Below, piece after piece: positions 1 to 64,000 of a stretch of 64,000 nucleotides of DNA. Each line of letters begins with the position of its first letter. The first letter of the stretch is position 1. The DNA is from Ornithodoros turicata (taxonomy: Eukaryota; Arthropoda; Arachnida; Ixodida; Argasidae): assembly GCF_037126465.1 (NCBI RefSeq), contig NC_088205.1, positions 30,983,482 through 31,047,481 of the forward strand. The letters are read 5' to 3'. The position numbers were made by a program, and so were the translations under genes. The notes under the pieces are model-generated. The model worked only from the letters and a program-made list of their open reading frames with translations, was not told the DNA's origin and searched no databases.

Positions 1-3000
1 GGCGACGTAAACCTTGCAGAAGAAGACATCGAAGTACTTGTTGCTAGGATAAAGAAACAGACAGAGAACTTGGAGAAAGTGGACGCTGAGCTGGAGCCTT
101 TGTGGTCAGAGGGAGACGTCGACGCGGAGCAGCAAGAGGGCTTCAAGTATATCGACGGGGCAACTGCATTGCTCGCACGGCTACAGTTCAGGCTCGAGCG
201 AAATTCTACGGCCATAAGTCGGACGTCAGAACGTCAGTCAGGGTCGAGACAGTCGGAGAACGCTGGAAGGATGAACCAGCACGGGAAGCTGCCGAAGCTG
301 GATCTCGTCAAATTTAACGGTCAAAGGAGGGACTGGTTCGCGTTCTGGGAGCAGTTTCGCCAAATGGTCCACGACAATCAAAGGCTATCCACGTGCGACA
401 AGTTCCACTATTTAAGAGCAGCGCTTACAGGGGAAGCGGCATCAGCTATCGCGGGGTTGCCGCCGACGGAGAGATGTTACGACGATGCTCTGGAGATCCT
501 CAAACGACGTTTTGGGAACGAGACGCTTCAGATTGAAGATCACATGAGCAGGCTTACGAACCTGCAACCGGTGAGAGCACAGCACGATGTGAGAGGACTG
601 AGAAAGCTATACGACGGAGTCGTGTCACATGTGAGAGCATTGAAGGCACTGGGTGTACCCGAAGAGTCGTTCGCATCCATGCTGTATTCAATTATGCTTC
701 GACTAGTACCTCAAGAGTTGGTGGTCGACTTCAACAAAGGGGCGTTGCAGGCAGAAGCTGGAACAACGAGCCAGAGCAGGAGCGGCCAAGAGGCCGGCGA
801 CGACAACACCTCAGCGCGTGCAAGCAGCCAGCATGTTGTCAAACTGAATAACTTTTTGGTCTTCCTCAGGGTTGAAGTAGAGAGTCGCGAAAGCTCGATC
901 TTTACGCGTGAGGGAGACAGGAAAGAGCCGGCGGGATCACACAAGGACAGAGAAGTTAAGACACACGCGAAGAGAGCCAAGAAGCCGTCATCGACGTCAA
1001 CGTTGCTTCACACAGCAGAGGAATACTCGGAATGTTTTTTCTGCAAAGCAAAGGATCACAAGACGGCTGAGTGCCAAGCGACGATTTCAGTAGAAGAAAA
1101 GCTACGCAAGCTCAAAGAAGGAGGGCGATGCTTCAGGTGCACCTTGCCCAACCACGTATCCAGGAGGTGTTGGCGTAAAGTAGAGTGCAGTAAGTGTCAA
1201 AGAAGACATGCTGCTTCTGTGTGTAGTCCCAGGGGAGACAGCTCGCTCAGCACAGACAAGTCGACGTCGGAATCGTCGCAGTTCAGTTTAGAGCTGACTC
1301 GACGCACCAAAGGCCCAGAGACTATACTACAGACAGTAGTCGCTTGGTGTAAAGGTCCGGGGGGAGCGAGCAAAGGCAAGATAATGTTCGACACGGGCAG
1401 TCAAAGGACATTTGTTACTCAACGAACCGCCCAAAAATTGAAGTGTGAGACAGTCGGCCAAGAACGACTGAAAGTAGGAGTCTTTGGGGGACGACAAGAA
1501 GAAAGAACGTTTCGGCTTCTCAGTCTACAGGGTGGCAATGAGTACGACATGGAAGCGCTAGTCACCGACGTCATCAGTGGCCAAAACACACCTACGCCAT
1601 GCTCCTTCATAATCGACAAAATGAGAGCGAAGGACCTTCCAGTCCAGCAGCTGGTGTGTCCAGAAAATGAAGAGGAAATACAGGTTCTCATAGGCACCGA
1701 TCAGTACTGGGATCTAGTGACTGGAAGGATTGTACGACTAGGCAGCAGCATAAGAGCAGTGGAGACACGGATCGGCTGGATGGTACATGGAGTGTCACCT
1801 AGAGCAGGGACAATTCAGCATTGCAATCAAACGTTGGTGCTCAGACTGTCCGTAGACGAAGACGAAGGGAATTCGACGCTAGAAAAGTTTTGGCAGCTCG
1901 AATCCATTGGCGTGGTTCCAGACACGGATGACGAACAAGAGAATCCGGTACTACGTCGGTTCTTCCAAAGTGTGACACAAAATGGAGGGCGCTGTGAAGT
2001 TGCGCTCCCGTACAAGTCGACGCTGAATTTGGGAAACAACAAAGGAGTGGCGTTGAAGAGGCTCACACAGTTAACTAGGAGATTGGCTCGCAACGAAGAG
2101 TTGCTGAAGAGGTATGACGAAGCGATCCGGATGTACAGTGATAACAGCATGGCAGAAAGAGTGGTTGACGAAGTTGACGAAGGACAAAGCGTCGTGTACT
2201 ATATGCCACATCAAGCCATTTTGAGAGAATCTAGTAGTACGACTAAGACTAGAGTGGTGTTCGATTGCTCATCCAGTTGCGGCTCAACAAAATCGCTTAA
2301 CCAGTGCCTAGAAGCTGGACCGAACTTAAATCCGGACGTCGTGGGATTACTGCTAAATTTCCGGGTCCATAAGATCGCCTTGGTGGCCGATGTAGAAAAA
2401 GCCTTTTTGCAAATAACCGTGAGGGAAGAGGACAGAAACGCCTTACGGTATTTGTGGTATGAGACAAAACCAGAAGCGGGAATGCCACTACCACCGGTAG
2501 AAAGCTGGAGGATGACGAGGGTTCCCTTCGGCACGACGGCAAGCCCGTTTTTGCTCGCGGCTACTTTGCGCAGCCACTTCAAGATGATGGAAGAGGAATA
2601 TCCAGAAACAGCACGACTCCTTAGTAGCCACATGTACGTGGATGATCTTATAACCGGAGCAAATGACGTACAGGAAGCACAGAAGATCGCAAAAGAAGCG
2701 ACGGCGATCTTGGAACAAGCGAAAATGAGGCTGCATAAGTGGGCAACAAATCATAGCGACGTGCGCGAGTCCCTCCACGCAGAGTCGGGCGAACGAGCAT
2801 TGGGTGATCCCAAGGATATGCAGAAAGTTCTAGGAATATCGTGGTTGCCGGACACGGACGTTTTAACATTTGGCATGAGCGACTTGTGGAGTCTACACCA
2901 TGAAGGTGGCGACACGAAACGACGGGTCTTGCAGATCATAGCTCGCCTATATGATCCACTGGGAATGTTGGCACCGTTTACGATCCGTGGTAGAATCCTT

Positions 3001-5190
3001 TTCCAACTGTTGTGGAAGCGCAAGATTGGATGGGAAGACATTTTACCTGCAGACCTTCAAACAACGTGGATCCGGTGGGGCTCCGAACTACAGGATCTAC
3101 CAGACATAAGAGTACCGAGGTACTATGGCCGAGAAAATGACAAAGACGTGGTACATACAGAGATACATATGTTTTGTGATGCGAGTCCTACAGCGTACGG
3201 TGCGGTAGCGTACACAGTTATGGAAGACTCTTGTGGAACAAGAACCGCAGCGATGCTGATGGCAAAGTCAAGGCTCGCCCCAATAAAAGAGCTGACAATA
3301 CCTCGACTGGAGTTGATGGCATGTCTAGTGGGAGCGAGGCTTGTCTCCTACATCACTGAAAAGATCAAAATCAGTCCAGTTCGACTTCACTTCTGGACAG
3401 ATTCCAGAATAGCGCTTTGCTGGATACGTGGGGATCCCCAGCGCTGGAAGCAGTTCGTGCAAAACCGGGTACAAGAAATTCAGAGGCTTACTCAAATAGA
3501 TGGATGGAAGTATTGCAAGGGCAAAGAAAACCCAGCAGATCTACTGACCAGAGGAATGCAAGCAAAGAAGATGACTGAAAGCGAGCTGTGGTGGTCAGGA
3601 CCAAGCTGGATGACTCGAAGCGACAGCGAATGGCCTGTGTGGAACATGGACGATGACCTTGAGAGAAACGAATTGGAGGAGAAGAAAACAAAAGTTCTGC
3701 AAACGCTGACTACAGAGACGGAAGACGTCATAGAGATGGAAAGGTACAGCTCTGTGAGAAGGTTACATCGGGTTGTGGCCTGGATTTTGCGATTCAGAGG
3801 GAACGCTACAAAGAAAAGTTACACTACCGGACCCCTGACAGCGCAGGAGTTGCAACGTGCCGAAAAGTGTTGTATCAAACTTGTGCAAGGGAAAGCCTTT
3901 TCAGAAGAAATAGCGGCTGTGCTGAGTAACAAGCCATTACCAACATGGTCAACATTGCAAGGCAGCAAGTTGTTTATGGACATCAGTGGCGTACTGAGGG
4001 TAGCAGGTCGGCTACATCACAGTGATTTGCCGTATGATCAGAAACACCCCGTCGTCTTACCAAAGAAGAATCATTATGCGGAACTGCTGATCAGGCAGTA
4101 TCACTGGGATCTGCTTCATGCAGGAGTAAGAGACACTCTCGTCCAATTAAGGGAAAAGTTCTGGATTGTGCACGCGCGACAGTTGATCAAGAGCATCTTG
4201 AAGAAATGCGTCGTCTGCCAACGATACAATGTAAGGGCTGCGAGACAAGAAACGGCTCCTCTGCCGTCAACGAGGGTGACACAGTCAGAGCCGTTCGCAG
4301 TAACAGGACTCGACTTTGCCGGGCCAGTGTGGATAAAGGCACAACGTTCAGCAAAGGAGGCATACTTCGTAATTTTTGTGTGCGCAGTGACCAGAGCCGT
4401 ACACCTTGAACTTGTAGAAGCAATGTCAGCGACCGCATTTCTACTGGCGTTCCGGCGGTTCGTAGCGCGGCGAGGAATACCCAAAGTTGTCTATAGCGAC
4501 AATGCCAAGGCTTTCCGCAAGAGCAACAAGGAGATTAGAAATTTATGGGATGTGACACACGGTCATGAAATAGAAGAGAAGATTGCTGAATGGAGAGTAG
4601 AGTGGCGGTATAACGTACCATATGCCCCATGGTGGGGCGGCTTCTACGAACGTCTAGTACGATCGGTGAAAGTCACCTTGAAGAAGACGATCGGCGCAAG
4701 ATGTCTGAAGGAAGCCGAACTCAATACCATTCTCACAGAAGTCGAAGCAATCCTGAATTCTCGTCCAATAACATTCGTGTATGAGGAGGAAGGTACGCAT
4801 CCACTGTGTCCATCGGCATTCCTGACGGGAAAGCGATTGACAACGCTACCGAACACCAAAGCTAGCGATGTACCAGAGAGCAGTGGCAGTACTCTACAGA
4901 TAATGTGGCAGAAACGGGCAGAGAATTTGAATACCTTCTGGAAGAGATGGTCCGCGGAATATCTCACGGAGCTCAGGAACTTTCATAACAAAAGCAAAGG
5001 AGGACAACTTCAAGTGGATGACATCGTGATCGTCCGCGATGACAGAAAGAAGAGACAAGGATGGTCGACGGGACAAATAATACGAAGCTTTCCAGGCAAA
5101 GATGGAAAAACACGGGCTTTCGAGGTCCGCATGTCAGATCGAACCACAGTGCTACGGCCTGGAGATCTGCTATATAAACTCGAGGTGTAA
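1..5190 (+). CDS. BEL/Pao retrotransposon Gag-Pol polyprotein (5' partial, open)
   Basis: The frame is open from base 1, so the true start lies left of the window. This is the fused polyprotein that packages and copies a BEL/Pao LTR retrotransposon. In order it shows: a DUF1759-type Gag region (about 300-700); two or three CCHC/CCCH knuckles (1033-1230, e.g. CFFCKAKDHKTAEC); an aspartic protease with FDTGSQ (about 1387); a reverse transcriptase with catalytic YVDD (about 2635); RNase H beginning MFCDAS (about 3169); an H2C2 integrase zinc site (about 4100-4225); and an integrase core with Asp in GLDFAGP (about 4307), Asp in YSDNAKAF (about 4492) and Glu in GGFYERL (about 4638). A DUF5641-like tail ends at GDLLYKLEV. 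All catalytic residues are present and there is no stop or frameshift over 1.7 thousand codons, so this copy looks recent. No envelope gene follows. Domains are seen in sequence; the clade name comes from family knowledge. Confidence 0.95.
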   Translation, partial: GDVNLAEEDIEVLVARIKKQTENLEKVDAELEPLWSEGDVDAEQQEGFKYIDGATALLARLQFRLERNSTAISRTSERQSGSRQSENAGRMNQHGKLPKLDLVKFNGQRRDWFAFWEQFRQMVHDNQRLSTCDKFHYLRAALTGEAASAIAGLPPTERCYDDALEILKRRFGNETLQIEDHMSRLTNLQPVRAQHDVRGLRKLYDGVVSHVRALKALGVPEESFASMLYSIMLRLVPQELVVDFNKGALQAEAGTTSQSRSGQEAGDDNTSARASSQHVVKLNNFLVFLRVEVESRESSIFTREGDRKEPAGSHKDREVKTHAKRAKKPSSTSTLLHTAEEYSECFFCKAKDHKTAECQATISVEEKLRKLKEGGRCFRCTLPNHVSRRCWRKVECSKCQRRHAASVCSPRGDSSLSTDKSTSESSQFSLELTRRTKGPETILQTVVAWCKGPGGASKGKIMFDTGSQRTFVTQRTAQKLKCETVGQERLKVGVFGGRQEERTFRLLSLQGGNEYDMEALVTDVISGQNTPTPCSFIIDKMRAKDLPVQQLVCPENEEEIQVLIGTDQYWDLVTGRIVRLGSSIRAVETRIGWMVHGVSPRAGTIQHCNQTLVLRLSVDEDEGNSTLEKFWQLESIGVVPDTDDEQENPVLRRFFQSVTQNGGRCEVALPYKSTLNLGNNKGVALKRLTQLTRRLARNEELLKRYDEAIRMYSDNSMAERVVDEVDEGQSVVYYMPHQAILRESSSTTKTRVVFDCSSSCGSTKSLNQCLEAGPNLNPDVVGLLLNFRVHKIALVADVEKAFLQITVREEDRNALRYLWYETKPEAGMPLPPVESWRMTRVPFGTTASPFLLAATLRSHFKMMEEEYPETARLLSSHMYVDDLITGANDVQEAQKIAKEATAILEQAKMRLHKWATNHSDVRESLHAESGERALGDPKDMQKVLGISWLPDTDVLTFGMSDLWSLHHEGGDTKRRVLQIIARLYDPLGMLAPFTIRGRILFQLLWKRKIGWEDILPADLQTTWIRWGSELQDLPDIRVPRYYGRENDKDVVHTEIHMFCDASPTAYGAVAYTVMEDSCGTRTAAMLMAKSRLAPIKELTIPRLELMACLVGARLVSYITEKIKISPVRLHFWTDSRIALCWIRGDPQRWKQFVQNRVQEIQRLTQIDGWKYCKGKENPADLLTRGMQAKKMTESELWWSGPSWMTRSDSEWPVWNMDDDLERNELEEKKTKVLQTLTTETEDVIEMERYSSVRRLHRVVAWILRFRGNATKKSYTTGPLTAQELQRAEKCCIKLVQGKAFSEEIAAVLSNKPLPTWSTLQGSKLFMDISGVLRVAGRLHHSDLPYDQKHPVVLPKKNHYAELLIRQYHWDLLHAGVRDTLVQLREKFWIVHARQLIKSILKKCVVCQRYNVRAARQETAPLPSTRVTQSEPFAVTGLDFAGPVWIKAQRSAKEAYFVIFVCAVTRAVHLELVEAMSATAFLLAFRRFVARRGIPKVVYSDNAKAFRKSNKEIRNLWDVTHGHEIEEKIAEWRVEWRYNVPYAPWWGGFYERLVRSVKVTLKKTIGARCLKEAELNTILTEVEAILNSRPITFVYEEEGTHPLCPSAFLTGKRLTTLPNTKASDVPESSGSTLQIMWQKRAENLNTFWKRWSAEYLTELRNFHNKSKGGQLQVDDIVIVRDDRKKRQGWSTGQIIRSFPGKDGKTRAFEVRMSDRTTVLRPGDLLYKLEV

Positions 5191-5214
5191 TGTACTGAAC
5201 ATTTCTTCGGGGGG

Positions 5215-5419
5215 TGTGTGAAGGATCTTGCAGTGTGAAGAAATGACTGTACGACGAAGAGGAAGAAAGCAATGACTGGAAGAGGAAGATGACGTTTTTT
5301 TGTTTGTATCATTTTTTCTTATGGGCTCGAACGGTAGAACGTTGTATCTGTACTCGTAGAATAAATATGCTGTTCTAGAGGTAGGAGTTCTTCTGCTAGG
5401 ATCCGGGCGCGACTTTACA
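5215..5419 (+). repeat. BEL/Pao 3' LTR (end approximate)
   Basis: The BEL stop codon is followed by a six-G polypurine tract (5209-5214) and then TGTGTGAAGG, a canonical TG LTR start. A polyadenylation signal AATAAA lies at 5360-5365. The first plausible CA end is in GACTTTACA at 5419. The 5' LTR is outside the window, so neither end nor the target duplication can be checked. An end near 5540 is the alternative. Confidence 0.55.
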
Positions 5420-5904
5420 CGTATCCTGTTCACCGCGCAGACTGGTATAACGATTCTCTTGTTTTTTTCAAGTTTTTGTACAACATCCATCTCACGAACT
5501 GTTGGTATGTAGTGTACGTATCTATTTCCTGTATCAGACACTCAAGCTTTGAACAAAGCTAAAGCTAGTAGGACGCAGAGTATTAATTCAGCTGCACTCT
5601 TTCTGAATAAGTGACGAACAATAACGAAAAGTTTAGAAAAACTATTTTGTATTGAAACCAACCAGCATGATTGTGAATGAGACACGTACGCTTCTTACTT
5701 GTGAATATGAGCGCTAGGTTCGTGCTGCCCTCGAAGTTCTAAATATGCTACTTTAAGAGCAGCTCTTTGCAACATAAGCACTCGACTTCTTTCGGCATTA
5801 TTATGCAATGAACCACTCCGGCCCCTTTACACGGCGCCGTCAAACATGAAATTTACACAAACTGTTCATGTGCTTCATCGTGATGGATGCTGAAAGCTCA
5901 TCTA
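5420..5904. other. Intergenic, no gene seen
   Basis: There is no ORF with recognisable content and no clear repeat. The DNA is unremarkable sequence beyond the BEL LTR. Confidence 0.5.
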
Positions 5905-6095
5905 AAGGCGGGGTCCCATAGCCTCGATTTGAGCAGCAGCAGCAGAGCAACAGCAGCGGAGCAGCAGAGCTGCAGCGACATGAGCGGTCCCATAGCACTG
6001 GGCGAGAGCAGCAGTGCTGCCGAGCTGCAGAAATTCCCTGCTGCTCTCGTATCCGAATTTTTGGTTGCTGTGCTGCCCCGTTGCTCTGCAGCCTG
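5905..6095. repeat. CAG/CTG-rich repeat with GGTCCCATAGC units (left copy)
   Basis: The box GGTCCCATAGC occurs at about 5908 and again at about 5990. Each time it is followed by a GAGCAGCAGCAG-type run. The block then turns into CTGCTG, giving an internal dyad. The same box with CAG/CTG runs recurs in opposite orientation at 7110-7240. Short open frames here are low-complexity artefacts. Confidence 0.7.
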
Positions 6096-7109
6096 AGCAG
6101 CCGGTCTCGAAAGCCAATCAGGAGGCTGGTTGGTATTGTTTTCGTTCGACGGTGTTTAGGGTTAGCAGGGCGGTGAGTGACGGCAGAAGGTTTGTTTCTG
6201 GTTGTTCTGTGATTTGATTCTGAAGAGCTCGATACGCTTGTGATTGCCAGTAGTTTGGAGCGAGTGTTCAATCATCGGGACTGCGTGAAGTGCGCTTTCA
6301 GGACATAATTCAGTTCATAAAGTTCAATAAAGTGTTCGACCGAACCTACGTGATACATATGTTGTGTACCAGTTGTAGCTACATGTTCGCTTGTTTTCTG
6401 GAAAGTACTTCAAAACACGTGACCTGATAACGTAGCACTTTATTGTCCATGCCGTGTGAACACCAAACCGAACAAATTTCTTGTGGTCGGTATTCCAAGA
6501 CCTTGCTAGGTGGTTGTAAATGAAACTGACCCTTGAAAAGGGTTAGATGGAGATAGACAACGTTCAGACAACAAAAAAAGGTTCGATAGAGATAGATAAT
6601 GAACCAATTCCTTGTGAAAACAGGCAGAAAGCAGTGAGTACTAGCAGAAGGGGCCCTTGTTTTCGTTAGACAATTTTATTTCACTAAGAGCAACGTACGC
6701 ATTTGACAGTCACCGTAAATCAAAATATCGAATACTATAGTAACGAGGCAATATTTATACGACAAAATCCCGTAGAAGAATCTCCACACAACACAGCAAG
6801 GACTGTTCTGCACAGCAGTAGGACGAACCTACGTTGAATGTCATGAAACTGACTACACATCAACGAAGAGTCAATCAGGTAATACGAGGCTCAGACCAGC
6901 ACCACACTCATCTCAAAGTTCACTTATGAGCTCCAAATCCACAATATATCTCTCACACAAACGCCTTTCACCTAGGACTGCGTTCCTAGGTGTGTGCACT
7001 AAAAGGCTTAGCCGCTGCGTACGCCTTCGGAATGTGCGAAATGTAAACAATGACACAGTTGCCAACACGTTTTGTGTTTCCTAAGCCGCTGCTGCCGCTA
7101 ATTCAAAAC
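6096..7109. other. Intergenic, no gene seen
   Basis: This is the spacer between the inverted CAG/CTG blocks. Around 6535-6600 a short unit resembling GGTTAGATGGAGATAGA occurs twice. Nothing else is recognisable. Confidence 0.5.
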
Positions 7110-7240
7110 GAAGCTATGGGACGCCTCCAGCAGCAGAGCAGCGGCAGCAGAAAGCTGCTCTGTTGCCATGTTGCCGTGTTGCTGCTGCCGCACCGCTGCT
7201 GCTTTGCTGCTGCTGCTCGCATAAAGCTATGGGACCCGGC
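7110..7240. repeat. CAG/CTG-rich repeat, inverted right copy
   Basis: Boxes GCTATGGGACGCC and GCTATGGGACCCGG bracket runs of CAGCAG then CTGCTG. They are reverse complements of the boxes in the block at 5905-6095. The two blocks, about 1.1 kb apart, may be termini of one foldback element or two insertions of one family. Confidence 0.65.
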
Positions 7241-8304
7241 CCTAACAGTCTGTCGTTGGAACTTCCTCTCAACATTTCAAAAGCAAGGCCTCCAAACTCT
7301 GCTGCACGTAGCAGGTGCCTCTCAGCTGCTGAAAGGTAGCTGAAAAGCTGACTTGTCGACTCCGCTGTGCTTCCGCGTCCATATTGAAAAAGCACTCAGC
7401 AATACGGAAGTTCCGGAAACCACAAGGTATATCTAAACTGGTAGCGAAAACTAGCGAAAATATCAAATCAGACCCATCGGCAAGGCCACCAGCAAGAGGC
7501 GCGAGCGATCCTGGGTGTTGACAGTAGAGGTACGGTTGTAAACAGAAAAACTTTGCAACATGGGCGTCGCTTGTGTGTGTACTAATAGGTTATTCATAAT
7601 TTCAATGTAGAAAAAACTTTCTGTTGCCCCGGTCGTGCACATATACGAGATCATCTACCACTCAGTACGTTTCCGTATCCTGCTCCTTTGCGCATGTGTC
7701 ACAGTTGGGGGTGTTTATCGGTTTATCCGCGCGTCTCTGTATCCGTATCGTGTGTCCGTGCATTGTAATAAGGAGTTCGTGCACTCTTTGGGTCAAACAG
7801 GAAGCGACGTTCACATCTCCGTGCTGTAGACCAAGATTAACACGTGTGAACAGGTGAATACAATGCATCCCCTGTTGCTGGGCCCGCGAATAAAAAGATT
7901 TCGTCATGGGACGAGCGGCCATGATAGTGTGAGTGTTAGCAGGAACCAACTGTGCATCAACGATGTCGTGTTTTGTTGCAATGGACCTATAACGGCCACT
8001 CATTGAATAAATGCAAATGTCTAATCACTAGGTGTACGTATAGCTCTGGGTGAGAAATGGGCCTTATGTGAGCCTTCCTAATTTCTGTATGGTCATCACG
8101 ATGCCTTTCTGTTTGGAGTTGTCAGAATCTGTGATAACCGTATGTATTTGGAATTGATATGGTTCATTAAACCTGATATGCTCTATTTTTCTGTGTTCTC
8201 GTCTGATATTGTTGATTGGGCGCGGAAAAGGGAATACAGAGCAAGCGAAGTGGGCCAATGTAAACGTGCATGGCTAATTATGCACTAATTATTATTCATA
8301 CTAG
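7241..8304. other. Intergenic, no gene seen
   Basis: Two overlapping open frames at 7624-7857 encode nothing recognisable. No repeat was identified by eye. Confidence 0.45.
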
Positions 8305-8506
8305 TGACGTCATCTCTGACGTCATTTATTTACAATTGTAGTAGTCCGCGCAACGGATGGATGGCGCTGACCGTCTCAATCATGGCGTAATTATGAAGAC
8401 ACAGGGGCCTATGGGAGTTGCGCTACCTGTTTAAATATACCTTGGAAACCATCCGAAGTTCCGGTGTGGACTTTCCACCAATAAACGTCGCGGGCGTTTG
8501 ACGTCA
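8305..8506. promoter_or_regulatory. Cluster of three perfect CRE octamers
   Basis: TGACGTCA occurs at 8305-8312, 8317-8324 and 8499-8506; the first two starts are 12 bases apart. This is the full palindromic site for CREB/ATF-type bZIP factors. No coding exon is identified nearby, so a promoter or enhancer role is inference. Confidence 0.4.
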
Positions 8507-8713
8507 TACAAATGGGAGAACCACTGCATAATAGCTAGAGTTTTGCGCTGAGCGCACGAGTTGAGGGCATAAATCGAAACCGCTTTTCGGCTCTTTGTTT
8601 GGAATAGTTGGCGGCTCCGCAGAGACGAGACGTTTCAGTTGTAACTTTGAGGCACCATGTAGGTTCGTTATCCATACAAACAAAGACATTGGCCAGGTTC
8701 TGGTCAGAGACCC

Positions 8714-8930
8714 TTTAAAAGCAAAAACAAACGAACAAACAAACAAACGCGGTCATCGCTCAAGGACGTCGAAAACTTGCCACGGATATGTTCATAGTCC
8801 GCGCGCAACAACAAGTAATGAATCAAGCCATCATAAAACGTTCATTAAAAGCAAAAACAAACAAAGAAACGCGGGCATCGCTCAAGGACGCCGATCATGA
8901 AACGTTTATTAAAAGCAAAAACAAGCGAAC
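8714..8930 (+). repeat. Imperfect direct repeats with AAAAGCAAAAACAAAC core
   Basis: Units at 8714-8770 and 8844-8895 share a TTAAAAGCAAAAACAAA core and CATCGCTCAAGGACG. A third, truncated unit starts near 8905. Spacing between units one and two is about 130 bases. Confidence 0.75.
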
Positions 8931-9188
8931 ACAGGAGCCGTCAAAATCCGTCCATTCATTCCACGAAAACAGAAAAAGAATAAGAAAAAAAAAGAGAGAG
9001 ACAGAAATGGGATCATGACTTCGCTGTCCCAAGGAACGCGCGTCCCTAGGTTCACACAGATCTAGCAGCGCCATCTCACGGGCCAACTCAAGACCGTGGT
9101 GGATGGAAAGACCCAGTGGATGTAGCATCGCCAAAAGCACGTCCCCGTCTACGTTCGAACCTCTGCCCCCAGATGGCACTCAGCCGAC

Positions 9189-9236
9189 ACCGCCCACGCG
9201 TCCTCCCATTGGCGCGCTCCGGGTGGGCGGGGCGCG
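9189..9236. promoter_or_regulatory. CpG/GC-box plus CCAAT-type cluster
   Basis: CACCGCCCACGCG (from 9189), an inverted CCAAT box (ATTGG at 9208-9212) and a GC box GGGCGGGG (9225-9232) lie in a CG-rich 50-base stretch. This is typical promoter composition. No downstream gene is recognised, so function is inference. Confidence 0.35.
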
Positions 9237-9334
9237 CGCGGGAGGAGCTTAACGGTGTCGACTGTTATTTGTACAGTTCCAAAGGGGAGAGCATGCAAGT
9301 GCATTACACGGGGTCGAAATCAAGGGGTGGCATA

Positions 9335-9486
9335 CCTGGTGACCTACGTCAAAAATGTTTGCAATTCCAAGTGGTTTATGAAACAGTTTCTTGAAGCCAC
9401 TTTGAACCCCTTTGTACGTAGATGGTTTGCAAGTGGGAATTGTTTCATAAACCATTTGGAACTGCAGGCATTTTTCACCTGGTGTC
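9335..9486. repeat. Long imperfect hairpin (inverted repeat)
   Basis: The arm at 9351-9391 (core GGTTTATGAAACA) pairs with the arm at about 9440-9476 (core TGTTTCATAAACC). Outer bases ACCTGGT and ACCAGGT extend the stem. The loop is about 45 bases. It could be a MITE remnant or a small-RNA precursor. Confidence 0.65.
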
Positions 9487-12422
9487 TCAGGACGACAACA
9501 GTTTTCGCACAGATTTGAGCTGGAAGAAAGTGAACATATTCGGCTGAAAAGGGAATCCTCCACTGCAAGAAACAACGACAAAAAGGAAACATAAATAGGG
9601 AGGAATACTGCACCTACCTGTAAAAGAGATGATATACCTATGTAATAGAGCGACGAACGGTAGGAACACCGAAAGACAAAAACAGTGAAAAAAAATAATG
9701 CCGGGTAAGTGAAGGTACACTCATAGACACGCGGACACTACACGTAGTTTACTTGACTTACAAACACAGTTTTTGAATTCTTCTGTCCTTTTTCTTCCTC
9801 GTGTAGCCGAGCAAGCTAAAAATAAATCATGACAAATGCGTGTGCATCGTTATTAGCAGAATAAAAAATCATATTGCTGAAACCCCTGGAATATGCATGT
9901 AAATATGTAGCAAAACACGTAGACTCATGCAGTGAAATTTGTAGCATCAGGTTTGAAACAGATCAGTTTTCGTGCGACTGCGACATCTTCTCAAGGTACT
10001 TTACCCTCAATGCGAATAATAAATTGTCAAATAGGGCACCTTATCAATTCGTATACATCAGGTTCTGCTTCCAACACAACCCGCAGAAACCACGTGGTAG
10101 AAACCTTCCGCTGTTCCTGATCCGTCGCAATGAACTCTACCTCGCATACCGTACGAATAAGCGATGAAATCATCTCGTTTATGTTGATGTTAGAAAAAAT
10201 ATATGTAAAAGGGATACGCAAATAAGCTTCTCCTGCTGAAGAAAATATGATACGCATGAAACAACGAAAAAATATTCAGTATGCACATGCACAAATACGT
10301 AAAAGGTGACAATAGTCGTTTGTACTAAGCGTGTACAACTGTACTTGAGTTTGTTTACAGACACGAATTGAAACGAGCTTCAAGAAGAAAGTTCCGCGTC
10401 AGATGCCCTTAGATTTTGCAAGTAGAACCATTAATTCATTTCCAATAACGGGGCTTTTTTTTTTTGGAGGGGGAAGGGGGAGCAAATGTCTGGGATCCGC
10501 TCTGAAAGGTCTAAATCTCTCCTTAGGGGATCAAGACGAACCTGTAGTCAGCCCATTTTGTGCCTTTCATGCTACATGCCGCCATGTGCTACTCGCGCGC
10601 TCAATGCATACTTTATCATGCTCTTCGTAGTGACGTTCATTCGTGATTCCAGCGGAAACATCGTCATGAAGTACATGACCGTCTTGCCGCTCACCATCGA
10701 ATCCCAGTGCGGCTCTATATGCATCGATGCCTAGAACACCTTTACTGACAGAGTCACGTTTGGAATGTAAAGTGGCGGACAAACAACAGTCCATTTTTTC
10801 TTTTCGGAAACGTTGCGGAAGATAACACTCAATCAAGAGGAAATAAAATTGCATTTTCTAAACATTACAGAACTAACAGAGGAAATAGAGCTAGCACTCT
10901 GTAATTACATAAAAAATACGAAGTTACATCGGGCCTCTCTTACTAAGTGCAGCCATTTTTTTGGCAAACAAATACAACACAAACTTCATAAAACTCAAAC
11001 TTATACGTCTTTGTATTAGCGTGATTAGGCACGGCTTTGCAGTCGTATGTATAGACACTATAGTCCATCCAAGCTTCGAACCACTTGTACTGCCGTGGTG
11101 GTGGTGCTCGTGAAAGGGATCGCCGTTGTCGACCTCACATAGGTGGGCAACGTCACGACTGACGCCCTGGGGGAATGAAGACAACCCAGGGAAAACCCCA
11201 GGCAGCACAGCCGGCACTGTAATGTTTGCACCTCGGGCCGCGCACACAGTCGAATGACACGGCTTCACATGTCATCTGCTCAAAACAACCACTAAATATA
11301 TCCGAGACAAAGAACGTAGTTTGGTGCTCAACATACTTGTAGTTAGAAAAGGCGCACATCGAGGTGACTCCCTTCCAAGCTCACGTGGCCTCTCATTATA
11401 ACTTTTTCTTTTAATCAACCGAACGATTAATTAATCAAAATAATTTCGTAAATTCCATCTAACGTTGACTGCCTGAATAATGTTACATCTCAGTAGGCCA
11501 CATAATAAACACGTACGTGTAAACGTAAAGATGAAAATTTTCCCGAAAATTTACTGGAAAAGCGCTTGTTCAGGGCATTTTAGAAATCAAATTGGGGAAG
11601 AAAACCGAAGTGTCACTGTCACATTAGTACAACTTCCCGTTTCCGGTGTTGTGCCCCATTGTGCCTTGGAAGGAGATAAAGCACGGCTAAATGCAAGGCG
11701 CCTGCACTGAGTCAGTGTCACGAATAACATATGATAACTGAGCAGACTTGATTGTGGCAAAATAATTGTCGACATATTTATTTGGCTGAACCACCGCATT
11801 TTCTTTATTCCTTGCTTTGGTGCGCGATACATCAGGATACTTTGTTAGACAAGGTGTGCTGCTATCTGCGTACGAATTGATATACCTGCAACAATACACG
11901 TAGTGTATTATAACGATATATAATATAATAAATGAATTATGTAATGAATACTAATTGAAGTTTTGTACTGGCGCATTATGACCTCTGATGACATTGCGTC
12001 AAAAAAAAAAAACATCAAACGTCAAAGTAATTGAAGTTATGAAATATAATACATTCTTAGCCAGGCGTTTGCTGTGGAGGTCCAACCTTCTAGCGCCTTT
12101 TTTTTGTGATACACACTGTTTCCAGAAAAAGAAAAACGTAGTAGTGTACTGAGTAGTGAACGAAATAGTGCGCTTCTTCTTTGAAATTTAGTTACTTCTC
12201 TCTTTACGACGTACCGATGCTATGCCCCGCTCACGTCAAATTACATCCCCACGCCCCGCTATACAACCGCATCCTGGATTAGAAGCAGAGATACGAAGGC
12301 TACCAAGGCTACCGACACAAAGTTCTCAACACAAAGGGCCGCGATCAACATCAACGTACATACGCCGAACACGCGGTGAAGGCATGCCTGTTTCCGGTAC
12401 GTGAATGGTTTCCTGTTGCACT
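9487..12422. other. Long intergenic stretch, no gene supported
   Basis: This holds homopolymer runs (about 10457 and 12001), an AT-rich patch near 11890-11950, and a GC-richer segment at 11085-11275 with a CCTGGGGG..CCCCAGG dyad that looks like old repeat. A 60-codon frame at 12222-12404 ends near a donor-like GGTACGTGA but has no recognisable content. Confidence 0.45.
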
Positions 12423-13361
12423 TAGAGTCACTGTACCGGGGGAAGAGTACCGCAACCGCTCCGCGTCGTCTGCTCCGGCAGCCATATTGCTTCCAAGCCG
12501 CCGCGGATCGCGTGTTGGGATCGCTGTAGTCAGTGTTACATCGCGTTGATTTCGCGGCTGTGCACCAAACGTTTTGTGACTTCCTGTGGTGGGACTCGGC
12601 TAATACTTAATGAAACATGGCACAAGCGTCACTACCGTATCGTTTGTTGTATTCTGTAGCTAACAGACGAATTATGTTGGCGCGTGTTCGTCTCTAAAAG
12701 GCATCGTCGAGTCTCGTTTGCGCTCTATAGATCTGGTTTTTTTTTTTCCTTTTAGTTTACTTGTTTTCTGGACTACTTCTTTCGAATCTCCTTGTCCTCG
12801 AAGTCGTCGCGTGTGAAGTGGTTCTGACAGTGACGTTTTGTTAGCACCGCAGGACAGGGAACGCAATGGGAAGATCCAACAAGCACTACTTTGATACGCC
12901 CGGTTGTTCTTCGCACAGTTGAACTGTTATTCAATACTGTGTGCAAAGGTTCTCCAATGAAAAATAAACACGCCACGAAATTTACCTCGCTCGAGCGTGT
13001 GTTATTCGTTGGCGCGAAGTTCTTCCGGCAGGTTCTGTGCCGATCTACGCGTTTCGTCACTTTTGCCCGTCGGAATGCAGAAAAATGCTTTCCCTGACTC
13101 TGTCCCGTTGCAGCACAACATCCAGACATGGTTGTTCGTAGTTCCTCAGCTCTCTGAGATACATTTCACGTACCAAAAACCAAGAGCGGCACACGAACGT
13201 ACGCGCACATACGTCCCAGCTATTGCATTCCCCGTAGACCCGGCGGGAGGTTGGAAGCAAAGAGGAGGAAAACGCACCACGTGACGCGCCTCGGCGAATG
13301 AGCAAGGCGGCGGCACGGAGAAAGCGAATGCGATACTCTTCCCCCGGGTACAGTGACTCTA
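12423..13361. mobile_element. 939-bp non-autonomous DNA transposon with TIRs and 8-bp TSD
   Basis: The left end TAGAGTCACTGTACC and right end GGTACAGTGACTCTA are perfect inverted repeats. They continue with small differences (GGGGGAAGAGTA, one extra C on the right) for about 35 bases. The element is flanked by a perfect 8-bp duplication, GTTGCACT, at 12415-12422 and 13362-13369. An 8-bp duplication fits hAT or P superfamilies. No transposase frame lies inside. The interior is CG-rich near the left end and includes a YY1-like GCCATATT. Confidence 0.88.
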
Positions 13362-13369
13362 GTTGCACT

Positions 13370-14317
13370 GGTTGTACATCGCCATCTCTCACGAACTTCT
13401 GGAACTGCAACAACGAGTGGTTGAAAACCATTACACTAGATGGCGGAAGACGGTGTATACCAGTTTCGGTTTCATAGGTCGTCAGCGCGTGTATTTCGGG
13501 CGTATATTTTGGATTATTGTGAAATTCCTCGAACTTAGTGTGCGCGTACTTCTACGTAGAGTGTTAGTGTGTAGAGTGTAGAGTGTTCTTCTTGCCTGCC
13601 GCGGTATCGCAGAACGGTCAAAAGCGACAAGTTGAAAAAATGCTATTATTCATGGTCTTCCCGAAGCCATTACAGATTATTGTTGTCACATGTCAAAAAT
13701 ATCGCTCTTCAGCACTCTTCAAATAGAACGAAAGAACCTGCTGCAAATGGTTGGACAGTGCTATCTTCTTTTGTTTTCGCGATATCTTGCTGGGACAAAC
13801 AGCAATTTTCGAGGACATTGTCCTACTCTCGGTCCTGTAGGTCCCCTGTCGAGAGTCCTATCGAAAAAAGGTATATTGGCCACCCTAGCCAAAGGAACTC
13901 TCCAATGATACCAATATCTTAACAAACAGACACACACATGCGGATATATTCTGCGCGGAAAATTGCCGTTTTCATGGGATGAGCGGGACCGCAGCCTTAA
14001 GGGACTCTGACCAGAGGTTCAACAAATCTTTCGTTGGCATCTATTACGAAGGTATAATATGCCTCCAAGCCACACGCGAAATATTTTGGCTGTGCGCGGC
14101 GGCAAAGTTTGCCAAACGGAGAGCTGAAAACCAGCTTGGATTTGCCTCCTCAACTCGCGCAATCGGCGCCGAAATCTAGCCTCTTTGTAGTGGATATCTG
14201 CCAATTTCCGTGTGCGTGACGAAAACATGAGGTTCATCTTTCATTGGGCGCCCGGACCGGAAGTTCTGTTGTTAGTGAGTTTGTAAGAGCGGCGGCATCC
14301 GGAAAGCAATCTTCAAT
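13370..14317. other. Intergenic, putative upstream region of the P2X7-like gene
   Basis: No coding content is recognised. The last 100 bases include ACCGGAAGT (ETS/GABP-like) at about 14256, consistent with a promoter or 5' UTR for the gene starting at 14318. Confidence 0.4.
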
Positions 14318-15436
14318 ATGGACGTCGAAGCAAGAAATGCGGAGACTTCGAGCCCGGAACTTTTTTCTGACCTTTCTGCGATCAAGAACGAAATTCTGTG
14401 TGCTGAACAGTTCGGGAGTCTCGTTTTCGAAACGTCGCCGATGCCGCAAATGCGAGCCGAAGTCAAAGCTCTACGAACATCGGTCAGAGATGAAGCAAAC
14501 AGGATCAGTCGCCTGTCTTCGACGGACAGGTAAGCGATGAGCTTGTTAACGCACACTGTGATCGAACATGTAAACGTTCTCTGAAATTTCGTCTCCTCAT
14601 ATTTAATGCGTACTTGCTGTTTAAGGTGCCGGTGCGGCTGGTGTGTCATAATGCCGAAGGAGATCGAATGCTTGTGCTGCAAGGAGCTCGAAAGCGCAGC
14701 CGAATGACAGCAATACGAATGCATTACAACCCACGAAGATTTCCAACTTCTATGCCTCAATACGACTGTCCTGAAGGTGGCATATTTTGAATTCCGTGGG
14801 CAGCGCGAACCTGAGCGACCATATTCACAAGTAAGTCACGTACATGTGGCCCTGTCGAACGATGTTAAAATTTGGGCGCTCGAAATTGGTTTGGTCCTGC
14901 ATTGAAGTCGCTAAAAAGCTCCAGTACAGGGCGTAGCACATAAAAGACGACACAATACAGAACAGTGAATTGGAGAAAAGCAATATAGGCAGCTGTGTAA
15001 TTGTCAGTGTGCTGTGTCTTAAGTCACCTTTTTATGTATTGCCCTGTGCTTAGGTTTTTAGCGTAGGATTTTATCGATATTGAGTGTTCTTACTTTCGAT
15101 TCACTGTAAAGTAAAAAAAAAGTTCGTTCTAAAAGAATGCAGGATTTGTAGTAATATACAAGGTGTGTGCAGATACAAATCAGTCGCTCTCACGTACATG
15201 TGGAAATGCCACAACACACACTCTGTACTGTGACCGGTTACCTATTTGCCTAAAATATATTTTATGTGCATCTGCGTAGACGATATGGATATACTGCGTA
15301 TCGCCTGTTTACAAGGTGTTTTTACCACAAGCTTGGGAAAAACAAGAGCATGGTCACCCCAGCCTGTGCAGTGAACAGGATCTGGCAAGCCATCCACACA
15401 GAAACTGCCACAGGCTTCAAGTACCCAACATCCTAA
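14318..15436 (+). pseudogene. P2X7-intracellular-domain-like protein gene, three exons, internal stop
   Basis: Exon 1 (14318-14529) starts at ATG in CAATATGG and encodes about 70 residues. It ends ..STD plus AG before a strong donor, GTAAGC. Exon 2 (14626-14830) starts with the G that completes Arg and reads RCRCGWCVIMPKEIECLCC, then CITTHEDFQLLCLN, before donor GTAAGT. This matches the cysteine-rich 'ballast' domain known from the P2X7 C-terminus. Exon 3 (acceptor ..GCGTAG, 15280-15436) reads YGYTAYRLFTR..LGK and TPACAVNRIWQAIH..TGFKYPTS, then TAA, the usual end of this domain. Two defects are visible: an in-frame TGA at 14705-14707, and exon 2 ending in phase 0 while exon 3 needs phase 2. 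It is therefore a recent pseudogene, or it contains sequence errors or an unseen small exon. AATAAA lies at about 15582. Function of such stand-alone proteins is not established. Confidence 0.75.
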
Positions 15437-16794
15437 CTGGAAGTACCTCTTCGCACAGCTCGTGTATCGCATTTAAAATAATGCAGCATCTGTATTTAGG
15501 ATGACTTATAGCTCTCAGGATGATGCATGATGCATGGTTCATGAGTTCAATATGTATAAGGGCCTTTGAGGTATATTCATGAATAAATAAATATCACAAC
15601 CAGAAAAAGATGTAACATCTATTGTAATACCTCTCTTTGTGTGAAGGATACATAAACATTCTCAGAAGGTATGTTGTCACACTTTGCCTCATTGTGCCAT
15701 AATTCCATAATTGTATAATTCCATTCCATATTTCCATAATTCAATAATAAAAGCTGACACATCTAGAATTCAAAGAAACCCTGGTGCTTTCTCGGGGCTA
15801 CTCATGTCTTAATCCTGGATCAGATTCCCATAGAAAACAGCTTTTCTGAGCCTCAGTGATTGCATGGTCCCTTGATGGGGGGGACTGTGGTGATTGATTC
15901 CCTTGATTGCCCTGACTGTGAGGCAATACTCATCGGCTTGGTAGCAAATGGGCTTACGTCTGGTAGTGCGGTTTGGAATAAAGGGAGCAAGGAACATCTC
16001 TCTACGGTCTTAAGAAGGATATCAACATAACCTGTCAAGGCATAGCATTTCATATTGCTTTCAGTAAGTACAACACTGCTCATAGAAGTTGCGACCATTC
16101 ATGTTGGGAAAGCATGCTCAAGTTACCTCAGGCAGTGCATCCAGACCTGGGAGTCAGGATCATAGAGAACACCTTATGTGGGGAACAGCGACAGTGCCCA
16201 GTGAAGACACTCCATGAAATTTGTGCAGGTTTAGGGAGTCACGCCTTTTAACAGTTTTGATGGAAAACAGGGTGTGTGTAACACTGACCTCTGGTATATG
16301 AGTTCTTGTTATCTACAATCATGTACCCATGTTCTAGTAATCTGGAAAAGCCTTAGCTCTCTTGCAGGAAATTGCTAATGAATCTGAGTGTCTTTTGTGG
16401 AAACAGGTTGTAGCTGTCTTTCTATCCACCCTTCTTAGTTGCCCTAGCAAAAGCAAATATGTAATGCTGCACACAATACCTAATGCTAGCACACTAATTG
16501 TTTTGAGTGTTCTCAGGCTCCTGAAATGAAGCTACCTCGTGCATACGCTGTGCCATGTCGGCAAGAACATAAATCAGATTGCCTTTACTTTCTAAATTGG
16601 CCCTTCATTTGCTTCATGTGACTGCAAAAATGGTATCCCTTAAACAATAGGCAATAAGAATGATTTCTACAATGTAATGAGCTTTGTAAAACAACAGCTT
16701 TATTTGAAAATATATTCCAAATACCGAGTGACGACCTCATAATGCAACATCCTTTACTGCAAACACCGCATAATACAACGATTAAAAACAGAGC
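15437..16794. other. Intergenic, no gene seen
   Basis: AT-rich spacer. AATAAATAAATA near 15581 may end the upstream transcript. Short CCATAATT reiterations occur at 15700-15750. There is no recognisable coding sequence. Confidence 0.45.
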
Positions 16795-17437
16795 GTAAAC
16801 GTTTTGCCGCCTATCTGGGTGGCATCATCAGTACAACAGAGGCCGAAGACGAGCACATCAGCCTACTTATCTAAGAGCGCGTCATACACATCCGATAGGG
16901 GGCCACGGTTTGTATTACAGGCTGATGCATCACGTCTGATAAACCAGGACTCTAAGAACTGGGGCCACATCGCTAGTCATGTGCAAAGGTTACCGCACCA
17001 TCAAAATGAAATACATGTCCCTTAGGCCAACAATGGTAGACTAATTCGGTCCCGGTTTGAGTGGCATTAGAAGCCTTGGCAACGTCCTTTGTGTGCTCTT
17101 TTAGTCTTGTCCCACGTCTTTTGTCTGTCTCGCCAATGTAGGTGGCATCACAGTCTATGCACTTAACTTTATATGCACAGTCTTAATGCCTGATGGGTAG
17201 AGTGCCCTTCAAATGGCGTATGAAACACCTTGGATGAAAGGAATGCACACCACTGATTTGACTCTTTCGATGTTGTTTTTGACTGTTCTCTGTTGTAGCG
17301 ATGATGCCACCCGGATAGGCGACGAAACGTTCACTCTTTCTCAACCGTTGTGTTAAGTCGGTGTTTTCAGTAAAGGCTTCTACATTATGAACTTTGTTTG
17401 AATGATGATTAGTGGCGAGCTTCATACCCTGGGTCAC
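16795..17437 (-). pseudogene. Penelope-like element fragment: GIY-YIG endonuclease tail with inverted terminal motifs
   Basis: Read on the minus strand from about 17178 to 16968, the frame gives VKCIDCDATYIGETDKRRGT and then RLKEHTKDV, the GIY-YIG nuclease that ends Penelope-like reverse transcriptases. After a frameshift it resumes as LESWFIRRDASACN..GPLSDVYDALLDK and stops at 16865. The nuclease nicks DNA to prime reverse transcription. The reverse transcriptase part is missing. A motif containing GATGATGCCACCC..GAAACGTT occurs once in each orientation, at about 17290-17325 (plus strand) and 16799-16835 (minus strand), so the remnant is flanked by inverted copies of its 3' terminal motif. 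The copy is dead. Confidence 0.75.
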
Positions 17438-18796
17438 TACTCTAACAATTGCTTATGGTAATGTGGTGAAATTGGGTAATGAGCCTTGTAAACAATTTAC
17501 TTGGCAATATATTTATTTATATGTCATAGGTTGAAGAACCGTGTGGTGGTACATAACAGAGGGGCGTGTAATTATACAAGACCGATCACCTAAAGGCCTT
17601 GCTGCACGCTACATTAAAATGTGATGCAAATGTGACGTGACAAACGCTGCATGGTGGCGATATTACAGGTTCTCCTGACGAATTGTTGGCATGGTTGCGG
17701 TTAGTCAAGAAATTGCATATCCACCCAGTCAACACCGACTGTTGGTGGAACGTAGAATGTACGTTGTCTAATGTTGACTAATGTTGAACAACGTTGGATG
17801 TAGAATGTTAACGCTGAACCAACGCTGTTTCAACTGTACCTGGTCAATGGTGGATTGTGAACGTAAAGAAAAACGTTGATTTTTCATGAAAGAATCAACT
17901 GTAGTTATACGCAGCAAATAGTTGCGCTGCTTCTACATTGTACCTTCAACATATTGTCAACCTTTATCACGAATGGAAACCCGTTGCTTCTTCAGTGCGC
18001 ACACAATTGTTTCGCACTGTATTTTATTTTTACGTTCCATTGTGCCGTTCGCGGTTCGAGTAAGGCCTGTATGACGTGGTATTTATATCACTCATGCTGC
18101 CATTACTAATATTTATTTATTTTATACCCTCATAGCATTACACTTTTTTACCCATTTGTAAACGACTCATCACGAATCGCACGTATTCAGTAAACAAAGG
18201 CAAAAACAACATATTTTACCTTTTCCACGCTATTATAACAAGAAATCAATTTCCCAACAAGCGCGAGCCGAGCGCAACTACGTCTGCCTCATCGCCATCG
18301 ACATTCTCCAACCGCCGTTTCAAATAGTCGAGGCTGGCGAGTGGCGAGGCGCGTCGTCGTGGCAGTTCGGTAGGATGGACATTCATTTTGTCACAGGGAA
18401 AGGTCTTCGGAACGTCAGCATCATGCGTATTTTGTACTGCAATCTCTGGAGCATCGAGGCAGTACTGGCCAATGCGGTGAACAACTATGTTGAGCGTAGC
18501 AGCGAATGGCGTAGTGTGCGAGAGGCAGCGTTTCTTTGTTCTCCGCCCTTCAAGTTTCACAGGTGAGCTTTCTTTCTTCATTTTGCCTCACTTAAGATAT
18601 GTGCGTTCTTGTTTTCTCAACGATCACATATGGTAGAAGTGTGGTGCATAACAGTTCAGTATCCGAAGTAAACAGCTTTGTGTCGTATTCTGTACCTGCA
18701 GAATCTGGTTGCGTATCACTGACAAATTTATGCGAACTGTGGGACTGTGTGTGGTGTGCGTTATGTAGTTTGGTGTATCCGAATATTTATTAAATC
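17438..18796. other. Intergenic, no gene supported
   Basis: A patch at 17740-17870 reiterates AATGTTGA/AACGTTG words. A 111-codon minus frame (18246-18581) and a plus frame ending near a donor-like CAGGTGAGC (about 18560) lie opposite each other; neither is recognised. Confidence 0.4.
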
Positions 18797-19361
18797 GGAA
18801 TGGCTCATCTTCCGTGACCCGGAAGAATTTGCGCCGCCGTATTCTTCCGTGAGTAGCGCCTCATTGGCTGCGCCGGATCACGTGATATTTGGCCGCCGCC
18901 GCCGCCGCAGCCCGACTTTACCGGAAGAATTACGTTCTTCCGTGAGTGGTGCATCATTGGCTGCGTCGGGCCACGTGATCCGTGCTGCCGCCGCTCTGTC
19001 CCTTCGTGCTTCTCGCTTCCTTCCCGTACAATCCGTGCTCGCACTACGAAACCTGACCTTCGTCGTCGTTTCCGTCGTGAAAAGTTACGTGTAAGCGCTC
19101 GCTGCATACGTTCTCCGCTGCCAGGAGAATCGACACCTTCTCAAGATCAATGCATAGCGATACTATGGGCCCGGCCACAGCCGTAGGAGGCTGTTGGAGG
19201 CAAGGCTCGTCTCCGCTGTGTCCTAACCCTTGCTTCTGGTGTGGGACGTTGCATGGACGCTCAATGTGTAGGTTGAATTGACTAATTGTTCTTTATTACG
19301 GTTTTAATTTCTACAGAAGGCGCCCGATAATCAGGGACTCATAGCTTGACTGCTTGCATGT

Positions 19362-20990
19362 CACTTCTTATCAGGTGCACCATTGCACCTCGGGCACCCA
19401 TGAAGAAGACCGAGAGACACGGACACGGAAGACGACACACGTAAGTTCTCAGAGCAAACCCAGTGCTGCTGCTTCACCTGTGCTGTTGCACTGTACAAGA
19501 CATGTGATGCTGTTCAAGACAACACTCGCATATGATGAAAGGAGCATCGCCGATTCATGTTAGACAGCTGCCACAGCAACATGTGTCAAGTCTTTTCTTG
19601 TGGTTCACGACGGCTTTTAGAGCCATCTGGTGTAAAATAGTCCGTCACCAGGGACAGGTTCACGGACTCGTCCAGGATGCCATCGGGTACCCGCTCTGGC
19701 CTCACGTACAAAAAGGAGGAGCACGTGGTAGGCAAGTTCTAACAATCTGGACGAGGACAAACACACACGACTGAGCACAGCCATAGACATGTACTGTAAC
19801 AGCCATGAGTGTCCTATTTAATCAGGCAAATTGCATCAGCTCATTGCAGTTCAGATATTTATTTGCATGCACCAACTTGCCATAACAAAGAAGAAAAATG
19901 TGCTTGCTTTGGCGATTGTCTGTTGAAATTTGAAAACTTGGCCACTCACCAATTAGAGTCAACTGTCTCAGTGCATCTTGTGCAGCTTGTTCATCTACAA
20001 CCCATGACAGGATCTTTCTCCTCTCCTCACTGGCTGACAGTTTTACAAATGGTGTTGCTGCAGTTCTAATTTTCTCCTTGTGCAGGCCAATGGCAGTCTT
20101 CTCAGCTCCTTTCGGTCGACCACGCTTCCTGACAATGGGTGGGACCCGAATGTCAGAGGCTGGATGTTCTTCCACCGACATCCACAGCAGAGAAGCGGCA
20201 TTGCTGTTCACTGTTGTGCCTGGCTGCTCCTGGTGGATCATCATTTACAACAGTTGTTGCCAGGGTAGTGACTGCCTCTGAAATGGATTGAGTCTGAGGG
20301 CCCCCTTCATCCTCAATGCGCACGTGTGCTGCCTGTCACCGTCGGCTGTAGGTGTGCTAGAGATGTCAAGAGCAGGATGTAGAATACCCAGCCGTTTGTC
20401 CTTCAGGAAACAAAGGTCTTGAATCCGCTGGAGGTATTCCTCTCCAGCTGCCTCCGACGCCGGTCTGGCAAGGTATTTTTACAGTTGCATGGCCTTTCGT
20501 AACTTGTCATGTTTAGACAGGCCACGTGGTGGTCGTTCAGATGTCCCTGTAATCGCGAGTCAGGTTCCTTCGGGCATACGTGCTTCCAGCATGTCCTGGT
20601 TAGAATTGTAACTGTTGGTCCACTTGCTGTGGCACAGCTCCATGCAGTACAAGTCTGCTCCTTTGAGTTCTGATGCTGCCAGTATATGGCGGCTTGGCAG
20701 CAACGTTGAATAAGTTGTGGAGCACACGCAACTATTTACAGTCACAACAGTGGGCCCAGATGATGGTGTGAGCGAGTACGTGCCGCGCTCTCATGCTGGC
20801 AGCTTTACTTTATGACGCTGCTGGCTGACGCTCTTGACCGAATTGGAGGCAAATTCGGTCAGAGTGTTGTAGTACTGCTCCTCAGCCTCCTGGGCAAACG
20901 TGATTACTTTTCGCTTGTGGGTGGCCTGTGGTGGTGCCTTGTTGTCGCAGCTCTCATCGCGGTTCATTACATTAGGACGGCAAATCGTCA
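19362..20990 (-). pseudogene. ZSWIM/MULE transposase, 3' half (left copy)
   Basis: Minus-strand frames match the right copy. From 20990 they carry the MNRDESCDNKA region and ITFAQEAEEQYYNTLTEF. A SWIM-type region follows near 20700. The AT-hook-like RKRGRPKGAEKTAIG and SWVVDEQAAQDALRQL lie at 19,930-20,150. The frame HKRKVITFA is continuous here, which shows that the right copy has a one-base insertion at that spot. The C-terminal PHD-like exon (19,362-19,740) is damaged: its acceptor is lost and about 60 bases are inserted near 19,400. With the catalytic centre lost to the PLE-bearing insertion, this copy cannot encode a transposase. Confidence 0.75.
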
Positions 20991-20991
20991 A

Positions 20992-21920
20992 GAGTGACAA
21001 AGAATATATATAGTACAAACAAATAATTAATAAAATATAATAAATAATAAAAATAGAGAAAATAAAATAACAAAAAATATACAGGGTGAACAAAATTAAG
21101 CTTTCACAAGCGCTTCATAAATAGACAGACAGAAGAAACCCGGGTGCTATTTTTCTGCTACTTGAGTAAGCACCTGTTTCTTACTCAAGTAGCATGGAGA
21201 TGGCCCTGGTTTTCTTTTATCGTTGTTTGTTAAGCGCTCGTGGAAGCTTAACGTTGTCCACGCTGTATAACTAACATATATAAAAATACGGAATAAAATT
21301 TATGAATATGTAAAATACGAATGTTAAATGTAGGTATAAAAATAAATAAAACTAATATATATGTACATGTACACATTGTTATTATTATACACTATATTAA
21401 TCTGTTACACTATTGTACTATTACATATTATAACATACATTACATATAATTACACAATTACACTACAATATTTCACACATACATATATATATATATAATA
21501 CATTTGTTATAATTACAATAAATATATATAAAAATAAGGAATAAAAATGTGATATAAACAAAAATAAAAATAATATTAATGGTGATGAAGATAATATATT
21601 AGAAATTTATATATATGAAATAAGAAATATAAATTCTGTGAAAATAAAATAACAAAAATACACCAATATATGAAATACAAATGTAAAATATACATATACA
21701 AAATTAGGTAATAAAAATTGATAAATTTATAAAAATCAAAATAATAAAGAAAAATAACCAATAATATAATTATATATATAGAGAGAAAATTTATAAAATA
21801 AGATATAGATTAATACAATAAAAACATATATAAATACATATAAAACAAATATACAATATAAAGGAAAATAATTTATGTAAACAAAAATAAATAAATTAGA
21901 AGTATATATATATATATTTC
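20992..21920. repeat. AT-rich low-complexity block
   Basis: About 900 bases are made almost only of A and T (AATAAATA, TATATA), apart from one 184-bp MITE. There is no coding capacity; long minus-strand frames of Tyr, Phe and Ile are compositional artefacts. It interrupts the left ZSWIM copy. Confidence 0.85.
21082..21265. mobile_element. 184-bp Tc1/mariner-type MITE with hairpin centre
   Basis: The left end CAGGGTGAACAAAATTAAGC and right end, read inverted, CAGCGTGGACAACGTTAAGC form imperfect TIRs of about 35 bases, flanked by TA on both sides (21080-21081 and 21266-21267). The centre is another dyad: CTACTTGAGTAAG pairs with CTTACTCAAGTAG. It has no ORF. The TA target and CAGGG start suggest Tc1/mariner. 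Confidence 0.75.
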
Positions 21921-21927
21921 CAGTTTG

Positions 21928-22004
21928 ACCGTGCACTCCCAGTCGAGTACAGCTGTTTCGTCCTGCTTGGGACTCGTCAGCCCGGCGTAGGGAAGTGACA
22001 CGAT
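21928..22004 (-). ncRNA. Type I hammerhead ribozyme (minus strand copy)
   Basis: The reverse complement of the left palindrome arm contains the same core: CTGACGA, GTCC-CAAGCA-GGAC, GAAAC, AGCT and GTA. The 3' strand of stem I reads CTCGACTG instead of CTCGGCCG, so a G-C pair near the core is lost and stem I is weaker than in the plus-strand copy. Confidence 0.75.
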
Positions 22005-22079
22005 CTTGGGTCGGCACTGACAGTGCGTCTCGGCGAGACGTCAACGTTCGCGAAGATGCACTGTTAGTGCCGACCCAGA

Positions 22080-22156
22080 ACCGTGTCACTTCCCTACGCC
22101 GGGCTGACGAGTCCCAAGCAGGACGAAACAGCTGTACTCGGCCGGGAGTGCACGGT
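22080..22156 (+). ncRNA. Type I hammerhead ribozyme (plus strand)
   Basis: All conserved parts are present in order. The core CTGACGA is at 22104-22110. Stem II is GTCC/GGAC (22111-22114 and 22121-22124) with loop CAAGCA. GAA is at 22125-22127. Stem III is a minimal AC/GT pair (22128-22129 and 22134-22135) with loop AGCT. The cleavage triplet GTA ends at 22136, so cleavage is predicted between 22136 and 22137. Stem I is long: GCCGGG next to the core pairs with CTCGGC, and after an internal loop CCC, CAC and ACCGTG pair with GGG, GTG and CACGGT. Short stem III is typical of hammerheads in Penelope-like elements and retrozymes. Activity is inferred, not shown. Confidence 0.88.
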
Positions 22157-22210
22157 CAAACTGTAAACATATGCTCAAGCTATTTACCCTTTGTATATAT
22201 ATATATATAT

Positions 22211-23562
22211 ATATAGATAGGGGAGAAACGACACCAGAGACTGAAGTAGGGAGTAGGGGAAAGTTATTTATTAAGCTGGCATTTAAACTAAGGGTCTGAG
22301 GGAGTCTACGTTTCGGCGGAAGCTCCGCCTTCTTCGGGACTGAGAGGAAAATCTATGTACAAGGTCTTTTAAAAGGTTACAAAAGTGTCGTCACAGTTGG
22401 TACAATTCCACTGCGAGGCAGTCGTCAGTGAGTCATGTTCTGGAAGATTCCGGAAGGTTCCTGGGTCATCGGCCGGGGAGATTACGTGTCAGAGCCTTGG
22501 GTCGCGCTCGTTGAAAACCTGTTGTCCGGGGTGTTCTTAGAGTCATTGTGTCCAGCTGTAAAGAAAAGAAGAAAAGAGGCAGCGGGCACTCCGAGGACAT
22601 ACAAAAAAAAGTTATCCGGATATGCTTCTTACAGTTGATAGCACTCCTTTATCCTCATTTATTAGAGATTGGAATTTGTAGATCAAGTACGATTCGCGTT
22701 GCTCTCTGCAGCGATCGGATGTGAAATTTGACTCTAAAATAAAAAGTGCGACGTTATTAATGGAATGACCGGGTCGACTAAAATGGCGAGAAACCGGGAG
22801 GCTACCTTTTTTCCAAACATCTGATCGGTGGTTATTGAATCGAATCCTAAATGAATTTTTACTTTGACCTACATTTTGCGCGGAGCATGTTGTACATTGA
22901 ATGATATAAATAATGTTACTGGAGTTACAGTCAAAGTCGCCATTGATTTTAAGGGAGAAGTCGGAGTTTGTACTCTTGACCGCTGCCGTGCTTTGCATTG
23001 ATTTGCATATTTGGCATCTTTTACCATTGCATGGATGGCATCCCGCCGTAGGTGTTAATGGTTTGGGAACTTTGGAGTTGACTAGTCTATCTTGGAGGTT
23101 GCGGGCACGTCTGTAGGTAACTCGTGGCTTCTCGGCAAATATTTGTCGTGTCCGTTCAGATTGCAGAAGGATGCTATGGTGGCGGTGGAGGATACTGTTA
23201 ATATTACCCGCGCCTGCACCAAAGGTAAGAACAAGGTTTACGCGGTCGCCCTTGGGTTCGTCGTTGCGTTTACCGAATAAGACACGTAATCTCCCCGGCC
23301 GATGACCCAGGAACCTTCCGGAATCTTCCAGAACATGACTCACTGACGACCGCCTCGCAGTGGAATTGTACCAACTGTGACGACACTTTTGTAACCTTTT
23401 AAAAGACCTTGTACATAGATTTTCCTCTCAGTCCCGAAGAAGGCGGAGCTTCCGCCGAAACGTAGACTCCCTCAGACCCTTAGTTTAAATGCCAGCTTAA
23501 TAAATAACTTTCCCCTACTCCCTACTTCAGTCTCTGGTGTCTTTTCTCCCCTATCTATATTC
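22211..23562 (-). mobile_element. Penelope-like element 1: truncated copy between inverted pLTR arms
   Basis: Arms at 22211-22490 and 23281-23562 are near-identical and inverted (about 280 bases). Between them, on the minus strand, lies only the C-terminal PLE coding part. Each arm holds GGCGGAAGCTCCGCC next to GAAACG (on the reverse strand). TA microsatellites lie just outside both ends (about 22190-22215 and 23598-23620). Pseudo-LTRs in direct or inverted order are known for PLEs; here the copy is 5'-truncated and fused to an inverted arm at 23280/23281. Confidence 0.85.
22612..23343 (-). pseudogene. PLE 1 C-terminal fragment: Cys knuckle plus GIY-YIG domain
   Basis: The first 20 or so codons (23343-23281) are pLTR sequence read through. 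True PLE homology starts at LFGKRN. The frame then carries the CHPCNGKRCQICKSM knuckle and a GIY-YIG-type domain, NIIYIIQCTTCSAQNVGQSK, with RIRFNNHRSD, ending ..STVRSISG. The reverse transcriptase is missing. In the related copy at 24000-25214 the matching residues are QYVGQ; here the conserved Tyr is Asn (QNVGQ), so the nuclease is probably inactive. It has no intact start of its own. Confidence 0.85.
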
Positions 23563-23629
23563 AACATCCTGGTCGTTCGAACCTAAATTTTGTAGCGTAT
23601 ATATATATATATATATATACTGGAAGAAA

Positions 23630-25544
23630 GGGGTTCGGGCGACCGCGAAATTAAATAGGTACTAACAAAATATGAGGCAGACAACGAAGATGTAGGAAGT
23701 AGAAAAAGGGGGAGTTATTTATTTACTAGTGGAAAGTTAAGGGGGAAGTCAACGTTGCGGAGGAAGCTCCGCCGTCGTCAGGACTGAAGAATGACAAATG
23801 ACACTTGGAGTTGTATACAGTGCTACAATGACGTCACAATCGGGGGGTCCCGCCACCTGGCGGCCGTCAGCAGGTCAAGTACAAGGAAGTGGTTGAGTCA
23901 TGTCCGGTGAAGAGGTCATAGTCCGGGAGGTGGGATGGAATCCAAGGGCTGTGGACTGTTGTTCTGCAAAGAAAAGGGGAACAAGCAGCAGTACACTATC
24001 TAAGCAGATAAGTTTCTTATTGTCGACAGTACACCGGGGTCCTCGTTTATGATAGATTGGAATTTGTAGATAAGGTAAGATTCGCGCTGTTCTCGGCACC
24101 GGTCGGAACTGAAGTTTGTTTGAAGAAGGAAAGTTGAAACATCGTTAATTGAATGCCCTGGCTGGCTAAAATGGCGTGAAACTGGAAGATTCGGTTTTTT
24201 CGTCACGTCCGATCGGTGATTGTTAAATCTGATTCTGAATGCGGTTTTTGTCTGGCCCACGTACTGTGCTTGGCATGCGTTACATTGAAGGAGATAGATA
24301 ACGTTGGACGAATTACAGTCTAGGTTTGCTCTAATTGTCACTCTGAAGTGAGAACTAGTACTTTCGGCTATGGTGGTGTTTTGCATTGATTTGCATATTT
24401 GACATCTGCGGCCTTCACATGGGTGACAACCCATTGGTGAATCATTTGGTTCGTTGATTTTAGAATGAACTAAGCTATCTAGCAGATTGCGTGCGCGCCT
24501 GTAGGTGACACGAGGTGCCTGCGGAAAAATTTCCTTTGTGCGCTCGGATTGCTGAAGTATGCTATAGTGTCGATTCAGTATACCCTTAATGTTTGGGATA
24601 TTTCCAGCAAATGTTACGATCAGGTTGATAGCGTCCTCTTTTGTGCTATTTTTTCGCGTACCGAATAGTGACTGGCGCTCTATTTTTCGGGCCCTGTTGA
24701 GAGCGTCTTTCACAAGGTTCGGTGGAAAATGGCGGTCAACGAATGTTTGTTGCAACTGATTTAGATTCCTGTCAAGATCGTCATCGTTCGAGCAGATTTT
24801 CCTGTACCGAAGGGCTTGGCTGTAAGGGATGGCAAGCTTTGTATGCCGTGGGTGACAGCTGTGAAAGGACAAATACTGTTGGGAGTCAGTGGGCTTCCGG
24901 AATAGGTCGGTGCTTAGAACTCCGTCTTGTAGTCTTACCTGAACATCTAGGAAGTTAACAGTTGCAGTTGAATACGTGTGGGTGAACTTAATAGTGGGAT
25001 GAAATTGGTTGAGATCATTTATGAATTCTATGAGGTCCCTTTCTGAATGTGGCCAGATCATAAATATATCATCCAGGTAGCGTTTGTAAAGTGCCGGCTT
25101 TCGCTCACGTCCTTCCAGAAATTTTTCTTCCAAAGTTCCCATGATTTGCATAAGTAGGCGCCATTTTAGTGCCCATAGCCGTGCCGCTGATTTGGAGGTA
25201 GTGCTGACTGTCAAATTCGAAGTTATTGTTTTTAAGGATTAGGTTTACTAGCTTGGACAGGGCAAGTGGGTCGATAGGACTGTGTCCGGCGTATCTAGAA
25301 AAAGCTGTCTCAACTGCAATAATGCCGTCATCGTGGGGAATATTAGTGTAGAGGGACGAGACATCTAATGTAACTAGGAAACTTGATGTGGGGGGCTGGC
25401 ACTGATTTAGTATTTGAAGGAAATGGTTAGTGTCCTTGATGTAGGACGGTAGTTGTGGGGGTATGTCCTTGAGGACGTGATCTACAAAGCTGGATATCTT
25501 TTCTGTGGCTGTACCATTGCAAGACACAATTGGCCTGCCACCCT
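23630..25544 (-). mobile_element. Penelope-like element 2 (5'-truncated)
   Basis: The minus-strand element has its 3' UTR at about 23630-23999, coding sequence to 25544, and a 28-base inverted duplication at the 5' junction. The 3' UTR contains CTGACGACGGCGGAGC (minus strand, about 23765-23785), parallel to the arm motif of PLE 1. It is inserted in the left ZSWIM transposon. Confidence 0.85.
24000..25544 (-). pseudogene. PLE 2 reverse transcriptase with GIY-YIG endonuclease, frameshifted
   Basis: Two overlapping minus frames (25544-25105 and 25214-24000) make up the reverse transcriptase and nuclease. The first has RPIVSCNGTATEKISSFVDH, motif A (LVTLDVSSLYTNIPHDDG) and GTAMGTKMAPTYAN. The second has the catalytic YLDD in YKRYLDDIFMIW and FLDVQV. 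It continues with the CHPCEGRRCQICKSM knuckle and a nuclease with QYVGQTK and RIRFNNHRSDV, ending ..STIRNLSA. The frame change lies near 25,150, just after TYAN. The N-terminal part of the reverse transcriptase is missing. It would copy PLE RNA primed at a nicked target; this copy cannot make a full protein. It differs clearly from PLE 1, so the two are related families rather than duplicates. Confidence 0.9.
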
Positions 25545-25571
25545 GGCAGGCCAATTGTGTCTTGCAATGGT
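25513..25571. repeat. Perfect 28-bp inverted repeat at the PLE 2 5' junction
   Basis: ACCATTGCAAGACACAATTG.. at 25513-25540 is exactly inverted at 25544-25571, with CCC between. The inner arm is PLE coding sequence (IVSCNG region); the outer arm is its reversed copy abutting the ZSWIM transposon. This looks like a target-primed reverse transcription scar. Confidence 0.92.
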
Positions 25572-25584
25572 ATACAATGGACAA

Positions 25585-27100
25585 CATATTTTGACAAGAT
25601 TTTATATTGCATAGATGGCGATGAATCCTGGGCAGCACTGCATCTTTTTCTTCATTCGAGCATTGGTGATGAAGAGTCCCCTGAATTCTTTCTGGCCATC
25701 CAAGAGCAGATGGCAGTCACATCCTATGAGTATTACAAAAAGTTGTGAATGTAGAAATGATTCAACCCTGAAGTTCTTTTTTTTTCTCCTTTCTTTCCTT
25801 CTTTCAAATTCTGGGGTAAAAATTGGGCCGGTAGTTTCATGAAACAATTCACGCAAATTCGGGTGGGAAAATTATCATCAGACTGAATTTTGGTAGAAAT
25901 CTGGCTTTCTTGTAGAAATAACATCCTTTGTACCATTCATCTGGAATTTTAGGAGTAATCAACTCCGTATTTTGTGCAAGATTAGTATGTCACTGCCTTG
26001 AGGTGTCTAGCTATCAGGTTTAACGGGCGAACCTCGATTCTGGGAAATGTTGGGTTACACCCTAAAAATGAATGAAGCGATCAATTCAGCCAGGAGGACA
26101 TCCGAACTGGGAGGCATTACCATACTTCTTCTTTAGTATGGTGACAGTTGCCTGGATGTTGTTTCGTGAAGGAGATGAGAAGGCTGTGACCATGTTGTTG
26201 AGGTCCTTCCTGAGGATTACCTTATCAGACTCTTCTTAAATGCTTTGCCTCACAAGCTTCGTGTTCGCACCAAGCTTGAGGAACTTGTTTACCTCTTGTC
26301 GCGTTGCCTCAGGCAAATGTCTGTGTAGCTCCTGCATGGCAGCAACATGAATGTCAGTTGAATTAAATTTGAGTTGTTCTTGCTATACGGATCAATGACT
26401 GATGACCGAGAAGCTGTAGTGAAATGGCTGCGCATTAGAGCATCCCATTCAGTTATCGACAGAGGACTGAGTATGTGTGAACCACGACAGAGCACACACC
26501 TTTGATGTGACATGATTGTGCTCGTCGTCAATGCTGATGATTTGCAAGGACTCCCCATCTGGCGTCGCACGGCATTTAATCCGTGCTGGGCAGCCTGCTT
26601 GATAAGTGCTGTATTAAAGAAATTGACTTGTTGCTTAAATTTGTGTCGCCTCACCTTTTTGGCCCCTGCTCTTACCTTGAGTTCCTCATTCTCTTAAACT
26701 TACACTGGAACTTTATGCCACCTTTAATGCAATGGTATATGAGCCCGTAGTATACAAGCTGTGGATTTACATGCTTTGTAACTTTCTTGTGAGCAGCCTC
26801 AACCTTTTGTGAGTCATGCCTGTAATAGTTCTGGCACACAGGCTGAGAGTAGCTCTCAATGGCTTTGACGAGTTCATCGGGCATAGAAAACTCGTCACCC
26901 ACTTTTAACATGGTTTCCATCATGAAATACTCAGTCTCTCGCACGACAGTTGAAAAGCGCGCCAAGTTCGTAGCGTTCGCGGTTGCCGTGCGACGAGCCG
27001 TAGCGTAGCTGCACCAAAGCAGTGCTTGGCTTGCATGGGTAGTGATGCTGATGGGTGATGGCCTGCTTATGCACTTGTTTAGGTACATGTGTTGATGCAT
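25585..27100 (-). pseudogene. ZSWIM/MULE transposase, 5' exons (left copy)
   Basis: On the minus strand, 26,940-26,690 encodes MMETMLKVGDEFSMPDELVK and QNYYRHDSQKVEAAHKKV. The DNA-binding exon (QAAQHGL in frame one; the real frame matches CPARIKCRATPDGE of the right copy) is at about 26,510-26,620. A helical linker is near 26,100-26,330, and the beginning of the transposase domain is at 25,590-25,750. The equivalent of the linker acceptor and several codons differ from the right copy. Exons run into PLE 2 at 25,572. Confidence 0.7.
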
Positions 27101-27505
27101 TAAGAAAGGCTAAAAATGTCTACATGAAACGCACTATGCCAAGACTGCGAATGCAAGGGGCTAAACCCTGAGCATGATTTACTTAGCAACAAGAAAAAAA
27201 AAGTGCTGTTGGTTAAGAGTGTGTCGTCATGTCTGTCAGATACTTTCTTGCGACTGTCTAACCCCTTATGACATGCAACTTGCACCGTACAGATAGACTT
27301 GTAGTATTCACTGTGTTACAATACAGTTGTGGTGCGAGATTTTGTCAGCGAAAGATGGCAGTCTCCTGTCTCAAATAAATGTCAGTTGCTGGAGTTGAGT
27401 CCTCATGTCTTCTTTCGGTCTCAAGCTTTCGTTACTCATTGTGGATGTTCACCTGCTTGCTGCCGCCCCCCCCCCTTTTTTGTGATATGGTAAGATTTCG
27501 GGCAG

Positions 27506-28460
27506 CACACACCCGACCTCATGGACAGTTGACCTTGTGCTGCCGGTCTATTAAGGTAAGGCGGGCATACCCAAATGAATCAACTAAACGATGTACAGGG
27601 TATTTAACGTTACAGCATACAGTGTATCCCAGCCAAATGCAAACGATATTTATGATAAAAGGGGGATCTATAGGGAACACTGGTGCCATTTCTTTGATAC
27701 TTGTATTGGAAACTAGCTGTGTGGTGAGATGCGCCTGTTTTTCGCAGAAGTGACACAGAAAAGGTATCGGTTTTTCTGTATTTCTGCATTGTATTAGCAC
27801 TTGGCTGGAATGCCTGGTATATACCTAGTTGGAAATTATGCTAAAAGTACAGAGCTAACTACACTGACAATACTGGAACTAGGTGATTCAGTAAAGTAAG
27901 ACTGCTTCGTTTCATTAACTTAATCCAGTTCGTTTAGTCATTGCTCCACTAGTGTACCGCTGCACACCTCATCGGGTCGTCCATGGAGCTTTGAACCGTG
28001 CATAGGCCAGTGGAAATGTTAGAGGCAATGCTTTTCCCGACTTTCACGGTTTAGCCATGAACCATCAGATAAGGGTCCTCTATCAAGTAAAACTGAGACA
28101 AACGAGTGTTCTGGCAACGGGCGTAGCCAGAAATGAAATTTTGGAGGGCTCAATGGGAGGTTTATATGGGAGAGGATGATTTCAGTCTTCCCTTTCCCAA
28201 ATGCTCAATTAAAGTTACAGTTTCTAAGAAGGGAGGGGGGGTTGCATTCAAAGCCTCGCCCCTCCCCCGCTACGCACACCTTGTTTTTGCGTACAGTCGA
28301 CTCCAAATTTTCTTTTTATTCGTTTTGCCGCCATTATGAACTGGTACTTTACCTTGGCCCACCCTTGGACGACTAGCGCCCCACAGAACCAGCAAACTGT
28401 GCACGATGGTGGGGCGGGTAGGTGACTCGCAGTAGCGGTCACGCACAATTCCTGTGCGCG
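27506..28460. other. Spacer between head-to-head ZSWIM copies
   Basis: A 950-base stretch of no recognised content; a 124-codon frame at 27379-27753 crosses the transposon boundary and has no known domain. If the pair arose by inverted duplication, the breakpoint lies in or beside this spacer. Confidence 0.45.
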
Positions 28461-28718
28461 CTATCCAAAATCTTACCATATTAGGAACTGCATATTAGGA
28501 AAGGAAGGAATGGTCGGCGGCGAGCATAAGTGAACATCCACAATGAGTAACGAAACCGAGAGAAGACACGGAGTGAATATACCAGCAACAGACATTTATT
28601 TGAGACAAGAGATGGTCGTCCTTCGCTGACAAATCTCGCACCACAGCTATATGGCAGCACCCTGAGTACTACACGCTTTCCTGTGATGTACAAGTTGTAC
28701 GTCATAAGGGGCTAGAGC

Positions 28719-29112
28719 CAGGGGTCGGGAACCTTTACAGTTCCAAGGGCCATATTTCACCCCCCCCCCCTCTCGTCGTAGACATTTTTCGAGGGACCGC
28801 AGATGAGATTTGAACCCATTCTAAAATAAGTCTAAATTAGCCTGCCGAAATTATATTCGCTGTTGAATGACAAGCTGACCGTTCCACAAGTGCAAATAAT
28901 ACTGAAAGCTTGCTTGGCTCAAGTTATGGTACGAGAATACGACAAACACCTTTTGTTAATTTTAAGCGCGGGAGAGGCAACACCGAGAGCACACTTTTGC
29001 TTCAGGAATTCGCCCAGCTAAACACCGGAATTTTTGCTGTGCGCTCGGTCTGCGCCAGGCCGCAACTGTAGCGCAGCTGGGCCGCAAGCGGCCCACGGGT
29101 TCCCAACCCATG
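28719..29112. mobile_element. hAT-type MITE nested in the ZSWIM transposon
   Basis: The left end CAGGGGTCGGGAACC and right end GGTTCCCAACCCATG are imperfect TIRs of classic hAT form. Flanks GGCTAGAG (28710-28717) and GGCTTGAC (29113-29120) match at 6 of 8 positions. The left ZSWIM copy lacks these 394 bases and reads straight through (AAGGGGTTAGACAG), which proves the insertion. It has no ORF. Confidence 0.85.
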
Positions 29113-29432
29113 GGCTTGACAGTAGCACGAAAGTATCTAACAGACATATCAAACTGCTAACTAGCTGTACTTTTTTTTTTTGCGAAGCAAATTATGCTCA
29201 GGGTCTAGTTCCTTGCTTTGGCATCGCCCTTTCAATGTGGACACTTTTGGCCCTTTTTAATACTTGAACTCATGCACCTGTACAAGCTCATAACCGGCCC
29301 ATCAACATCACCACACATCCAAGCCACGTTCGGTTAAGCTACGCTCCTTGTCACGTGGCTCGTCGCACGGCAACGGCGAACGCTACGAACTTGGCGCGCT
29401 TTCCGATTGCCGTGTGAGACACTGCGTCTCTC

Positions 29433-32400
29433 ATGATGGAAACCACGTTAAAAGTGGGTGACAAGTTTTCTACACCCGATGAACTCGCCAAAGCTATTGA
29501 GAGCTACTCTAAGACAGTATGCCAGAACTATTACAAGCGTGACTCGCGAACGATTGAGGCTGCTCGAAAGAAAGTTACCAAGCATGTAAATCCACAGCTT
29601 GTATACTACGAGCTCACATACCATTGTATCAAAGGTGGCATAAAGTTTCAGACTAAGTCCAAGGGAATCAGGAACTCAAGGTAAGAAGAGGTGACAAAAA
29701 AAGGAGGGCAACACAAATTTAAGCAACATGTCAATTTCTTTAATACAGCACTTATCAAGCAGGCTGCCCAGCACGGATTAAATGCCGTGCGACGCCAGAT
29801 GGGGAGTCCTTGCAAATCATCAGCATTGACGACGAGCACAATCATGTCACATCAAAGGTGTGTGCTTGTCGTGGTCCACAGAAGCTCAGTCCTCTGTTGA
29901 TAACTGAATGGGATGCCCCAATGCACAGCCATTTTACTAGAGCTTCTTGGTCATCAGTCATTGTTCTGTACAGCAAGAACTCAAATTTCATTCAAGTGAC
30001 ATTCATGTTGCTGCCATGCAGGAGCTACACAGACATTTACCGCATCAACGCTGTCTCCCTGAGGCAATGCGACAAGAGGTAAACAAGTTCCTCAAGCTTG
30101 GTGCGAACACGAAGCTTGTAAGGAAGAGCATCCAAGAAGAGACCGACAAGGTAATCCTCAGGAAGGACCTGAACAACATCGTCGCAGCCTTTTCATCTCC
30201 TTCACGAAACAACATCGAGGCAACTGTCACGAAACTGAAGGAGAAGTATGGTAAGGCCTCCCGGTGCTTGTCTTCCTGGCTGCACTGATCGCTTCCTGTC
30301 TTAGCCCCTGAAATTCTATAACGTAACGTAACCCAACCTTTCCCCAAGTTGAAGTTTGCCTGTTGTCGGTTGAGCCCGAAATCACGAAGCCGTGCCTAAG
30401 CTAGAGACCTCTTACTCAAATCTTACACAAAATACACAGTTGTTCACTCCTAAAGCTCCAGGTAAATGGTACAACAAACTTAATTTCTACAATAAAGCCC
30501 GATTTTCCTTAAAATTGGTCTGATGTCAAACTTTTGGCACGAAGCTACCCTCTTAGTTACTACCACCAAATTCAATAATAATAATAATAATAAAGCCCTT
30601 GAACTTCGCGGTTCAATCACTCATTCACAACTTTTCGTAATGCCGTTAGGGTGTGACTGCCATCTGCTCTTGGATGGCCAGAAAGAATTCAGGGGTATCT
30701 TCATCACCAATGCTCGAATGAAGAAAAAGATGCAGTGCTACCCGGAATTCATCGCCATCGATGCAACATACAAACTCCTTGAGATACGTTGTCCAGTCTT
30801 CATTATTCATATTGAAGACGGCAACGGCATGACAGAAGTTGCTGGCGTAGGCATCCTGTGTTCAGAAGATAGACAAAGTCTTCAGTGGCTGCTACAGAAA
30901 TTCAAGGAATGCAACCCAACGTGGACCGAAACCAGATGCATCATGGCAGACAAGGACCTTGAAGAGCGCCAGCTGCTGAAAGAAGAATTTCCCAACGCAA
31001 ATGTGCTAATCTGCATATTTCATGCGCTGCGGACATTTGGGCGGGAAATCAGCTGTGAAAAGTTGGGTATTTCACCAGCTCAGAGGGAAGTCTGCCTGGA
31101 AGTCCTACAGGCTATGGCGTGGGCAAAGAGCAAGGACGACTATACAAAGCTCCTGCCCAAGTTGGAAGAAGTCGCACCAAGACCAGTGCTCGAATACTTT
31201 AACAAGAATTGGCGGGATATCTCCAACGAGTGGTCACTGGGCCCGGAGTTCAATGTCTCCAACTTTTTGAACAGCACAAACAACAGACTGGAGTCTCTGA
31301 ACAAGGACCTAAAATCTGCTATCAAAAGATTCAGCTCTCTTGAAGATTTTGTCGATGGTCTATTTGCCGTCCTCATGAACCGCAATGAGAGCTGTGACAA
31401 CAAGGCAGCACAGGCCATCCACAAGCGAAAAAGTAATAACGTTTGCAGAGGAGGCTGAGCAGCAGTACTACAACACTCTGACCGAATTTGCCTTCAATTT
31501 AGTCAAGAGAGAGCTCCACCTGCGTCATAAAGTACAGCTGCCTGCAAGAGAGCGTGGTACGTACTCGCTGATATCATCATCTGGGCCCACTGTTGTGACA
31601 GCAAATAGCTGCACGTGCTCCACAAGATCATCGATGTTGCTGCCATGCCGCCACATATTCACAGCAAGAGAACTTGAAGGGGTGGACTTGTACTGCCTGG
31701 AGCTGTGCCACAGCAGGTGGACCAAAGGTTACTACAATTCTAACCAGAACGTACTGGAACCATGTATGTCCGACGAAGCCTGCCTCACGATCACGGGGAC
31801 AGCAGTACGACCAGCACGCTGCCTGTCTCAGCACGAGAAGTTCCGGAAAGCCATGCAACTGGCAAAAGACCTTGCCGGATTGGCGTCGTAGGCAACTGGA
31901 GAGGAATACCTCCAACGGATTCAAGACCTTTGTTCCCTGAAGGAAACATGGCTGGGTATTCTACCTCCTGCTCTTGACATCTCCAGCACACCTACAGCCG
32001 ACGATGACGGGCAGCACATGTGCATTGAGGATGAAGGGGTCCCTCAGACTCAATCCATTTCAGAGGCAGCCACTTCCCTGGCAACAACTGTTGTGAATGA
32101 TGATCCACCAGGAGTAGCCAGGCACAACAGTGAACAGCAATGCCGCTTCTCTGCTGTGGATGTCGGTGGCAGAACATCCAGCCTCTCAGACATCCGGGTC
32201 CCACCCATTGTCAGAAAGCGTGGTCGACCGAAAGGTGCTGAGAAGACTGCCATTGGCCTGCACAAGAAGAAAATCAGAACTGCAGCAACACCATTTGTAA
32301 AACTGTCAGCCAGTGAGAAGAGGAGAAAGATCCTGTCATGGGTTGTAGATGAACAAGCTGCACAAGATGCACTGAGACAGTTGACTCTAATTGGTGAGTG

Positions 32401-32948
32401 GCCAAGTTTTCAAATTTCAACAGACAGTCGCCAAAGCAAGCACATTTTTCTTCTTTGTTATGGGAAGTTGGTGCATGCAAATAAATATCTGAACTGCAAT
32501 GAGCTGATGCAATTTGCCTGATTAAATAGGACACTCACGGTTGTTACGGTACATGTCTATGGCTGTGCTCAGTCGTGTATGTTTGTCCTAGTCCAGATTG
32601 CTAGCACTTTCTTATCACGTGATCCTCTTTTTTGTAGATGAGGACCAGGTTGAGGTGAGGCCAGAGCGGGTATCCGGTGGCATCCTGGACGAGTCCGTGA
32701 ACCTGTCCCTGGTGACGGACTATTTTACACCAGAAGGGCTGCAAGCTCTAAAAGCCGTCGTGAACCACAAGAAAATACTTGACACATGGAGCTGTGGCAG
32801 CTGTATAGCATTCATCGGCGATGCTCCTTCCATCATATGCGAGTGTTGTCTTGAATGGCATCACATGTCTTGTACGAGCGCAACAGCACAGGTGAAGAAG
32901 AAGCACTGGGTGTGTTCGAGGTGCAATGGTTCACCTGATAAGAAGTGA
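29433..32948 (+). pseudogene. ZSWIM-like MULE transposase, five exons, two lesions
   Basis: Exons are 29433-29680, 29749-29857, 30022-30250, 30650-32393 and 32637-32948. All junctions agree in phase and use GTAAGA, GTGTGT, GTAAGG and GTGAGT donors. Exon 2 gives a FAR1/ZSWIM-like DNA-binding piece (QAGCPARIKCRATPDGES, DDEHNHVTS). Exon 4 holds the MULE-type catalytic domain (FIAIDATYKL, MADKDLEER, CIFHALRTF). It also holds a SWIM zinc finger, CTCSTRSSMLLPCRH (CxC..CxH), and an AT-hook, RKRGRPKG. Exon 5 ends in a PHD-like Cys/His cluster (WSCGSC, CECCLEWHHMSC, WVCSRC). It would cut and move the element. Two lesions are visible against the left copy: five As instead of four at 31428-31432 (frameshift), and TAG for GAG at 31889-31891. 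AATAAA follows at 33012-33017. With the lesions repaired it would be about 880 residues. A domesticated ZSWIM gene is less likely because a full paralogue sits beside it. Confidence 0.8.
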
Positions 32949-33279
32949 CATGCAAGCAGTCAAGCTATGAGTCCCTGATTATCGGGCGCCTTCTGTAGAA
33001 ATTAAAACCGTAATAAAGAACAATTAGTCAATTCAACCTACACATTGAGCCTCCATGTAACGTCCCACACCAGAAGCAAGGGTTAGGACACAGAGGAGAC
33101 GAGCATTGCCTCCAACAGCCTCCTGCGGCTGTGGCCGGGCCCATAGTATCGCTATGCATTGATCTTGAGAAGGTGTCGATTCTCCTGGCAGCCGAAAACG
33201 TATGCAGCGAGCGCTTGCACGTAACTTTTCACGACAGAAACGACGACGGAGGTCAGGTTTCGTAGTGCGAGCACGGATT

Positions 33280-33510
33280 GTACGGGAAGGAAGAAGCACG
33301 AAGGGACAGAGCGGCGGCGGCACGGATCACGTGGCCCGACGCAGCCAATGAGGCACCACTCACGGAAGGACATAATTCTTCCGGGAACGTCGGGCTGCGG
33401 CGGCGGCGGCGGCGAAATATCACGTGATCCGGCGCAGCCAATGAGGCGCTACTCACGGAAGAATACGGCGGCACAAATTCTTCCGGGTCACGGAAGATTA
33501 GCCACTCCGT
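33280..33510. promoter_or_regulatory. GC-rich transposon terminus with twin repeats, E-boxes and CCAAT boxes
   Basis: Two units of about 80 bases each contain an ACTCACGGAAG-type word, an AGCCAATGAGG CCAAT box and a CACGTG E-box (TCACGTGAT in one, GATCACGTGG in the other). CGG runs separate them. The same pair occurs inverted at 18797-19000. It could be a transposase-binding subterminal repeat or an outward promoter. Confidence 0.5.
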
Positions 33511-33513
33511 TAT

Positions 33514-34334
33514 TAAATATGTTCTGATGATATCCTACTGGGGTCAGGTCTAATGCTGTCTGGTTTATGGCTGCTGTAAATGCCTTCCCAGTGTCATCAG
33601 TTTGCAACGGAGCTTTACCCCATTGTTGATGTCGCACGTTCAAACAGTACGTAGCGCAGTTATTTCAGATGTTACGTGTTGTTCACATCTCTTCGATTCA
33701 TGCACTATTTTATAGGTGCTCGTGATGTCTTGAACTGGGAGTGGTGAAAGCAGGGGTGGCCTATTCTGTGAGCAGTCTGATAGTACAGATAAGATTGGCT
33801 GCAAAGGAAATTAGTTACCTTTGCACATCTGACTGCGCTGTTTTCCAAGGTTTCTGTATAACCGCTAATCTGGTTGTTGAGTGAGCTAGTGCCGCTGTTT
33901 GTAGTTTTGTATGAACTAATAGCTTGTGTTACAGTTGTCAGAGAGCTGAAACTGCATGTGATTTCGTCATATCGATAGACAGCGTCAAGCATGTGTAAAG
34001 GACCTGGTGTCTCTCTACAACAATGAAGAGCAGGCCATAAACCAGAAGACGAAGACATCGCTTGGACATGCCAGTGATTAGGCTGCTTCCGCATCACACC
34101 ATCTATGCTCCGAAAGATGCTGCGGTAGGTGTCACGCACGTGTTCCCAGTGGTTGTAAAGTGTCTGTTTTTGACGTCTATTTATGGTAGTGTTTGAGCTG
34201 CTATCCCGCTAGATGGAATGACCTATGTTATTGGTTATCTTTCAGAGATGACCGTTACGAAGAGGCGTAGCAACCATCCATGTGATTATTATTATTATGA
34301 CCATTATCACTGATTATTGCCGCACATGAACGTG
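33514..34334. other. Intergenic, no gene supported
   Basis: The longest frame (33705-34139, minus, 144 codons) has no recognisable domain and low-information composition. Confidence 0.4.
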
Positions 34335-34389
34335 CACATGCCGCACATGAACGTCTTTAGATCTGTACAACGTTCATGTGCGGCATGTG
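34335..34389. repeat. Perfect 20-bp stem-loop
   Basis: CACATGCCGCACATGAACGT (34335-34354) is perfectly inverted at 34370-34389 around a 15-base loop. Part of the arm (GCCGCACATGAACGT) also precedes it as a direct repeat from about 34319. Confidence 0.9.
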
Positions 34390-35941
34390 TTAGAGACAAA
34401 AACGATAATGCAACTTAAAGATAAGTGCGTCAGTGCTGCGACGGCGACCCTGACAGAGAAACAGCAACTCCTTATCAACTCCGGACGGGTGTTCTGAAGG
34501 GTGTTATCTTTCATGATTGGCGGTATCGTCTTTGTTTGGCGGTTGAAGCGGTATGCGGCGCTCAGGTTTGGAAGAAGAGGGGGAGGGTTTGAAATATAGG
34601 CTTGTATTTTTTGGTCTCATTCTAGTAAAGTGGTTGAAAGTTGCGACCTCGTCTTTCCTATTCTGTTCTAACCGAGTGTCCCCATTTATTGTCGCTAAGA
34701 AATGGAGTTCTACCAACCGGCCCTACTTTTTCTGCAGAAAGAATTGTTGGCATTGTGTGGCTGTTGTCGAGTTTTCCACACTAGGTGTTCAATAGTAATG
34801 TACGCTAGATATGCTATAGCATCAAAAGTACAGCGATATACACACTCAACAACAACATAGATGAATGGATGATGATGATGATGTGGGATGTTTCCCTGCG
34901 CTGAGTGCAGGACCCTACCCAATTCATTCAGTATGGGGTGGGGATATGTGAAACCAATATAACACATACTTACATTTCAAACTTCCTTAAAAAAGGCAGT
35001 CCAGGTCTGTCGGATCTGTCAGACTCGATACAAAGCCAGTAAGCACAGTGTGGAATGACTGATTCATCTTTCGAAAGCAGAGGTGCAGCCCCCCCCCCCC
35101 CAACCTTTCGTCATCTCAATTCTTCAGAGCGGCATAGCCTAGTAAGGAGCCATCACAAGAAAGCACGTAAGAAAGCATACGTATTACAGAACAGCTACGA
35201 GAATGATCGGATGCATGGTTGAGTATGGTTGTATGGTTTTGAGTGCGTAGACTTGGAACTGAAACATAAATATGCTAACCTTGTTGAAACTGCTTTTCCG
35301 TAAGAACCACACGAAAGCACACTTGGTTTCTTTAGATGAAGGTTCAAAGAATTCAACTTCAGCATTTGCAGTACATCATCAGGTCCCGATGCTCCTTTGA
35401 GATGCAGCAGACAGAATTTCGCTGTAGCGAGCACATGATTTCTATGGAGGCGAGTGACTGCCGTTGCGGTTCGTTGCTTCGCAGCAGATCAAGAACAGTA
35501 CACCGCAATGATAGGTGAAACGTTCAGAATATGGCGAACCACTCCAACACCAACCCAATGACCCGGAAAAGGCAGGATGAGCCGGGAAGCACACAAGTTC
35601 GCAAGCTGGTCATATGGCAGCTATTACAGCTGACCGGATACGGAACCGTATGGAACGCAAGACAACAGAACGCAGATTGAAAAGGCAATCGTAGAACCTA
35701 CTGCATGTGTTAAATGCAGGGTATATTTTTCTTTTTGAGACTCTGTAACAAAAATATAACATAGAAATGCCATTTCATAAGTCAAGCAAAATGTCCGAGT
35801 CACATAATAAATATGTCGTCTTTTCACTGCAAAACTGTCTTTTCCCTATTTGCTGTTATACAAATGGGGTGTTCACGTAAGCGAGATTTCTATGTTGCAT
35901 CATCTTCGTACTTCCACCAAAATTATCGGGCAAAGTATCGC
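34390..35941. other. Intergenic, no gene supported
   Basis: It includes a GAT trinucleotide run (about 34868-34881) followed by a segment resembling a retroposon tail, a C11 run at 35091, and AT-rich DNA. No gene is recognised. Confidence 0.4.
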
Positions 35942-36043
35942 TCTACTTTTTTTTAGTAACGGTAGAGGTACTCCGTTACTTTAAAAAAAGAGGTATCGAT
36001 ATCGGTATCGCGATACTGCATCTCGGCGAAGGGCACAACACTG
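35942..36043 (-). mobile_element. hAT-like terminus fragment
   Basis: Read on the minus strand it starts CAGTGTTGTGCCCTTCGC and continues with GTATCGCGATACCGATATCG and GTAACG words, as hAT MITE ends do. It resembles the termini of the elements at 47328 and 50190. No second terminus or target duplication was found. Confidence 0.55.
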
Positions 36044-36294
36044 GTTATATGGGTGATTTCTCTCGTTACCCAAGGGCTCTGTTTCCTTTTTAGGATTGTT
36101 CTTCTAGGTACGTATGTATTCAGCAAATGGGAAGTCAGATCGCTGAATTTCACCCAGATGTTATTAACAGTAACGCCCGGGACCGCCTGAGTATTCCAAG
36201 AACCTATCATATTCAAAAGATAGGCTATCATCAATGGCGGTATCGTCTGCATTGGCAAAGTCATATACGTATTAGAATGAAAGACTCTTATTCT

Positions 36295-36600
36295 GACTTT
36301 AGCACCAGCGATACGAGGCCAGTGGTCTATATTGAAGGGGTCCGGTGCTACTTTTTGCGAATTTTCTGGTCACTGTAGCTGCGTTCCCTGTGAGGTTTAA
36401 AACTTTTTTTTGTTATCATTATGACTTTGGCACCAGCGATACGAGGGCATTGGTTCATATTAAAGGAGCCTGATTCTTCTTTTTAAAGAATTTTGTGGCC
36501 ACCCATGCTACAACCCCCGTGAATTCTAGAACGTTATTTGTTATCATTATGGCTTTGGAACCAGCGGTACGAAGGATTGGTCCTTTAGTAACCTGTATTA
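36295..36600 (+). repeat. 128-bp tandem repeat, about 2.4 units
   Basis: GACTTTAGCACCAGCGATACG, GACTTTGGCACCAGCGATACG and GGCTTTGGAACCAGCGGTACG start at 36295, 36423 and 36551, exactly 128 bases apart. Each unit carries a TTATCATTATG box before it and an RTTTTSTGGYCAC-like stretch after it. Confidence 0.85.
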
Positions 36601-36719
36601 GTGAATGAGACATAAAACATTAAAGTACAGCACGTCACCCCTTTAAAATGCACGATACCAACATGTGGGCCACCAGTACCAAAGCGGTAAATGGTAGGCA
36701 GCAAAGTTTACATGGTTCA

Positions 36720-36940
36720 CAGCACCCGCAATAGGAATAACAAAGTCACGGAAAGGGAGTAAGGGTATGTATAAAAGTAGAGAAAGCGTCTACGAAGGAG
36801 CAGGTTGCAAAGATGATGCTTTAATGACTGAAACGCATGATGAGAATGAGAGCACGCCCTCTTGGGCTTGCGTCACACGCACGTAGATGCACGCGAAGGC
36901 GGAAAACAGTCCTTGTTTTCGTCAACACTCCCGCCCCATG
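36720..36940 (-). repeat. Possible Ty1/copia-type solo LTR (minus strand)
   Basis: On the minus strand a purine tract GGGGCGGGAG (36928-36937) is followed at once by TGTTGACG, as at a copia polypurine tract and LTR start. No second LTR, primer site or coding sequence is visible. Confidence 0.3.
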
Positions 36941-36995
36941 ACTTGTCATTCCTGAGAGGATTCAGTAGCTGAACGGGCCGTCGTAAGTATGCTCC

Positions 36996-37038
36996 AGTAG
37001 TAAACTTTAAAGGGTACTACCCTTTAAAGTTTACTACT
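36996..37038. repeat. Perfect 20-bp palindrome
   Basis: AGTAGTAAACTTTAAAGGGT at 36996-37015 is exactly inverted at 37019-37038 around ACT. It lies between two imperfect direct repeats of about 120 bases (36597-36720 and 37088-37210), which share CACCCCTTTAAA, a TGCAC word and GTGTGGGCCA or ATGTGGGCCA. Confidence 0.85.
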
Positions 37039-37269
37039 CCCCTCGTTGTAAAAGTCTCGTAAAAGTGACAACGAACGGATTTAATAACGCTTCCCTATGA
37101 TAGTTGCAAATAGAATATAAAACCCTGGAGCACAGCTTATCACCCCTTTAAACTGCACTATAACAACGTGTGGGCCAACGGTACCTAAGTGCTAATAAGG
37201 TGAGGGGCGTTCATGAGGCCCCTCATGAGTGAGTTCGGCCAGCTATACGGCGGACACAACATAAGCCCT

Positions 37270-37840
37270 CGCTGGAATTCAAATTCAAAACCCACCATCG
37301 ACTTCAACTGCAGAATGCATCGCCGACCTCAGAACCCATTTTCGGAATTCGGCTTCAAAATCCGTCACTCAGACCCGATCATAGGAATTCAACTTCAAAA
37401 ACGTGATGGGACCTGAAGTTCAAGTCAGTGTGATGGGTTTCGAGTTGAATGAGGGGTTGTGATGTGATGGGTTCTGAAGTTGAAGATGATAATAATAATA
37501 ATTCGGGGCTTTACGTCGCGAGACAACTGCGATAATTATCGACACCACAATGGTCGGGTCTGCGGATTAATTTTGCCCACATCAGGGTTCTTTAACGTGC
37601 GCCGAAATCTCGGCACACGGCACACCACATTTTCTGGGCAACTTGTATCCTTTCACGAAGTTGCCACCGTCCTCGGCCGGGTTCCGACCCGCGATCTTCG
37701 GATCAGTAGGCGGACACGCTACCGACTGAGCCACCGAGGTCGGCAAGTTGAAGTTGAATGATGGGTTATGATGTGATGGTTTATGGTGGTGATGTGATGT
37801 AATGGGCTGCGCGGAAACCCGATCATGACGTGATGTCAAA
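37270..37840. repeat. Degenerate TTGAAGTTGAA / GATGGGTT minisatellite
   Basis: AAGTTGAA, AATTCAACTTCAAAA and GTGATGGGTT words recur in both orientations on both sides of the SINE at 37486-37744. EcoRI-type GAATTC words recur in the left half. There is no coding content. Confidence 0.6.
37486..37744 (-). mobile_element. tRNA-derived SINE (Ruka-like) with 9-bp target duplication
   Basis: On the minus strand it begins GCCGACCTCGGTGGCTCAG. The A box TGGCTCAGTCGG is at 37722-37733, and a B box GCGGGTCGGAACCCG lies 30-40 bases on. It runs through a tRNA-unrelated body and ends in an ATT-type tail (37486-37502). AAGTTGAAG flanks both ends (37477-37485 and 37745-37753). SINEs copy themselves with LINE machinery. 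Similarity to the tick Ruka family is from memory of its form, not an alignment. Confidence 0.85.
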
Positions 37841-37948
37841 TGAATTCTTAGAAAAATGCCGACCTATGCTACGAAGTGGGAGGATTGGGCAGGGGATACA
37901 GCAACTCATCATGAATAGTGTCATGAATTTTCGCTAAAAATAAGATAT

Positions 37949-38252
37949 TGTAACGACGATAAGGACGGTGGGCGCATGCAACGCGACCCATGCACACTCT
38001 GTATCATGTAGCCATTAAACACATAACATCGTCACGACGCTATGCTGCCTAACATTTGGTGGAGGCGCGGGGCATCCACTGTCCTGGCGCTGCTGCCGCA
38101 ACCACCGAAGCCCCAGCCCTGAAGATGTGACGCAGCCGAAGACCCGTGTTAGGCAGCACAGCGTCGTGACGATGTTGTGCGTTTAATGGCTGAATGATAC
38201 AGAATGCGCATGGGTCGCGTTGCATGCGCCCATCGTCCTTATCGTCGTTACA
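37949..38252. mobile_element. Miniature retroelement with two short LTRs in inverted orientation
   Basis: A 106-base unit (37949-38054) starts TGTAACGACGATAAGG and ends TGCTGCCTAACA. It is followed by TTTGGTGGAGGCGCGGGG, which has the form of a Ty3/gypsy primer-binding and leader region. A second 106-base unit at 38147-38252 is its inverted copy, about 93% identical by eye. ATAT flanks both ends. The inner leader is 92 bases with no ORF. Confidence 0.75.
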
Positions 38253-38476
38253 ATATCATACTTTCTATGGTTTAATATTTTACGCACTGAGAAGAGGTCA
38301 GATCTGTGCATCTTATTCGGCACGTCACTGGAAGATTGGTTGGGAAAATTCCACACCGTCTTACACCAGTCCTCTCAGCAGTAAAAATTAAGCAAGCTTA
38401 ATCATGCTGACAAAGGCCGGGTAACACAGAATGTGTCTAGCTTATCATTCAGCGTGATCAAGCTTTGTCGATAGTA

Positions 38477-39280
38477 CAGTCGTCCTTCGTTAATATGGAC
38501 ACTTTCGTCCCCGACTAAAATCGTCCATAAAGCTAATCGTCCATATTATCGAATACCAAGGAAATAACAAAAACAATGCTGAAGGTTTATTGAAAATAAT
38601 TTACGAATTAGTGCCTCCTTGAAGGTATACTTCGTTGCGCATTAGCAAAATGTCGGCAACACGTAAAAACTGCTGCTCTTTGTCCTCAAAGAATTTAAGA
38701 GCCGTCTCTATAGTCCCGCTTGAGCCATAGCAGATGTGACCGTTCGTTTGGCGTTGCTGAAGTCGTCAACGCCAGTGCCTGACGACTTGCCTTGACAACT
38801 GTACCGCCTCTGTTCTCGTAAGCTGCCGAGCGATTGCACTATGTTTAACTAAAGGCACAACTCCTTGCACCAGGATCAATCGCCCGTGGACGTGTTAGGA
38901 ACAGTCATTACGTCATACAGGATTTTCCAGGCTCTTCATGTCCACAAATAACCCCCAATTTCCTTTTATAGTTCTCGCAGACGGTTGCGAAGCAGAGGGC
39001 ATAGCTCCCTACGCAACGCAACGTCCTACTTTAAAATTATCGTGATAATTTAAAATTAAATTATCGTGTAGAATGTGGGGAGAGGCTTGCCCTCCACACC
39101 GATACCTTACATATTAACGAGACAAAAATACATGGACTACATATAGTTTGTACCGTGCTGAACCGTCCATTGTCCGAAAAGCGAGTTTCCATATTAACGA
39201 GATGAAAATGCATCGAAAAAGTTTGGTCTTCACAAAAATCGTCCATAATTCGAGTTGTCCATATTAACGAGGCACGACTG
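38477..39280. mobile_element. pogo/Tigger-like non-autonomous transposon, 804 bp
   Basis: The left end CAGTCGTCCTTCGTTAATAT and the right end, read inverted, CAGTCGTGCCTCGTTAATAT are TIRs with TA on both sides (38475-38476 and 39281-39282). The words ATATTAACGAG and TCGTCCATA recur inside. CAGTCG ends with TA targets are typical of pogo. It has no transposase frame. Confidence 0.85.
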
Positions 39281-40539
39281 TATATGGATTTGTCGCTAAA
39301 TCTCCGTTGCGGCAGTAGCCGAGGAATAAAGTACCCGCCTCACAACCTGAAGGTCTACGCTTCGCAGCGGGTGCCGAATTTTTCTTCTGTGGCTGATCCG
39401 GATACGGTCGAATGTGTCGCCCGAGGGTAGCGCGACGCCGGACCGTGACGTGACGTGGTGAGAAATATAAGCACGGTGGCGGATTCAAGGAGGGGAGCGA
39501 CCGGTTTGGCAATTAAAACGCTATGTTACACCTCTCCCCTCTCCTCTCCCCTCCCCAATTACGCGCTTCGACAATGAAACCCCCACCACCACCACCACCA
39601 CCAAAAGCGCAGGTCTGGATCCGCCCCTGCATATAAGCCCATTCTGTGTTGAAATCCTGGTTCACGCCATGATGGATGTGTCTCTGTGAGTAAAGCTGCA
39701 TCCACCTGGTAGTAAAGAACTCATCACACCTGGCCGACATTCATGGTGTCTTCGACTGGTCGTCCCGATACTCAGAGTTGGAGCGGGTCAGAACGCATCT
39801 CACTCCAGCTCCGAGCCGGAGGGATCGTGTACAAGCCGAACGCGGTGGGTTCGAGCAGAGGAGCGGAGAGGGAATGTTAACTCACGTCACTTCCGGTGTT
39901 TCCCTCGTAGTCAAAACCGTCAAAACGACGACAACGCAAAACGCAGACCATGGCAGGCATGGCTGAACAGAAACACTAGTCAGCGGAAGCTGGCGCAGTG
40001 ACGTGACCGGAACCCAACCAAATTTCGCGACCGCTCCGACGGCGTTGGTGAGAGCACTCTAGAGCGCTCCGTGTTGGAGGAAGGAGCTCCAAATGAACCA
40101 GTCAAATGCAGTGAGAGTGCTCTGTTTCGACCAGTCGAAGGTGAAACGTCGCTCAAGAGCGATCGGAAGCAACCAGTCGAAGACACCATCAGTGTAGCAT
40201 TGGGCAACGCTTATTGGGCAAGAGCTTGAAAAAGACCATGCAGACGAAAAAAAAAAAAATGTATATCGAAGTGCCCGTTGGCGCGCGGCGGCTAGTGGCC
40301 ATGTTCAAGTTTAGGCTACTGTCAATGCGCTGGAATGAAGCGTACATATGACCACCTGTTACCTGTACCTGTGAGGCCGACAACGGCGAGCCCTTTCACC
40401 AGCGCAACCGTACATACCCACGATTTTGTACAAGATTCTAGTATCGCCTCATGATAACCTGTGACGTCATCGTGCGTACCTCTAACAGTGAAGTTGCAGG
40501 CGTATTGCTTTCGCTCGCCATTATGCTTCTACATATGAA
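39281..40539. other. Intergenic, no gene seen
   Basis: It includes a CT-rich tract (39532-39556), a CCA trinucleotide run (39580-39602) and short AGAGCACTC/GAGTGCTC dyads around 40050-40120. No coding content is recognised. Confidence 0.45.
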
Positions 40540-40662
40540 CCGCATGTTGCGAACCGGTAACCGGAATTTAATTTCGATTTCGGTTACGGTTCCCCCCCAA
40601 AAAAAATCCGGTTCCAAGCTGGTTTCGGTTATCGGTTCCGGTTTCAATTCCTGGCAGTGTAG
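40540..40662 (-). mobile_element. hAT-like GGTAACCGG-family fragment
   Basis: The minus strand starts CAGGAATTGAAACCGGAACC at 40662 and continues with CGGTTACCGGTT words. It is the same terminus as the element at 40718 in opposite orientation. Its distal end is lost. Confidence 0.7.
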
Positions 40663-40717
40663 GCCACCTACTTTTTTTTTTCCTCTGAGCATATCCTAGC
40701 ACCCACGGGATTAGAGG

Positions 40718-41561
40718 CAGGAATTGAAACCGGAACGGAAGCGGTAAACCGTTTGGAACCCAAATTTTTTTCAAGACCCGTAACCATAGAACGTAACCGC
40801 AATTCACCATCGGCGATTAACCGAAACCGTAACCTGAACCGAAAAATGTTATTTCGGTAACCGGTTCATATGAATCGGTTTAAGCGTGAACACGAACAAC
40901 TTCGGACGGAATATTTGTATGGCATTATAACTGTGATTAGTTGTGTAGTACGTGCTTCTGTTAAAGTACATCTCTTAGTCATGTGCTTTTCATTCAGAAG
41001 CTGTGTAGACAACGTGCTATCTTACGCCCTTGGACACACGATCGGATGACATATCGTATGACATATTGCGTACGTCCCCTATGCGTTATGGACGTTATGG
41101 ACTGTATTGCGATCACTTAAGATACCAAGCGTTGCACGATATTTGTCTCCACATCTGTTTGCTTAACTGCTGAACGCACGCAGTGTTCCGTGCCTCGTAT
41201 CTTGTTAATGCACGAGCCAAACGAATGCACACGATATAATAGAGACCGGAACAAATATTTTACGGGGAATGTCGGAAACACCATAACTGCGTCGAAGAAA
41301 GTTCTCTTTCTTGGACCTGGCAGATGGCACTGCACCACCCTTCCGGAGCGCAACAGACAAATATGTTCATTTTTACCCGTTTGCACTTTGTAGCTCATTT
41401 TGCCACGTAGCCTGCAGATACGTCATAGTGAAAGCCGAGAAGAATACCGGTTCAACTTTTTGATTACCGGTAACCGAAATTTTTCAGATGGCGAATTCCG
41501 TAACCACTTTCAGAGTTTTGACACTGAAGCGCAACCGAACCTATATTCGTTTCAGTCCCTG
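40718..41561 (+). mobile_element. hAT-like GGTAACCGG-family MITE, 844 bp, with 8-bp TSD
   Basis: The left end CAGGAATTGAAACCGG and the right end, read inverted, CAGGGACTGAAACG are imperfect TIRs. Flanks ATTAGAGG (40710-40717) and ATCAGAGG (41562-41569) match at 7 of 8. The interior near both ends is rich in GTAACCG/CGGTTAC. It has no transposase. Confidence 0.8.
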
Positions 41562-41569
41562 ATCAGAGG

Positions 41570-42013
41570 ATCTCATCTGTATAGTGTTTCCCTTATCGCT
41601 ACACGCCAATCCGTACGCGAGTTGGACAAGGAAACTTGAAACCCACTACAATTTCAACGAATTGGAGATAATTAAAATCTATGAAACCCTTAGTGCGGGG
41701 ATAAAGACAAAAATGGCGGACACAATTGGAGATTTTTTTTTTTTTTTTTTTTTCAGGAGCGCGCCCGCTGGCTAACAAAGCAGTGCGGTCAGTAACAATA
41801 CAGCTTTTGGACAGCTTTGTTGAAGCACATCAGCCTGCCAGTTGTCTTAATCAAAAGCGACGGTCAGTGAGCCCAAAAAGGTATCATGGGTGATACGGTC
41901 GACAGCTAACGTTTCGCCTCAGTTGATACGAAAAATCTAGTGTACTAGAACAGACAATTTGAAGACACTCCATAGAATAGGCTCAAAGCGATGTTTCAAT
42001 AGGAATTAAAAGT
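41570..42013. other. Spacer with poly-T run
   Basis: A 20-base T run lies at about 41735. No coding content is seen before the polyadenylation signal of the downstream minus-strand gene. Confidence 0.45.
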
Positions 42014-42019
42014 TTTATT
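42014..42019 (-). terminator. Polyadenylation signal AATAAA of the WAP-like gene
   Basis: AATAAA on the minus strand, about 80 bases beyond the stop codon of the gene at 42101-42941. Confidence 0.65.
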
Positions 42020-42100
42020 TTGAATGTTGCACACATCTATGTGTACTTAAAATCATCTGAGACGCGGGCGAAATTGCCCGCCATTTTGCAACGTTCAAAT

Positions 42101-42941
42101 TCATTCAGAGGTTGTTACTCCGGGCAGCGTGGAAGAGGTGTAGTTATCAGAGTAGATGCCGTTGTCGGTTGTTTCCGGGTAGATCATAGCAAGCGGCACC
42201 CCTGCAAACGAAGAGTGAACGGTTCAGTCAGACGTAATGTACACCACAACATGGGAAATATCATAGCTTCATCAGTGGCAATACTGTATCACACCATATG
42301 AGCTCAACGCCCATCAACACTGACAATTTGAGACTGAACGACTTTCTCGTAATGAGTAGCAAGCTACAAGCTCTAGCGAACAGGTAAGGAAATGTTAATG
42401 AAATAACCTGAGAACGAGAGGCACCGATAATCCGAACCTACTGTTATTCTCGTAATTCAGGATATTTTATGCCCCAGGACCAGGAGAATACAAGTTCGTA
42501 TCAACGTAACCAAATGACGCAAAGGCCTCGCCAGAAATGCACGACGACGTATGGTAAATTCCGTAGCTCCGGTACATACTTGTACCTCCCTCTCTGGCCT
42601 ATTGCGAAGATCTAAACAAAGCAGCAAATAACGGCACTAAATTTTCAGTCAGCATCGGTTCGTAAAATACCGTTTAGATCCAAACCCATTGGAACGATAT
42701 TATTAGAGGTCACCAACGTTGTAGAAATGTTGGACAACCTACCTGGAACACACCATGTTCCACCGCAGGGCTTCGTGCAGCATTCCAGACCATCCAGTTC
42801 GCATTGTTCTGGTGTACACTCTTCGAAGGCACAGTCGCTCACCTGTCCATCGTTGCTGGGACAAATGGCGTACGCTGCAGCAAACAGGCAAGCGCAGAAC
42901 AGGAGGACGAAGGTATGAGAGACCATTGTTAGATGCTGCAT
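42101..42941 (-). CDS. Secreted WAP-like cysteine-rich peptide, two exons
   Basis: Exon 1 (42941-42743) starts at ATG 42941; a second in-frame ATG at 42925 has the better context (ACAATGG). It encodes a clear signal peptide ([19 protein letters not shown]). A compact eight-cysteine domain follows: [28 protein letters not shown] and TWC. The pattern C-C-C-C-CC-C-C fits a WAP four-disulphide core. The donor is CCAG|GTAGGT. Exon 2 (42201-42101, acceptor CGTTTGCAG) joins in phase and adds [19 protein letters not shown] and [11 protein letters not shown] before TGA. The mature peptide is about 75 residues with a short Thr/Ser-rich tail. WAP peptides are often protease inhibitors or antimicrobials; the activity here is unknown. 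The gene has its own TATA-like box and AATAAA. It is the most convincing host gene in the window. Confidence 0.75.
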
Positions 42942-42990
42942 GGACAAGCGCAAGAAAGGTTGTTGCGATACGCTGTGGAAGGTTTTCCCT

Positions 42991-42998
42991 TAAATATG
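42991..42998 (-). promoter_or_regulatory. TATA-like box of the WAP-like gene
   Basis: CATATTTAAGG on the minus strand is centred about 52 bases before the first ATG, which fits a start site some 20 bases before it. Confidence 0.5.
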
Positions 42999-43266
42999 GT
43001 TGAAAGGAGAAGGTTAAATCTTATCTGTGTTGTGGATTCACACCCCTACCCCCGTGGAAAGAAGCATGCCGATACACATGTATCCCCCCATGCGTGATTG
43101 TACCAGCGATACGAAAACAGGACGTGTGGACAATTTAAAGATAGGGAAACTTGATATGGTACGGCCGTCGAAAAAGTGATTAAATTGGACAAAAATCCTA
43201 GAGATACGGAACACGAAGATGACACGAGGAACAATCGTGACTCTTTGACATCTTGGTGTCTCGCGT

Positions 43267-43419
43267 CCCAAGCAGCAAAATGTACTGAAAGTCGGGTGCA
43301 ATAGGGGTGGACGGGTAGGTGGAAGGCCTTGAACAGACTCGTGAAACTAAGGAACATCGATAAGACACATACCGTCCACCCCTAGTGCACTCGACTTTCA
43401 GTACATTGTGCTGCTGGGG
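43267..43419. mobile_element. 153-bp palindromic MITE, copy 1
   Basis: TIRs start CCCAAGCAGCAAAATGTACT and, on the other end, CCCCAGCAGCACAATGTACT. Arms of about 48 bases flank a 55-base centre. GT occurs on both sides as a possible 2-bp duplication. It is the same family as 48334-48485, in opposite orientation. Confidence 0.8.
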
Positions 43420-43441
43420 GTCTCTGAGCTTTTTGTCATAT

Positions 43442-44005
43442 GGGTGCGTTCTTAAACTCTCGTGTGGGTTGTAGTCATGTGACTAGGTTGTACCATGTGA
43501 TCGCATGATTAACTGGGTTTTGGAACGACGCAGTGCTAAGAAGCGAAGAATGACTAAAAGGGTAAAATAATCACATTTTGCTGGCACACTGAGTCGTTGG
43601 TAATAAAAATAAACGATTACAAGAAAAGTACTTGCCAGGTTTGGAATTGTTCCTGCAGTTCGCAGCCGACATGACAGCGACAATGGATGACGAGTCGCTT
43701 CGTCATCCATTTGTAGCTGTCATGTCGGCTGCGAACTGCAGGAACAACTCCAAACAAGACAAGTGATTTTCTTGTAATCGTTTATTTTTTATTCCCAAGG
43801 ACGCAGTGTGCCAGCAAAATTTCAATATTTTACCCTTTTAGTCGTTCTTCGCTTCTTAGCACTCGTTTGCCAGCTGTAACCGCACTTCTAAGCCGGGCGT
43901 CTCGACCCACTGCATCATTCCAAAACCCAGTTAATCATTCGATCACATAGTGCAACCTGGTCACGTGACTACAACCTACCCGAGGGTTTGGTTAGGAACG
44001 CACCC
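43442..44005. mobile_element. 564-bp foldback element
   Basis: Ends GGGTGCGTTCTTAA and, inverted, GGGTGCGTTCCTAA open two arms of about 250 bases. These stay near-complementary to the centre (ATGACGAGTCGCTTCGTCAT at about 43688). The right arm carries an extra insertion near 43865-43920. The GGG start resembles Tourist/PIF MITEs, but no TWA duplication is visible. It has no ORF. Confidence 0.8.
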
Positions 44006-44992
44006 ACAAAGCAAACCGAAACGATGTGAAAGCTTTCTTTGCGAGGTGTCCCGAAAAACAAACACCACCCACCACACGCTTTCCTTTCTCTAAGGGCTAC
44101 CAGTTTGCAACCGCACAGCACTACTGCACTGCCTACTAACCATCTTGCTCAGAGAAATGAATGCTGCGAATGGTGCGTGTGTGCCTCCCTTTTACAAGGA
44201 AAAGTCCTGTCACAAAAAACAGACTGACACTGTTCATAAATAAAAAAGCAGTTGAAGGGAGAACAGCCGATAAAGCCCGCACAAAACGGTGGAAGATTAG
44301 CAGACGACAGCGTCCGTGACGTCATTACCCGCACCTACCCTCCGGTTAGGGGAGAGTCGTCGAGGGGAGGTGCAGTACTTCATATATTTGGACCAGCACT
44401 ACGTTGATTTGCCGCACTGACTGTTTAGTAGCATCCGCAGTTCTTTGTAACTAAACCACGTGACATTTGCTACCGTCACGTCTGCCTAGCCGACGATCCC
44501 TGCAAGCGAAAGATATCGGAATGTTGCGAAGCACGTGACCGCATGTCTTATCTTCGTTGGATGATGACAGACGGGTCGAAAAACAAAATAAAGAGCGGCT
44601 ACTGCGGCCGAGAGCTCGCCTCCTTGATGGTTTGTTTCTCTTCACTCTTTCTTTTCAGCCTAGATTATCGAGTTGCTGTGTACAGGAAGCTGGGAACACT
44701 TTGTCACGGAACATAGGCCGATGGTAGATTGTTCAACTAAATTCTCATTTAGCTAAACTATGGCGCTTTCTATACAGTGTACCTCGCCGCACATATTAGT
44801 TGTTATGTAATTCTTTTGCTCCCTATGTAACTATAAAGGAACATGGTATCGGTCATAAAAAACGAAATTGTGGCACCGCAGTAGTATTCTCTCTGCACGC
44901 ACGGTTTTACATATATATATATATATATATAGCGCGAAAGATATATTCCTTATTTCCTTGATGCTTCTTCCTTGCTCCTTATTTTGTTACAG

Positions 44993-45023
<31 letters not shown>

Positions 45024-45254
45024 AGAAAAATGCCACACTTGTATTATTAACCGAAAATGCTTGAATGGAATTGATGTTACACAAAGGGTTCCTAGAACAT
45101 CATGTTAAACTCATTTTATCCACTGATTGAGCGGCCTAAGAGCGCTGTTAGCGTGACATTATACAATAACAACGAATACACTGATGATGATAAATGGGGA
45201 AATTCGCCACCTGGGGTTGTGGCCCACAACCGACAGCCTTAATGCCGTCATTAT
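44006..45254. other. Spacer with TA microsatellites
   Basis: (TA)n tracts lie at about 44911-44931 and 44993-45013, the second followed by GAGAGAGA. No gene is recognised. Confidence 0.5.
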
Positions 45255-46580
45255 AACAACAACAACTTTATTTTTGACCTTGGAGAGTGGGGAGTTTCAT
45301 CGCCACAGGCGATACTCTACCCTATTGCTGGTGGGAATGGGGGGAATAAAATAACGAGCCCCTTCACAATAACGATCGAAGTCCGAGGTGTCCAGAAATG
45401 TCAGAAGAGCTTTGAGCGCAGAGCGTTGCTGGGCTGGATTGGGCCAGGGACCAAGCAATTTCGATAGGAAGAAAGGCTGACGAAGCTGACGAAGAGACTC
45501 GGAGAGTGTGGTTCGGGAAGGTTGGTAGTGAGGGCAATGAAGAAGTATATGCTCCTGATCCTCAAGAGCACCACAGTGGCAGCAGGTGGGAGAGTCAACT
45601 TGTCTCAAGCGGTAACGCCACTGAGCTGTAAAGGCCACATCGAGGCGCATTCGGTGGATTAATGCAGCATCTTGACGAGAGGTGTTTCGTGGCATGCGGA
45701 AAGCGAGCGTTGGATCAACTCTGCTCAACATAGGGGGGGGAAGAATGTCGGTTGTCCGTTGGCGGGAAGCCAGGGGTGTCACTAGGCGTCGCAGAATTGA
45801 ACGGTGCTCTCCTCTCAGCAGAACAATACTGATCCGTTTCCGATACGAGAGTGCTGCTTCTGCGGCGCTGTCGGCCTGCTCGCTCCCCACGACAGCACAA
45901 TGGGCTGAAACCCACTGGAGAACTAGCCTGTGGCCTGCTGCGTAGATAGTGTGGTAAGCCATTAACACATCTGTGACTAGGGGTGCGGATGGGCCTCGTA
46001 TGCCGGAATTTTCATATGCTTGAAATGCCCATTCCCGGGGTGTAAAATCAGCGATGTGTTGTAGAAAGAAAAGGATGGCATAGACCTCCGCAGCTGTGGA
46101 GGAGGTTGGATGTGAAAGGCGTCTTCCGTGCACTACGCCTTCGGATGGTATGACGAATGCTGAGGCGGACTTGTTGTTTCGGGATGCGCCATCGGTATAT
46201 GCTGCCATAAACGTAGAAAACTTCTTGTCTACCAGAGCATGAAAATGGGCTCGGAGGATTTGAGGGACGACCTGATCTCTTCTTTCCAGAAGGTTTGGGA
46301 GGCGTACAAAAGTGGGCGGTACCGGTAGAAACCAGGGGGCTTCCGGCGGTATAGTGTCCTTAGTTATGAAGCCAGTGAGAGTCTGGCGTGTCCTCTGCGC
46401 TACTCGATAGAAGTCGCTTTCAGGCCGGTATCGAATTTTCCTGAGGAGCGGGTGGCGGGGAATGTGAGCACGCAAACGGAGGTAGTGCCGAGGTGTTTCC
46501 CGTTCACGGAGAACCTCAGCCAGTACTTGCAGTGTTTCAGCCATTCTTGGAACTCCGAGGCATTCGGACGGCGTCATTAT
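45255..46580 (-). pseudogene. 5'-truncated LINE (I/R1-like): RNase H and zinc-finger tail
   Basis: The open minus frame is 46577-45297. It encodes the end of a LINE ORF2: an RNase H domain (AAYTDGASRNN, TAAEVYAILFFL, QWVSAHCAVVGSEQAD) and then a CCHC-like CCHCGALEDQEHILLHCPHY motif. Endonuclease and reverse transcriptase are missing. The first and second acidic residues are kept, but the place of the third (normally Asp in an S/TDSxxA motif) reads YENSGIRG. After the stop, AATAAA and a TTG-type tail (45250-45270) mark the LINE 3' end. LINEs insert by target-primed reverse transcription, and 5' truncation is common. Confidence 0.88.
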
Positions 46581-47319
46581 AGATTATAAAGATACAAGTT
46601 GAAAAGCGTAATATACATGTGCCCTATGACTTGCGAAGTGCGTGCTTGGTGTGCCCCCCCCCCCCCGCCATATTACTTCTGTCATACTACCCTCACTCGT
46701 TCTGAGACCTTTGTCCTACATTTTGCAGTTGATCCGTTCACCGTATGTGCATCTGTTTGCATTTTCATCGCTTGTAGGCGTCCTGGGGTGGCCCTGACTC
46801 TGTCGCGACTCATATCCCCATCTTTTTCTTTTACCTCATCACCGCCATCATCAGGTTATATTAAAAAGGGTGTAACATAGTAACAAATAAAACCTATTGA
46901 CATTGAACACGGTTAAGGATATAATGTCATGATTGTTGAGTATATGGTCTCATGTTGAAGTGTAAATTAGGAAACCCTAACCGGAGTTTGAGACTTCATA
47001 AATGAAAATGCACTACTTGATATTGCCTTTTGCTATGAGGTACACTAGAAGTCAAGAGTTTTGTGCTTCAATACTTGATCTGTTCCTGGTGCCTAACACC
47101 CTTCACTGAAAATGGGACTGCCAAGTACTTGGTTGACATTCAGATCACAAGATGGTTCTTGAGATGCACCATATAAAATTTAAGCATGACAGACCTTAAC
47201 TTCTGCGGGTTTCTTTCGAATTGTCGCCACTATACGAGTGTATTATGTGTTATATAATTAATGTACGTTCCCTACTCCTTCCCAGGTCCCTTCTGGGACC
47301 AGTATTCTGAAATAAATGT
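46581..47319. other. Intergenic, no gene seen
   Basis: It includes a C14 run at about 46654. There is no recognisable coding sequence. Confidence 0.45.
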
Positions 47320-47327
47320 ATAAATCG

Positions 47328-48156
47328 CAGAGTTGTGCCTAACTCGTTACAAGTAACTCGTTACCTGGTAACGGTTACTTTTTTTGGTAACGAAGTAACG
47401 ATTCAGTTACTTTTTAAAAAATTGTAATAGTAACGGAATCAGTTACAAAAATTGGTAACTCGTTACTGACGTTACTCGTTCCTTTTCTTGAGCACGGGGA
47501 GCACATTTCGGCATTCCGTGTGGTGCAATGCCTGCAGGTTTGACCTGCGTGACGTGTGACTCAAAGTATTATTGCAGTCCGTCACTGTGTGTTGTTGTCC
47601 TTTCTCTTGTTTCCGTAATCTCCGACCATCAGTCCTTCCCAAGAATGGCCACCAATTGTGCTATGGCTACAAAAAACGTGTTTCGACTTTTCTTATCTTT
47701 GCTAAGCTTCTGAGAGCTCTAAATTATGACGCAACCCCTCGTCTATTTTGGTGAACCGTTGGTGATCTGTGGCATGAAAACCAGTGTTTTTTTCTTGTGT
47801 TTTCGTAATCTCCGATCACCCCCACTTCGGAAACAAGGGAGAAGGTTCAGGCAAACTGATATAGGTTCATGGTAACGGGCCAAGGGACACGGAACACGAA
47901 GGACGGACGACAAATTTCGAGTATCAGCTTCTCCTGAAGTGCAATTCCTCATTAATAAAGAGTTGAAGGCAAGTGACGGCGTGTTTGTTGGCTCCTTTAA
48001 CTATGCTGCGGTAACGTAAAAGTAACTCGTTACGTGTGAGTAACGAGAACTCGTTACTTTTGTATGTTGGTAACGAGTAACGTATTTAGTTACTTTTTTC
48101 TGAAGTAACGGGTAACGGTATTTAGTTCCTTTTTTTCGGTAACGGGCACATGTCTG
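47328..48156. mobile_element. hAT-like GTAACG-rich MITE, 829 bp, perfect 8-bp TSD
   Basis: Ends CAGAGTTGTGCCTAACTCG and, inverted, CAGACATGTGCCCGTTACC are hAT-like. ATAAATCG flanks both sides exactly (47320-47327 and 48157-48164). Both ends are packed with GTAACGAGT/ACTCGTTAC words, and the centre is unrelated DNA without ORFs of note. Confidence 0.88.
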
Positions 48157-48333
48157 ATAAATCGTTATATTTTCGTGTCGTCCCCTTTGTCTTCCGGATT
48201 CCTTCCCTCTACTGACTGCTCATATGCAGACTGTAATCAGCAATTCCATCGCTTCCGTTGGTTAGCTGCAGTTAACGTATATCTCACGCTTATAGCCCAC
48301 CACCGACTTAAACATTTCTATCACAATCCCCCG

Positions 48334-48485
48334 CCCAAGCAGCACAATGTACTGAAAGTGGAGTGCAATAGGGTGGACGGTCTGTGTCTTATCAGTGTTC
48401 TTTAGTGTCAGGAGTCTGTTCAAGGCCTTCCACCTACCTGTCCACCCCATTTGCACTCGACTTTCAGTAGATTGTGCTGCTTGGG
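48334..48485. mobile_element. 152-bp palindromic MITE, copy 2
   Basis: TIRs begin CCCAAGCAGCACAATGTACT and, inverted, CCCAAGCAGCACAATCTACT. The loop is the reverse complement of the loop of the copy at 43267-43419. CG on both sides is a possible 2-bp duplication. Confidence 0.8.
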
Positions 48486-48991
48486 CGTCACCGGACCTCG
48501 CAACCTGGAAGGTAAAGGTCGCTCAAATGAAGGGAACGATGAGCACATATCACGAATATCACTACCCAAAGGCAGAACCGGCTGATCGAACACGTCTTTA
48601 TCGTTATCAAAGTACACGTGCCCCAGACCCGAGGGCTGACGAATGTCAGCACTGATATCTGGGTGTGCCATTCGTTTGACTGCAGGTGACACTCAAGGGG
48701 CATTTTGCATGCAGAGCAAAGAAAAGGCACGCTCATCGCTTAACGGCAGGTGTGTAATCACGTCACGAGTAGCACTGAAATGAGCCGCGAGAGGCGATTA
48801 GATCGCATAGCGCCGAGATACGCTTGGCGCCATCTCTCGGCAGGAACATCGGCGGGTACATATGACAACCGCCGAACGGCTCACCAGTCCTTCTAGCCCG
48901 CCATAGTACCAGGCGGGTGACACTTCCCTTGGCTGCAATGGAGCCAGTATTTCCTGCGTTACAGCGCCCCTTGCGGATGATGGACTCTTAC
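48486..48991. other. Intergenic, upstream of NRF1-type site
   Basis: No coding content is recognised. Confidence 0.4.
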
Positions 48992-49003
48992 TGCGCATGC
49001 GCA
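48992..49003. promoter_or_regulatory. Perfect NRF1-type palindrome
   Basis: TGCGCATGCGCA is the full consensus of NRF1/EWG, a factor of CpG promoters. It lies 25 bases before an ATG whose frame runs into a strong splice donor (GTAAGT at 49126). Confidence 0.5.
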
Positions 49004-49027
49004 GTCACGCTGCATGTGGATAGAGGG

Positions 49028-49125
49028 ATGCGTAGCTCGTTCAGGCTGAGGCTTGCGTCGGACGCTATTGCACATACGTATCCGCCGTCGGTTTTGCTGC
49101 TTCCTGTTTCCTCACGCACTTTCTG
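49028..49125 (+). CDS. Putative first exon of an unknown gene
   Basis: ATG at 49028 opens 32 codons plus two bases, ending TTTCTG before GTAAGTATG, a strong donor. The short peptide (RSSFRLRLASDAIA..) is not recognised and may be 5' UTR instead. No second exon was found downstream; the next 130 bases lead into a hAT-like element. Support comes only from the NRF1 site and the donor. Confidence 0.25.
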
Positions 49126-49265
49126 GTAAGTATGCGTTGTACTTACTTTGGCATGCAAGTTGTGTGTATCCACATTTCATTCCAATGAAGTGACAATGTA
49201 TTTTATTCGCAACATGAAATAAAAATAATACATCTGCATAAATAACAAACGTCAGTGCATATATA

Positions 49266-49701
49266 CATGGAGTGAAACCGAAGCGAATATTGGTTCCATT
49301 ACGGTTACGGTAATCTCCGTTTTAATATTTGCGGAAACAACATGGAACGCTTGCTGTCTTAAAGGATCCCAGTAATACAGTTCATAACTCGACGTACGCA
49401 GTACATGTCATACGATGCGTATGTCATCCGATATTTTGGTTCAAGCGCATAATATAGTATGTTGTCTACACAAGTAATAAACGAAAAGCTTTAGTAAAAG
49501 CACATACTACAACACTTGTTGAGTTGTATACCTATGCAAATATATCGCATTCAAAGGTGTTCGCCTTCACGCTTGAAATGATTTATATGAATCGGAACAG
49601 GTTACGGTTTGGGCTAATTTCCGACGGTGAACTGCCGTTACGGTACTTGAAAAAAATTGGGTTCCAAACGGGTTTCAGGTTCGTTCCAGTTTCACTACCT
49701 G
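49266..49701 (-). mobile_element. hAT-like GGTAACCGG-family copy, internally deleted
   Basis: The minus strand begins CAGGTAGTGAAACTGGAACG at 49701 and follows the element at 40718-41561 (GTTTGGAACCCAATTTTTTTC, AAGCGTGA). The other terminus is near 49266 (CATGGAGTGAAACCG). No matching target duplication is visible. Confidence 0.7.
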
Positions 49702-50181
49702 GCTGTTGTCAAGGTGTCAACTACAAAACGGCGATAAGTTACAAATCGCATAAAAAATGTTTCGCGTAGACAATAAATAGAACATGTTGGGATACTGTAG
49801 ACATCAACAAACTCATGACCCGAATAGACTCGCAAAGTTTATGCGTACAAACAAACTACAAGGCCTCCACTATGGATAAAAAATAAAATGCACAGCATAA
49901 GTGAAAGCAGAACGGCAAGAAAAACAAATCACATTCAGTTCAGGTCCACACTGATGGTGTATGTATGCAATATACCGCTACAGTTGCTCGTGAACAATTC
50001 ATTTCTCAATGTTAGTGGTGCTAAGTGATTACACCCGCTTCTGTAGCCAGTAGTAGAAAACACTGAACTACTGAGTATTGAACAACAAAAACTGATCAGT
50101 GATCACATTTATCTTGCATATCAGGTCCCTTGAACGAAAGAGCAAGGCTACCTGTTACGCAAGTAGGGAAGGGCAGACATC
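49702..50181. other. Intergenic, no gene seen
   Basis: AT-rich spacer between two hAT-like elements. Confidence 0.45.
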
Positions 50182-50189
50182 GTCATAAG

Positions 50190-50822
50190 CAGAGTTGTAC
50201 ACTTTACTTTAAAAAAGTAATTGATTACAATTACTGTTATTACTGCACAAAAAGTAATTCTTTCCCATTACAAATTACTTGATAAAAAATGTAATACATT
50301 ACCGATTAAAAATGTAATGCGTTACTTTTCCCGTTACTTTGCCTGCAGTGCACAACCATGAAATTCACAAATACATTTGAAAGCAACATATAAAACACAT
50401 ACACGCATTTAAAACAACATCGAATCATCTGCTTCGTTTTGTTACTATCCAGCCCGCACAATTTATAAATACAGTCACTTATTTTACTGTTGCTCCAGTA
50501 GGCCGCGTTGTAAGGGGTCATATAGTACTGTGGTGTGCATGAAACACGTGTGGACTAGAGACGGCCGTCACAGTGACCTCTACGTCATTACTTCAGTCGC
50601 ACTCGTTGTGGAACAGAACAACAGATTTGTTTGCTGAAAAGGGTTGCCATTGCTCACAGAAGGTTAAGAAAGTAATCGATTACTCAGTATTTGATTACCA
50701 AAATTGTAATCAGATTACTTGGAAAATTACTTGCTCACAAGATTAATTGATTAGATTAAAAAATACTGAAAAGGTGGATTACTAGTAACGCAATTACTAA
50801 AAACACGTTACGTACAACTCTG
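50190..50822. mobile_element. hAT-like GTAATTACT-rich MITE, 633 bp, with 8-bp TSD
   Basis: Ends CAGAGTTGTACACTTTAC and, inverted, CAGAGTTGTACGTAACGTG are TIRs. Flanks GTCATAAG (50182-50189) and GTCATGAG (50823-50830) match at 7 of 8. Subterminal DNA is rich in AGTAATTGATTAC words. No transposase frame is present. Confidence 0.87.
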
Positions 50823-50830
50823 GTCATGAG

Positions 50831-51185
50831 AAAATTGAGAGTGAGCAAGTGATAGAAAAAGCCCCAACAGTCAACAGTGTTATAACATGCTGTGACTTGA
50901 CAAGCAGAGATGGTGGGTATGGTGGCGCTGACATGGCACTAACAACACTGAATAAGTACCACTGAGTTGTAGCAAAAACAACAATATAGGATGCAGATGA
51001 CAAATGCATTATCGAATGAATGAAAATGTTCAGTCAGCTATATACACTCACAAAATTATGTATATATGTACAAAAGCTAGGATCCCATAATGTGCAACAC
51101 ACTGAATGAAACACGGACAGAAGAACACAATACAAGGAATACACACTGTATGCTGCAAATGTTGACTGCATATACACATATTTGC
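50831..51185. other. 3' flank of the THAP gene
   Basis: No coding content; the 3' UTR of the minus-strand THAP gene should lie here. Confidence 0.4.
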
Positions 51186-54100
51186 TTACTCTTGCTGTGG
51201 TGTGCTATGCATTATTGCCTTGTGTTGCACCATTTCTACTCTGGCAAGCTTGCGCATCTTGCGTGCTGCTGCTGAGTGCCGCGACTTTTGTTTTTTGAGT
51301 GAACGATTAACAAATCTAATGTGCCATTTCAGGCGTTTCAATGCATACAATTTTATGAACCTGCGGTGACATTCTGTTGTACAAAATAAATGAGTCTCGA
51401 AGTGAAGTATGCTACAGAGCTCCTTACACACACTAGCAGCATGTGCAATACAGCCGATTACGTCAAGAAAACGCTTTTCCATTTCTTGAACAACCCTGAA
51501 GCACTCTTCAGAAGGCACAGTTACATTTCCAAATAGTACATTAGGGATATCATGCGCTCTCAACATTGCCATGAACTGGTGAGATCCAAATGTTGCATCA
51601 TTCTCTTCCGGCTTTAAAAAACGTTCACACACACAGTCTCTGCATTTTGTTGATATGAAGTCCTTCACAATGGAGCCGCTCAGGTAGTAGAGGACGTTCT
51701 CTTCAACAATGCTGCGACTCTCGTGTGCAATCTGGGCGGCACCTTTCGGTTCACTCTGTGCGGAAGTAGGATCTGAAGCTGCGGGGAGGGTTGTGCGCAA
51801 GGAACCCAAAGATGCACTGCTTCGTGCCAGTTCACATAGGAGTGAAGAATTTTCATCTTCACAGTTAGCTTGTTTTGACAGTCTCATTAATTTTGAAATC
51901 CATAGATGCTTGAGACCAGCAACAAACTGAAATGTGTTTGGGTTTTCATTGCAACCGTGTTGCTGCCGGAAAAGTCCAAAAAAATTTTCTAGTTGATCTT
52001 GTTGGATTCTTCTTGTGCATAGATGTTGAAAGCCAAAGTTTTCATGGAGGTCCTGCCACAGCAGAAGGATGGTACGGATAGTAATCTTCAGTCCTTCAAT
52101 AGTGTGCGGCTGCTTTGGTCCGTTAAATTTCCAGGCTGATATCCATTGGAGGCATTCTTTGAGAAAGGCAATATGCTCAGAATCTGCAGCCATTGCATAG
52201 CGCAGCTTGTTGCCTTCTTTTTTGATTGTGGAGCTGTTGAGACAGTCGAATAGCATGTCCATCTTTTCAAGGAATTTGGATGTTGTTGTTGCACCTGGAG
52301 GCAACTCATTCAGTGAAATCAGGACAAGAACGGCAAGAGATACTGTGGCACTCAGTACTTGTGCTGCCCTGCTGACGTTCATATCGGCTAACGGATACTT
52401 GTAAATGTGCTTTTCTGTCAGTTTAGGAGCTAGACGGGGACGTAAGTGGTGTGTGCTTTCATAAAGTGACACGATGTAAGCCCAGTCTACGATGTCGGGT
52501 CCAATCTGTAGCTGCTGTGCACGCAAGTTGTTCCGAACGCCTTTCAAGAGGTGTGGTGTGTCAAAAGAAAAATAAATGTCTTGCCCGTTCAGGTGGAAGT
52601 ACGGCCTTTCTGCTGACACTCCAAGCATTACCGCCAATGAAACGTTGTTGGCCCCTTGGTCACACACCACGACCTTGACAAATATATCGATTTCTTGCAG
52701 ATTCTTAATAATGCTGCAGAGGAGAGGCTTTATAGTACTGGCAGGCGTTGCATTCTGTGACACCATGTGCGCTATTGGCTGAACCCACACCTTCGATATC
52801 CCAGAGAGAAGGAACACCAACGCTGTGTTTGCTATTCGTGAACTCCTTTTCATGCCGTCATCATGGAAGCCAAGCACAACGTCATTCTTGACATCATATT
52901 GAAGAAGACGTGCAATTGACATCTCGTCCAACATTAAGCAGCATGCTCGTTCTTGCCTGCTCCAGGTTTCTGTGCAATTTTTTATAATCTGCATGATGCC
53001 AGGCATGAGGCCAGGTCTTATATTGATGTCAGAGAGCCATCTCCGGAGTGACCGAACGGTGGGCAGTCTCAAGATGAAGGACACAAATCTGTATGCCTTC
53101 GGGCTGTGGAAGTACAGCTGCAGAGCGAACTCTTTCATTTCTTTGGTCCATCTTTCCCCCTTTTTCTTCACGGACAGGAGATGTATCTGAGTGCTGAGCA
53201 ACAGGTATAATTCAGAAGGAATAAACTTCTTGAGGGTTTGCAAGGCATCTTCTTTTGTGAGTTCCTTCCTCCCCTGCTGAGATTTCAACCTGTTGAGAGC
53301 CTTCCTGTACTTCGTGACCTTCTCTTGTAATTTGGCAAGGCGACGCTGAAGGCGTGGGTCAGGGGACTGTGTTTGTGAGCTCCTTTGAGTCTTTGCTCGT
53401 CTTACTGTTGGCACTGTACATAAAAAAAAATCTCTTCAACACGTGTGTGCGTTCCTTAGAAAACAGAGCTTATAAATGACAATGTTGTATTATTTTATTT
53501 TAAATGCCCTCAGAGTTACCATTACAGAGGACATTTAATACGAAATTCTACATTGTTTGTGCAATTTCTTTTGTTTAAGTAAACCGGCCTCCCCTCAACA
53601 GTACATGTCATAAATGAAGCCGTGATTGATTCAAGCTCACCTGCTGCTTCAAGTGGCACTGAAGGCACTGAAGGGATTTCTTCAGCATAGGAGTCAGCTG
53701 GAAAGGCAATGGACAAGAGGAATGTGCACAGCTGTTTCAGACATCGTAATGCATGGTGTTACGCATAAGAATTTCACATTGTGCTAATTAAAGTGAGAAT
53801 TTTTTTCTTTATGCTATGTTTTAATGCTATATGTGATGTTGTGATTAAAGCATTATCAAATTTTTTGTCGGAAACTTTTACATTTATGGGTTTAAATTTA
53901 CGTAGCAAAATGCAGTGACAAGTTGTATGTGACAAATATAGTGTGGCATGCTTACCAATAGCACCTTCTGACATGCCCACAGGTGGCGGTGAGGATATAC
54001 GTAGTGGTGACGCATCCGTGGTGTCTTGTCCTTGATTTGGTGGTGGTGAGGATCATGACAGCTCCATGTCACCTATAACTGCAACAAAGTCAGATCCACC

Positions 54101-55449
54101 CACAATATTACATCCAATAGATATTTTCCTTATTCTTCTCTTCTTTGGTTTTGAACTTGGTTTTGAATTGCTTACCGTCAGTTTCCATTGCCTCACCAGT
54201 CGTTGGCTGAATCTGGTGACTTTCTACGGGTTCTGCACATGTATCAAATGATGTTATCAGGGCTTTGCATATTATTAGTTTGCCTCTTGCAGCTCTTCTT
54301 ACCCATGATATTTTGAATGCCGTCTTCAAGGAGTCTTGCATAGTTGTGGTCACAGATGTACCCTGGTGGCTGGGTTTGCTGTGCATCTGTAAGCATGACA
54401 TAGAAGTTAAATGAGTGGAAAGTATGATGACACTAAGCTCGACAGCTAAGCTGCTCACAGAACTGACACAAGCAGTGTGTAATTATACGTAATTATACGT
54501 ACCACTGCTAACCAAGAAATGCACTCTTGCATTGTCTTCTGGAACACTTGGCACCGCAGATTTTTTCAACCGCGTACAAGCTGGATCGGCATAGTCACTC
54601 GGCTTGAAATGTGCTGAGCAAAGGCTGTAGCTGTCATTCACCTGCCTCCTAGCCCTTCCCAGTAAGTCTGGCCTGTTGGCATATCTCAGCCATGTTTCAA
54701 ACCTGTAGTAAGATTACAATGTTTGCCTTTCACTTTTCCACGTGGAATGTCAAAATGGTGCTCATATATGTGCCCATGCATTCCCGCCCTCACTATATTT
54801 TTCTTAGCTTTGCTTGTCAGAAATTATAATACAGTTACTGTCATCACTCAGAAGTGACGTTAGTGAAATCAGAGAGCACCTAAAGTAGAAAGATTAAAGA
54901 TTCCTTGGGAAGCTTTTATGCAAAGAACAGGCTCTGGAGCTCACAATTTTTGTACAAAAAGGAAGCAACGCAAACATGAATCCCTGCATTTCATACGATA
55001 TCAGATGGCGTTCAGTTCAGGCACTGTACAGCTTCACAATTTGAAGCGCACGCAGTTACATTGTGCTTAGGTACGAATTTTGTCCAAGCTACTAACGAGA
55101 GCGTTGAGAGAAGGAGAACGTGAATAGATAAATGCATGGACCCAGAAAAGGACGACTACAGCCGAACGCTTGTGCGCCTGTCGTCCATTTATATGTCACT
55201 ATAAGTTCATTTACAATTATTCTTTTCCCCTCTCATCACTTTACGTATCACAGCTCGATGTGGAATAACAATTAAGTAACATTCACTTCTCAAATAATAA
55301 AAAGTTTAGCATGCAGGCAGTTGTTCCGTAACTGTAGGTACGTACCTTTCATCCACAGGAATTCGCGAAAATGTTATTCCGCGCTGTCTCCCAGAATTGT
55401 TGCACCATTTAGCGCAGCAATTGACGTGCCTCCCCGGTCCTGAAGGCAT
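51186..55449 (-). CDS. THAP9/P-element-type transposase, seven exons, with an in-frame TGA in exon 5
   Basis: Exons on the minus strand: 55449-55346, 54702-54503, 54386-54303, 54232-54176, 54072-53956, 53697-53641 and 53413-51186. All borders are GT..AG and all phases agree. Exons 1-2 give a full THAP DNA-binding domain: MPSGPGRHVNCCAKWCNNSG, FETWLRYANRP, SLCSAHF and KSAVPSVP (C2CH plus the AVP-type box). Exons 3-6 are a short linker. Exon 7 (about 740 codons) is the P-type transposase: a coiled-coil start (QRRLAKLQEKVTKYRKALNR), an RNase H-like core with Asp in CLMLDEMSIA and VVCDQGANN, SFDTPHLLKGVRNNL, and Glu in QDQLENFFGLFRQQHG. It would cut and move a P-like element, or serve as a domesticated THAP9. 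Exon 5 carries TGA at 54055-54053 and is flanked by phase-1 introns on both sides. With exon 5 included, the product is a THAP-only protein; skipping it keeps the transposase frame. No terminal inverted repeats were found. Confidence 0.85.
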
Positions 55450-55737
55450 TTTTCTTCCCTTTCGAAGGGAACGCGATGACGACGCATGAAAAACGGCCAC
55501 CTGCTTGCAATCCGTCCGTTTACTTTCGCCGGTTCATACAACGCGCGTCGCTCCGCGCGGTGGCAAGGTCCAAGGTCTGCAAAGGTTTCGGCCGATATCA
55601 CGTGACATACGCTCAACAAAAACCACCGATGCTTTATTTCATCCAGGAAATATTTTTCTTCGTGCTATCATACTGCGCCAACAGTACAGAAAATACTCAC
55701 AACAATAATTAATGAAACATCTAAGAAGTCCATCAAA

Positions 55738-57177
55738 GTGGTGGCGCTTACTCCAGTTCCACAGTGGCGCCTTCTGGTGCTGGCCCTGAAACTCGGCGAG
55801 TGTCTCAGGCGTGATAGTACTTCTATGCAGGTGCTCTGCGCACCGCACTTCTTTGGCTCCGGGAGTTACCAAATGCCGGTTGGGAACCAACAGGAGATTG
55901 GGCTGCCGCGGAGTAGCACTAGTCGTTGCATTCACCAAGTGATAAACGCCATGCAGGAGCCAGAAGTTATGCAGCGCTGGATACAGTTTCCATGTGACTC
56001 GACAAGTGCGCAAGACATCAAAGAGGGCTTTTTTTGAGAGCTATGGATTTCCTGGAACACTTGATGCAATTGATTGCACCCATGCGGCAATTGTCGCCCC
56101 ATCACTGAATGAGTCAGTGTTTGCAAATCGAAAGGGGTATCACTCTATCAACGTGCAACTGGTACGTCTTGTAATTGCGATAAGACTACTTTCACTAGTG
56201 TGCAACTTACAACCGAGGTAATTGACTCTTTATAGCTAACCTAGCTAGTTTAAGCTAGTTTAAGTCACTGTTACACGTCAAACATCGTGTCACTTTCAAA
56301 ACATTCTTTATTTGCCATTATGCAGAAAACTAGGCAATATTTAGGGATCCCTCACCCGGCGATTTCGGTCCTGAAATAAAATTAGAATTGATTACAATTT
56401 ATAATATTCAAAATACAACCTCTGTACACCTAGTAAAAATTCAGTAGAACTCCTTGATGGCTTAAACCCTCTACCTCCTAACTAAAAAAATATGCTCAGT
56501 TAACCCGTAACTTCCCAGCCACGCCGCTCAGAAGAATTGGGAGCCACACACTATAGTTGAGCAGGCCCAACCTATGCCTATCTTTGCCTCCCTTGGCAGG
56601 TGTGTTCCTCGGAAATGGAGATACTAAATGTGAATGCGAAGTACCCAGGGAGCACTCATGATGCATTCATATGGAAGAATTCCGCACTGCGCGATGCATT
56701 GTCCTGCAACAGGATTCCAAGAACGAACTCATGGCTCATTGGTAAGGGCTGTTTCGTACGTCTGTCGCCACACCATATTCATTTCTCGCAGGGGATAGCG
56801 GATACCCCCTGGAGCCGTGGCTCATGGTGCCCTATGCTGAATCAGAGGCAGCATCTGATTCATCGAAAGCAACTTTTAATGTTCGACATCAGAAGGCACG
56901 GGCAGTCATCGAGCAGTGCAACGGACTTTTGAAGAGCCGCTTCCGGTGCCTACATAGACATAGAGCACTGCACTATTCACCAAGTGTAACGGGGAAAATA
57001 ATAAATTCCTGTGCAATTCTCCACATCATTTGTTTGAGAGAGGGCGTTGAGCTGGAGGATCCCCCAGAGATAGACTCTGAAATGTTTGACACACACAGCC
57101 AAGCCGATCAGGAAGAAGCTCGAGCTGGAGGGGCAAGGGTCAGGGACCGAGTTCGCAGTCAGTTATACGGAGTGTGA
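55738..57177 (+). pseudogene. PIF/Harbinger (HARBI1-like) transposase, three exons, one frameshift
   Basis: The exon ending at 56161 has FFGSGSYQMPVGNQQ, TSRCIHQVINAMQ, then GFPGTLDAIDCTHAAIVAP and NRKGYHSINVQL. It joins at GTACGT to exon 56600-56741 (VCSSEMEILNVNAKYPGSTH). GTAAGG joins that to exon 56792-57177 (GDSGYPLEPWLMVPY, KARAVIEQCNGLLKSRFRCL). The DDE residues are visible as the Asp of DAIDCTH, the Asp of STHDAF and the Glu of AVIEQ. Phases agree. There are seven Ts at 56029-56035 where six keep the frame, so this copy is broken or carries a homopolymer error. The N-terminus is unclear: 66 extra bases separate ALTPVPQ from VLCAPHFF. The gene ends eight bases before the convergent Myb-like gene, the usual Harbinger pair. 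Confidence 0.85.
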
Positions 57178-57184
57178 TATTGCT

Positions 57185-58330
57185 TTATGATGTACAAAGG
57201 TTTTGTATGCTTCGCACCCAAAGTGTGTACAAAAATAAATGTGTGCTTGCAGTAAGGAGTTCAATAACTTCTTGAAGAGCAATAGTTTGTTGCTCCTCTG
57301 AGGCGGCGACCCTATTGACCGCGTTTACAAGTTCTGTCAACGAGCCGTATATACGGCCCAGCTGCTCTTGTTGTTTGGTCTGAAGAGATAGGAAGCTCTG
57401 GCCGACTTTCTGGTACTGCTGTCTAATGGCCCCTGTAAGTATACTTCACAAAGTCAAGAGAGATACAAGAAAATTCGACTTGTACTTATTCTGCTCCGCC
57501 TCCTGTGTCTGGGTTATTGAGTCACGTCCGGTGACATTTGTGATTCACCATCTTGCGACGCATTCATATCAGCAGCATCGTCGGGAGCTGTTGCTGTATC
57601 AGTGTCTTCCACCTGAGAAGCTATGTGTTGCTTGTGACGACTGCTCGATTGCATTCTGCCCCTCTGCATCGCGGTGTAAGGTGTCAAACATTGGCATTGA
57701 ACATAACAGTAATAACTGCAAGCGCAAAACAGAAACAGATGAACGTGCCATTTACTGCGTCGTCGCCGTTTGTCTCCAAATGGTCAGCAGCGGGTGGTTG
57801 ATATTCAGGTAGAGCATTGGCCATCAGGGAAATTCCAGCCTCTGGGGTGGTAGCGACACCCACAATGCACACGTCTCCCATGAGGCTGACAAGAATTTCT
57901 TCTGCATCGGTTAACCTCTCAGTGCAGGGCGGATCGCCCCCAGTTCTGTTCTGCCAAGCGCAGATCCGTGCAGCTTTAGCTTTTACGTAGGACCTCCAGT
58001 CCTGCCATGCCTACGCGAAAAAAAAAAAAAAAAAAAAAAAAAAAACGAGACAGAAATGCGTTACGATTCGTCAAAGCACCACGAGATTGCTAACGGCTAC
58101 AGTTTTACACGAAACGCCACGTAGACCTCCCTAAACACAGAAACACACCTCATCCTGCCTGTTAGTCACTGTCCCGATCTTGACAATGACAGTACTGTCC
58201 CGATCTTGACAGTATATGTGGACGAAAATGCCTCTCGGAATAAATTACCATTGGTTTGCATGCATCGGGCCATAATCTCGTATTGCTGGGCAGTTGTTCG
58301 AGCACTGCGAGAACCACGCGACGACGGCAT
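57185..58330 (-). CDS. Harbinger Myb/SANT-like partner protein (exon structure partly unresolved)
   Basis: The first exon on the minus strand starts at ATG 58330 with PSSRGSRSARTTAQQYEIMA and NLFREAF, the usual N-terminus of Harbinger Myb-like proteins. A second exon from 58010 (acceptor CGCGTAG after a T-rich tract) gives AWQDWRSYVKAKAARI and TGGDPPCTERLTDAEEILVS, the hallmark end of the trihelix/Myb domain. A last exon from 57432 (acceptor ACTTACAG) gives a coiled-coil tail (IRQQYQKVGQSFLSLQTKQQ, EEQQTIALQEVIELLT) and stops at 57185. The helix between exons 1 and 2 (WEKL-type) was not found. A 17-base duplication with CCCGATCTTGACA at 58170-58210 disturbs the end of exon 1. The protein helps the transposase bind DNA and enter the nucleus. 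This copy may be defective. Confidence 0.65.
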
Positions 58331-58339
58331 GTTTTGTAT

Positions 58340-58550
58340 TGCCAACTGTAGGATGGGACAAGCGTAAGCTTGCCCACATCACGGTTCAAAAATAGTACTG
58401 CCCTCGCCCTAAAAACGAAGAGCAGGCATGCACTACATTGTCTCCCTCCACGGCTTTGCTGCCTTCCAAAGAATAGTAGAAAAACCGAAGAAGTGAAGTG
58501 ACGGAAATGAGGTTGACACGCTCGCGCCCCAGGCGTAGTCAACTAACATC
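58340..58550. other. Spacer before the gypsy element
   Basis: No gene is recognised. The right end of the Harbinger element should lie here, but no inverted terminus was found. A 27-base A run at 58019-58045 sits in the Myb-like intron. Confidence 0.4.
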
Positions 58551-58555
58551 ACGTG

Positions 58556-58799
58556 TGTAGTGTTCGTATAACCGAACATATAATATCACATACACGGATG
58601 TCATCGAAGTAACGTAATACATACCGCCACGTAGGCGCGTCGATCCAACACGATGTCTGTAAACAGACACGCTGGGAGAAACTGTAGAGGTATGAGAGAG
58701 TCGAAAATAAAGCATCGAAGTGTACGGACGGAAAGGAGCCTCTGTCGTTGTTCTGTTCAACATTGGGCACGATACAGAATATCCTGTCAAGACACCACA
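58556..58799 (+). repeat. Ty3/gypsy 5' LTR
   Basis: Starts TGTAGTGTTCG and ends GACACCACA. AATAAA occurs at about 58706. It differs from the 3' LTR at four positions by eye (for example GATGTCATCG against GATGGCATCG). Confidence 0.95.
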
Positions 58800-58846
58800 A
58801 AAACTGGCGACGAGGATGGGATGTTAATCCACCGTCGGAGAAGCCC

Positions 58847-61800
58847 ATGTCCGAAGCAACGGGACAACAAAGCCAAGAAGCAGGTTCGACAGACGCCGCG
58901 GAGCCACGTCAAGTAAGCGATATGACGAGCTCCCTACCAGCCCTTCCACCGTTCGACCCGCACTCAGATGTGTCCTCGCTCGCTCAGCGTTGGACCAGGT
59001 GGTTAGCTCGATTCGAGAACTTCATTCTGGCGGCCGATGTCAAAGATGCAGAGCGCAAGCGTGCAATGCTGCTCCACTATGCCGGCGAAGCAGTGTACGG
59101 CATATTCCTGTCGCTCTCTAACACGGGAACGGATTACAAGACTGCCGTCAAATGCCTGACAGAGCACTTCGCTCCTAAGAAGAATACAGTTTTCGAACGA
59201 CATGTGTTTCGACAGGCCAGACAAGAGCCTGGAGAGACGTTGGACCAGTTTCAAGTCCGACTCAGAAGATTGGGTGCAACGTGTGAGTTTACCGCCATTG
59301 AGGACGAGATAGTCTCGCAGATCATAGAAGGCACATCGTCGCAGAAACTGCGCAGGGCTGCACTTCGCGAGACGGACATCACGCTGGAGAAACTTCTTAG
59401 CACGGGACGCAGCATCGAGATCTCCGAAGTGCAAGCTAGCAGCATAGAGAGCCCAACGTCAGCCCAACCTGTGCAGAAGATCACACCAAAGAAGCAGCCG
59501 CATGAGGGTCCGCCTCCGAAGAAAAATCACCAGCGAAATCGTCCGAAACAAAACCACACTGGAGACACCCAAGCAGAGAAGTGCTCAGCATGTGGAAGGA
59601 CCTGGCCCCACAAAGGTGGCAAGACAAACTGCCCAGCCTGGGGACAGACCTGTCATAAGTGTCAGAAGAAAAAACACTTCGCTAAATGGTGCAGAGGCCC
59701 TAGAGAGACAAAGGAAACAGTGCGATCCCTGGCTGCATCGACCTCCACAGCAGACCCTCAGCAAGCCCCGAGCTCAGATGAGTCACTGTTTCATGTGCGA
59801 ACCAACACGAGCAAGCTTCCAGTTGTCACCGTCAAGGTTAATGATACGTCAATAGACTTTTACCTGGACACTGGAGCTGGGGTCAACGTTGTAGGAGAGC
59901 AAACCTGGCGTAAACAGCTCCGAACACCGTTAGACGCTACAGCAACCCGTCTCGTACCGTACGGTATTACCCAAGAGATACCTGTGCTGGGAACATTCGT
60001 TGCTGAGTTCAGTGCCCGAGAAACGAAAACGAGAGCACCAGTGTACGTTGTAAAAGGGTCACAGACATCCCTTTTGAGCTACCAGACAGCCACAGAACTA
60101 CAACTCGTCAGCGTTGTGCAGAACATTGCCGAGAAGTCTTCCGTCGACGCCGTAAAGGAATTTCCGAAGCTGTTTGATGGACTCGGTAAGCTCAAGGACT
60201 TCCAAGTGAAACTAGAGATTTCGAAAGACGTGCAGCCCGTCGCCCGTCAGCACCGGCGGATTCCCTTTCGGTTAAGAAAAGCGCTAGAAGCCGAGGTGTC
60301 ACGGCTGGAGGAACTCGACATCATCGAGCCAGTGACAGGACCGACACCATGGGTTTCCCCTGTCGTCCTAGTTCCCAAGCCTCGGAACGACGGAGCGGTG
60401 AGAATGTGCATCGACATGCGAGAACCCAACACAGCAATCACGCGCGTTCGTCATGTCATGCCTACCGCAGAAGACATAGTAAACATACTAAACGGAGCTG
60501 CATACTTCTCGAAGCTTGACCTCAATGAGGGCTACCACCAGCTTGAATTAAACGAAGAGTCAAGAGTCATAACCACTTTCGCCACACACTGCGGTCTCAG
60601 AAGATATAAACGATTACTCTTTGGCGTAAATGCCGCAGCAGAAATATTCCAGGACGCAATCAGACAAGTCCTGCCAAATGAAGATGGCATCATCAGTGTA
60701 AGCGACGATATCCTAGTGTCAGGGCGCACAATCCAAGAGCACGACCGCCGTCTGCGCTTAGTGCTGAAACGTCTTGAAGATGCAGGACTCACACTCAACA
60801 AGAAAAAATGTGTCATCGGTGCTCGAGTCCTCAAATTCTTCGGACACGTGTTTTCGGCCGAGGGAGTGAGTGTCGACCAAGACAAAGTAGCAGCAGTAGC
60901 TGAAATGACACCACCGAGAAACCCGACCGAAGTCAGGAGCCTTCTCGGAATGGTTAATTACTGCGGCAGATTCATCCCTCGCCTGGCCGAACTCGTAGAG
61001 CCACTGAGAAGCCTGACACACAGGGACGCCGAATTCTCCTGGACAACAAAACACCAAGAGGCACTTGGCAAAGTGAAGGAGGCCATGTCCCAAGCACACA
61101 CTCTGGCGTACTTTGACGACAGCAAAGACACATATCTCCTCACCGATGCTGGACCTGATGGATTAGCCGGCGTTTTGGTCCAAGAAAGAAAAAGGGACAA
61201 GATACCCAGTATCTTGGGGTACTACAGCAGAGCACTAAACCTGACTGAGAAGCGATATCCTCAGATTGACAAGGAAATGCTTGCAATTGTGTCGGCTATC
61301 GAACACTTCCGAGTATACCTCGCTGGGGGACACTTCACAGTAAAGACAGACCATCTACCGTTGGTGTCCATCCTGAGAAACCCCAGTGCAAAACTGTCAG
61401 CAAGACTAGAACGTTTAAGCCTCCGATTGCAACACTACCTATTCGAGATCCAGCACATCCCGGGAAAGGACAACCCTGCGGATTATTTGTCCAGGCATCC
61501 GCCTCCCTCACCGCAAGAAATCAAGCCTTTCCGAGAAACAGACGCAGTTGAAGAATACATATCCTTTGTAATGAAGGCAGCCACGCCAAACGCACTAACC
61601 GTGCACGACATCGAAGATGCATACAAGAACGATGCGCAGATGAACAGTTTAATCAGCGCACTACGGGCAGCTGATCGAAAGTCTCGTGAACGCCTGTGGA
61701 AAGATGAAAAGCTAAAACCTTTTGCCCAAATCAAGGACGAGCTAACTGTGACTGACAGCAACATAGTCCTGAGAGGAACTCGTCTGGTGATCCCCGAGAA

Positions 61801-62968
61801 AGCCCAAATGCAGGTCATCCACCTTGCACACCAGGGACACCAGGGTCTGGTGAAGACGAAACAGCTGATACGAGAGAAAGTGTGGTTTCCAGGCATAGAC
61901 CAGAAGACGGAGGCCGTGATCAAGAGATGCGCAGCCTGTCAAACAATTGTCGAGGAGAAAAGGGTTTCGGCCCTGATGATGACTCCACTACCCGATGGGC
62001 CATGGCAGTCACTTGCAGCAGACTTTGCAGGACCCTTGCCAGGAAACAGCTACCTGCTAGTGGTTGTGGACGAGTACTCACGATTCCCCATCGTTGCGAC
62101 GTTGTCTTCACTGACTACCACAGCGGTAACGGCAAAACTCAACGATATATTCGCAGTACACGGCTTACCACATGTACTGAAAACAGATAACGGTCCACCA
62201 TTCTTCTCGAAAGAATTCGCAAGCTATCTGAGCCAAAATGGCATACGTCATCACCGTACCACCCCACTGTGGCCGCAAGCAAACGGTGAAGCAGAGAGAT
62301 TTATAAGAAGTATCAAGAAGACCGTGAAGGCGGCTGGCGCCTCCGGAAGCAACTGGAAAGAAGAAATCAGCAACTATCTCCTGAACTACAGAGCAACGCC
62401 ACACTCCACGACTGGCATTACTCCAGCAGAACTTCTGTTCGGCAGAAAAATTCGAACAAGAATTCCTGAGATACCAGAAAAGAAACCCCATGAGAACCTG
62501 GAAAAGAGAGACCGGGAGAAGAAGGAGCAAATGAAAGCATATGCAGACAAGCAGCGTCATGCAGCGCACCATGAACTTCGACAAGGAGACACTGTGCTAC
62601 TGAAACGGCAGTCGCCACTGTCGTGTGAGTCTGCATATGACCCTCGACCCTACCGAGTCATCAGGGTCCAGGGAACAGCGATCACCGCCGAACGCGACAA
62701 CAAGAAAATTGTCAGGAATGCCTCATTCCTTAAACGCGTTCCTAAAATCCCCTCTCAGGATTCGGACGAGTGGCAAACAGCGGAGCACCCTGCCCATACA
62801 GCTGTTCCTCCTGCCAACGCAGAAGATAGCACCAGCCCTTTTGATGCGAGCCCGGATCAACGCACAACCGGCAGCCATACCACAGCAGCAGTGACAAACT
62901 GCCGTAGTTCCGAACGTGCAAATCGCGGAAAACCGCCTACAAGATTTGCAGACTACTTCTTTATGTGA
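58847..62968 (+). CDS. Ty3/gypsy Gag-Pol polyprotein (intact, 1373 residues)
   Basis: The start is the ATG at 58847 (MSEATGQQSQ); the frame is open further upstream into the LTR, but with no ATG. In order: Gag (about 58,950-59,450); knuckles CSACGRTWPHKGGKTNC and CHKCQKKKHFAKWC (about 59,580-59,690); protease with DTGAGVNVV (about 59,867); reverse transcriptase (KLDLNEGYHQLEL, then catalytic SVSDDILV at about 60,700); Ty3-type RNase H (LTDAGPDGLAGVL); integrase H2C2 (HLAHQGHQG..CAACQ at about 61,820-61,940); and integrase core (ADFAGP, TDNGPPF, GEAERF). The S-D-D box instead of Y-x-D-D is a habit of K02A2.6-like gypsy lineages. There is no stop or frameshift and no envelope gene. With near-identical LTRs, the copy may still be competent for transposition. 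Confidence 0.95.
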   Translation: MSEATGQQSQEAGSTDAAEPRQVSDMTSSLPALPPFDPHSDVSSLAQRWTRWLARFENFILAADVKDAERKRAMLLHYAGEAVYGIFLSLSNTGTDYKTAVKCLTEHFAPKKNTVFERHVFRQARQEPGETLDQFQVRLRRLGATCEFTAIEDEIVSQIIEGTSSQKLRRAALRETDITLEKLLSTGRSIEISEVQASSIESPTSAQPVQKITPKKQPHEGPPPKKNHQRNRPKQNHTGDTQAEKCSACGRTWPHKGGKTNCPAWGQTCHKCQKKKHFAKWCRGPRETKETVRSLAASTSTADPQQAPSSDESLFHVRTNTSKLPVVTVKVNDTSIDFYLDTGAGVNVVGEQTWRKQLRTPLDATATRLVPYGITQEIPVLGTFVAEFSARETKTRAPVYVVKGSQTSLLSYQTATELQLVSVVQNIAEKSSVDAVKEFPKLFDGLGKLKDFQVKLEISKDVQPVARQHRRIPFRLRKALEAEVSRLEELDIIEPVTGPTPWVSPVVLVPKPRNDGAVRMCIDMREPNTAITRVRHVMPTAEDIVNILNGAAYFSKLDLNEGYHQLELNEESRVITTFATHCGLRRYKRLLFGVNAAAEIFQDAIRQVLPNEDGIISVSDDILVSGRTIQEHDRRLRLVLKRLEDAGLTLNKKKCVIGARVLKFFGHVFSAEGVSVDQDKVAAVAEMTPPRNPTEVRSLLGMVNYCGRFIPRLAELVEPLRSLTHRDAEFSWTTKHQEALGKVKEAMSQAHTLAYFDDSKDTYLLTDAGPDGLAGVLVQERKRDKIPSILGYYSRALNLTEKRYPQIDKEMLAIVSAIEHFRVYLAGGHFTVKTDHLPLVSILRNPSAKLSARLERLSLRLQHYLFEIQHIPGKDNPADYLSRHPPPSPQEIKPFRETDAVEEYISFVMKAATPNALTVHDIEDAYKNDAQMNSLISALRAADRKSRERLWKDEKLKPFAQIKDELTVTDSNIVLRGTRLVIPEKAQMQVIHLAHQGHQGLVKTKQLIREKVWFPGIDQKTEAVIKRCAACQTIVEEKRVSALMMTPLPDGPWQSLAADFAGPLPGNSYLLVVVDEYSRFPIVATLSSLTTTAVTAKLNDIFAVHGLPHVLKTDNGPPFFSKEFASYLSQNGIRHHRTTPLWPQANGEAERFIRSIKKTVKAAGASGSNWKEEISNYLLNYRATPHSTTGITPAELLFGRKIRTRIPEIPEKKPHENLEKRDREKKEQMKAYADKQRHAAHHELRQGDTVLLKRQSPLSCESAYDPRPYRVIRVQGTAITAERDNKKIVRNASFLKRVPKIPSQDSDEWQTAEHPAHTAVPPANAEDSTSPFDASPDQRTTGSHTTAAVTNCRSSERANRGKPPTRFADYFFM

Positions 62969-62997
62969 CTGAAGGACTTTAATAAAGCAAGGGGGGA

Positions 62998-63241
62998 TGT
63001 AGTGTTCGTATAACCGAACATATAATATCACATACACGGATGGCATCGAAGTAACGTAATACACACCGCCACGTAGGCGCGTCGATCCAACACGATGTCT
63101 GTAAACAGACACGCTGGGAGAAACTGTAGAGGCATGAGAGAGTCGAAAATAAAGCATCGAAGTGTACGGACGGAAAGGAGCCTCTGTCGTTGTTCTGTTC
63201 AACATTGGGCACGATACAGAATATCCTGTCGAGACACCACA
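62998..63241 (+). repeat. Ty3/gypsy 3' LTR
   Basis: Directly follows AGGGGGGA and matches the 5' LTR except at about four of 244 positions. It is followed by the ACGTG target duplication. Confidence 0.95.
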
Positions 63242-63246
63242 ACGTG

Positions 63247-63659
63247 CACGGCCGTAACGACACCGACAGCTTAACGACATCGGTTGACGAAGAAATGCGA
63301 TTGCGCCAAGGGGACATCGTCGTTACGTTTGTTCTATTCGGTAGCCTCCTGCTTCGCTTGCCGTGTTAAGGACGGAGAAGAGGATGAGAAGGACCACGCG
63401 CACCGCTCGGGATCTGTACCTTCCCCCATTTCGGTATGCAGCCGAGTATGTTCGATCGAGGTTGTGGTCAGAGATTACGCCACTGTCCCGTTGACAAAGC
63501 GAGCACGAAATATGCCCCGTGAAACCCGTCTCGCGCTAGTTTTAACGATCGCCGTTGCTCTCGGTAGCTCGTGAGGTGGACTTGATGTCAATGCAGACAA
63601 TAGCAGTAAGCTATTACTCACGCATTTCCTGATAAAAGCGATTTTATGTGAGATATAAA
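63247..63659. other. Intergenic, no gene supported
   Basis: A 96-codon frame (63284-63574) has no recognisable content. Original flank of the gypsy insertion. Confidence 0.4.
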
Positions 63660-63815
63660 ACGGAAGCGTTGAACCAGTTCGCGAACCGGTTCGGGGCTTC
63701 GAACCGGTTTGCGAACCGGTTTGCGAACCGGTTCGCTTTTGGCGCGGCCGAACCGGAACTGAACCGGAATGAAATCCAAGCAACACGAACCCGAACCGAA
63801 TCCGTATTTTTTGCG
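63660..63815. repeat. Tandem GAACCGGTTYGC repeat
   Basis: GAACCGGTT recurs four or more times between 63670 and 63745 (e.g. TTCGCGAACCGGTTCGG, TTTGCGAACCGGTTTGCG), then GAACCGGAACTGAACCGGAA. Each unit is itself palindromic. Similar words fill the hAT-like family at 40718. Confidence 0.75.
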
Positions 63816-63839
63816 GTTCGACACGCTGCAGAAGAGGTT

Positions 63840-63921
63840 AGCCAGCTGTAGGACTCGAACCCACATCTTCTGGATTACCGATTACTGGATTAAGATGTGG
63901 GTTCCAATCCTACAGCTGGCT
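63840..63921. repeat. Foldback of a tRNA-like 3' half
   Basis: AGCCAGCTGTAGGA.. (63840-63869) and ..TCCTACAGCTGGCT (63892-63921) are 30-base inverted arms. Both contain a B-box-like GGGTTCGAGTCC/GGGTTCCAATCC. It looks like two opposed SINE or tRNA 3' halves, not one tRNA gene, because the D arm and anticodon arm are missing. Confidence 0.75.
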
Positions 63922-64000
63922 CAGTGACTTCCTTCTTTCATCACTAATTCCTTAGGCACTTGAGGCTTTGTATGTATTTGTCCTTTCTATGTGTTCCAGC

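Follow-up and report, generated by a model that had tools for sequence, protein, structure and literature searches.

A palindrome at 21912-22172 of the window (the whole stretch of 64,000 bases that was analysed) carries two type I hammerhead ribozymes, one on each strand and arranged head to head, beside sequence of Penelope-like elements (PLEs). This structure is most likely to be the leftover of inverted copying at insertion, rather than a ribozyme that works in both directions, and the DNA now present at the locus is probably an ageing relic.

The two hammerheads and their palindrome

Three features make up the core of the locus:

21912-22172, no strand: palindrome (inverted repeat) with both hammerheads, from an inverted-repeat search, self-comparison and folds
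21928-22004, minus strand: type I hammerhead; Rfam match 21986-21942, cleavage predicted after 21948
22080-22156, plus strand: type I hammerhead with a long stem I; Rfam match 22098-22142, cleavage predicted after 22136, extent of stem I taken from folds

When all 64,000 bases were scanned with cmscan against the whole of Rfam, the two hammerheads were the only two matches at the gathering threshold. Both cover the entire Hammerhead_1 model (RF00163, positions 1-45 of 45, gathering score 34), with 40.7 bits on the minus strand and 38.8 bits on the plus strand, and a chance hammerhead is ruled out by the respective E-values of 6.4e-7 and 2.9e-6. The initial annotation had proposed a covariance search of both strands as a check, and the scores confirm the ribozyme on each. 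The parts that it listed can also be read in the sequence: CTGACGA at 22104-22110, stem II GTCC/GGAC, GAA, the GTA triplet, a long interrupted stem I and a stem III of two base pairs with an AGCT loop. Judged by the model, each copy has the catalytic core, the three helices, the open stem I and the score above gathering that mark the type I class, and the two do lie head to head, with short stem III, in a palindrome beside PLE sequence, as had been proposed. The minus-strand copy, which had been called near-perfect, is present, but the Rfam alignments place one C-A mismatch in the six base pairs of its proximal stem I, whereas those of the plus-strand hammerhead are fully paired. The 5' ends of both hammerheads point to the centre of the palindrome, and each orientation has only this one copy in the window. 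The ribozyme is readable on both strands because the DNA is an inverted copy of itself.

A palindrome had been recognised from the start, but the bounds then given to it (21921-22163) are too narrow for a symmetry that spans 21912-22172. Its arms, at 21912-22036 and 22048-22172, are 125 nt each and 91% complementary, with a spacer of 11 nt between them; when gaps are allowed the symmetry reaches the centre, with 13 differences (12 substitutions and one gap) in 131 columns. The ungapped arms differ at 11 sites, by nine transitions and two transversions, and four of these 11 sites are at CpG. With this many differences in 125 sites, an assembly artefact from fold-back reads is ruled out. The GC content is 0.60 in 21921-22163, against 0.20 in the AT-rich DNA to the left. 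Inspection by eye of the flanks of the palindrome showed no target-site duplication.

The composite insert and its Penelope-like elements

The palindrome is one part of a composite insert in a duplicated region, the features of which are:

18783-33520, no strand: inverted duplication of a MULE/ZSWIM-type transposase region (domain search, self-comparison)
20986-25577, no strand: composite insert of an AT-rich stretch, the palindrome, PLE copy 1 and PLE copy 2 (self-comparison)
21903-21916, no strand: (TA)n tract at the left edge of the palindrome
22194-22215, no strand: (TA)n tract between the palindrome and the first PLE
22211-22490, minus strand: arm A, the 3' end (pseudo-LTR-like) of PLE copy 1 (alignment to arm B)
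22612-23427, minus strand: open frame of PLE copy 1 with a GIY-YIG domain, its first part being arm B sequence
23281-23560, plus strand: arm B, which repeats arm A in inverted orientation where PLE copy 1 is truncated at its 5' end (self-comparison)
23598-23619, no strand: (TA)n tract between PLE copies 1 and 2
24000-25572, minus strand: PLE copy 2, 5'-truncated, with reverse transcriptase and GIY-YIG pieces in two frames (Pfam)
25512-25572, no strand: palindrome of 61 bp (95%) where PLE copy 2 is truncated at its 5' end (self-comparison)

The insert interrupts the first copy of the duplication (18783-20985 and 25578-27468). The pieces of the duplication are 76-95% identical; the second copy (28512-33520) holds the transposase coding sequence and has 566 bp (30796-31361) in place of the insert. 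Read on the minus strand, the insert runs PLE 2, (TA)n, PLE 1, (TA)n, hammerhead palindrome, (TA)n and AT-rich DNA. The distance of 48 bases first reported between the palindrome and a PLE arm is correct for 22163 to 22211, the start of arm A. There are six (TA)n tracts of at least 12 bases in the window, of which three border the palindrome and PLE units and one is at 21483; the other two lie at 45 kb, where no adjoining PLE was noted.

By their predicted domains, the neighbours combine a reverse transcriptase with a GIY-YIG endonuclease, as PLEs do, albeit weakly. Their identity as PLEs is weak because only one of the three domain matches reaches its Pfam cut-off, the GIY-YIG of copy 1 being exactly at the 22.6 bits required, while the RVT_1 (21.7 bits) and GIY-YIG (19.9 bits) of copy 2 both fall under theirs. 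The E-values are 1.9e-4 for RVT_1 and 1.4e-4 and 9.5e-4 for GIY-YIG. Pseudo-LTRs, direct or inverted, are a further mark of PLEs, and here they are inverted: arms A and B of copy 1 are 280 nt long, head to head and identical at 278 of 280 positions. At the junction of copy 2 with MULE-type sequence, the 61-bp palindrome resembles a snap-back copy. The inverted and palindromic ends of the PLE copies went unmentioned in the initial annotation, whose reading of the locus as a whole is partly supported.

Self-complementary sequence is also found further along the window, at 37937-38264, 43267-43419, 43441-44006 and 48332-48487, where it has a foldback or MITE-like character; 43267-43419 and 48334-48485, both self-complementary, are 89.5% alike in inverted orientation. 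The window further contains a 749-aa open frame with P-element-type transposase domains (51186-53435) and, at 58556-63242, what looks like a young LTR retrotransposon, with a Gypsy-type polyprotein in one frame of 1426 aa (58688-62968) between 245-bp direct repeats that are 98.4% identical. The transposons of the window have an arthropod-like look, perhaps that of a tick.

Folding of the transcripts

At minimum free energy (MFE), transcripts of 21921-22163 fold into one long hairpin of -238.4 kcal/mol (plus) or -233.7 kcal/mol (minus). It had been proposed that a transcript from either strand would contain one ribozyme and its own antisense, and that self-cleavage would compete with the hairpin. 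The full transcript does have this content, but mere competition understates the computed advantage of the hairpin, which is some 82 kcal/mol: with tertiary contacts left out, the ribozyme fold imposed on the full transcript is worse by 82.3 kcal/mol on the plus strand and by 81.9 kcal/mol on the minus strand, the latter energy being approximate since one C-A contact is counted as a pair. Prefixes of growing length, four for each strand and again folded at MFE, behave similarly. On the plus strand every ribozyme base made so far pairs with the 5' arm, and on the minus strand the pairing is the same except for one base at the two longest prefixes, so that in both cases at least 44 of the 45 ribozyme bases, or all of a shorter stretch, are already paired with the 5' arm.

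The cost of the imposed fold and the behaviour of the prefixes imply that a transcript spanning both arms should be locked as a hairpin, as far as these models go. For an isolated unit of 86 nt the ribozyme fold lies only 5.8 (plus) or 5.3 (minus) kcal/mol above the MFE in a model without tertiary contacts, and because this gap is small a transcript of one arm might cleave itself. On the modelled energies, competence for cleavage could be confined to transcripts that start no more than about 20 nt upstream of the ribozyme stem I, or that are cut before antisense pairing.

Origin of the palindrome

Metazoan retrozymes are described as type I hammerhead elements arranged in direct tandem repeats, with a repeat length of about 170-400 nt and less than 45% GC, for which PLEs are strong candidate movers (PMC7229834). 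The palindrome is like them in its type I hammerhead, in a stem III of two base pairs capped by a tetraloop, which is the form reported for invertebrate hammerheads in the same paper, and in belonging to a genome with PLEs. It differs in being a head-to-head pair and in its GC content (0.601 in 21921-22163); self-comparison of the window gave no direct repeat of a palindrome arm, nor are short direct tandem repeats of the retrozyme kind found in the window. The palindrome is not filed as a retrozyme on account of these differences in repeat arrangement and GC content. A second likeness is to the PLEs of rotifers, which have inverted pseudo-LTRs placed head to head, with palindromes at the junctions that are ascribed to self-priming (PMC3846280). 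Thus, the head-to-head form need not be a feature of the ribozyme. The palindrome shares with these elements its head-to-head ends, its palindromic junction and an AT-rich target, and PLEs adjoin it. Simple AT-rich sequence is the PLE target as cited in PMC3846280, and the PLE of the anole homes to AT-rich DNA (PMC11167929).

The most economical reading of the locus is that PLE machinery copied a retrozyme-like unit into an inverted dimer, an agent and a mechanism that we infer. In full, a hammerhead unit from the world of metazoan retrozymes and PLEs would have entered a (TA)n-rich site beside PLEs as an inverted dimer, its halves head to head, or would have taken this form by rearrangement as it inserted, an account to which we give about an even chance. 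The unit was probably placed by PLE machinery, for which the agents would be the PLE reverse transcriptase and endonuclease, and the copying would have been self-primed (snap-back), by analogy with the mechanism proposed for inverted PLE pseudo-LTRs. The inward 5' ends of the hammerheads, the almost spacer-free palindrome, the inverted or palindromic ends of the PLE neighbours and the (TA)n borders argue for such a dimer, and the inverted 3' end of PLE copy 1 has the same head-to-head sense as the palindrome. Several observations argue against a dimer made by a PLE. Between the palindrome arms 11 of 125 sites are different, against two of 280 between those of PLE copy 1, so the two pairs of arms are not products of one recent event. 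The Pfam support for the neighbours is thin, no similarity of the palindrome to either PLE was found beyond (TA)n, no target-site duplication was seen, and two (TA)n tracts had no PLE noted next to them. In addition, palindromes in this region need no PLE, since self-BLAST of the 64 kb, at E 1e-8 or better, yields nine stretches that are self-complementary, and several of these lie nowhere near a PLE.

The main rival to a dimer placed by PLE machinery, although an unlikely one, is that the palindrome is the hammerhead-bearing pseudo-LTR of a third PLE, in the inverted arrangement and with its coding part lost. Its position just past the 3' end of PLE copy 1 and the (TA)n tract is in keeping with this, as is the occurrence of type I hammerheads in PLE pseudo-LTRs (PMC6155905, PMC7761336; Cervera and de la Pena 2014, via citing papers), and both PLE copies lack their 5' parts, the place of the hammerhead in the anole PLE (PMC11167929). 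However, PLE hammerheads are described as minimal, without helix III or loop-loop contacts (PMC7761336, PMC6155905), whereas that of the palindrome folds with a long stem I and internal loops. The palindrome also has no match to the 3' ends of either PLE; in a comparison with neighbours that are themselves missing their 5' parts, it shares nothing with them or their ends beyond (TA)n and contains no PLE coding sequence. It is more doubtful that two separate members of a hammerhead family were joined head to head by inversion or recombination, with arm differences older than the joining. A conserved motif in variable surroundings is what the distribution of the differences resembles: they fall at three of 77 sites inside the ribozyme unit (bounded as in the initial annotation) and 10 of 54 outside it (Fisher p 0.008), they are absent from the 33-nt ribozyme core (chance 0.029) and they leave a longest difference-free run of 59 (chance 0.007), in tests based on 11-13 differences with the sites assumed to be independent. 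This avoidance of the ribozyme, which is compatible with a constrained family whose members were joined and also with decay that was uneven, is suggestive but not strong. A symmetry that passes through the centre with practically no spacer would arise from separate copies only by chance, and the nine transitions among 11 substitutions are like simple decay.

The remaining readings have still less to recommend them. Palindromes of similar size occur at the four foldback or MITE-like positions given above, which would suit an origin as a palindromic repeat, such as a foldback (MITE-like) DNA transposon, with the hammerhead as its cargo, but none of those palindromes has a hammerhead at gathering score and self-comparison gave no terminal repeat common to them and the hammerhead palindrome, and this origin is improbable. 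In a reading that we consider quite improbable, the palindrome would have been copied into DNA from a viroid-like RNA, rod-shaped and about 250-260 nt long, that has a hammerhead in each polarity; the element would be an animal retrozyme made symmetric by inverted dimerisation. Viroids are about 250-400 nt long, a length similar to that of the palindrome. A range of 220-450 nt is given in PMC8781251, and hammerheads in both polarities are known for circular RNAs (PMC7761336). As in viroids and viroid-like circular RNAs (PMC7761336, PMC6155905), the palindrome has a hammerhead on each strand, in this case matched by Rfam on both, and each is predicted to be blocked by complementary sequence when folded. 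Under such a scheme each hammerhead would be silenced by base-pairing to the stretch coding for its counterpart, and cleavage could give unit-length RNA on both strands of a rolling-circle cycle. The difference is that the second ribozyme of the palindrome follows from the near-perfect symmetry of the DNA. Least probable of all is a gene for a long hairpin RNA, the transcript of which would be diced to give small RNAs for the silencing of elements that carry hammerheads. The depth of the hairpins (-238 kcal/mol for plus and -234 kcal/mol for minus) speaks for it, and 21931-22153 matches the Rfam MIR1437 precursor on both strands with 117 and 115.8 bits. That match is below the gathering score of 168, no Rfam miRNA family reaches gathering score in the palindrome, and long hairpins in general probably produce such matches; the other palindromes of the window, an imperfect control, have much weaker sub-gathering miRNA matches (45.1 and 42 bits), or none in the case of 37937-38264.

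No other head-to-head hammerhead palindrome was found in the available parts of the literature searched, which took in few subscription journals. Comparison of the palindrome with phages by blastn (words of 11) gave no matches. Hammerhead patterns had no hits in viral contigs or in prokaryote genome contigs, and a looser pattern had two and one, respectively; these three loci were dropped, as none is at Rfam gathering score. One stretch in the viral contigs fitted the pattern for a PLE protein and none was confirmed. This blank says little about animals, because the collections scanned consist of viruses and prokaryotes.

The published link between retrozymes and PLEs is built on their co-occurrence, on the type I hammerheads that they share and on tandem arrangement (PMC7229834). 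If the palindrome is a single relic, it would have little import except as a neat instance of inverted copying. Should the head-to-head form prove to be a recurrent one in the genome, its inverted dimers would be physical evidence tying hammerhead retrozymes to self-priming in the style of PLEs, and they would provide a simple route from an element with a ribozyme on one strand to one with a ribozyme on both, which is the layout of viroids.
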